Shown piece after piece: positions 1-34,966 of a stretch of DNA of 34,966 nucleotides. The DNA comes from Bacteroides sp. (GTDB lineage: Bacteria; Bacteroidota; Bacteroidia; Bacteroidales; Bacteroidaceae): assembly GCA_017471925.1 (NCBI GenBank), contig JAFURM010000006.1:1-34966 (forward strand). The letters run 5' to 3'. Each line of letters starts with the position of its first letter. Position 1 is the stretch's first letter. The notes beneath the pieces are model-generated. The model saw only the letters and a list, made by a program, of their open reading frames with translations. It was not told the origin of the DNA and searched no databases. The translations under genes and the position numbers were made by a program.

Positions 1-2202
1 CATGCCCTTCAGAGCGGCAGGAGCCTTCATGTCGAGCGTAGCGGCATTCAGGCCGGCAGCTTCGGCCTCGTCCATAACGAAGGGGCGGATGCAAGCGTGA
101 GGACAAACGAAGGCACACTTGTTACACTGGATACAGTTTTCTGCTGTCCATGTGGGAACGAAAGCGGCAACACCGCGCTTCTCATAAGCGGCAGTGCCCT
201 GAGGCCAAGTACCGTCTTCGATACCCTTGAATGCAGATACGGGGAGGAGGTCACCGTTCTGGGCATTGATGGGGCGAACCACTTCGTTGATGAATGCGGG
301 ATCATCGTTGGCAGCCTTCTCGTCGGCCGGCAGGTTGGCCCATGCAGCGTCTACGGGGAGTTGCTTGTACTCGCCGCCACGGTCTACGGCAGCGTAGTTC
401 TTGTTCACCACGTCTTCACCCTTCTTGCCATAGGATTTCACGATGAACTTCTTCATCTGCTCGATGGCCAAGTCAACAGGGATCACTTCGGTGATGCGGA
501 AGAATGCACTCTGGAGGATGGTGTTGGTACGGTTACCCAAACCGATTTCCTGAGCAATCTTGGTAGCGTTGATATAGTAAACGGTGATGTTGTTCTCGGC
601 GAAGTACTTCTTCACGTTGTTGGGCAGGTTGGCAGCCAGTTCGTCGCCTTCCCAGATGGTGTTCAGCAGGAAGGTACCGTTCTTCTGCAGACCGCGTGTC
701 ACGTCGTACATCTTCAGGTAGGCCTGAACGTGGCAAGCAACGAAGTTGGGAGTAGTCACCAGATAGGTAGAACGGATGGGGGTGTCACCGAAGCGGAGGT
801 GAGAGCAGGTGAAGCCGCCGGACTTCTTGGAGTCGTAAGAGAAGTAAGCCTGGCAGTGCTTGTTGGTGTTGTCACCGATAATCTTCACGGAGTTCTTGTT
901 GGCACCCACCGTACCGTCGGCACCAAGACCGAAGAACTTGGCCTGGAACATGCCTTCGCCGCCCATGGCGATTTCTTCCTTCTGGGGCAGTGAGGTGAAG
1001 GTCACGTCGTCCACGATGCCGATAGTGAAGTGGTTCTTCGGCTCGTTCATGGCGAGGTTCTCGTATACGGAAAGAATCTGTGCGGGAGTAGTATCGTTAG
1101 AGCCCAGTCCATAGCGGCCGCCTACGATAACGGGGGCGTCGGCCTGGCCATAGAAGCACTCCTTGACATCCAGGTAGAGGGGTTCGCCGTTGGCACCGGG
1201 TTCCTTCGTTCTGTCCAGCACGGCAATGCGCTTGGCCGTCTTGGGCACGGCAGCGAGGAAGTGCTTGGCTGAGAAGGGACGATAGAGGTGTACGCTGACC
1301 ATACCCACCTTTTCGCCTTGTGCTGTCAGGTAGTCGATGGCTTCGCGGGCAGCTTCTGTAGCCGAACCCATCAGGATGATGACACGGTCGGCATCCTCGG
1401 CACCATAGTAGTTGAAGAGGCCGTACTTGCGGCCGGTGATTTCGGAAATCTTGTCCATGTACTCTTCTACGATGGCGGGTACGTTGTCGTAGTAAGTGTT
1501 GCAAGACTCACGGTGAGCGAAGAAGGTATCGGGGTTCTCGGCCATACCGCGTGCAACGGGCTTTTCGGGAGTCAGTGCACGGCTGCGGAACTCGGCAAGA
1601 GCCTGCTGGTCAATGAGCGGAGCGAGGTCTTCGTTCTCCAGCATTTCAATCTTCTGGATTTCGTGAGAGGTGCGGAAGCCGTCGAAGAAGTTCAGGAAGG
1701 GCACGCGGCTCTTGATGGTGGCCAGGTGGGCTACACCGGCCAGGTCCATCACTTCCTGTACGGAACCTTCGGCCAGCATGGCGAAGCCTGTCTGACGACA
1801 AGACATCACATCCTGATGGTCGCCGAAGATACAGAGGGCGTGAGAAGCCAATGTACGGGCAGATACGTGGAATACGGAGGGCAAGAACTCACCGGCAATC
1901 TTGTACATGTTGGGAATCATCAGCAGCAAACCCTGAGAAGCGGTATAGGTGGTGGTCAATGCACCGGCCTGGAGTGAACCGTGTACCGCGCCTGCAGCAC
2001 CGCCTTCTGATTGCATTTCCTGTACCAGAACTGTCTCGCCGAAGATGTTCTTGCGGCCTTGGGCAGCCCACTCATCTACGTATTCAGCCATCGTAGATGA
2101 CGGAGTGATGGGGTAAATGGCAGCCACTTCTGAGAACATATACGAGATATGTGCAGCGGCCTGGTTACCATCACAAGTAATGAATTTTTTCTGTTTAGCC
2201 AT
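1..2202 (-). CDS. nifJ: Pyruvate:ferredoxin (flavodoxin) oxidoreductase, N-terminal 734 residues (cut by window edge)
   Basis: This cytoplasmic enzyme converts pyruvate and CoA to acetyl-CoA and CO2 and reduces ferredoxin, a central step in anaerobic fermentation. The protein opens MAKQKKFITCDGNQAAAHIS and then shows the family's YPITPSSTMAE pyrimidine-binding segment near residue 25. The following region, with GETVLVQEMQSEGGAAGAVHG, is typical of domain I. A four-cysteine 4Fe-4S motif (Cys690, Cys693, Cys696, Cys700, followed by Pro) begins the ferredoxin domain. The usual length is about 1,180 residues, so the second cluster and the TPP-binding domain lie beyond base 1. The ATG at 2202 follows an AT-rich 36-base gap after the ATPase gene stop. 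No clear promoter is visible in that gap, so read-through from the ATPase gene or a weak promoter is possible. The symbol por is also used for this gene. Confidence 0.97.
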   Translation of the reverse strand, partial: MAKQKKFITCDGNQAAAHISYMFSEVAAIYPITPSSTMAEYVDEWAAQGRKNIFGETVLVQEMQSEGGAAGAVHGSLQAGALTTTYTASQGLLLMIPNMYKIAGEFLPSVFHVSARTLASHALCIFGDHQDVMSCRQTGFAMLAEGSVQEVMDLAGVAHLATIKSRVPFLNFFDGFRTSHEIQKIEMLENEDLAPLIDQQALAEFRSRALTPEKPVARGMAENPDTFFAHRESCNTYYDNVPAIVEEYMDKISEITGRKYGLFNYYGAEDADRVIILMGSATEAAREAIDYLTAQGEKVGMVSVHLYRPFSAKHFLAAVPKTAKRIAVLDRTKEPGANGEPLYLDVKECFYGQADAPVIVGGRYGLGSNDTTPAQILSVYENLAMNEPKNHFTIGIVDDVTFTSLPQKEEIAMGGEGMFQAKFFGLGADGTVGANKNSVKIIGDNTNKHCQAYFSYDSKKSGGFTCSHLRFGDTPIRSTYLVTTPNFVACHVQAYLKMYDVTRGLQKNGTFLLNTIWEGDELAANLPNNVKKYFAENNITVYYINATKIAQEIGLGNRTNTILQSAFFRITEVIPVDLAIEQMKKFIVKSYGKKGEDVVNKNYAAVDRGGEYKQLPVDAAWANLPADEKAANDDPAFINEVVRPINAQNGDLLPVSAFKGIEDGTWPQGTAAYEKRGVAAFVPTWTAENCIQCNKCAFVCPHACIRPFVMDEAEAAGLNAATLDMKAPAALKGM

Positions 2203-2238
2203 AACTAAATTAATTATTAATAAAAAGAATCTCTTTCG

Positions 2239-3417
2239 TTAGTATAAGAAGCCGAACAACCACAGGGGGATTTGATTGCCCCGGCCTATCTCGGCCTTGT
2301 GCAGGGCGTAGATAATCTCGGGATTGTTCTTCACCTTCATGCCTTCGCTGCACACCTTGAAGGGCATGGTCCCGTCCACCAGGAACGAGCTGTTCTTGTC
2401 TCCCTTGTTCACCTTGTGGTCCTTCCACAGGGAGTTGACGAAGAAGGTCTCCAGCACATCCTGCTCCTCCACCTTCACGGGATATATGGGGTACATCAGG
2501 TTGGAGTTGTGCATCATGATTTTTCCGGGTTTCTTGGGGAATTCCTCACCGATGGGATAGACCATGTTGATGAGCCGTGCATCGGCCAGATACTTGATAT
2601 AGTTCATCACCGTTGCCCGCGAGGTCTCTATATCGTTGGCCAGCTGGCTGACGTTGGGAGCCTTGGGGCCTTCCACAGCCAGGAGGTAGAGCAGTTTCTT
2701 GATTTTGGAGAGATACTTCAGCTCTATCTGCTTGATGAGCAGGATGTCCACCTCCACCATCATGTTCATGGTCTTCAGGAGGTTTTCCGAGAAGTTCCGT
2801 TTTTCCAGGAAGAAGGGGTAGAAGCCGTGGTGCATGTAGTCCTGCAGATAGTCCAGGGGGTGTATCTTGGCAAGGACGCTCTTGGCTATCACTTCGTGGT
2901 TTTCCAGGATGTCATTCAGGGTGTAGGCCCGGAAGTTCATGTTGGCCTGCAGGTTGAGGTATTCACGGAAGGAGAATCCACGGAGGTTGTAGCTCTTCAC
3001 GATGTTGCGCAGTTCATGGTTTTCCTCCTTCAGGCGCATCACCGAGGAGCCGGTGAAGACGATTTTCAGATTGGGAAAACGGTCATAGCACGTGCGCAGT
3101 TCCTTGCTCCATCCGGGATGCTTGAACACCTGGTCTATCAGCAACACCTTGCCGCCATGACGCTGGAACTCATCGGCAAAGTCGACAATCGTATGTCCGG
3201 AGAAATAGAAGTTGTTCATGTTGATGAAGAGGCAGGAGCGGTCGGTCCCGAACTTCTCCTTGGCATATTGCAACAGGAAAGTGGTCTTTCCCACACCGCG
3301 GGTGCCCTTGATGCCGATAAGGCGGTCATTCCAATCTATCTCGTCCATGAGGTCACGGCGGACGGGAGCATTGGTATGCTCTACAAGATAGGCGTGTGTG
3401 CGGTAAAATGCTTCCAT
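2239..3417 (-). CDS. P-loop ATPase of the AAA/DUF4143 type (392 aa) with Gln in the Walker B motif
   Basis: This belongs to the abundant, mostly uncharacterised Bacteroidota family of ATPases with a C-terminal winged helix and nuclease-like tail. Walker A is GTRGVGKTT at residues 38-46. The Walker B strand is VLLIDQVFKHPGW, so the residue after Asp95 is Gln96 where this family normally has Glu. A sensor-like FTGSS segment follows. A winged-helix stretch (VSQLANDIETSRATVMNYIKYL) lies near residues 255-280, and the protein ends IPLWLFGFLY, common in the family. A reading frame continues 30 codons upstream, but a promoter -7 box (3443-3450) sits inside it, so I choose the ATG at 3417. The gene is divergent from the ATP-grasp-like gene. 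Its cellular target is unknown. Confidence 0.88.
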   Translation of the reverse strand: MEAFYRTHAYLVEHTNAPVRRDLMDEIDWNDRLIGIKGTRGVGKTTFLLQYAKEKFGTDRSCLFINMNNFYFSGHTIVDFADEFQRHGGKVLLIDQVFKHPGWSKELRTCYDRFPNLKIVFTGSSVMRLKEENHELRNIVKSYNLRGFSFREYLNLQANMNFRAYTLNDILENHEVIAKSVLAKIHPLDYLQDYMHHGFYPFFLEKRNFSENLLKTMNMMVEVDILLIKQIELKYLSKIKKLLYLLAVEGPKAPNVSQLANDIETSRATVMNYIKYLADARLINMVYPIGEEFPKKPGKIMMHNSNLMYPIYPVKVEEQDVLETFFVNSLWKDHKVNKGDKNSSFLVDGTMPFKVCSEGMKVKNNPEIIYALHKAEIGRGNQIPLWLFGFLY

Positions 3418-3442
3418 GCTTCTATTATCTGTTTTAGCGCGA

Positions 3443-3473
3443 CAAAGATAGAAGTTTTTTATAGAATTGCAAA
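3443..3473 (-). promoter_or_regulatory. Bacteroides-type promoter of the ATPase gene
   Basis: On the minus strand TTTG (3470-3473) is followed after exactly 19 bases by TATCTTTG (3443-3450), a full match to the Bacteroides consensus. The predicted transcript starts near 3436, about 20 bases before the ATG at 3417, which rules out longer start choices. Confidence 0.75.
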
Positions 3474-3489
3474 GTAGAGTTTGCAAAAT

Positions 3490-3523
3490 ATTGTGATAGT
3501 TCGGCATTTATCCCCTATATTTG
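3490..3523 (+). promoter_or_regulatory. Bacteroides-type promoter of the ATP-grasp-like gene
   Basis: A TATATTTG -7 box lies at 3516-3523. A weak ATTG -33 box lies at 3490-3493, with a 22-base spacer. The -7 box overlaps a possible upstream TTG start at 3521, which supports the ATG at 3557. The promoter is back to back with the ATPase promoter, so one 50-base region could control both genes. Confidence 0.6.
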
Positions 3524-3556
3524 CAGCGCAACTTTATAGTCAGAGACAAAAACAGC

Positions 3557-4765
3557 ATGAAACTATACCTTTTCAACCCGGATACCGACATGGCCCTGGC
3601 CAATCACCGCCCCAACTACATCGCTCCGGCACGCGTCAGGCAGATGGCCGAAGAACTGGCCCTGCTACCCGTCTGGTATGCCACGCCGGGCAGCCGTGTT
3701 CTGGCCCCTTCGGCCTATAACCTCCGTTTCCTGAAGGAAATAAAGCGACAGTTCGGCATGGATGTGGAGGTGATGACACTGCCCGAGGTGGCCGAACATG
3801 CCACTCTGGAGCTCTCTCCGTGGGGATGGAACAAGGCTTTGACAGCAAGGCTGGCCGAAGCAGGCGTAGCGGCCGGACTGCTGCCGACGGCCGAGGAGCT
3901 GGAGCACTACCGCTCACGAAATTCCCGTACATGGGTGGCACAGGCTTTGGCCAGGCTGACGCAACAGGAGGGATGCTGCGGAGCGTCGGCCAACCTCTAC
4001 ACCCTGGAGGAGTGTCGTGCCTACGTGCAGGAGCACGACTGTTGTCTGCTGAAGGAGCCTTGGTCCAGCAGCGGGAAGGGGCTGAACTGGTGCAGAAAGG
4101 GATTCAACGACTCCATCGCCGGATGGTGCCGGCGTGTGCTGGCCGAGCAAGGAGCGGTGGCGGCCTCTCCTATATATAATAAGGTGTGGGACTTTGCCAT
4201 GGAGTTTCGGGTAGAGAACGGACGGGCTTCCTTTGAGGGCTACTCCTGGTTCAGCACCAACCAGAGCGGGGCCTATACCGGCAACCGGCTGTTGGACACT
4301 ACAGAGATTGAGTGCGAACTCCTCCGCTACCTCCCACCCCACTTGCTGAAGGCTGTCCGCCACATGCTGGAGGAGGAGATTCTTCCTCCCTATGCCCAGC
4401 TGCCCACCGCATACATCGGCGTGGACATGATGGTGTGCCGCGATGAAAGCGGAGCCTGCTGCCTGCATCCTTGTGTGGAAATCAATCCGCGCATGAACAT
4501 GGGTGTCCTGGCCCTGCACCTGCAACGCAACTACCTGGCCGCCGGCAGCCACGGCCGGTTCATGATTGAATATCACCCCTTGTCCGACGAGCTGCATGAA
4601 ACCGTGCAGCGTTTCTCGGCAAACAACCCGCTGAATGTGGAGAAAGGACGCATCGTTTCGGGATTCATGCCGCTGGTCCCCCTGACCCCCGCAAGCCACT
4701 ATTTGGCCTACGTGGACGTGCATGAACGACCGTCAATAAACCAAGGCTCCCAACAGGCCACATAG
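3557..4765 (+). CDS. Uncharacterised ATP-grasp-like protein (402 aa)
   Basis: I recognise a conserved Bacteroidota hypothetical protein rather than a named enzyme. It starts MKLYLFNPDTDMALAN and has no signal peptide, so it is probably cytoplasmic. Two segments resemble ATP-grasp ligase motifs: LLKEPWSSSGKGL (residues 164-176, a nucleotide-binding lysine and glycine-rich loop) and CVEINPRMNMG (306-316, the Glu and Asn that would hold magnesium). Between them lie MEFRVENG and GVDMMV, as expected for the central strands of that fold. Such enzymes join a carboxylate to an amine or thiol through an acyl-phosphate, but nothing here reveals the substrate. The C-terminus overlaps the convergent transporter gene by 33 bases. 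The assignment to ATP-grasp is inference from motifs. Confidence 0.8.
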   Translation: MKLYLFNPDTDMALANHRPNYIAPARVRQMAEELALLPVWYATPGSRVLAPSAYNLRFLKEIKRQFGMDVEVMTLPEVAEHATLELSPWGWNKALTARLAEAGVAAGLLPTAEELEHYRSRNSRTWVAQALARLTQQEGCCGASANLYTLEECRAYVQEHDCCLLKEPWSSSGKGLNWCRKGFNDSIAGWCRRVLAEQGAVAASPIYNKVWDFAMEFRVENGRASFEGYSWFSTNQSGAYTGNRLLDTTEIECELLRYLPPHLLKAVRHMLEEEILPPYAQLPTAYIGVDMMVCRDESGACCLHPCVEINPRMNMGVLALHLQRNYLAAGSHGRFMIEYHPLSDELHETVQRFSANNPLNVEKGRIVSGFMPLVPLTPASHYLAYVDVHERPSINQGSQQAT

Positions 4766-5281
4766 GACGATGAGCAGAATGGGGTTCACCTTGTAGCGGC
4801 GCGTGGCCACGAAGGCGCCCACAAAAATGAGCAGGCTGATGAGGAACGAGCGCAGGTCTTGGGAGGGCGAGCCGAAGTTCTCGCTGTTCATCAGCACCAG
4901 TGCCGCCGAGGCCAGCAGTCCTACCACGGCCGGACGCAGGCCGCCAAACACAGCCTCCACCACCGGATGCTTCTGATACTTCAGGAAGAAACGGCTGATG
5001 GTCAGCATGAGCAGAAACGAGGGAAGCACCACGGCAAACGTAGCCACAACTGCCCCCCACACGCTACCCGTAGCCGTAAAGCCCACGTAAGTGGCGGAGT
5101 TGATGCCAATGGGGCCGGGGGTCATCTGGCTGATGGCCACGATGTCGGTAAACTCCTGCGAGGTGAGCCATTCATGATGGGTCACCACTTCGGCCTGTAT
5201 CATGGAGAGCATGGCATAGCCGCCGCCAAACCCGAACAGGCCTATCTTGAAGAAAGTATAGAAGAGTTGAAGGTATATCAT
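4733..5281 (-). CDS. Chromate-transporter (CHR) family protein, second half of a pair (182 aa)
   Basis: This is a short single-domain member of the CHR family of inner-membrane anion transporters. It has the family signature FKIGLFGFGGGYAML at residues 10-24, SQMTPGPIGIN, and a LPSF turn and GLRPAVVGLL near residues 90-125. Hydrophobic segments suggest about six membrane spans. Its start overlaps the stop of the neighbouring CHR gene by four bases (ATGA), typical of translational coupling. Short CHR proteins are known to occur and act as pairs. The last 33 bases overlap the convergent ATP-grasp-like gene. Chromate may not be the natural substrate; sulfate or another oxyanion is possible. Confidence 0.93.
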   Translation of the reverse strand: MIYLQLFYTFFKIGLFGFGGGYAMLSMIQAEVVTHHEWLTSQEFTDIVAISQMTPGPIGINSATYVGFTATGSVWGAVVATFAVVLPSFLLMLTISRFFLKYQKHPVVEAVFGGLRPAVVGLLASAALVLMNSENFGSPSQDLRSFLISLLIFVGAFVATRRYKVNPILLIVLCGLLGALVY

Positions 5282-5820
5282 GGTTGCGTATGTTTGAATC
5301 GTCCGTACAGATAGCCGCCCAGTCCGGCAGCCACGATAATCCAGATGGGCGAAAAGCCCAACAGCCAGATGAGCAGAGCGGAAACAACTGGAATCCAGAT
5401 GTTCCTGCGGTTCACCTTGGCCGAGCGTGCCATGCTGAAGGTGGGGGCTGCAATAAGTGCCACCACGGCCGGACGTATACCCTTGAAGATGTTCTCCACC
5501 AGTTTGTTGTCCTTGAAACTGCTGAAGAAGAGGGCGATGGACAGGATGATAAGGAAAGAGGGCAGGATGGTGCCCAGTGCCGTAACGATGCTGCCGCGCA
5601 GGCCACGCAGGCGATAGCCGATGAAGATGGAGATGTTCACCGCCAGGATGCCCGGAGCCGACTGTGAGATGGCCAGCAGGTCTACGAAGTCTTCCTTGGC
5701 CAGCCAGTTGCGCTTGGTCACCACCTCATTTTCTATCAAGGGCACCATGGCATAACCGCCGCCAATGGTGAATGCGCCTATCTTGAAGAAAACGGAAAAG
5801 GCTTCTAAATAGATGTTCAT
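5278..5820 (-). CDS. Chromate-transporter (CHR) family protein, first half of a pair (180 aa)
   Basis: This is the promoter-proximal partner of the CHR pair. It carries FKIGAFTIGGGYAMVPLIE near residues 12-30, SQSAPGILAVN, GTILPSF and GIRPAVVALI, which align with the same motifs in its partner. It is hydrophobic throughout, with a basic loop (AKVNRRN) near residue 137. The two proteins together match the length of one two-domain ChrA protein, so an antiparallel heterodimer is likely. A promoter match lies 46 bases upstream. The substrate is not shown by the sequence. Confidence 0.93.
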   Translation of the reverse strand: MNIYLEAFSVFFKIGAFTIGGGYAMVPLIENEVVTKRNWLAKEDFVDLLAISQSAPGILAVNISIFIGYRLRGLRGSIVTALGTILPSFLIILSIALFFSSFKDNKLVENIFKGIRPAVVALIAAPTFSMARSAKVNRRNIWIPVVSALLIWLLGFSPIWIIVAAGLGGYLYGRFKHTQP

Positions 5821-5865
5821 AATGATAGAAACGTTTCCTGAAGCAAACGTGCTTCAAACAGGGCG

Positions 5866-5897
5866 CAAAATTAGAACAATTTATCAAGTTTTGCAAG
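5866..5897 (-). promoter_or_regulatory. Promoter of the CHR gene pair
   Basis: On the minus strand CTTG (5894-5897) precedes TAATTTTG (5866-5873) by 20 bases. This is a full -7 match and a three-of-four -33 match to the Bacteroides form. It places the transcript start near 5859. Confidence 0.55.
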
Positions 5898-6049
5898 CCA
5901 CGCAAGGCCGAAAGTCCCCCCCACTTTGAACGCTTCCCAAAGGCGGAATAAATTCAAAACAGGCTCTATAAATGAAGGATTATCGTCAAGAACGAGTAAC
6001 ATGCTAAACTTCAAGCATTTACATCAATAACCACACACTTTTAGTAATA

Positions 6050-6239
6050 AGTCACAACATCACCTAAGTGCTGAGCCGCTGAGCACCTCAGCGTTAAGCG
6101 GCTGAACACTCAAGTGCTCAGCGGCTGAACGGTAGTACCATTCAGCCGCTCAGTGGTGGTACCGTTAAGCGGCTCAGCACTTGGGTACTCATTGGCAGAA
6201 TGGCACCACCATTAAGCGACAAGAACACTTTACCCCATA
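6050..6239. repeat. Non-coding array of degenerate 23 to 24 base repeats with nested dyads
   Basis: Five copies of the heptamer AGCGGCT or its complement AGCCGCT start at 6074, 6097, 6120, 6144 and 6168, at steps of 23, 23, 24 and 24 bases. Weaker units continue outward at about 6050, 6192 and 6215. Units vary in sequence, and some are inverted. Bases 6066-6080 and 6168-6182 are exact 15-base inverted copies, extending to 19 bases with one mismatch (6062-6080 and 6168-6186). Bases 6120-6150 form a near-perfect 31-base palindrome. The unit length is not a constant multiple of three and stops interrupt the frames, so it is not a coding repeat. It lies at the 3' end of the pectin locus and upstream of the CHR promoter. 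I do not recognise the family; unlike CRISPR, no conserved repeat alternates with unique spacers. Confidence 0.8.
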
Positions 6240-6251
6240 GAAAAGTCTGTC

Positions 6252-9200
6252 TTAACGCTGCAATGTAACCGCCATCAGGCCGATGACCACATCGTTGGAG
6301 AGGGTTTCCAGTACCAGATGGGAGAGTTCCTTCTTCGCATTGAGCGGCAGTTCAAGCATGACGGCCGCTCCTCCATCGATGATGCGCGATACGCCGGGAT
6401 AGCCCAGCTCCTGACCGAAGTTGTTGCTGGCCTCGCCCGTCTTCAGACGCACACGCCACAGGGGGGCCGCGCCACGGTCGAAGGCCTGACCGTCTTCAAA
6501 GAAGAGCTGCTCGATGGGGGGCCAGTTGGTGGGATTGACCAGGGGCATTACCTCGCTGGTGCCATCGGTGTAGCAGACGCGCACCTGACCGTTGTCTATA
6601 TGGCATTGCATGTGATTGGTGCTGCCGGCCATCAGCAGATAGAGCGCAGTGGCCCTACCCGTGAGGGGCAGGCTGAGCGAGTCGGGATAGTTGTCCCACA
6701 GGGAGGTGAAGGCAATGTTCTTTCCCTGTGCCGGCGTGCGGAAGGGAACGCCCGGCTTGGTGGAGAGTACTCCGTCGACCGCCGCTGCACGCAGTCCCGT
6801 ATCATCAATGTTGGCCGTAGTCAGCGGATGGCACCACTCGCCAATGCCCTGCTTGGGCAACTGCAAGGTCGTATAGGGGGAACGCGGCGACAGGTATTCG
6901 TTGCGGAAGATGTCGGTCACATGGGCATTGAAAAGGTGATCCATCGCCACCGGTTCGCACTTGTCGCTCTCCACCTGCAGGAAGCTGTCTGCTGCGGGAG
7001 TTCCAGCCTCCACGGCCTCGGTATACTCCTGCTCCACGGGCATCCACCAACGGAAGTCGCCTTGCGCTACCTGCACGAAGCGGGCATCGTCGGCGGCCGT
7101 CACCTCGGGGTGCAGGTCGAGTTCGTCACCGGCCCAGACCACTTCCACCTCCATCCGCTCCCCGCTCTGCCGAGGCAGGACGATGGAGAGCATGGGACGT
7201 GCCACGGCATCGTCCACCACCTTCCAGGCCACCTCCTCACCGTTGGCTGTGACGCGTTTCACCTTGGCACGGGTGGCCGGCACCTGCAGTTCCACCTGCT
7301 TCACGGCAGGCAGACGGTGGGTCAGGGTGTAGACAGTGGTCCGTTCCCGTTTGAAGTCGAAGTCGATGTCTGGCGTATGCAGGGAGGCATGCCCCCACTC
7401 CATCGGGAAACCGGGACGCACGAGCAGGCGTCCGTTGAGTGCATCGGGCAGGATGCCATAGAGCCCCTGTATGAAGAGACGCGAGGCCACGCCTATGGGG
7501 TCGCCGAAATCGCGGTAGCACTCACCACGCGCTGCGTCATAGAAACTCACCTGACCGAAGTTGCCGGGGCTTTCGCCCAGATACATACCGTCGAGCACGG
7601 AACTCTTCAGCAGTTTGAAGCCCTCCTCCGTACGTCCGGCCTGGAAGTAGGCCAGAGCCGTGTGCATCACCTCGGCAAAGGCCACGTTGTTGATGCTCCA
7701 GGCATAGGGCAGCCAGTTGGTGGTGGCCACGGTGGCATAATTGCCGCCATTGATTTCGTCAGCATTCAGCGAGCCTTCGGCCACCCTGACGGGCAGATGG
7801 GGCAAGTGACGGTCTATATAGCGGGTGGCCCGATAGGCCTGTTGCGGAGTGGCCACGTCACCGTCCAGGGCATGATAGATGGTCCATGCACCTGCGCTGT
7901 GGTGCAGCCGTTTATGACCCATGAAGTCCTGGAACTCGGCCCAGTGTCCCCTGTCCTCCATCCACAGGCGGCTGTTCAGCCCCTGCAGAATCCGGTCGGC
8001 CTCGGCCTGGTAGGGACGCGGGTCTTCGCCAATCTTCTCCGCGATGAGCGCGGCCAGGCGGTTGGCCCGGTGGTTATAGGCCGACGAGTGGGTCACGGCA
8101 CCGCTGTTATAATAGAGGGCATCACTGGCCCAGATGCAGGCGTAGGCATCATAGAGGCCGTCGTCATCGGGGTCGAAGTTGCGCTTCTCCCACTCTAAGT
8201 GCAGCTTCAGCAGAGGCCACATGGCCCGGGCATACTCCAGGTCGCCCGTCCATTGCAGGTGCCAGAGCAGCTCGTCAATGTAGCAGAGGTTCATGTCATA
8301 GTGGTGCATCTGATTGTTCCGGCGGGGATTGCGGCAGATGTAGCCGTTGCTGTAGTGGGGAGTGCCCCATTGCTTGGCGCTGCGTGCCAGGGCCAGCGTG
8401 CTGTCCTGTGCCGGATGGGGAATGGTACAGGGCACGTCGGTCACCTGACTGGCCGCATAGTTGTCGAAGTGACGGCGGGCACGGTCGTGCCAGCCCAAGG
8501 CATCGCCGATGTAGCCGGCACGCCAACCGCTGAGGGGCATGCGCCAGCCCACGGCACCGTGCAGCCATACGCCTTCGGTCCCCCACACGCCATCGGCCGC
8601 TACGGCCAAGGCACCGCCAAGGGTGTTCAGGTAGGCATCGGGAGTAGTCATGCGAATACGTCCGGTCAGTTCCCGGCGGGCTTTCTCCCACTTGATGAAG
8701 TCACCATAGCCGTCCACTTGTTTCAGCACATTGTCCGACACCTTTATATATAGGTCACCTGTCAACGTGCAGGCCAGCGTCTGCCACACCTTGCCGTCTT
8801 CCGAGGGGTCGAAACAGCGCGGAGGGTCGGCACCCATGTCGCCGCTGCGCGACAGTTTGGACTGGCGTATCGGTGACGACAGCACCTCCAGGCGGCAACC
8901 TTCGGGAAGTCCCTGAGCCTTCACCTGCCAGACGGCCTCTTCGGCCACGGGGCTAAGCACTACGGCCATCTCCAGGAGCGCACCGCTCCCCCATCGGTCA
9001 TCCTTCAGGCGATAGCTTCTGCGGCCGGGGGTGTAGCGCGACTCGCACCAGGAGGTCTCCTCGAGGGGAGTCACCGCGCCGTCGGGCAGTCGCAGGCGGA
9101 AGCGGATGTTGCGGCTGTCGTTCTTCACGTAGGTGGCGAAGATGGGACGGTCGCTCGTCTCCAGTCGCCAGGCCGTGGGACTGCCATAGAGGGCACGGGT

Positions 9201-9407
9201 GTAGCGGTTCTCGCCGTTCACGGTCACGAAGTCTTCGCCATCGGGCCAATAGTTCAGCCGACGCTCGGCACCACGCTTGTGGTCGTTGTAGGAGGTAGAT
9301 TCTATCAGGTCGCCGGCCCCCTTCACCTTCTTGCCCGTAGTGGCATACTGGGCACAAAGCACCTGGGGTATCAGCAACAAGAGGAGCAGATACGGTTTTC
9401 TATTCAT
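6252..9407 (-). CDS. Exported (alpha/alpha)6-barrel glycosidase with DUF4450-like N-terminus (1,051 aa)
   Basis: This is probably a periplasmic glycoside hydrolase acting on pectic side chains. The start MNRKPYLLLLLLIPQVLCAQ is a signal peptide with a likely cut after CAQ near residue 20. A beta-rich region follows to about residue 250, which I take as DUF4450-like. Residues 255-680 look like a six-hairpin barrel: NFDPDDDGLYDAYACIWASD (410-429), YNSGAVTHSSAYNHRANRLA, and the closing ILPDALNGRLLVRPGFP (652-668). The Asp-rich loop near 412-416 and nearby acids are catalytic candidates. About 300 more residues form a C-terminal beta-rich part. The frame extends 29 codons upstream, but that would overlap the preceding gene and lose the signal peptide. 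It is the last gene of the locus, 47 bases after its neighbour. The substrate is not visible. Confidence 0.85.
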   Translation of the reverse strand: MNRKPYLLLLLLIPQVLCAQYATTGKKVKGAGDLIESTSYNDHKRGAERRLNYWPDGEDFVTVNGENRYTRALYGSPTAWRLETSDRPIFATYVKNDSRNIRFRLRLPDGAVTPLEETSWCESRYTPGRRSYRLKDDRWGSGALLEMAVVLSPVAEEAVWQVKAQGLPEGCRLEVLSSPIRQSKLSRSGDMGADPPRCFDPSEDGKVWQTLACTLTGDLYIKVSDNVLKQVDGYGDFIKWEKARRELTGRIRMTTPDAYLNTLGGALAVAADGVWGTEGVWLHGAVGWRMPLSGWRAGYIGDALGWHDRARRHFDNYAASQVTDVPCTIPHPAQDSTLALARSAKQWGTPHYSNGYICRNPRRNNQMHHYDMNLCYIDELLWHLQWTGDLEYARAMWPLLKLHLEWEKRNFDPDDDGLYDAYACIWASDALYYNSGAVTHSSAYNHRANRLAALIAEKIGEDPRPYQAEADRILQGLNSRLWMEDRGHWAEFQDFMGHKRLHHSAGAWTIYHALDGDVATPQQAYRATRYIDRHLPHLPVRVAEGSLNADEINGGNYATVATTNWLPYAWSINNVAFAEVMHTALAYFQAGRTEEGFKLLKSSVLDGMYLGESPGNFGQVSFYDAARGECYRDFGDPIGVASRLFIQGLYGILPDALNGRLLVRPGFPMEWGHASLHTPDIDFDFKRERTTVYTLTHRLPAVKQVELQVPATRAKVKRVTANGEEVAWKVVDDAVARPMLSIVLPRQSGERMEVEVVWAGDELDLHPEVTAADDARFVQVAQGDFRWWMPVEQEYTEAVEAGTPAADSFLQVESDKCEPVAMDHLFNAHVTDIFRNEYLSPRSPYTTLQLPKQGIGEWCHPLTTANIDDTGLRAAAVDGVLSTKPGVPFRTPAQGKNIAFTSLWDNYPDSLSLPLTGRATALYLLMAGSTNHMQCHIDNGQVRVCYTDGTSEVMPLVNPTNWPPIEQLFFEDGQAFDRGAAPLWRVRLKTGEASNNFGQELGYPGVSRIIDGGAAVMLELPLNAKKELSHLVLETLSNDVVIGLMAVTLQR

Positions 9408-9454
9408 GTGTTTCCGGAATGAGGGATTAGTCTTGTATTGATTTCGCGTGCCTA

Positions 9455-11569
9455 TCAGGGCATGGGCTTCAAGCCTTCCCAACGCACATCCCACGTGCCG
9501 TCCTTGGGGAAGCCGGGGTTCTTCACCTCACAGCCGTCCCATCCGGCACACATCAGGGCCACGGCCGTGAGCAGGCCGCCGTTGCCCGGCAGGTAGCAGC
9601 GCAGGCGTCCGTCCTGATAGTTGTGGCCGTTGGGCAGATAGGTGTTGGTGCGCTTCTCCATCAGCAGGGCACCCACTGCCTTCTCGGGGTCACCCAAGCG
9701 GGTTGCGTTCATGGCCGTCATGGGATAGTCCCATCCCCAGGTCTTGCCCCAGTTCCAGTTGTCCCACACCCAGTCCAGCGTGTTCTTCATATAGTCGGCA
9801 CGTATCAGCTTGTTCATGGGCAGGATGCCTACCGAGCCCAGTACGGCCATGTGGTCGCTGGTGAAGCGAATGTCCTTATAGGTGTCTGTGGCATCTTCCG
9901 AAGCCAGATAGAGCTGGTCGTCATTGTAGGCCAGGGGCGAAAGCTTGTCTATCAGTTCGTCCCACTCCAGGTTGCGCTGTTCGCCCATGCGCTCGCGCCA
10001 GGCCTGAGCCGTCTGCATGGCATAGTGCCAATAGGAGAGTTCAAACGGAGAATTGATGGTCGTAGCGGCCTTCAGGGTCTCCTGGGCAGGGATGGCTCCC
10101 TTCAGGATGAAGCGGCCGTGGAAGTCGTCATACACCGCAAAGGAATACATGAACTTAGCCGTTTCCTGCACCAGGCGGTAGTACTCCTTCAGCACCTCCT
10201 GCGTGGGGTTGGCACGGTATATCAGCTCGGCCATGTAGATGTAATGGGGCTGTTGCCAGATGAGGAAGCTGCCCACGTTGCTGGGTGCCTCTTTCGAGGA
10301 GGGGTCGGTCATCTTCATCCAACGGATGCCGTCAAATCCCTGACGCTTGGCAATCTCGCGTGCCATGGGTTCGGCGCTTTCATACCACTTCATGGTGCGG
10401 GCCAGGAGTTCGGGATGTCCCCACAGGGGTTGCCATGCCTGATGCCACCATATCATCTCCAGATGGAACTTGCCAAACCAAGAGTTGTAGGTGAGACCGG
10501 TCTCCTGCGGAGGTGTGCTTCCTGCACTCTGAATGGCCAGGAGGTATTGGGAGAGTACCACGCGGCGCTCCAGCTCCTTGGCACGAGAGTCGGTGCAATG
10601 GGAGAAGTCTACGGCCGCTCCCTCTTTCCAGAAGGTGGTCCAATGGTCGGCCGAGGCCGTGGCTGTCTCTGCGAACAGGGGGAGTTGAGGAGCATGTACA
10701 GGCTCTTCTTTCAGAAAATGGCACGACAGGGCGAGGTTGTCCTCCTCTGGGGTCAGTACCAGATAGTTCCGTTGCTTCTCGGCCAGGGTAGCTTTGCCTT
10801 CCCAACGCAAGGCGACGTAGTAGGTCGTCTTGTCCAAGGTGCGCTTCAGCAGGGCCGTCTGTGCATCTTGGGAGACAATCTCCGTCAGGTGCTTGTCATC
10901 GGAATCCCAGTTGCAGGCGTCATCGGCATGCGCACCGGTGGGATAAGGGAAGTGGAGTTTGATGCCGGTATGTGCCTTGCTGCTCACCGATGTGGCCACA
11001 AGGTCCTGCGTGGGGTGGCACACGGTCTGCACGTCATAGGTCTCGCCTTTCAGCATGAAGCGGGTGTTGATTTTGCCCACCCACATGTCCAGTTCCTGCT
11101 GTATGCCGGTAATGTCGGCCGGGGTAACGTCGTCTCCAAGCTCCAGGCCGATGATGCCTAAGTGCAGGCGATGGGGATTCATGCGGTGCCAGTTGGCCGC
11201 GCCCTGCTGACGGCCGGGCTCCTTGAACTGACAGGCATAGACCTCCTTGTGGCCACGGCCGAAGTCGTGCTCTTTCATGAACTCCTCCGTGCGGTAGTTC
11301 TCGGGATTGTCAAAACTGTGCCATCCCCATTGGCTCTGTGTGCCCAGGGGAACACCTTTGGAATACTGTCGGGGGAAGGTCTGCAGGCCGGTGGCATCGA
11401 CCGTGAAAGCCAGTTCGCCGTTACCTACAGAAAGCGAAGCCAGGGAATCAAACGAGGTGACCTGGGGATTGTTGCGCGTCACCAGTGCTTCGCGGTCAAT
11501 GGAGGTCTGTTTGCCTCCACCACAGGCAACCAGCGTAAGGGTCGCCAAGGAAATGAATATCTTCTTCAT
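9455..11569 (-). CDS. Lipoprotein glycosidase related to GH65/clan GH-L (704 aa)
   Basis: The protein begins with a lipoprotein signal (LTLVAC, Cys16), so it is likely anchored in the outer membrane or facing the periplasm. Residues 30-300 are a beta-sandwich-like region, and residues 330-680 resemble an (alpha/alpha)6 barrel. The stretch ETGLTYNSWFGKFHLEM (356-372) parallels the GLTG...GH.FWDTE region of GH65 enzymes, with WWHQAWQPLWGH directly after it. WQQPHYIYMAEL and SPFELSYWHYAMQ (507-519) also fit this clan. Glu371 and Glu510 are candidate catalytic acids, by position only. A possible internal promoter lies in the 120-base gap upstream. I cannot assign a substrate. Its place between a pectate lyase and another glycosidase suggests a pectic oligosaccharide. 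Confidence 0.83.
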   Translation of the reverse strand: MKKIFISLATLTLVACGGGKQTSIDREALVTRNNPQVTSFDSLASLSVGNGELAFTVDATGLQTFPRQYSKGVPLGTQSQWGWHSFDNPENYRTEEFMKEHDFGRGHKEVYACQFKEPGRQQGAANWHRMNPHRLHLGIIGLELGDDVTPADITGIQQELDMWVGKINTRFMLKGETYDVQTVCHPTQDLVATSVSSKAHTGIKLHFPYPTGAHADDACNWDSDDKHLTEIVSQDAQTALLKRTLDKTTYYVALRWEGKATLAEKQRNYLVLTPEEDNLALSCHFLKEEPVHAPQLPLFAETATASADHWTTFWKEGAAVDFSHCTDSRAKELERRVVLSQYLLAIQSAGSTPPQETGLTYNSWFGKFHLEMIWWHQAWQPLWGHPELLARTMKWYESAEPMAREIAKRQGFDGIRWMKMTDPSSKEAPSNVGSFLIWQQPHYIYMAELIYRANPTQEVLKEYYRLVQETAKFMYSFAVYDDFHGRFILKGAIPAQETLKAATTINSPFELSYWHYAMQTAQAWRERMGEQRNLEWDELIDKLSPLAYNDDQLYLASEDATDTYKDIRFTSDHMAVLGSVGILPMNKLIRADYMKNTLDWVWDNWNWGKTWGWDYPMTAMNATRLGDPEKAVGALLMEKRTNTYLPNGHNYQDGRLRCYLPGNGGLLTAVALMCAGWDGCEVKNPGFPKDGTWDVRWEGLKPMP

Positions 11570-11624
11570 GGTATCAAAGTTATTTGTTTCGTTTTTTGTT
11601 TCCTATCGTCCACGATATGGGTGA

Positions 11625-11632
11625 CAAATATA
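11625..11632 (-). promoter_or_regulatory. Possible internal promoter -7 box before the GH65-like gene
   Basis: TATATTTG on the minus strand is a full -7 match 55 bases before the ATG at 11569, in the gap after the pectate lyase gene. No good TTTG lies at the right distance, so it may be weak or fortuitous. Confidence 0.35.
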
Positions 11633-11689
11633 GCACTTATCCCCCAATGCGGGCTTAGATTGTTTGATTGAAAAGCTAAGAGAAATGAT

Positions 11690-13066
11690 TTATCTCGCTT
11701 CTATATAGACCTCAATGTTGCTGTACTCCGGGGAGAACGTGAAGAGCGAGGCATCCCGGGGATTGGAAGGGTCGAGACCGCGCTTCCTCTCCCAGGCATC
11801 GGGCAGGCCGTCACGGTCGGCATCGCGGGGCGGCTTGCCCTGCTTCAGCGACGGCCATCCGCCCACATCGTCGGGAGAGTCGATGATGCCCTTGTCGCCA
11901 CACTTGCCCGTGCCCCAGCGTACTTCCTTCAGCACCTGACGGTCATAGCTGTCGCGCGAAAAGCTGCACCCCACCCGCTTCAGCACCTGACGGTAGGCTT
12001 CACGGGGCGTCTCTTCGGGGATGGGTTCGTAGGGAAAGGGATGGGTCACCAGACAACTCTCCGTCTCCTCACCCGGCAGAGGGATGGCCTCCGGAGCAAT
12101 GCCGGCACGCCGTTTCACGTTCTTGTCCGTGGGATAATAGGGCTTTCCCGGAGCATCGTTCACGCCCAGGTGGTTCCAGGTTGTGATGCTGTCGCTCCCC
12201 TCCAGCACATTGCCGGCCACGTAGTAGCGTCCCGTCTGGTCGGCCGCCACGTCTAACAGGAAACGATGGGTCGTTGCCGGTCCCGGCTTGTAATAGTTGC
12301 CCACCATGTTGATTTCGGCATGGTGTCCGCCACCGTATGCGGCCTTGAATCCCCAGTTATAGACCACGTTGTGGCGCATGTCCACCCACTTGGTGCCGTC
12401 TACGGAGGCAAAGCGCGGATTGCGGCTGGCATGGTTGGCCAGCAGGTTGTGATGGAAGGTGGCCTTATAACCGCCCCAGATGCCACCGAAGCCATGATTG
12501 CCCTTGGTGTGGCGGGAGGCATGCAGACTGTGGCTCACTAAGCACCATTGCACGGTGAGGTTCTCGGTTTTGTAGATGGAGAGACACTCATCGATGCTCC
12601 AACTGACGGAGAGATGGTCCAGGATGACATTCTTCTGGCCATAGCGTCCGCCGCCCAAGGCATCGGCATCGTGACGGTAATGGTCGCCTACACGAATGCG
12701 CAGATAGCGCACGATGACATTGCTGGCGTTGATGCTCAGCGGATAGTCCTTCAGGCAGATGCCCTGACCGGGGGCCGAATGTCCGGCAATAGTGATGCTG
12801 TCGTTGTTGATGCGCAAGGGTGACTTCAGTTCGATGGTACCGTCTACGGCAAAGACAACGAAACGGGGTCCGCTCGCTTCCACCGCCTCACGCAGGCTGC
12901 CGCTTCCCGAGTCATTCAGGTTGGTGACCACATAGACACGCCCGCCACGTCCGCCGGTGGTGTACTTGCCATAGCCTTCCGCGCCCGGAAAGGCAAGCGG
13001 CTGGGCCTGCAGGGCAAGGCCCGTGGACAGGAAGAGAAGCAGCGATAAAAGAGGGAAAGTTTTCAT
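11690..13066 (-). CDS. Exported pectate lyase, polysaccharide lyase family 1 (458 aa)
   Basis: This enzyme cleaves polygalacturonate by beta-elimination. A signal peptide (residues 1-21, ending ALQA) is followed by AFPGAEGYGKYTTGGRGG (25-42), the standard opening of Bacteroidota PL1 lyases. The parallel beta-helix then carries the calcium-site segment DHLSVSWSIDE (Asp150, Asp159) and the SRNPRF motif with the catalytic-type arginine (Arg215 or Arg218). The C-terminal DADRDGLPDAWE (415-426) is a calcium-binding, thrombospondin-3-like repeat often found on these enzymes. It is the best evidence that the locus targets homogalacturonan or pectin. It lies 112 bases after susD, with a strong hairpin between them. 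Confidence 0.95.
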   Translation of the reverse strand: MKTFPLLSLLLFLSTGLALQAQPLAFPGAEGYGKYTTGGRGGRVYVVTNLNDSGSGSLREAVEASGPRFVVFAVDGTIELKSPLRINNDSITIAGHSAPGQGICLKDYPLSINASNVIVRYLRIRVGDHYRHDADALGGGRYGQKNVILDHLSVSWSIDECLSIYKTENLTVQWCLVSHSLHASRHTKGNHGFGGIWGGYKATFHHNLLANHASRNPRFASVDGTKWVDMRHNVVYNWGFKAAYGGGHHAEINMVGNYYKPGPATTHRFLLDVAADQTGRYYVAGNVLEGSDSITTWNHLGVNDAPGKPYYPTDKNVKRRAGIAPEAIPLPGEETESCLVTHPFPYEPIPEETPREAYRQVLKRVGCSFSRDSYDRQVLKEVRWGTGKCGDKGIIDSPDDVGGWPSLKQGKPPRDADRDGLPDAWERKRGLDPSNPRDASLFTFSPEYSNIEVYIEAR

Positions 13067-13110
13067 AGAGAGAGGAGAATGATAAAAGGTACATACCGCA
13101 ATAACAAAGA

Positions 13111-13148
13111 GAGGAGGTGCATCTGAAGTGTCAGATGTCCGCCTCCTC
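13111..13148 (-). terminator. Strong intercistronic hairpin between susD-like and pectate lyase genes
   Basis: GAGGAGG (13111-13117) pairs with CCTCCTC (13142-13148), and an inner CATCTGA pairs with TCAGATG across an AGTG loop, with a small bulge between. The minus-strand sequence after it is only weakly T-rich. It may stabilise the susCD message or act as a partial terminator that lowers expression of the downstream enzymes. Confidence 0.6.
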
Positions 13149-13178
13149 CCCTATTTACGTAAGATATCTACTTAAGAA

Positions 13179-15176
13179 TTAGTAGCAAGGATGTTGTTGG
13201 TCGGCAAGGCCGGGGTTTACGTCAATGATGGCTGTTGTGTTGAACGGCAGGATTTCCACCTTGTTCTTCTGCAGGCCATAATAAAGGCCGGTGCCACCCG
13301 TAATCCATACGTTCTCGGTAGAGAGTCCTTCCACTTCCTTCACGCAAAGGTTACCCTTGTTCTTCAGCGTATTGATGCTGAACATGTTCAGGATGGTATA
13401 TTCCACCTCTTCGGCTTCCACACCTTCGGGCACGGCATCGGCAGTGAAATAGACTTCGCCATTGGCTTCATAGAACTTCTTGTTCAGGGCACCCTTGGCC
13501 TTGGCATTCAATACGTGGAGCGTGTTCAGTTCGTCCTCCGTAAGTCCCATGCCTACCAGATCGTCTTCGGTCATGGAGATGTAGGACAAGGCGATGGTGG
13601 GGTCATCAAGCGTAGGTGCAGAGGTCAGCTTGTAGGCACGGTAAACGTCCACATCGGCATACTGTCCCTCACGGTTGGCCAGCTGTACGAGCTTGGCTTT
13701 CTCGGCTGTCAGATGATCCACCAATATACCCCAACGGGCAAGGTCGCTCTTGCGGAGACCCTCATTGGAGAGTTCCAGTTTGCGCTCCTGGATGATGAAG
13801 TTCCGGAAGCTCTCATAGTCTGTCGGGATAGTACCAATCTTGCTTTCGTCACCCTTGAAGGCACGGGTACGTACCTGCTTCACGGCATTTACGGCTTCGG
13901 CATTGGCACCGTTGTTCAGCTCGTTCAATGCCTCGGCATACATCAGCAGCACATCGGCATAGCGCAGCATGGGCCAGTTGATGTCGCGCTTGGAGTCGGA
14001 CGAACCGCGCTCTTTCTTCCAGTTGACACGATACTTGCCCACGCCCATACCGGCAAAGGTGTTCATCTGATAGGCATCGGCACCTTCAGTCTTGCTGAGA
14101 TTCAGACCATAGTTGCAGATGGAAACGTCACGGCGCTGGTCGCCTTCGTCATACTCAAAGTAGAAGGTAGGCATGGCTATCATCTGTGCCACACACTTTC
14201 CAAGAACAGGGCTTACCACGCCGGTAGCGGGCAGACCGTTGGTATAGCCTGTACGTACATCCACACTGTTGGTGCTGTACCAGCCATATTCAAACATGGT
14301 CTCCTCGTTGTAACGTTGGTTGGCCAGGTCGCGGAAGAGTTGGTCATAGTCGCTCACCAGGCCGTTTTCACCCTTGGTAATGACAGCCTTGCAGGCATCG
14401 GCAGCAATCTGATACAGTTCCTTGATGCGTGCGGCATCGCTGCGTTGGGCAATCTTCACCGTGCTCTCGTCATAAGGAGCCTGGCTGAGGTCCCAACGGA
14501 GAGAGTAACCGGCGGCGTAGAGGGCTACACGTGCCAGGATGCCATAGGCGGCATTCTTGGTGAAACGCTCGGGCGTAGGCACCATACCTTCGCTCTTCCA
14601 GGGCAGGAGTTCCACAGCACGCTGAAGGTCGGCGATGCAATGGTCATAGATGGTGTCGCGGCTGACGCGTGAGGAAGAGAAAGTCGTCAGGTCCGAAGTG
14701 GGAATGTTGGTATAGGGCACGTCGCCATAGAAACGAACGATGTTCCAGTAGGCATAGGCACGAATGGCCAGGGCCTCACCCAGGAGTGCATTGATTTGCT
14801 TCTGTTCCGCTTCGTTGGCTGCACTCATGCCGGGCAGGTTCTTGATACAAACGTTGGAGTACTCAATGGCCTGATACATGGTGGTATAGGTCTTGCTCAG
14901 CATACCCGTCAGGTTGGTGTAGTCATAGTTGGAGACATTGTACTTGGAGTTGCCCTCCGTAGAGACCGACTCATCGGTACCCATAAGCAACTGATAGCCC
15001 AACTCCTGCGTGTGCAAGGAGGCGTAGGCACCCACTACTGTCATTTCAGCTCGGCCGATAGTGGCAAAGATGGACGAGCTGTCGGCCTTGGATTCAGAAG
15101 GCATGTCCAACCAGTCTTCGCAGGAGGTAAATGCCAACATAGCCGACAATCCTAATATAGTATATATCTTTTTCAT
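13179..15176 (-). CDS. SusD/RagB-family surface glycan-binding lipoprotein (665 aa)
   Basis: This protein caps the SusC-type channel and binds oligosaccharide at the cell surface. A lipoprotein signal ends at Cys19 (MLAFTSCEDWLDMPSESKAD). The SusD features are clear: an N-terminal tetratricopeptide-like region with LGEALAIRAYAYWNIVRFYGDVPY, and near the end WPMLRYADVLLMYAEALNEL followed by IIQERKLELSNEGLRKSDLARWG. At 665 residues it is somewhat longer than typical SusD proteins. The extra length lies mainly near the C-terminus, with a run around residues 500-620 that could shape the binding site. The start lies 16 bases after the susC stop, so the two are co-transcribed. Confidence 0.97.
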   Translation of the reverse strand: MKKIYTILGLSAMLAFTSCEDWLDMPSESKADSSSIFATIGRAEMTVVGAYASLHTQELGYQLLMGTDESVSTEGNSKYNVSNYDYTNLTGMLSKTYTTMYQAIEYSNVCIKNLPGMSAANEAEQKQINALLGEALAIRAYAYWNIVRFYGDVPYTNIPTSDLTTFSSSRVSRDTIYDHCIADLQRAVELLPWKSEGMVPTPERFTKNAAYGILARVALYAAGYSLRWDLSQAPYDESTVKIAQRSDAARIKELYQIAADACKAVITKGENGLVSDYDQLFRDLANQRYNEETMFEYGWYSTNSVDVRTGYTNGLPATGVVSPVLGKCVAQMIAMPTFYFEYDEGDQRRDVSICNYGLNLSKTEGADAYQMNTFAGMGVGKYRVNWKKERGSSDSKRDINWPMLRYADVLLMYAEALNELNNGANAEAVNAVKQVRTRAFKGDESKIGTIPTDYESFRNFIIQERKLELSNEGLRKSDLARWGILVDHLTAEKAKLVQLANREGQYADVDVYRAYKLTSAPTLDDPTIALSYISMTEDDLVGMGLTEDELNTLHVLNAKAKGALNKKFYEANGEVYFTADAVPEGVEAEEVEYTILNMFSINTLKNKGNLCVKEVEGLSTENVWITGGTGLYYGLQKNKVEILPFNTTAIIDVNPGLADQQHPCY

Positions 15177-15192
15177 ATTGCGTTTATCAGAT

Positions 15193-18100
15193 TTAGAATG
15201 TTAAATTAGCTCCGATTACCCAGCTCTTTGAGCGCGGATAGGATGAGTTGTCAATACCAGGGGTCAATGCACTTGACGAAGCGCTCACTTCAGGGTCATA
15301 ACCCTCATATCCGGTGAAAGTATGGATATTGTTCAGCGTGCAGTAGATGCGTGCCTTGTTCAGCTTGACGCGTTGCAACCACTTCTTGGGGAAGCTGTAG
15401 CCCAGCGTGATGGTATTCAGACGCAGGTAGGAACCGTCTTCAATGTAGTAGCTGCTATGGTCGCTGATGGCCGTCTTGTTGTTGGTAGAGATGTTCCACA
15501 TGATGTCGCTGCCATACTGTCCGGGGTTCATGGCGGCCAAGCGGGCCAGGTCGGTGCTCTCCTTACCGGTTTGCGGGTCGATGAGGGTGAAGCGGTTGGC
15601 CATCTTGCCGATAGAATTCTGGTTGGCCAGGTAGGGACCTACGAAACGCTGTGTACTCATGTTGAATACATCGTTGCCTACGGAGAAGTTCATGAAGATG
15701 CTCAGGTCGAAACCTTTATAAGTAAAGGTGTTGGTCCATCCGCCTACAAAGTCGGGGGCTGCATTGCCAATGACGGTGCGGTCGTTCACGCTCCATACGG
15801 GGTTGCCGTCCTTGTCGGTTTCACCGGCAGTGGGCACATACTTGGCATCACCGGGCTTCACGTTCTTGCGGTCGAAGCCTTTCAGTGAGGGTACACCGTC
15901 CTTCAGGCTATAGGTACCGTCGGCATTCTGTGTGAAGTCGTCGGTGGTGTAGATGCCGTCATAGAGCAGACCGTAGAACTGGCCGAGAGGCTTGCCCTTC
16001 TCAATCTTGAAGCCCATGCGGGACTCATAGTCCTGGATGAAGTGGTCCGTTTCGCTGTCTCCATAGATGTCCAATACCTTTGACTTGTTGAAGGAGACGT
16101 TGAGGTCCATGCTCCAAGTGAAGTCCTTGGTACGGATGTTGGTAGAGTTAAGCACGATTTCCACACCACGGTTGCGGATAGAGCCCAGGTTCTGATACTG
16201 GTAGCTATAGCCGGTGGAGGTAGGAATCTTGTTCTTGATCAAGAGGTTGGATGACTCGTTGTTATACCAGTCTACCTGTACATTCAGGCGATTGTTTAAT
16301 ACGCTGAAGTCAAGACCAATGTTGGTTGTTCTGGTCTCTTCCCACTTCAGGTTCTTGTTACCCAATGTGTTACCGGGAACATAAGTGATGTAGTCGCTAC
16401 CGTTGATACCATAGTGGCCTGAGCCGTAAGAGGTGGCATACATATTGCTCTCGATGGCGTTGTTACCGGTAGTACCGTAACCCACGCGGAGCTTCAGGTT
16501 CTGCACATATTGCTTGAAGTCTTCCATGAAGGGTTCTTCCGTGATGCGCCATGCGGCTGATGCTGAGGGGAAGTAACCCCATTGATTGTCCTTGGAGAAC
16601 TTGGAAGAACCGTCGGCACGCAGTGTGGCGTTCACCAGATAACGCTCTTTCCAGTTGTAAGAGAGGCGACCGAAGAAGGATACCATACCCTCCTTGTCCT
16701 TGCCTGAGGTCCATACGGTGGGAATACCCATGCTGACATCGTTCAAGCCAAAGTTACCGTCAGAGAACTTGCGGTAGTCGTTCTTCAGGTTCATGTTTTC
16801 CCAATAGGTAGTCTCCTGACCCAAGAGGACATTAAAATGATGGTCTTCTTCAATGTCGAAAGCATAGTTCAGCGTGTTGGTAATCTGCCAGGTGTAGGCT
16901 TCGCTGTTGTTGCGGTAGCCATAGCCATAGGGGCTTTGATAGGAACCGGCCGTTCTCGTGGAGCCATCGTCCCAATAGTCCTGACGGACTTGCTTCCAGG
17001 TGTAGCTGGCAGCGGTACGCCACATGAGGTTCTTCAGAATGTCAAATTCAATACCTGCATTGACATTGATTATGCGCGTGTACTTCTCATTGTCAATGGC
17101 GTTGTTGTTCAGGATGGGGTTGTTGGCGTCATAGCTGTCGCCGCCATACATGCCGGAGTAGGTGTCGGCGAGGTCAGAGCCAAGCAGTTCTTCGTTGGTC
17201 CAGCGCTGGCCACCGGTCACGGGCTGCAGAATGGTCTGCTTCAGGGTACCGCCCAAAGAGCCTCCACCGGTCACCTTGGTCATCTGAAGGCTGGTGGCGA
17301 AGTCTAAGCGAACACCCTTCCAAAGCTCATGGTTGATTTTGGCACGGATGCTGTTCTTCACGTAGTCGTGCTTGTCCATGATGCCGTCTTCGCTGACATT
17401 GTTGTAGCTCAGCATGTACTTGGTCTTCTCACTGCCACCCGAGATGTTCACGTTGTGGTTGTGGGTCACGCCGGTACTGCCAAACACTTCGTCCTGCCAA
17501 TCCAATGCGGCAGCGTTGCCATACTGGCCGGCGATGCGGCCATAAGCACCGGTATAGAAGTCGGATGCGTTGACGTCGCCACCGAAGATGTTGCTCCAGC
17601 TGTCTTCATAACCGCGTAGCAACTGGAACTCATACTGATACTTCACGTAGTCTTCCACGTTCAGCAGATCCAGTTTCTTGCCCAGGTGGGAGAAGCTGAC
17701 GAAACCGTTGTAGGAGACCTCGGTCTTACCGCTCTTGCCCGACTTGGTCGTGATGATGATAACACCGTTGGCACCGCGTGCACCATAGATGGCCGTGGCC
17801 GATGCGTCCTTCATCACGTCGATGGTCTCGATGTCATTGATGTCTACGTTCTGCAAACCGTTTTCCATCTGGAAACCGTCCACGATGTAGAGCGGATCGG
17901 TGCTCTGCGTGATGGAAGTACCGCCACGCACGGTAATCTTGACGTCGGCACCGGGAGCACCACTCTGTGAAATGACATTCACACCGGCAGCCTTACCGGT
18001 CAATGCCTGAGCGGCCGTAGTCACCGGAGCCATGGCCAGTTCCTCACCTCCTACCGAAGCAGTGGCAGCGGTCAAGTCTCTGCGCTTAACCTTGGCATAG

Positions 18101-18435
18101 CCAATGGCCACAACTTCATCCAGCATCTGGCTGGACTCTTTCAACGTAATCTCAAAATGGGTTTTGCCCGCAATGGCAACGGTAGCATTTTCATAACCGA
18201 TAAACGAAACCACCAGTTCCTTGGCCGAAGCAGGAACCGTAAGACTAAACTTACCGTCAATGTCGGTAATGGTACCGATACTGGTGTTTCCTTTCACTGT
18301 TACAGATGCTCCGATTACAACGTCCATCGCGTCGCGAACCGTACCCGTAATCTTCTTGTCCTGAGCCCAAAGGCCTAACGGACAGCCTATCAAGAGAATC
18401 ATCAATAGGCAAAGGCTTTTGTGTAAAATTCTCAT
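15193..18435 (-). CDS. SusC/RagA-family TonB-linked outer-membrane transporter (1,080 aa)
   Basis: This is the import channel of the pectin locus, energised through TonB. A signal peptide (MRILHKSLCLLMILLIGCPL, cut near AQ25) is followed by a carboxypeptidase-regulatory-like domain (about 28-110, KKITGTVRDAMDVVIGASVT). Next comes the plug domain with VVAIGYAKVKRRDLTAATAS and the SusC signature DPLYIVDG, then IDVMKDASATAIYGARGANG. The rest is a beta-barrel ending in an aromatic residue (GANLTF). No TonB-interacting sigma-regulator domain is present. It is the first gene of the locus. A hairpin with a T-tract and a possible promoter lie in its 202-base upstream gap. Confidence 0.98.
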   Translation of the reverse strand: MRILHKSLCLLMILLIGCPLGLWAQDKKITGTVRDAMDVVIGASVTVKGNTSIGTITDIDGKFSLTVPASAKELVVSFIGYENATVAIAGKTHFEITLKESSQMLDEVVAIGYAKVKRRDLTAATASVGGEELAMAPVTTAAQALTGKAAGVNVISQSGAPGADVKITVRGGTSITQSTDPLYIVDGFQMENGLQNVDINDIETIDVMKDASATAIYGARGANGVIIITTKSGKSGKTEVSYNGFVSFSHLGKKLDLLNVEDYVKYQYEFQLLRGYEDSWSNIFGGDVNASDFYTGAYGRIAGQYGNAAALDWQDEVFGSTGVTHNHNVNISGGSEKTKYMLSYNNVSEDGIMDKHDYVKNSIRAKINHELWKGVRLDFATSLQMTKVTGGGSLGGTLKQTILQPVTGGQRWTNEELLGSDLADTYSGMYGGDSYDANNPILNNNAIDNEKYTRIINVNAGIEFDILKNLMWRTAASYTWKQVRQDYWDDGSTRTAGSYQSPYGYGYRNNSEAYTWQITNTLNYAFDIEEDHHFNVLLGQETTYWENMNLKNDYRKFSDGNFGLNDVSMGIPTVWTSGKDKEGMVSFFGRLSYNWKERYLVNATLRADGSSKFSKDNQWGYFPSASAAWRITEEPFMEDFKQYVQNLKLRVGYGTTGNNAIESNMYATSYGSGHYGINGSDYITYVPGNTLGNKNLKWEETRTTNIGLDFSVLNNRLNVQVDWYNNESSNLLIKNKIPTSTGYSYQYQNLGSIRNRGVEIVLNSTNIRTKDFTWSMDLNVSFNKSKVLDIYGDSETDHFIQDYESRMGFKIEKGKPLGQFYGLLYDGIYTTDDFTQNADGTYSLKDGVPSLKGFDRKNVKPGDAKYVPTAGETDKDGNPVWSVNDRTVIGNAAPDFVGGWTNTFTYKGFDLSIFMNFSVGNDVFNMSTQRFVGPYLANQNSIGKMANRFTLIDPQTGKESTDLARLAAMNPGQYGSDIMWNISTNNKTAISDHSSYYIEDGSYLRLNTITLGYSFPKKWLQRVKLNKARIYCTLNNIHTFTGYEGYDPEVSASSSALTPGIDNSSYPRSKSWVIGANLTF

Positions 18436-18515
18436 AGTAAATTACTTAATAAAACAATAAAATATATCTCACAAAATATTAAAATCCATAACAAGTGTTT
18501 CCATAGATATACAAC

Positions 18516-18567
18516 AAAAAAACCCCACAAGCCCTTTCAGGAACATATCCTGAGTAGGTTTGTGGGG
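18516..18567 (-). terminator. Intrinsic terminator after the DUF1015 gene, lying in the susC leader region
   Basis: The arms 18523-18533 and 18557-18567 pair over 11 positions with one G:T wobble. An inner CAGGA/TCCTG extends the structure. On the minus strand the stem is followed by seven T residues (18516-18522). It sits about 70 bases past the DUF1015 stop and is a good factor-independent terminator for the serine operon. It may also act on susC transcripts, because a promoter box abuts it. Confidence 0.8.
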
Positions 18568-18575
18568 CAAAGATA
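18568..18575 (-). promoter_or_regulatory. Possible -7 box for the susC operon
   Basis: TATCTTTG on the minus strand is a full -7 match directly next to the hairpin. No TTTG occurs at the expected distance, so an activator may be needed, as is usual for such loci. It would give a leader of about 125 bases. Its overlap with the terminator stem means initiation elsewhere cannot be excluded. Confidence 0.45.
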
Positions 18576-18637
18576 TGGTCTTAAATTACACTTAAGACTA
18601 TCCGTTTTGACGCAATAACTGATGATTTTGTCCTTTT

Positions 18638-19885
18638 TCAGGCAAGCTTGTGAATGACGAGACCCGAGCGCAACTTGGGCTCGAACCAAGTGGTCTTGGG
18701 CGGCATGATGTTGCCGGTGTCGGCAATATCCATCAGCTGTTTCATGCTGACAGGATAGAGCGCAAGAGCTACCTTCATCTCGCCGCTGTCTACACGCTTC
18801 TTCAACTCGCCAAGGCCACGGATGCCACCGACAAAGTCGATGCGCTTGTCGCTGCGCAGGTCCTTGATGCCCAGCACCTCATCGAGAATCAGGTTGGACG
18901 AGATAGTCACGTCCAGCACGCCGATGGGGTCATTGTCATCATAGGTACCGGGCTTGGCCGTCAGGCTGTACCACTTGCCTTCCAAGTAAAGGGAGAAGTT
19001 GTGGAGGGCCGACGGTTTGTAGATGTCGGCACCTTTCTCTTCCACCGTGAAGTTCTTGGCTACGGCAGCCAGGAACTCATCGGGAGTCAGGCCGTTCAGG
19101 TCCTTGACCACACGGTTGTAGTCTATGATGGTCAGCTGGTTGGCCGGGAAGCAGACCGCCATGAAGTAGTTATACTCCTCGTCACCGCGATGCCGGGGAT
19201 TCTGCTTGGCCTTCTCGGCACCCACCAGGGCAGCTGCGGCGCTGCGATGATGGCCGTCGGCAATGTAGAGCGCCGGCATTTTGGCAAACTCCTCGGTGAT
19301 TATGCGGATGTCCTCGTCCTTGTCTACAATCCAGAAGGTGTGTCCGAAACCGTCACCGGGGGCGATGAAGTCACAGACTGGCTTTTGGACCGTGTAGCGG
19401 GCGATGAGTTCATCCAGCACGGGGTCGTCAGGATAGGCAAAGAAGACGGGTTCGATGTTGGCGTTGTTCACGCGGACATGCTTCATGCGGTCTTCCTCCT
19501 TATCGCGGCGGGTCAGTTCGTGCTTCTTGATGGTGCCGTTCATGTAGTCGGGCACGTAGGCTCCTACCACCAGGCCATACTGGGTCTTGCCGTTCATGGT
19601 CTGGGCATAGATATAGTAGTTCTCCTTCTCGTCCTGCACCAACCACCCCTTTTCCTGGAACATGCGGAAGTTCTCGGCTGCCTTGTCATAGACGCGCGGG
19701 TCGTGCTCGTCGGTGCCTACGGGGAAGTCTATCTCGGGCTTGATGATGTGGTAGAGGGACTTCTCGTTGCCGGCGGCCTCGTCGCGGGCCTCCTGAGAGT
19801 TCAGCACGTCATAAGGGCGCGATGCGACCTGTTCCACCAGGTCTTGCGGGGGGCGTATGCCTTTGAATGGTTTTACGATTGCCAT
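18638..19885 (-). CDS. DUF1015 family protein in the serine biosynthesis operon (415 aa)
   Basis: The family has no agreed function. The protein begins MAIVKPFKGIRPPQDLVEQV and ends PPKTTWFEPKLRSGLVIHKL, both characteristic of DUF1015. Conserved-looking charged motifs are KHELTRRDKEEDRMKH (121-136) and ADGHHRSAAA (209-218). DGHHR resembles the active-site loop of ParB/sulfiredoxin-fold serine kinases, so an enzyme acting on serine or phosphoserine is conceivable. That is inference. It has no signal peptide and is probably cytoplasmic. It starts nine bases after the serA stop, so it is the third gene of serC-serA-DUF1015 and ends before a clear terminator. Confidence 0.95.
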   Translation of the reverse strand: MAIVKPFKGIRPPQDLVEQVASRPYDVLNSQEARDEAAGNEKSLYHIIKPEIDFPVGTDEHDPRVYDKAAENFRMFQEKGWLVQDEKENYYIYAQTMNGKTQYGLVVGAYVPDYMNGTIKKHELTRRDKEEDRMKHVRVNNANIEPVFFAYPDDPVLDELIARYTVQKPVCDFIAPGDGFGHTFWIVDKDEDIRIITEEFAKMPALYIADGHHRSAAAALVGAEKAKQNPRHRGDEEYNYFMAVCFPANQLTIIDYNRVVKDLNGLTPDEFLAAVAKNFTVEEKGADIYKPSALHNFSLYLEGKWYSLTAKPGTYDDNDPIGVLDVTISSNLILDEVLGIKDLRSDKRIDFVGGIRGLGELKKRVDSGEMKVALALYPVSMKQLMDIADTGNIMPPKTTWFEPKLRSGLVIHKLA

Positions 19886-19894
19886 GATTCAAGT

Positions 19895-20815
19895 CTATTT
19901 GTTTACTCGGAAACGTTCACATCCCTCTTTCAGGAAGCCCACTATCTGCTGGGCTGCAGCGATACCGGCATTGATGTTGGCCTCGGCTGTCTGCGCACCC
20001 ATCTTCTTGGGTGTGGAGAAGTAACGGCCGGAGAACTTGGCGGTAAAGGTTTCGTGAGCGGCAGGCATGATGTCGGTCATGTACTTCAGGTCGGCACGCT
20101 CTTCCATGAGCTGGATGAGTTCGGTCTCGTTGATGACCTCCTTGCGGGCAGTGTTCACCAGCAGACCTCCCTTGGGCATCCGGCCCACCAGGGCGGCGTT
20201 GATGGAGTTCTTGGTTTCGGCTGTGGCAGGGATGTGCAGGGAGACCACGTCACAGGTGGCATAGAGCTCTTCGGCAGAGTCTACGGCCTTGGCACCGTCG
20301 GCCTCGATGACGGCCTTGGGACAGAAGGCATCGTAGGCATAGATTTCCATGCCGAAGCCCTTGGCGATGCGTGCCACGTTGCGGCCCACGTTACCATAGG
20401 CATGGATGCCCAGCTTCTTGCCCTTCAGTTCGGTGCCCGACGTACCGTTATACAGGTTGCGGGCAGCCATCACCATCAGTCCGAGGGCCAGTTCGGCCAC
20501 GGCATTGGAGTTCTGGCCGGGAGTGTTCATGACGCAGACGCCATGAGCCGTCGCTGCCTCCAGGTCTACGTTATCGTAGCCGGCACCGGCGCGGACAACA
20601 ATCTTCAGTTCCTTGGCGGCATCCAGCACTTCGGCATCAATGATGTCGCTGCGGATAATGATGGCATTGGCATCCTTTACGGCTTCCAGGAGCTTGGCCT
20701 TCTCGCCATACTTCTCCAAGAGTACGAGTTCATACCCGGCAGCCTCTATTTCCTTGCGAATGCCGTCTACGGCCACCTTGGCAAACGGCTTGTCTGTTGC
20801 GACTAATACTTTCAT
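19895..20815 (-). CDS. serA: D-3-phosphoglycerate dehydrogenase, short lysine-type SerA (306 aa)
   Basis: It oxidises 3-phosphoglycerate to 3-phosphohydroxypyruvate with NAD, the first step of serine synthesis. Substrate-side motifs include RAGAGYDNVD (Arg75) and NTARKEVINETEL. The nucleotide loop reads GIHAYGNVG (136-144), with Ala where the first glycine of GxGxxG is usual. In place of the catalytic His of the classic PHxGxST motif it has PKKMGAQT (269-276), so lysine is the likely acid/base, as in the short lysine-type phosphoglycerate dehydrogenases known from Bacteroides and Entamoeba. No C-terminal ACT domain is present, so serine feedback through ACT is not expected. Upstream in-frame codons lack similarity; I choose MKVLVATDK at 20815. 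It lies 31 bases after serC. Confidence 0.96.
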   Translation of the reverse strand: MKVLVATDKPFAKVAVDGIRKEIEAAGYELVLLEKYGEKAKLLEAVKDANAIIIRSDIIDAEVLDAAKELKIVVRAGAGYDNVDLEAATAHGVCVMNTPGQNSNAVAELALGLMVMAARNLYNGTSGTELKGKKLGIHAYGNVGRNVARIAKGFGMEIYAYDAFCPKAVIEADGAKAVDSAEELYATCDVVSLHIPATAETKNSINAALVGRMPKGGLLVNTARKEVINETELIQLMEERADLKYMTDIMPAAHETFTAKFSGRYFSTPKKMGAQTAEANINAGIAAAQQIVGFLKEGCERFRVNK

Positions 20816-20846
20816 ACGGATTATGAATTGTAAGTTACGGACACGG

Positions 20847-21917
20847 TCAGGCATGCAGGGCTTCAAACTCCTTCATGCAATCAATCAGCGCCTGGACGCT
20901 TTCCTTAGGCATGGCATTGTAGCAGGAGGCGCGGAAGCCGCCTACGGAACGGTGTCCCTTGATGCCCACCATACCCTTCTCGGTAGCGAATTTCAGGAAG
21001 TCGGCCTCCAGCTCCTTATATTCGGGAGCCATCACGAAGCAGATGTTCATGCGTGAGCGGTCTTCCTTGGCGGCTGTGCCCACAAACATCTTGTTGCGGT
21101 CAATCTCGGCATAGAGCATGTCGGCCTTTTCGATGGCACGGCGTTCCATCTCTTTCACACCGCCTTGCGCCTTGATCCAACGCAGGGTCTGTACGGCGGC
21201 ATAGATGGGCACGACGGGAGGCGTGTTGAACATGGAGCCGCCATCCACGTGGGTCTGATAGTTGAGCATCGTGGGGATGTAGCGTGACACCTTGCCCAAC
21301 GCATCGTTTTTCACGATGACGAAGGTCACACCGGCAGGGGCCAGGTTCTTCTGGGCACCGCCATAGATGCAGATATACTTGGAGACGTCGATGGGACGGG
21401 AGAAGATGTCGGAAGACATGTCGGCAATCATCGGCACGTCTACGTTGAGGTCTTCCTTGATTTCCGTACCATAAATGGTGTTATTGGTCGTAATGTGGAA
21501 GTAGTCGGCATCCGCAGGCACGGTGTAGTCCTTGGGGATGTAGGTGTATGTAGCTTCTGCAGAAGAGGCCACCTCTACGACTTCACCGAATCCCTTGGCC
21601 TCCTTCATGGCCTTCTTTGCCCACACACCGGTGTTCAGATAGGCCGCTTTCTTCTCCAAGAAGTTATAGGGAACCATGCAGAACTCCAGGCTTGCGCCGC
21701 CACCCAGGAAGAGCACCGAGTAGCCCTCGGGAATGTTGAGCAATTCTTTGAACAAGGCTACGGCTTCGTCCACTACGGGCTGGAAGTCCTTTGCGCGGTG
21801 ACTGATCTCCATCAGTGAAAGTCCGGAACCGTTGAAATCTAAGATAGCCTTCGCTGTGTCCTCAATAACCTCGCGAGGAAGGATGGAAGGTCCTGCATTG
21901 AAATTATGCTTTTTCAT
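20847..21917 (-). CDS. serC: Phosphoserine aminotransferase SerC (356 aa)
   Basis: It converts 3-phosphohydroxypyruvate and glutamate to phosphoserine and 2-oxoglutarate, using pyridoxal phosphate. The start [17 protein letters not shown] and EISHRAKDF (38-46) are typical of Ser[13 protein letters not shown] contains the PLP lysine, Lys190. [17 protein letters not shown] near the C-terminus binds substrate phosphate. The length matches the family. It is the first gene of the operon. Its promoter region holds a dyad between the -33 and -7 boxes. Confidence 0.98.
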
Positions 21918-21970
21918 TTGAAGTTTGTTTTAGTTATACAAATTCGTTCATATTATCCTTTTTGAGAGGG

Positions 21971-22001
21971 CGAAATTACGGAATTATTTCCGTATTACAA
22001 A
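21971..22001 (-). promoter_or_regulatory. serC operon promoter with a dyad operator in its spacer
   Basis: On the minus strand TTTG (21998-22001) is followed after 19 bases by TAATTTCG (21971-21978), one mismatch from the -7 consensus. Inside the spacer, and overlapping the -7 TA, lies an exact dyad TACGGAA-N4-TTCCGTA (21977-21994). A dimeric regulator bound there would cover the promoter. The leader would be about 47 bases. Confidence 0.6.
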
Positions 22002-22106
22002 TCATTTATGATATTTTTCTTTATTTATCCCCATTTTCCCTATCTTTTTATTGGTCAATGACGCAAATGCACACCATTTTGTTATATCAGGTTGTCAAGT
22101 ATGCGC

Positions 22107-23444
22107 CTATTTGGCTTCCTCGATGAGGGTTTTCATGCCTTTTATCTTTTCGCCGCGCACCAGGGTGAGCAACTGCTTCAGCTTGTCGCGATGCACGGCC
22201 ACGTAGGCATGGTGTTCCCTGACGTCCACCTGCCCCACGTCTTCGCGCGACAGGCCACCTTTCTTATATAGGAAGCCCACGATGTCTACCTTGTTCAGCT
22301 TTTCCTTCTTGCCGCGGCCGATGTAGAGGGTAGCCCACAGGGGGCGTGGCGGGCGGGCGGTCTGCTCCGGAAGTTCCAGCACGGGCACCTCTGCCTCCTG
22401 CAGATAGTCGGGCAGGCGTTCAGCGGCATGGAGAATCAGGTAGGAGGAGCCTTGGGCCTGCCAGCGGGCGGTGCGGCCGTTGCGATGGGTGAAGGCCTCT
22501 TCATTGAGCGGAAGGTGATAGTGTATCACGCTGTCGATGCCCGGTATGTCCAGCCCACGGGCGGCAAGGTCCGTGGAGACGAGCACGGGGCAGGTGCCGT
22601 TGCGAAACTTGTAGAGGGTGCGTTCGCGGTCTTCCTGCTCCATGCCGCCGTGGAACATATCGCAGGGGAAACGCCGGGCCTGCAGATAGCCCGTGATGCG
22701 CTCCACGCTCTCGCGATAGTTCACGAAGACCAGTGCCCTGCCCTCGCCCAGCAGGCAGAGCAGGCGGTAGAGCGTCTCTAACTTGTCCTTGTCGGGCGAC
22801 AAGACGCGCTGCAGGTTCAGGCGCACGCCATCGGTCTCGGGATTAAGGAAGTCTATTTTTATATAAGGTGTATCGGAGGCACTCCCCTCGCCCACGCCTA
22901 CGAACTGCGGTATCTCACGGGCATCGGTGGCCGAGAGGAGGATGCGCTGTTTCAGGGCGGGCAGGCGGCCGATGACCTCGGCCATCTCGTCGTGGAATCC
23001 GAACTCCAGGGACTTGTCGAACTCATCGATGACCAGGGTGCGCACCGTGGCGGGGTCTATGTTCTGCTTGTTCAGGTGGTCGTTCATGCGGCCGGGGGTG
23101 GCGATGATGACGGCAGGCATGAGGCTGCGCATCACCCGATGCTCGTCCATGGCCGGACGGCCGCCATAGCAGCTCATGGCTTTGTAGGGGGTGTTCATCG
23201 ACTTGAATACGGTCTCTATCTGCAGGGCCAGTTCACGCGAGGGAGTCATCACCACAGCCTGCACGCCCTGTACGTCCGCCCGGAGCGACTGCAGCAGCGG
23301 CAGCAGGAAGGCCAGCGTCTTGCCCGAACCGGTGGGCGACAGCAACACCACGTCCCGCCCCGTGCGGAAGGCTTCGCGGGCAGCCTCTTGCATGGGCGTC
23401 AGCTGCTCTATGCCCAAGCGGCTCAATGTCTGTTGAAGTTCCAT
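22107..23444 (-). CDS. DEAD-box RNA helicase with DbpA-like RNA-binding domain (445 aa)
   Basis: This ATP-dependent RNA helicase probably acts in 50S ribosome assembly, as E. coli DbpA does. It shows the Q motif (LTPMQE), SPTGSGKT (36-43), PSRELA, ATPGR, the motif II variant DEFD (140-143) in place of DEAD, LLSATD, and later STDLAARGLDIPG and HRNGRTAR. The C-terminal YIGRGKKEKLNKVDIVGFLY and following residues to about 440 match the DbpA RNA-binding domain that recognises 23S rRNA hairpin 92. It has its own -7 box about 23 bases upstream, so it is probably not part of the adjacent nuclease operon. Confidence 0.95.
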   Translation of the reverse strand: MELQQTLSRLGIEQLTPMQEAAREAFRTGRDVVLLSPTGSGKTLAFLLPLLQSLRADVQGVQAVVMTPSRELALQIETVFKSMNTPYKAMSCYGGRPAMDEHRVMRSLMPAVIIATPGRMNDHLNKQNIDPATVRTLVIDEFDKSLEFGFHDEMAEVIGRLPALKQRILLSATDAREIPQFVGVGEGSASDTPYIKIDFLNPETDGVRLNLQRVLSPDKDKLETLYRLLCLLGEGRALVFVNYRESVERITGYLQARRFPCDMFHGGMEQEDRERTLYKFRNGTCPVLVSTDLAARGLDIPGIDSVIHYHLPLNEEAFTHRNGRTARWQAQGSSYLILHAAERLPDYLQEAEVPVLELPEQTARPPRPLWATLYIGRGKKEKLNKVDIVGFLYKKGGLSREDVGQVDVREHHAYVAVHRDKLKQLLTLVRGEKIKGMKTLIEEAK

Positions 23445-23466
23445 AGCTTATTCTTCTTAGCGTGGA

Positions 23467-23474
23467 CAAAGATA
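23467..23474 (-). promoter_or_regulatory. Promoter -7 box of the DEAD-box helicase gene
   Basis: TATCTTTG on the minus strand is a full -7 match. No good -33 box is visible. The transcript would start near 23460, leaving a leader of about 16 bases before the ATG at 23444. Confidence 0.5.
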
Positions 23475-23504
23475 AGGAATACCTCCCAATCTCACAACAG
23501 GCAT

Positions 23505-23596
23505 CGCCCGTATAACGCAAAGCCCTGCGCCCGTAAACGCGACGGGCATCGCATGATACACGCGATGCCCGTTGCCTGTATGGCGCACTTGCCCGT
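23505..23596. repeat. Second non-coding array, degenerate 22 to 24 base units
   Basis: CGCCCGTATAACGC (23505) recurs as CGCCCGTAAACGC (23528), as a diverged copy at 23550 and as another at 23573, at steps of 23, 22 and 23 bases. Units end in related words such as AAAGCCCTG, GATGCCCGT and TTGCCCGT. One strong hairpin (ACGGGCATCGC at 23542-23552 with GCGATGCCCGT at 23562-23572) is embedded. No T-tract follows on either strand, so it is not a standard terminator. It lies 3' of the DUF5689 gene. The period matches the array at 6050-6239, but the sequence differs. Confidence 0.6.
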
Positions 23597-23621
23597 GCTC
23601 CACGATGCGGAAAGCCTGTCG

Positions 23622-24623
23622 TCAGAACTCGATGTCCTCGAACTCATTAATCAGCAGCTGATACTTGATGTAGCCGCCCGACTTGGATGAGTACTTGGTG
23701 TAGATGGCCGTTATGTTGCCCTGGCTGCCGTGGGCAGGCAGAGGCTCCAGCGCGAAGTTGGAGTAGCCGCTGACGCGCACGATGAAGTTGCTCGCCTTGC
23801 TCTTCTCGTCACCGGGGGTATAGGTAAAGAGGGCGGAGCCATAATAACGCTCGTTGTCGTAACTGTAGGCATAGGTGGGGGTCAGCCCCTCGGCGGCATA
23901 GTACTTGTTGGTATAGGTGGCCGTGGTGGAGCCGTTCAGGTAGAGGGTCTCCAAGTATTGCGGATACTTGTCGCCGTCAAAGTTGCCTTCCTTATAGGTC
24001 AGCCCTTCGAAGCGCACCAGGCGTCCCAGGGCATCATCACTCAGCGTCGTTTTATAGTTGTCGGGGGTCACTACAAGGATGTCGCCGGAGGTTATCTCGC
24101 CCTGCTCACCCTCGAACACGTGCTGGTTGAGCTGCATCATGGTCTCCATGTTGCGGTTGGCATAACCCTTGGCAATGTCGTCCTCGGTAGGCATCAGGCC
24201 CACGCTCAGCATGAAGCGGTAGTTGCCTATGGCCAGCCCCTTGGTCTTCACGTAGAGCGTCTGGCCGGGCTGATAGTAGACGTAGTTGCTCACCATCAGT
24301 TTCAGCTCGATGGCCGACTGGGAGTCGGCATCGTAGATGTATACCGACTTGTAGACATTGCCGTCCTTGTCACTGGAGATGACCTTGCCCTTGATGACAT
24401 AGTCGTCGGTAATCTCCAGGGTCTTGGCCAGCGACGAGGAGCCGTTGCCGTAGGCGTCATAGAAGAGTTGCTTGAAGTCGCGGATGGAAATCAGCTTGCT
24501 TCCGCCGAAGTCGGCGTCTGTCCACACCTTGGCGGGTTCCGGGTCGTCAAAGTCTTCGTAACATCCGGTGAAGCCCGCAGCGAGCAGGAGGACAAGACAG
24601 GTATGTATCAGTTTGTTCATCAT
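23622..24623 (-). CDS. DUF5689-type surface lipoprotein (333 aa)
   Basis: The protein has a lipoprotein signal ending AAGFTGC (Cys21), followed by the acidic linker YEDFDDPEPAKVWT. Acidic residues directly after the cysteine are typical of surface-exported Bacteroidota lipoproteins. The remainder matches what I know as DUF5689: LISIRDFKQLFYDAY, then YVIKGKVISSDKDGNVYKSVYIYD (an OB-fold-like strand pattern) and YYQPGQTLYVKTKGLAIGNY near residues 115-135. By position, 25 bases after a TonB-dependent receptor gene, it could serve as the receptor's surface lid or binding partner, as SusD does for SusC. The ligand is unknown. A second ATG directly follows the first, so the start could be one codon later. 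Confidence 0.9.
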   Translation of the reverse strand: MMNKLIHTCLVLLLAAGFTGCYEDFDDPEPAKVWTDADFGGSKLISIRDFKQLFYDAYGNGSSSLAKTLEITDDYVIKGKVISSDKDGNVYKSVYIYDADSQSAIELKLMVSNYVYYQPGQTLYVKTKGLAIGNYRFMLSVGLMPTEDDIAKGYANRNMETMMQLNQHVFEGEQGEITSGDILVVTPDNYKTTLSDDALGRLVRFEGLTYKEGNFDGDKYPQYLETLYLNGSTTATYTNKYYAAEGLTPTYAYSYDNERYYGSALFTYTPGDEKSKASNFIVRVSGYSNFALEPLPAHGSQGNITAIYTKYSSKSGGYIKYQLLINEFEDIEF

Positions 24624-24648
24624 AATCTTTCGTCTTTAAATTAATGTC

Positions 24649-27390
24649 TTAGAAACGGAAATAAACGTTCAGGTAATAGTTCGTGCCGAAGAGATAGAAG
24701 TACTTGGAGTCGAAGGGCTGGTACTTCATGATGCTCTCCTCCTTATTCTTCAGCAGACGGATTTGCTCGTAGCCGCCGGTCTTGATGTCTTGGTCGTTCA
24801 GCAGGTTGTCCACACTGAGGCTGAAGCCCAGGGTGTACTTGCGCTGTATGTACCAGTTCTTGCCGATGCTGGCATTCATCACGAAGGCACCGTCGAACTT
24901 TTCCTGGTCGCGCAGCAAGGCCATGTCATCGGCCGTCATGTTGGAGGTGAGCACGGCATCCGTGCGGTAGAGCGGACTCATGGAAAGATACATGTGGTCG
25001 TAGTAGTTGCAATCCAGAGAGAGGAACAAGTTGTTGCGGCTGCGATAGTTCAAGCCGATGTTGGCGGCCAGCTGGGGAGTGCTCTCCACACGCTTGTTCT
25101 TCCAGTAGACCTTGCCCTGGTTCTTGATTTCGCCGCTGTTATCCTGAATCTGCACGAAGTCGGGGTTGGAGTTGTAGGTATATTGGCCCCAGCTCAAGGC
25201 ACCGCGCAGGGAGAGGCCCTCGTACAACGGTACGGAGACGGCAGCCTCCAAGCCGAAGTGACGCTTGTCGATGCCGCTCATGGCAAAGTTGGAGAAGGTG
25301 GTCTCCACGTCGTCATAGTAGGAGATGACCTTCGCCTGATCCATGAACATGGTGTAGTAACCGGAGAGGCGTGCCCTGAAGTCGCCCAAGCGGAGGTTGT
25401 AGGAAGCATCCACGCCGAAGATACGCTCTTCGTCTATGCCCGGTGTCGCGGCGTTGCGCGTGCGCGGTGATACAAAGGCGTAGTGGAAGGCCGGTGCGTC
25501 CTGCATGTAGGTGATGTTGGCTTCCAGCGTGTGGGCCGCCGTAATCTTGTAGCGGAAGTTGGCCTTTGCCTTATAGGTCAGGTAGTTCTGCTTCTTGGAG
25601 TCGCCCTGGGAGTCATCGGGGAAGAGTCCCTTCTTCCAAAGGCCGTGACGCCACAGGCTGTTGTGGCCTATCTCACCACCCAGGTTCACCTCCACATTGG
25701 CCAGATTGAAGTTATACTGTGCCCACGCACGTGCATGGAATACGTTGCCATAGTAGTCGTAGCTGTACTTGTCGCCCTCCTTCACGATGGGAGCATGGCC
25801 ATACTTGTTATAGTAGTCCATGTTGTTCTGATACTTCAGCGGGTCCATACCGCCCATGTCGCGCTCGGCGAACTTGTCGATGTCCACCCAATAGTCACCG
25901 CCCAGGAGGTCCTTCACCTCACTGTAATACTCCGTGCGGTTGCGGCGGATGTTCACGCCGCCCGTCAGCTTGGAGTTGTCCTTGAAGAGGTGGGAGAACT
26001 GGGTGTAGAGGTTCCAGTCGAGCTGGTCGGTGTGACGCTCTTCAATCATGTTGATGGAGCGGTTGCCCGAGCCATAGCGTTCGTTGCCCGTCTGCGTGCG
26101 GTTGATGTCATAGAGGTTGTCGAAGTTGATGTGGCGGATGTCATCGGTGTTGGCCATCCACGCCTCCTGCAGCCAGGCGCCGGTCGTAGTGCCCTCATAG
26201 AAGCTGGGCAGGTAACGGTAGTAGTCGGGTCTCGGGTCGGGACCGCCATACCACGTCAGGGCCGAGTAGCCGTTCTGCCCGAAGCGCAGGGAGGTGGCCG
26301 CACTCAGTTGGGTGCGGTCGGTAAGGTCCCAGGTGTAGTTCAGCATGGCGATAGGTTCATGATAATCGCGCACGCGGGCATTGCGGCGCTTGCCGTTCTG
26401 CCAACCCCAGTTGGGGTTGTAGTAGTTGTTTCCTACCAGGTCGTAGACCTCCTGTGTAGAGGCCTGCTGTGCTCCGCGCTCGGTGGGGGCACCGAGCAAG
26501 GTCAGGGTCAGGCGATGCTGCGGATTGAACTGTTTCTCCACGGAGAGGAAATAGCCGTAGGCATTATAGAAGACGCCCTTCACGTAGTCATTGCCTCCCT
26601 GACGGGTGGAGAGTGAGAAGGCATAGGACCAGCCGTTGTCCTGAGGACCGGAAGCATAGGTCACCATGCCACGATAGCGATACATGCTGTTGCTGTTCAC
26701 CAGGCTCATGCGCCATCCCTTGCGCATCTGTGAGGGGCGGGTGTTGATGTTGGTCACGCCGCCCACGCCGCCTACGCCCACGTTGGTCATACCCAGGCCG
26801 CTCGTGATTTCCTGGTTGCGGGTGGCATCGTTAAGGCCGCTCCACAGAGACCAGGGCGTGTAGCCGGTCATGGCGTCGTTCAGCTGGATGCCGTTCAGGT
26901 AGACGTCGGAGTATTGGGAATCATAGCCGCGCACGTTGAAGCGCATTTCGCTGAACTGATAGGAAGCGATGTTGTTGAAGATGTCCTTGGAGGCCGACAG
27001 GGAGGAGGGCAGTGACTGGGCGTCTTCCATCGTCTCGGTGTCGAACTCGGCAAAGATGGCATCGTCCACCGTGTGTGTACGCTCGGGTACCATCACCACA
27101 CGCACCTCACGCAGGTTGGTTCCTACGCGCACGGGCAAGGTCAAAGGCTCATACTCAATGGCCTCGAACTGCAGGCTGTACTCGCCCGGTTTCAGATTCT
27201 CGAACAGGAAAAGGCCTGCCTCGTCCGTCGTGGTCGTTGCATCGCCCGGCGTAAGGGTCACCTTCACGCGGGCAATCTTGTCGCGCGTGGTGCGCGACTC
27301 CACTGTACCCTTGATGCCTCCGCCCACTTGTGCGTAGCCGGCCAGGGCAAACAGGGTTGCAATCAACAGGAGAAATGTCTTTTGTCTCAT
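24649..27390 (-). CDS. TonB-dependent outer-membrane receptor (913 aa)
   Basis: A signal peptide (MRQKTFLLLIATLFALAGYA) is followed by a carboxypeptidase-regulatory-like domain (about 22-95, GGIKGTVESRTTRDKIARVK). Next is a plug domain with FNVRGYDSQYSDVYLNGIQL and GVGGVGGVTNINTRPS, then a large beta-barrel ending YYLNVYFRF. It lacks the SusC-type DPLYIVDG signature, so it is a TonB-dependent receptor outside the SusC class. A TTG three codons upstream is possible, but the ATG at 27390 starts the signal peptide cleanly. It lies 14 bases after the exported phosphatase-fold gene and 25 bases before the DUF5689 gene, so it is central to this operon. The substrate is inferred, not shown. Confidence 0.95.
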   Translation of the reverse strand: MRQKTFLLLIATLFALAGYAQVGGGIKGTVESRTTRDKIARVKVTLTPGDATTTTDEAGLFLFENLKPGEYSLQFEAIEYEPLTLPVRVGTNLREVRVVMVPERTHTVDDAIFAEFDTETMEDAQSLPSSLSASKDIFNNIASYQFSEMRFNVRGYDSQYSDVYLNGIQLNDAMTGYTPWSLWSGLNDATRNQEITSGLGMTNVGVGGVGGVTNINTRPSQMRKGWRMSLVNSNSMYRYRGMVTYASGPQDNGWSYAFSLSTRQGGNDYVKGVFYNAYGYFLSVEKQFNPQHRLTLTLLGAPTERGAQQASTQEVYDLVGNNYYNPNWGWQNGKRRNARVRDYHEPIAMLNYTWDLTDRTQLSAATSLRFGQNGYSALTWYGGPDPRPDYYRYLPSFYEGTTTGAWLQEAWMANTDDIRHINFDNLYDINRTQTGNERYGSGNRSINMIEERHTDQLDWNLYTQFSHLFKDNSKLTGGVNIRRNRTEYYSEVKDLLGGDYWVDIDKFAERDMGGMDPLKYQNNMDYYNKYGHAPIVKEGDKYSYDYYGNVFHARAWAQYNFNLANVEVNLGGEIGHNSLWRHGLWKKGLFPDDSQGDSKKQNYLTYKAKANFRYKITAAHTLEANITYMQDAPAFHYAFVSPRTRNAATPGIDEERIFGVDASYNLRLGDFRARLSGYYTMFMDQAKVISYYDDVETTFSNFAMSGIDKRHFGLEAAVSVPLYEGLSLRGALSWGQYTYNSNPDFVQIQDNSGEIKNQGKVYWKNKRVESTPQLAANIGLNYRSRNNLFLSLDCNYYDHMYLSMSPLYRTDAVLTSNMTADDMALLRDQEKFDGAFVMNASIGKNWYIQRKYTLGFSLSVDNLLNDQDIKTGGYEQIRLLKNKEESIMKYQPFDSKYFYLFGTNYYLNVYFRF

Positions 27391-27404
27391 AAGTATCAAG
27401 TTTA

Positions 27405-28442
27405 TTATTTACCTATATATATGTATACGGGGAAGTGGTCGCTGTAGCCTCCCTGGAAGGTGTTGCCCACGAATGTACGCAACGGGTAGCCCTTGTACTG
27501 CCCCTCCTTCTGCACCATGTAGTGTTGCTTGAAGATGTTGCCGTAGAACTTGCTGCCATCGGCCTTCTTCAGCTTCAGGCATCCCTTGCGGGCGTTCACG
27601 AGGTTCTCGCTCACGACGATGTTGTCGAAGATATTCCACGCGTCGCTGTAGGCCAGGGTGCCATAGCCAGCACGCAACATGTCGGTGTAGGGAGAGAAGA
27701 GGTCGCCGGGGCGCAGGTCCTTCACCTTGCGCTTGGCGTTCAGGCACTGGGCGATGCTCTTGTCGGTAGGGTCGTCATTGAAGTCGCCCATCATCACCAC
27801 CTTGGTCTGCGGACGCTCCTGCAACACGGAGTCGGCAATCTGGCGCATCTGTGTGGCAGCGGCCATACGCTTGTCCTCGGAAGCCTCCTTGCCGCCCAAG
27901 CGCGAAGGCCAGTGGGCCACCATGAAGAGGAAGTCCTCGCCCTCTATCTTGCCCCACATGGTGAGAATGTCGCGGGTGCGGAAGTTCTCCACGGAGGTGA
28001 TGCTGGTCTTGAACGCCTTCTCCCCTTCCAGCTTGAAGACATCGGGACGGTAGAAGAAGGCCACGTCCACGCCACGGGCGTCGGGCGAGTCATGATGTAT
28101 GATGCGATAGTCGGCGGGTGCCATCTTCTTCATCACCACCAGGTCTTCCAGGACGTTGCGGTTCTCTATCTCCGATAGGCCGATGACCACGGGATAGTCC
28201 TTGTTGATGGCAGCGATGTCAAAGAGCACGCGCTCAATGTTGCCCAGTTTCTTCTGATACTTCTCCTGTGTCCATGCTTTCGGTCCCTGGGGAGTGAATT
28301 CTTCATCGTGGGTGTCCGGGTCGTCGACGGTGTCGAAGAGATTCTCCACGTTGTAGAAGACCACCTTATAGGGCTTCCGCTGGGCAACGGTCAGGACGAC
28401 CGGCAGGAGCAGGAGGCATACGGTAATCAATAATTTCTTCAT
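27405..28442 (-). CDS. Exported endonuclease/exonuclease/phosphatase-fold enzyme (345 aa)
   Basis: This belongs to the DNase I-like metal-dependent phosphoesterase superfamily. A signal peptide (MKKLLITVCLLLLPVVLTVA) targets it to the periplasm or surface. All core motifs are present: FYNVENLFD (Asn31, Glu33), GLSEIEN (metal-binding Glu91), AHWPSR (His177), GDFND (Asp220, Asn222) and SDHFP (Asp335, His336). It is therefore likely to be active. Members cut DNA, RNA or smaller phosphodiesters, and the sequence does not decide which. It lies between a NUC1-type endonuclease and a TonB-dependent receptor, with gaps of 42 and 14 bases. That order fits stepwise breakdown of extracellular nucleic acid before uptake. 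Confidence 0.95.
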   Translation of the reverse strand: MKKLLITVCLLLLPVVLTVAQRKPYKVVFYNVENLFDTVDDPDTHDEEFTPQGPKAWTQEKYQKKLGNIERVLFDIAAINKDYPVVIGLSEIENRNVLEDLVVMKKMAPADYRIIHHDSPDARGVDVAFFYRPDVFKLEGEKAFKTSITSVENFRTRDILTMWGKIEGEDFLFMVAHWPSRLGGKEASEDKRMAAATQMRQIADSVLQERPQTKVVMMGDFNDDPTDKSIAQCLNAKRKVKDLRPGDLFSPYTDMLRAGYGTLAYSDAWNIFDNIVVSENLVNARKGCLKLKKADGSKFYGNIFKQHYMVQKEGQYKGYPLRTFVGNTFQGGYSDHFPVYIYIGK

Positions 28443-28484
28443 ACGGTATATTGGTGTTATGGGTTACACAGCATTATGTCAGGG

Positions 28485-29690
28485 TCAGTTCCAATTGATA
28501 TTCCAGTCGGAGGTGTTATAGTCTTGCTTCACGGCCGGGTCCACCGTGGGGAAGAAGGTGAATCCCGTCTTCTTCTCGATGGCTTCCACACTCATGCAGA
28601 TGGTGCGTGGGGGCTGGATGTCGCCATAGTTCTTATGCTCCACCCAGAAGCCTATACTCTTCAGCTGCATGGCCGTGCAGTCCTGTATGGCCTTGCCCGT
28701 AGAGCCGGTCTTGGTGCGAAGCAGCACCTTGAAGTAGTGCGTAGGCAGGGGACATACTCCTCCCATATAGTCTGTCGTGGAGGCGGTGGAGGCGGCGTCA
28801 TAATAGGCTCCGGTCACTACATAGAGCGTGTCGGAGCATCGCTGGTTGCGCACCTCGCTCTCTAAGTGCATCCACATCTGTTGGTTGAGTTTGTTGAGCT
28901 GAGGGGTCATGTTGGAGAAGTAGAAGGTCTGCTCGTTCAGTTCGGCACTTCCGGTGCGGTCGCCTGAGGGCAACTGGTGTCCACGGTCGTAGGAGCCCCG
29001 GTAGCTCTTGAAGAGATTGGCCTGTGCCTCTTCGGGGACGTAGGGGTCAAAGTCCCAGGCATCCGTGCGGCTCACGCCACCCACGTAGGCGGAATGTAAG
29101 GGATAGGCCACCCACAAGGCCACTTTGCGTGTCTTGTCGAAACACATGGAGTAGTTGCGCACTTCCTTGCCGTTGAGCTTGGCATAATGGGTGACATATT
29201 GGTAATTCTTGTTTTCCACTGCTGAGGGTGTCTCTGCCCATGTGCCCATCGTGGGCACGACCACTTGTCCGGCAGCCTGTTGCGTAAGGGTCAGTGTCTG
29301 CTTGCCTCCGTCGGCAAAGGTGAAGAGGATAGTGGCTACACGTTGTTCGGCTGTAGAGTTGTTGCGGAAGTAGACGTAGCACACGTTGATGCCGTCGGTC
29401 ACCGTGCCGCCGGTCGTGGCCGCATCGTCCGAGTAGTCGGAATAGTCGAAGGAACACCACCCCACTCCATCCGTTATCTCAGCCGTCCAGGCAGTCCCCA
29501 GCGTACCGCTAATCTGTACCGTCGCATTGCCTTTGGTCGATGCCACAGCAGAAGCCGTCTTCCACGCCGCACTGCACGTTGAGGTCTCGTCTGCATCATC
29601 AGAACTGCCCCCACAGGCGGTGAAGAGGGAGAGAAAGAGGAGGGAAAGGAAGAGGGTATTTTTCAAGATATGGAATGTATCAAGTATCAT
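28485..29690 (-). CDS. Lipoprotein DNA/RNA non-specific endonuclease, NUC1 family (401 aa)
   Basis: A lipoprotein signal (LSLFTAC, Cys26) anchors this nuclease outside the cytoplasm. Residues 45-140 look like a BACON-type beta domain (ITDGVGWCSFDY, ending TLTLTQQAAG). The catalytic domain follows with the NUC1 motif DRGHQ (235-239, general-base His238). SNMTPQ supplies the metal-binding Asn260, and WMHLESEV the Glu277. All key residues are intact, so it should cut single- and double-stranded DNA and RNA. The cytoplasm would be protected by export. It follows the 944-residue lipoprotein gene after 81 bases that contain a terminator, and it precedes the phosphatase-fold gene by 42 bases. Confidence 0.95.
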   Translation of the reverse strand: MILDTFHILKNTLFLSLLFLSLFTACGGSSDDADETSTCSAAWKTASAVASTKGNATVQISGTLGTAWTAEITDGVGWCSFDYSDYSDDAATTGGTVTDGINVCYVYFRNNSTAEQRVATILFTFADGGKQTLTLTQQAAGQVVVPTMGTWAETPSAVENKNYQYVTHYAKLNGKEVRNYSMCFDKTRKVALWVAYPLHSAYVGGVSRTDAWDFDPYVPEEAQANLFKSYRGSYDRGHQLPSGDRTGSAELNEQTFYFSNMTPQLNKLNQQMWMHLESEVRNQRCSDTLYVVTGAYYDAASTASTTDYMGGVCPLPTHYFKVLLRTKTGSTGKAIQDCTAMQLKSIGFWVEHKNYGDIQPPRTICMSVEAIEKKTGFTFFPTVDPAVKQDYNTSDWNINWN

Positions 29691-29710
29691 TCTTAATAGA
29701 AGAATATGAT

Positions 29711-29753
29711 TAAAACAAAAATAACTCTTGACGGGATTACTCCCGTCAAGAGT
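29711..29753 (-). terminator. Intrinsic terminator between the 944-residue lipoprotein and NUC1 genes
   Basis: A perfect 13-base stem (29724-29736 with 29741-29753) with a TTAC loop is followed on the minus strand by ATTTTTGTTTT. It would end or reduce transcription before the nuclease genes. The T-tract contains TATTTTTG (29716-29723), a -7 match that could restart transcription. Confidence 0.8.
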
Positions 29754-29771
29754 CTTCCTAAAGAGGATATA

Positions 29772-32606
29772 TTACTTCAACTGAAAACCACACATCACTG
29801 CACGTCCGGCACTGCTTGATGCATCATCGAAGGTGTCCGTAGTGGAAATGGTAATTGTAGAGTTCTCGGTCAAACCTTTCAAGGAAACAGAATAATAGTC
29901 GCTACCGGCAAAGGTAACCGTAAAAGGAGAGTTGTTTGATGCACCCTCATTGGCGGTCAAAGCAATACCGTTTGCTCCTGATACTTCCCCACCGTTATCC
30001 ACTCTGACATAAAGGGTAGCAGTTTTACCCTTCCAAGCCACTGCATAGAATGACAAAGTCTTGTCACCCGTGACACCTACAGCAGCAGAAGTGAATGTAC
30101 CGGCTTTTTTAGAGGTTCCTAACTTAACACCCTTAAAGGTAGATTCGCCTATAATAATGTCAGCTTCAGAAGCACTACCTACATTTGTTCCATTTGCAAA
30201 GTTAAATGCAGCTATTGATTCATAGGTTGCCTCTGTACTCGGTGTATCCGGTGTCGGGTCAGGTTCTTCTGTAGAGCCATTATCCATAAAGTCTGCGGCA
30301 TCTTCTACATTACGCGGCAGCAACTGCGGAGTAGATTTATAAGCACCTACAATACCCGTCAGTGAACCGGTAGTGGCCTTATAGGAAAGTCCGTCAAAGC
30401 CTGTGGCATTCTTGTTCAGATAGACTACCAATGCTTCGCCATTTACGGTGAACTGTGTGCTCATGTTGGATGCACTACCGGAGTTCTTCCATATATTTCC
30501 TTCGGCAGTCGTCACGTTCTTGATGGTTACAGGCATGCTGTAGTATTCGGCCATCTGGGCAGGGGTAATCTCTATCGGAGTCACCGTGTGGCCGGAGGAA
30601 ACGACAACAACATCTGCGGCTTCCCATCCCGTAATCTGCGTGATGCCATTATAAGCGCCAAGGGTAACATTGGCAGCCTTCAGGCTTACCTTCACCTTGT
30701 CGCCCAATGCATAATTGGCCGATACATCCACCTTATTATTATATAAGGTTATACCCTCACCACCGGTAGTTGCACCTTCGGTCATGATGTACAGCGTACC
30801 ATAAGAGAAGTTACCACCCTTGGGGTCACCGCTCACGATAGCTTCAAACTCCATGTCGGCAGACAAGGCCGTAGTGCCGGCTGCATACATCTCCAGTAGC
30901 GTGGCAATAGCAGACTTTTCGCTCGGCTTCGGCTCTTCACCACTACCCATAAAGGCTTTCACGTCATCCAGGTTACGAGGAACCAACTGTGAATTGTTCT
31001 TGTAAACAGAAGCTATGCCGACAATGTCACCGGTTGCCACTGTGAAAGACTGGCCATCGAATACGGAGCCTTGCTTGCAGAATACGGCAAACTCCTTGCC
31101 ATCGGCTGCGAAGGTATTGGTACCATAGTTTTCAATGACCCACGTATTGGCTGCGGCAGGAGCGGCATTCTTTACCACTACCGTCATAGCCTGATAGCCG
31201 GCCAATTGGTCGGGAGCAATAGCCACCGGAGTAATCTCTGCAGTACCGATCTTCTCGATTACACACCATGTTTCATTCTTGCCGCCAGTCACTTCATTCA
31301 AGCCGCTATACAGCTTGGCCGTAGCCAAACCGGCCTTAAGGGTAACCTTAATCTTATCACCCTTGTTCAATCCCAAGGTCTTGGGATCTACCTGACTGCC
31401 ATAGAGCGTTACGCCCTCACCGGCTTTGCTGGCACCCTCGGCAGCAACCTGCAGGTTGTTGTTGGTGTAGTTGCCACCTTCAACGTCACATTGCACAACG
31501 GCCTCAAAGTAGCGGTCGGCAGTTGCATCAATGACCGGTCCGTCTTCTGCCATCATGGCATTGATTTCAGCAATGGTGATGACTTTGGCTTCAGCCGGAG
31601 TCTCAGCCGCCGCTTCAAAGTCTACCTCCTGACCACCTTCGCCCGTAGCCAGCGTGATGTCGTCTAAGCGGATAGCTGAGCTAACCTCTGTATCAAACTT
31701 GATGTAGAGTTCCGTCGTGGCCTGCTTCAGGGTGAAGTCGGCCGTTGCAAGTACCCAGTAAGGAGTGGCTTCATCACCCTTGTTCTTGGTGTAGGTAATA
31801 GGAATCCACTTGCTGCCATCGTTGCTCACAGAGACCTTGAACAGGGAAGTGTCGAAGGTATTGACATATTCGCCAGTATCATCAGATTTCAAGGAATAGC
31901 TGGCACCGAAAGTCAGTTTCAGCTTCTTCTGCTCGCTTGTCAGGGCAATCTTATTGATATAGAAGGTGGTGGGAGCCGTTCCGAAGAACACCACGTTGGG
32001 GCCTGAAGCACCTTCGTATGCACCACTATTGGAGAGACCGGAGTTGCGTACGCTGACCTTGCCGCTCGAGCCGTAGGTTACGTTGGCCGCACCTTCACCC
32101 GTCTTCTTCCAGCCGGTGTAAGCATCCACATAAGGCTTGTCGGAAGCGCTGGCATCATCGCCCACCGTTTCGTTGAATATCACAGCCGTCGGAGTGTCCG
32201 GTACTATCGGTTCGTCTGCACCAAAGCTTTTCACCGTCACCGTTTCCGACATCAACACACCACTGCTGTTGACAATCTGCACATCCACCTTGGCCGTACC
32301 CGAAGTACCTGCAGGCACGCTGACCGAAATCTGAGCATCCCCGTCACCGGTCGTCTTGGAGAGAGTCAGCCAAGTGGCATCATCCTGCACGGTTATCTTC
32401 CAGGGGCGATTGGTCTTCACCTCAAAATAGTCCTGGCTGTCGGCAGTAGGCTTGCCGTCTTCACCAAACGTCAGGGATGTCGGAGAAACCTCCAGATAAG
32501 GAGCTTCGGTGTCGTCATTGTCGTCCACACAAGCCGTGACTGTCAGCATCATAAGCATCAGCAGCAGGCTGTGCCATGAACTCAAATAGCTAATTAGTCT
32601 TTTCAT
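29772..32606 (-). CDS. Large surface lipoprotein: BACON domain plus two duplicated DUF5689-like/OB-type modules (944 aa)
   Basis: The lipobox is TVTAC (Cys26), followed by the acidic VDDNDDTEAP expected for surface export. Residues 36-127 are a BACON domain (YLEVSPTSLTFGEDGK, RPWKITVQDDATWLTLS). Residues 140-325 look like a jelly-roll binding domain ending IRLDDITLATG. Two tandem modules follow, about 343-553 and 565-774, sharing an order of motifs: EGVTLYGSQVD and EGITLYNNKVD, then GDKIKVTLKAG and GDKVKVSLKAA, then SQLVPRNLDDVKAFM and PQLLPRNVEDAADFM. After a Pro/Thr/Asp linker, residues 795-944 form another beta domain. The modules resemble the DUF5689/OB-fold type, a fold that often binds nucleic acid. 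It has no catalytic motif and is probably a surface-binding protein. The operon promoter is upstream. Confidence 0.9.
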   Translation of the reverse strand: MKRLISYLSSWHSLLLMLMMLTVTACVDDNDDTEAPYLEVSPTSLTFGEDGKPTADSQDYFEVKTNRPWKITVQDDATWLTLSKTTGDGDAQISVSVPAGTSGTAKVDVQIVNSSGVLMSETVTVKSFGADEPIVPDTPTAVIFNETVGDDASASDKPYVDAYTGWKKTGEGAANVTYGSSGKVSVRNSGLSNSGAYEGASGPNVVFFGTAPTTFYINKIALTSEQKKLKLTFGASYSLKSDDTGEYVNTFDTSLFKVSVSNDGSKWIPITYTKNKGDEATPYWVLATADFTLKQATTELYIKFDTEVSSAIRLDDITLATGEGGQEVDFEAAAETPAEAKVITIAEINAMMAEDGPVIDATADRYFEAVVQCDVEGGNYTNNNLQVAAEGASKAGEGVTLYGSQVDPKTLGLNKGDKIKVTLKAGLATAKLYSGLNEVTGGKNETWCVIEKIGTAEITPVAIAPDQLAGYQAMTVVVKNAAPAAANTWVIENYGTNTFAADGKEFAVFCKQGSVFDGQSFTVATGDIVGIASVYKNNSQLVPRNLDDVKAFMGSGEEPKPSEKSAIATLLEMYAAGTTALSADMEFEAIVSGDPKGGNFSYGTLYIMTEGATTGGEGITLYNNKVDVSANYALGDKVKVSLKAANVTLGAYNGITQITGWEAADVVVVSSGHTVTPIEITPAQMAEYYSMPVTIKNVTTAEGNIWKNSGSASNMSTQFTVNGEALVVYLNKNATGFDGLSYKATTGSLTGIVGAYKSTPQLLPRNVEDAADFMDNGSTEEPDPTPDTPSTEATYESIAAFNFANGTNVGSASEADIIIGESTFKGVKLGTSKKAGTFTSAAVGVTGDKTLSFYAVAWKGKTATLYVRVDNGGEVSGANGIALTANEGASNNSPFTVTFAGSDYYSVSLKGLTENSTITISTTDTFDDASSSAGRAVMCGFQLK

Positions 32607-32647
32607 CTCAATGTTTTTAAAGGTTAATAAATCGTTTATAGTGTGGA

Positions 32648-32678
32648 CAAAGGTATAAAAATCCTATAAAAATCCAAT
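32648..32678 (-). promoter_or_regulatory. Promoter of the nuclease/TonB operon with an exact 11-base tandem repeat
   Basis: On the minus strand ATTG (32675-32678) is followed after 19 bases by TACCTTTG (32648-32655), a full -7 match. The spacer consists almost wholly of GGATTTTTATA repeated twice without a gap (32665-32675 and 32654-32664). A third GGAT lies 10 bases further upstream. Repeats one helical turn apart are typical binding sites of OmpR/PhoB-type response regulators. Confidence 0.6.
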
Positions 32679-32794
32679 TCTATCCAACCTGTTTTTTTCG
32701 GCAAAACGTTTAAACGCGAAGGGCGGAAGGAATAGAGGATACAGAAGTGTTACAATTTCCTCCCCTGTCCTTCCCTATTTATTTTCAGGCAGGC

Positions 32795-32824
32795 AAAAAA
32801 AAATGGAGAGGGAACACCTCTCCA
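32795..32824 (-). terminator. Intrinsic terminator of ettA
   Basis: TGGAGAGG (32804-32811) pairs perfectly with CCTCTCCA (32817-32824) around a five-base loop. On the minus strand nine T residues follow. It lies 24 bases beyond the ettA stop. Confidence 0.9.
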
Positions 32825-32847
32825 CCTTATTATATATATTAAAGGAT

Positions 32848-34545
32848 TCAATCATTCATCAGTTTCCGGTAGCGCACGCGGGTGGGTTCTTCTCTGCCCA
32901 ATCGCTTCAGCTTGTTCTCCTCATATTCAGAATAGGAGCCTTCAAAGAAGAAGACGTTGGAATCGCCCTCAAAAGCAAGGATGTGCGTACAGATGCGGTC
33001 GAGGAACCAACGGTCGTGGCTGATGACCACGGCACAACCGGCAAAGTTCTCCAAGCCCTCCTCCAATGCACGAAGCGTGTTCACGTCAATGTCATTGGTA
33101 GGCTCGTCAAGCAACAGCACGTTGCCCTCCTCTTTCAGGCAGAGAGCCAGATGCAGGCGGTTACGTTCACCACCGGAGAGCACACCGCAGAGTTTTTCCT
33201 GATCGGCACCCGAGAAGTTGAAACGGCTCAGATAGGCACGGGCATTCACGTCGCGGCCACCCATTCGGATAAGGTCGTTGCCACCGCTGATGACCTGATA
33301 CACACTCTTGTTGGGGTCAATATCCTTGTGTTGCTGATCCACATAGGCCACCTTCACGGTCTCTCCCACCTCAAACTCACCTTTGTCAGCCTTCTCCAAG
33401 CCCATGATGAGACGGAAAAGCGTAGTCTTGCCCGCACCATTGGGGCCGATGATGCCCACAATGCCATTGGGCGGCAACATGAAGTTGAGGTCATCGAAGA
33501 GCAGTTTCTCGCCGAAAGCCTTGGCCACATGTTTGGCCTCAATGACCTTGTTGCCCAAGCGAGGGCCGTTGGGGATGAATATCTCCAGTTTTTCTTCCTT
33601 CTCCTTCACGTCCTCGTTCAGCAGTTTGTCGTAAGAATTCAAGCGGGCCTTTCCCTTAGCCTGACGTGCCTTGGGAGCCATGCGCACCCACTCCAACTCG
33701 CGTTCAAGCGTCTTGCGGCGTTTGCTCGCCGTCTTCTCTTCCATCTCCATGCGCTTGGTCTTCTGGTCAAGCCAGCTGCTATAGTTGCCTTTCCAGGGAA
33801 TACCCTCGCCACGGTCAAGCTCAAGAATCCATCCGGCCACATGATCCAAGAAGTAGCGGTCGTGAGTCACGGCTATCACCGTACCTTCATACTGCTGCAG
33901 GTGTTGCTCTAACCAGTCGATGGATTCAGCATCCAGGTGGTTGGTCGGCTCGTCGAGCAACAGGATGTCCGGCTTCTGAAGCAACAGGCGGCAGAGAGCC
34001 ACACGACGGCGTTCACCACCCGACAGGTGCTCCACCGATTGGTCTTCGGGCGGGCAGCGGAGAGCATCCATGGCACGCTCCAACTTGCTGTCCAGATTCC
34101 AGGCATCAGTAGCATCAATGATATCCTGCAACTCAGCCTGTCGTGTGAAGAGCTTGTCCATCTTGTCCGGGTCTTCATAATATTCGGGCAAGCCGAACTT
34201 CTGATTAATCTCCTCATACTCCGTCAGGGCATCCACAATAGGCTGTACACCCTCCATCACACACTCCTTCACCGTCTTCGTAGGATCCAGATAAGGTTCC
34301 TGTGCCAGGTAGCCCACCGAATAGCCGGGCGAAAACACCACCTCACCCTGATAGGACTTGTCCAATCCGGCAATAATCTTCAGCAGCGTAGACTTTCCCG
34401 AGCCGTTCAAGCCGATAATGCCAATCTTTGCGCCATAAAAGAAAGAAAGGTAGATGTTCTTCAGCACCTGTTTATTGTTTTGGGGGATAACCTTGTTCAA
34501 TCCCACCATGGAGAAAATAATCTTTTTGTCGTCAACTGTTGCCAT
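32848..34545 (-). CDS. ettA: Energy-dependent translational throttle protein EttA, ABC-F family (565 aa)
   Basis: EttA binds the ribosomal E site and gates the start of elongation according to ATP/ADP level. It is a soluble protein with two ABC ATPase domains and no membrane part. The first Walker A is GLNGSGKST (45-53), with LSGGERRRVALCRLL and LLLDEPTNHLDAESI. The second set is GPNGAGKTT, LSGGERNRLHLALCL and LLLDEPTNDIDVNTL. The linker KRMEMEEKTASKRRKTLERE and the RMAPKARQAKGKARL segment are typical of EttA. Length and ends match the family (about 555 residues). It is transcribed alone, with a promoter box 41 bases upstream and its own terminator. Confidence 0.97.
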   Translation of the reverse strand: MATVDDKKIIFSMVGLNKVIPQNNKQVLKNIYLSFFYGAKIGIIGLNGSGKSTLLKIIAGLDKSYQGEVVFSPGYSVGYLAQEPYLDPTKTVKECVMEGVQPIVDALTEYEEINQKFGLPEYYEDPDKMDKLFTRQAELQDIIDATDAWNLDSKLERAMDALRCPPEDQSVEHLSGGERRRVALCRLLLQKPDILLLDEPTNHLDAESIDWLEQHLQQYEGTVIAVTHDRYFLDHVAGWILELDRGEGIPWKGNYSSWLDQKTKRMEMEEKTASKRRKTLERELEWVRMAPKARQAKGKARLNSYDKLLNEDVKEKEEKLEIFIPNGPRLGNKVIEAKHVAKAFGEKLLFDDLNFMLPPNGIVGIIGPNGAGKTTLFRLIMGLEKADKGEFEVGETVKVAYVDQQHKDIDPNKSVYQVISGGNDLIRMGGRDVNARAYLSRFNFSGADQEKLCGVLSGGERNRLHLALCLKEEGNVLLLDEPTNDIDVNTLRALEEGLENFAGCAVVISHDRWFLDRICTHILAFEGDSNVFFFEGSYSEYEENKLKRLGREEPTRVRYRKLMND

Positions 34546-34585
34546 ACATTGTTATATTTATGAATTATGATGATAGTCCGTTTTA

Positions 34586-34593
34586 CAAATGTA
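34586..34593 (-). promoter_or_regulatory. Promoter -7 box of ettA
   Basis: TACATTTG on the minus strand is a full -7 match 41 bases before the ATG at 34545. A small GAGGATGTCCTC-type dyad lies just upstream. A second -7-like box, TAACTTTG, lies at 34619-34626. Neither has a well-spaced TTTG. Confidence 0.45.
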
Positions 34594-34645
34594 CCTGAGG
34601 ATGTCCTCAATACGAGGGCAAAGTTAAGAAAAAAAGCCGTATATC

Positions 34646-34677
34646 CTTGCATTTCCCCCAAAAACCGCCTATATTTG
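34646..34677 (+). promoter_or_regulatory. Promoter of the tRNA-Lys gene
   Basis: CTTG (34646-34649) and TATATTTG (34670-34677) are separated by 20 bases, with a full match at -7. The box ends 24 bases before the mature tRNA 5' end. Confidence 0.65.
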
Positions 34678-34701
34678 CACCCGCTTAACAGCAAACAGTC
34701 T

Positions 34702-34774
34702 GATTCGCTAGCTCAGCAGGTAGAGCACAACACTTTTAATGTTGGGGTCTTGGGTTCGAGCCCCAAGCGGATCA
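34702..34774 (+). tRNA. trnK: tRNA-Lys (anticodon UUU)
   Basis: A full cloverleaf can be folded by eye. The acceptor GATTCGC pairs with GCGGATC with one G:U, and the discriminator base is A. The D arm is GCTC/GAGC. The anticodon stem is CAACA/TGTTG with loop CTTTTAA, giving anticodon TTT. The T arm is TTGGG/CCCAA around TTCGAGC. The mature length is 73 bases. CCA is not encoded (CTG follows). Confidence 0.97.
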
Positions 34775-34781
34775 CTGAAAG

Positions 34782-34810
34782 AAGGGACTTGAAAAGGTCC
34801 CTTTCTTTTT
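34782..34810 (+). terminator. Intrinsic terminator after tRNA-Lys
   Basis: AAGGGAC (34782-34788) pairs with GTCCCTT (34797-34803). A T-rich tail with five consecutive T residues follows on the plus strand. It starts eight bases after the tRNA. Confidence 0.75.
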
Positions 34811-34966
34811 CTAATATTCTTATCGCCTTTGATTATCAAAAGGTTACAAATCACTATCAGGTATTCACATTGAGTGTGGCACCAATAAAAAAAAGAGGTA
34901 AAGGTGACACCGTTGGACATAAAAAGCCACTTTCGGACGGTTTTTGTGTTACAGCAGTTGTGTTAC
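34811..34966. other. AT-rich tail after tRNA-Lys with short repeats, no gene seen
   Basis: No coding sequence is convincing here. TTGTGTTAC occurs twice at the very end (34944-34952 and 34958-34966). GTGGCACC and GTGACACC lie just before. The 3' side of a tRNA is a common integration site, but no integrase or att duplication is visible inside the window. Confidence 0.4.

Follow-up and report, generated by a model that had tools for sequence, protein, structure and literature searches.

In the duck bacterium Riemerella anatipestifer, the adjacent genes RA0C_RS04915 and RA0C_RS04920 are essential for natural transformation; markerless deletion of either one abolishes it, and the neighboring gene RS04910 for an endonuclease/exonuclease/phosphatase (EEP) was left undeleted (PMC8459023). 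The pair encodes a TonB-receptor-like protein outside the SusC class, followed on the same strand by a DUF5689 lipoprotein. No pilus homologues have been detected in R. anatipestifer. The lipoprotein family (M949_1556) is cited as having a part in making O-antigen and in the antigenicity and pathogenicity of strain CH3, and therefore, the transformation phenotype could be indirect; the authors of the tonB paper favor nutrient or iron effects. Within the literature searched, only PMC8459023 names DUF5689 or RA0C_RS04915, and broader searches, judged by titles and the beginnings of abstracts, gave no other paper on the gene set described here.

The window, that is, the whole stretch of 34,966 nucleotides of Bacteroides sp. 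DNA analyzed, contains a related locus. A preliminary description had reported five genes on the same strand with gaps of 81, 42, 14, and 25 bases; all five open reading frames were recovered on the minus strand, and the gaps are correct, that of 14 bases with the ATG start of D:

A, 29772-32606, minus strand: 944 aa; two DUF5689 stretches (1.6e-45, Pfam) and a marginal BACON_2 match barely above the cut-off
B, 28485-29690, minus strand: 401 aa; NUC1 (DNA/RNA non-specific endonuclease) lipoprotein; Pfam Endonuclease_NS, 5.3e-43
C, 27405-28442, minus strand: 345 aa; exported EEP protein, PF19580; Pfam Exo_endo_phos_3, 6.4e-117
D, 24649-27399, minus strand: 916 aa from TTG, 913 aa from ATG at 27390; non-SusC TonB-dependent receptor
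E, 23622-24623, minus strand: 333 aa; DUF5689 lipoprotein; Pfam DUF5689, 1.1e-33
TACCTTTG, 32648..32655, minus strand: about 42 bases upstream of A; weak resemblance to the -7 element TAnnTTTG

TAnnTTTG is the -7 element of Bacteroides promoters. A pattern search of the window gave no strict two-element Bacteroides promoter upstream of A; the sole strict match in the window lies at 3443-3473. The Rfam scan of the window returned one tRNA and nothing else.

The lipoboxes of A, B, and E are followed by acidic residues, and the earlier assignments of these proteins as lipoproteins hold (944 residues, C26, and then VDDNDD in A; Pfam and lipobox in E; Pfam, lipobox, and an intact DRGHQ motif in the NUC1 endonuclease B). 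Solved relatives of B include Anabaena-type NucA and EndoG entries, listed as Nuclease and Endonuclease G. C keeps all core motifs ascribed to it (FYNVEN, SEIEN, RGVDV, HWPSR, GDFND, and SDHFP), has no lipobox, and is probably located in the periplasm. It is not a member of the ExeM/NucH extracellular endonucleases, since only part of that model was matched (1.1e-11) with 44.4 bits against a cut-off of 300. A C-terminal stretch of A weakly resembles a type IX secretion system (T9SS) surface DNase model (24.8 bits, with the cut-off at 260). A, C, and E had no sequence matches among solved structures at the thresholds used, and a search for anti-phage defense systems with PADLOC at 0.001 gave no match for the four proteins A, B, C, and E.

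Placement of D outside the SusC class, as the preliminary description had it, is borne out by the family models: D matched neither TIGR04056 nor TIGR04057, while another receptor in the window, our positive control, scored 890 bits on TIGR04056. Pfam detected no SusD-family match for A or E either, whereas the SusD elsewhere in the window was recognized, and a SusC/SusD-type system was thereby rejected. Pfam found a CarboxypepD_reg domain (8.5e-12) and a sub-threshold Plug in D. The D profile matched four chains of solved structures, including a fragment of a SusC homolog, in the N-terminal domain only. In the tree, D sits on a 100/100 branch apart from other TonB receptors, and it was found with at least 722 bits in 28 of 198 genomes of the phylum, the next match scoring 257 bits. 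The possibility that a sister receptor class (T2) belongs to this system was weighed and rejected, as T2 falls on a separate side of the tree and none of its 8 stretches has DUF5689 or EEP; NUC1 occurs in 2 of the 8. In several relatives of the same genus, the T2 gene lies beside or near ettA. The predicted fold of D is that of a TonB receptor with 22 barrel strands by our own count. Its nearest solved folds are receptors for PQQ, siderophores, copper, and B12, all small ligands, an observation that speaks against a DNA importer.

D aligns with the RA0C_RS04915 receptor over nearly its full length (28% identity over 919 columns, 3e-115), and E is homologous to the DUF5689 part of RA0C_RS04920, although the identity of D and E to the tested proteins is only 25 to 28%. 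The order of receptor and lipoprotein on one strand is shared, and an EEP nuclease gene adjoins in both cases. In Riemerella, however, the EEP gene is divergent, whereas all five genes of the window locus share one strand, and the Riemerella stretch has neither the NUC1 gene nor the A-like gene found here. Moreover, the RS04920 lipoprotein carries an extra C-terminal choice-of-anchor J/DUF5017 domain, whereas E ends after DUF5689. Because E is without this domain, the window locus is, judged by sequence, a variant of the Riemerella-type pair and not a plain member. By prediction, residues 31-183 of E may form an OB-like domain resembling Mcm10 and RPA, and the fold matches of the E model are mostly nucleic-acid OB domains and lysyl-tRNA synthetases.

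The gene order is kept in relatives. In every one of 60 newly fetched Bacteroidales loci from 43 families, the next gene after D on its strand encodes a DUF5689 protein, compared to 0/8 stretches around the sister receptor class, and the pairing is thus more than chance; overall, a DUF5689 gene follows D in 72 of 73 loci, with one locus (L042) having neither E nor EEP in the stretch. The EEP gene adjoins D in 46/60 Bacteroidales loci, usually divergently, and in 18 of the 28 phylum genomes carrying D. NUC1 is absent from the stretch in 54/60. Where C lies on D's own strand (8 loci, two families), NUC1 is present without exception, and this combination is a subtype rarer than the D+E(+C) core. 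D itself is patchy, being present in 113/247 Bacteroidales genomes sampled and in 28/49 genomes of the class, our own included; its absence from 134/247 genomes of the order at the level used and from 21/48 class-mates counts against an importer, as does locus L042.

Taken together, our data favor, with a probability of roughly two in three, an operon for a DNA importer that is driven by TonB and feeds the ComEC pathway, a variant of the type used by R. anatipestifer in transformation that brings nucleases of its own. In our model, the DUF5689 lipoproteins E and A would bind DNA at the cell surface, where B, in keeping with its enzyme family, may nick or trim it. TonB would then drive the DNA through D with E as the surface partner, as the homology and the Riemerella deletions suggest. 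In the periplasm, the exported C, placed beside D by its gene neighborhood, may degrade or trim a strand or the ends, and single strands could be passed onward by ComEC and a multi-HHH protein, genes for which are present in the genome. The imported DNA might serve for recombination, as food, or both.

Consistent with such a path, ComEC, DprA, the membrane-anchored multi-HHH protein, and DUF1343 are encoded elsewhere in the genome. ComEC and DprA, however, also match 10/14 and 11/14 control genomes, and the HHH protein occurs with or without D in 49/49 genomes of the class, scoring above any genome outside it; therefore, these three are not specific. As a test of competence, co-distribution of the HHH protein with D did not discriminate (49/49 against 28/49).

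The preliminary description had proposed a system for harvesting nucleic acids. Nucleic acid as the likely ligand and the presence of two exported nucleases with a TonB receptor stand; the feeding purpose is not established. If harvesting were the sole function, NUC1 would cut extracellular DNA or RNA, D would import oligonucleotides, and C would free nucleotides or phosphate in the periplasm, with no recombination. A surface NUC1 with intact DRGHQ in the same operon fits this, as do the 8/8 loci with C on D's strand that carry NUC1 (families f1 and f9), which look like an ecological specialization, and the two NUC1 genes around D in some relatives (L037, L038, L040, and L041). Furthermore, the literature searched gave no report of natural transformation in the window's genus. 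A surface endonuclease also suits scavenging better than the uptake of long DNA. On the other hand, 54/60 loci are without NUC1, those relatives that have been tested act in transformation, the operon has no gene for nucleotide or phosphate uptake next to it, and no TonB receptor is known to pass oligonucleotides as food. We consider harvesting as the sole function unlikely, though for the NUC1 subtype it is still a serious rival. DNA uptake is the better base reading because the closest characterized relatives are essential for transformation and because loci with the D+E(+C) core are spread much more widely than those that also bear NUC1; the contribution of the NUC1 subtype may be the harvesting of nutrients.

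It is also conceivable, but quite improbable, that D imports a metal chelate, vitamin, glycan, or peptide, or that it shapes the cell surface, with the Riemerella phenotype being indirect. The small-ligand receptors closest to D in fold, the O-antigen role cited for the lipoprotein family, and the nutrient or iron explanations of tonB effects point in this direction. Against it stand the EEP gene next to D across the order and the phylum, joined by NUC1 in two families, the nucleic-acid OB domains and lysyl-tRNA synthetases dominating the fold matches of E, and two separate clean deletions with the same all-or-none phenotype.

If D imports DNA, the locus is relevant to how gut bacteria transfer genes and scavenge DNA. 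More tentatively, and with somewhat less than even confidence, we suggest that gut Bacteroidales have a pilus-free, TonB-powered DNA intake with capture by DUF5689, a 22-strand receptor, and the EEP as the missing nuclease that readies DNA for ComEC, the NUC1 subtype having joined these parts into one operon that includes a surface cutter. The EEP, undeleted in the Riemerella study and beside the receptor in most loci (46/60), would then be a concrete candidate for the nuclease of the dsDNA-to-ssDNA step left unknown by the Riemerella authors.

Among other known systems, the locus resembles SusC/SusD in combining lipoproteins with a TonB-dependent receptor that has an N-terminal carboxypeptidase-like domain. 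The BtuB-BtuG system of Bacteroides thetaiotaomicron (PDB 8blw), in which a vitamin B12 receptor works with a surface lipoprotein, is not known to have nuclease genes and differs from the window locus in this respect. It serves a small ligand, and identity is only 12 to 13%. The statement that no characterized example exists applies to the five-gene set within the literature searched but not to the D+E core, which is known already from the Riemerella pair RS04915/RS04920 (PMC8459023). EndA of pneumococcal transformation is a DRGH-type surface nuclease in DNA uptake, as we propose for B, although its host is Gram positive and has no TonB, unlike the system described here.

The operon is built as the preliminary description had stated: a check of the ORFs gave five same-strand genes (minus strand) with gaps of 81, 42, 14 and 25 bases, flanked by ettA and a DbpA-type helicase gene (family models). 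According to family models, the genes encode a 944-residue lipoprotein (A) in which two stretches match DUF5689 and one, marginally, a BACON domain, a NUC1 endonuclease lipoprotein (B; PF01223), an exported phosphoesterase (C; EEP, PF19580), a TonB-dependent receptor (D) that matches CarboxypepD_reg and, weakly, a plug domain, and a further DUF5689 lipoprotein (E). Alignment also bore out the intact DRGHQ of B and the core motifs of C, and D indeed falls outside the SusC class, with a receptor elsewhere in the window as positive control (890 bits on the SusC model). A, B and E have a lipobox followed by acidic residues past the cysteine, the surface-export pattern in Bacteroidota. C lacks a lipobox, and so do most of its counterparts (22 of 24 proteins compared, C itself included). 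Elsewhere in the genome, which is 89% complete, lies the gene of another PF19580 phosphoesterase (G000:C57:19129-20133, locus L002), 38% identical to C and not linked to it. Other features of the window are as follows:

13179-18435, minus strand, a true SusC/SusD pair (family models), an uptake locus separate from the operon
6252-13066, large proteins mostly of unassigned family, just downstream of the SusC/SusD pair
4733-5820, minus strand, two adjacent chromate-transporter genes
34702-34774, plus strand, a tRNA gene

Homologs of D and E are known from Riemerella anatipestifer. According to a transposon screen for transformation genes in this species, the CarboxypepD_reg outer membrane protein RA0C_RS04915 adjoins RA0C_RS04920, a DUF5689 and DUF5017 protein, and transformation is lost when either gene is removed by markerless deletion (< ~4.2e-10 versus 5.4e-5); in the part of the paper covered, the upstream neighbor RS04910 has one mention, in a qRT-PCR passage, and no RS04910 deletion mutant stands in Table 2 (PMC8459023). 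We placed the locus in a genome by the succession of its genes: recA and comEC are separated by four genes, and after two more come the EEP, the receptor and the DUF5689 lipoprotein. This order agrees with the tags RS04870 (RecA), RS04895 (ComEC), RS04915 and RS04920, counted in fives; comEC and the other domains were confirmed by family models, and recA was identified from its start alone. The lipoprotein scored 599 bits on lipo_M949_1556 (cutoff, 475) and contains a choice-of-anchor J domain, matching the paper's account of RS04920 (PMC8459023). Since the EEP-receptor-lipoprotein layout is present at this locus and also on a contig of R. anatipestifer CCUG25054, RS04910 belongs, by position, to the family of C. 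The CCUG25054 proteins aligned with D (28%, 919 columns, 3e-115), E (25%, 344 columns, 2e-14) and C (36%, 402 columns, 2e-75), and a 29-row D profile, of which the Riemerella receptor is itself one row, aligned with that receptor over 901 columns.

A tree was built from 29 D rows plus nine of T2, a sister receptor class. The D rows are set apart from T2 by a fully supported branch (100/100); nearest to the window's D are two genomes of the same genus (100/100), followed by G032 (100/100). Around the T2 receptors, which served as a control for the linkage described below, neither DUF5689 nor EEP was found (0/8 stretches, one of only 4.9 kb; a ninth, whose stretch is common to a D locus, was set aside). 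In the same-genus relatives L046, L048, L049 and L052, T2 lies beside or near ettA, and in L048 and L049 a NUC1 gene lies downstream of T2 with a lipoprotein between them, that of L048 having no Pfam match.

Among 198 genomes of the phylum, 28 contain D at ≥722 bits (next match, 257 bits), namely, the window's own genome plus 27 of its 48 class-mates, compared to 0 of 149 others. A PF19580 gene is present in 28/28 of them versus 79 of the remaining 170; read by eye, it lies <~600 bases from D in 18; in 7 it is on D's contig at a distance of 8.6 to 47 kb, and in 3 it is more distant or on a different contig. In G061, G065, G108, G182, G210 and G214, all of one flavobacterial genus, the EEP gene is 16 to 47 kb from D and not adjoining. 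D reached ≥587 bits in 113 of 247 Bacteroidales genomes (the search listed 121; eight with only weaker matches, 318 to 474 bits, were left out) and ≥504 bits in 7 of 25 genomes of the window's genus, its own counted. One stop codon within the D match of G496:C343, G369:C16 and G437:C130 possibly reflects decay or sequencing error.

Stretches around D, hand-picked down the ranking for usable flanks, were taken for 60 of the 113 genomes (43 families), and neighbor genes were scored with profiles built in this analysis. Co-occurrence of the five families in relatives was what the preliminary description had proposed to look for. A same-strand DUF5689 gene lies 3′ of D in 60/60 loci, an EEP is upstream-adjacent to D in 46/60 (42 divergent, 4 same strand), and NUC1 is present in 6/60 stretches. 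The EEP was elsewhere in the stretch in 2 loci and went undetected in 12, including some whose stretch stops close to D. Thirteen further D loci (the window and L033 to L044, with L036 and L044 at contig ends) had the DUF5689 gene in 12 and an adjacent EEP in 10; in L042, D is present and neither gene was found in the stretch. Among 14 stretches from other families chosen by lipoprotein (L089 to L102), 13 contained D, with the EEP beside it in 13/13. In L097, the DUF5689 lipoprotein gene (11175-12497) is in a stretch devoid of D, the D of this genome (G057) being on another contig.

Wherever the EEP is on the strand of D, NUC1 lies upstream on that strand (8/8 loci: the window, L033, L034, L039, L182, L189, L213 and L227, all from families f1 and f9; the NUC1 of L033 is cut by a contig end). 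In six more D loci (L037, L038, L040, L041, L224 and L234), the stretch includes NUC1 in a different arrangement. NUC1 is therefore an addition to a wider core of D, E and C, and the window's one-strand operon is a rarer form. On the EEP side of divergent loci, the aligned NUC1 has TRGH instead of DRGH in L037 (6190-7350) and L041 (13002-14162); DRGH was likewise not found in the EEP-side NUC1 of L038 and L040.

The best reading of the core is a TonB-powered DNA importer feeding ComEC. DUF5689 lipoproteins at the cell surface would bind DNA, TonB would power its passage through D, the exported EEP may process it, and ComEC together with an HHH protein would take it onward. The window genome encodes ComEC, DprA, DUF1343 and a multi-HHH protein; the HHH gene seen in the Riemerella genome would, from its position, be RS02645. 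However, of 14 control genomes, 10 also give a match for ComEC and 11 for DprA, and the HHH protein is present in 49/49 class genomes, with or without D, and therefore, the presence of these genes permits DNA import and is not specific to it. A TonB role is in line with reduced transformation in mutants of tonBA and tonBB, for which the authors propose nutrient or iron effects (PMC8383284). Against DNA import counts the role in O-antigen biosynthesis, antigenicity and pathogenicity that citing papers give to the M949_1556 lipoprotein family in strain CH3; M949_1556 is equated with RS04920 by NCBIfam model name and score. In the NUC1 subtype, scavenging, as the preliminary description had it, is favored by the surface nuclease, which fits awkwardly with uptake of long DNA. 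Food and recombination can both be served, and neither shuts out the other.

In the literature searched, we found no report of a class-wide linkage of the core to an exported EEP nuclease, of the predicted OB-like fold of the DUF5689 lipoprotein, or of a core shared by almost half of the Bacteroidales sampled. The earlier statement that no characterized example of this gene set was known holds for the NUC1-bearing one-strand operon, which was not found in the same literature, and not for the core of D and E, whose genetics are known in one species, R. anatipestifer (PMC8459023).
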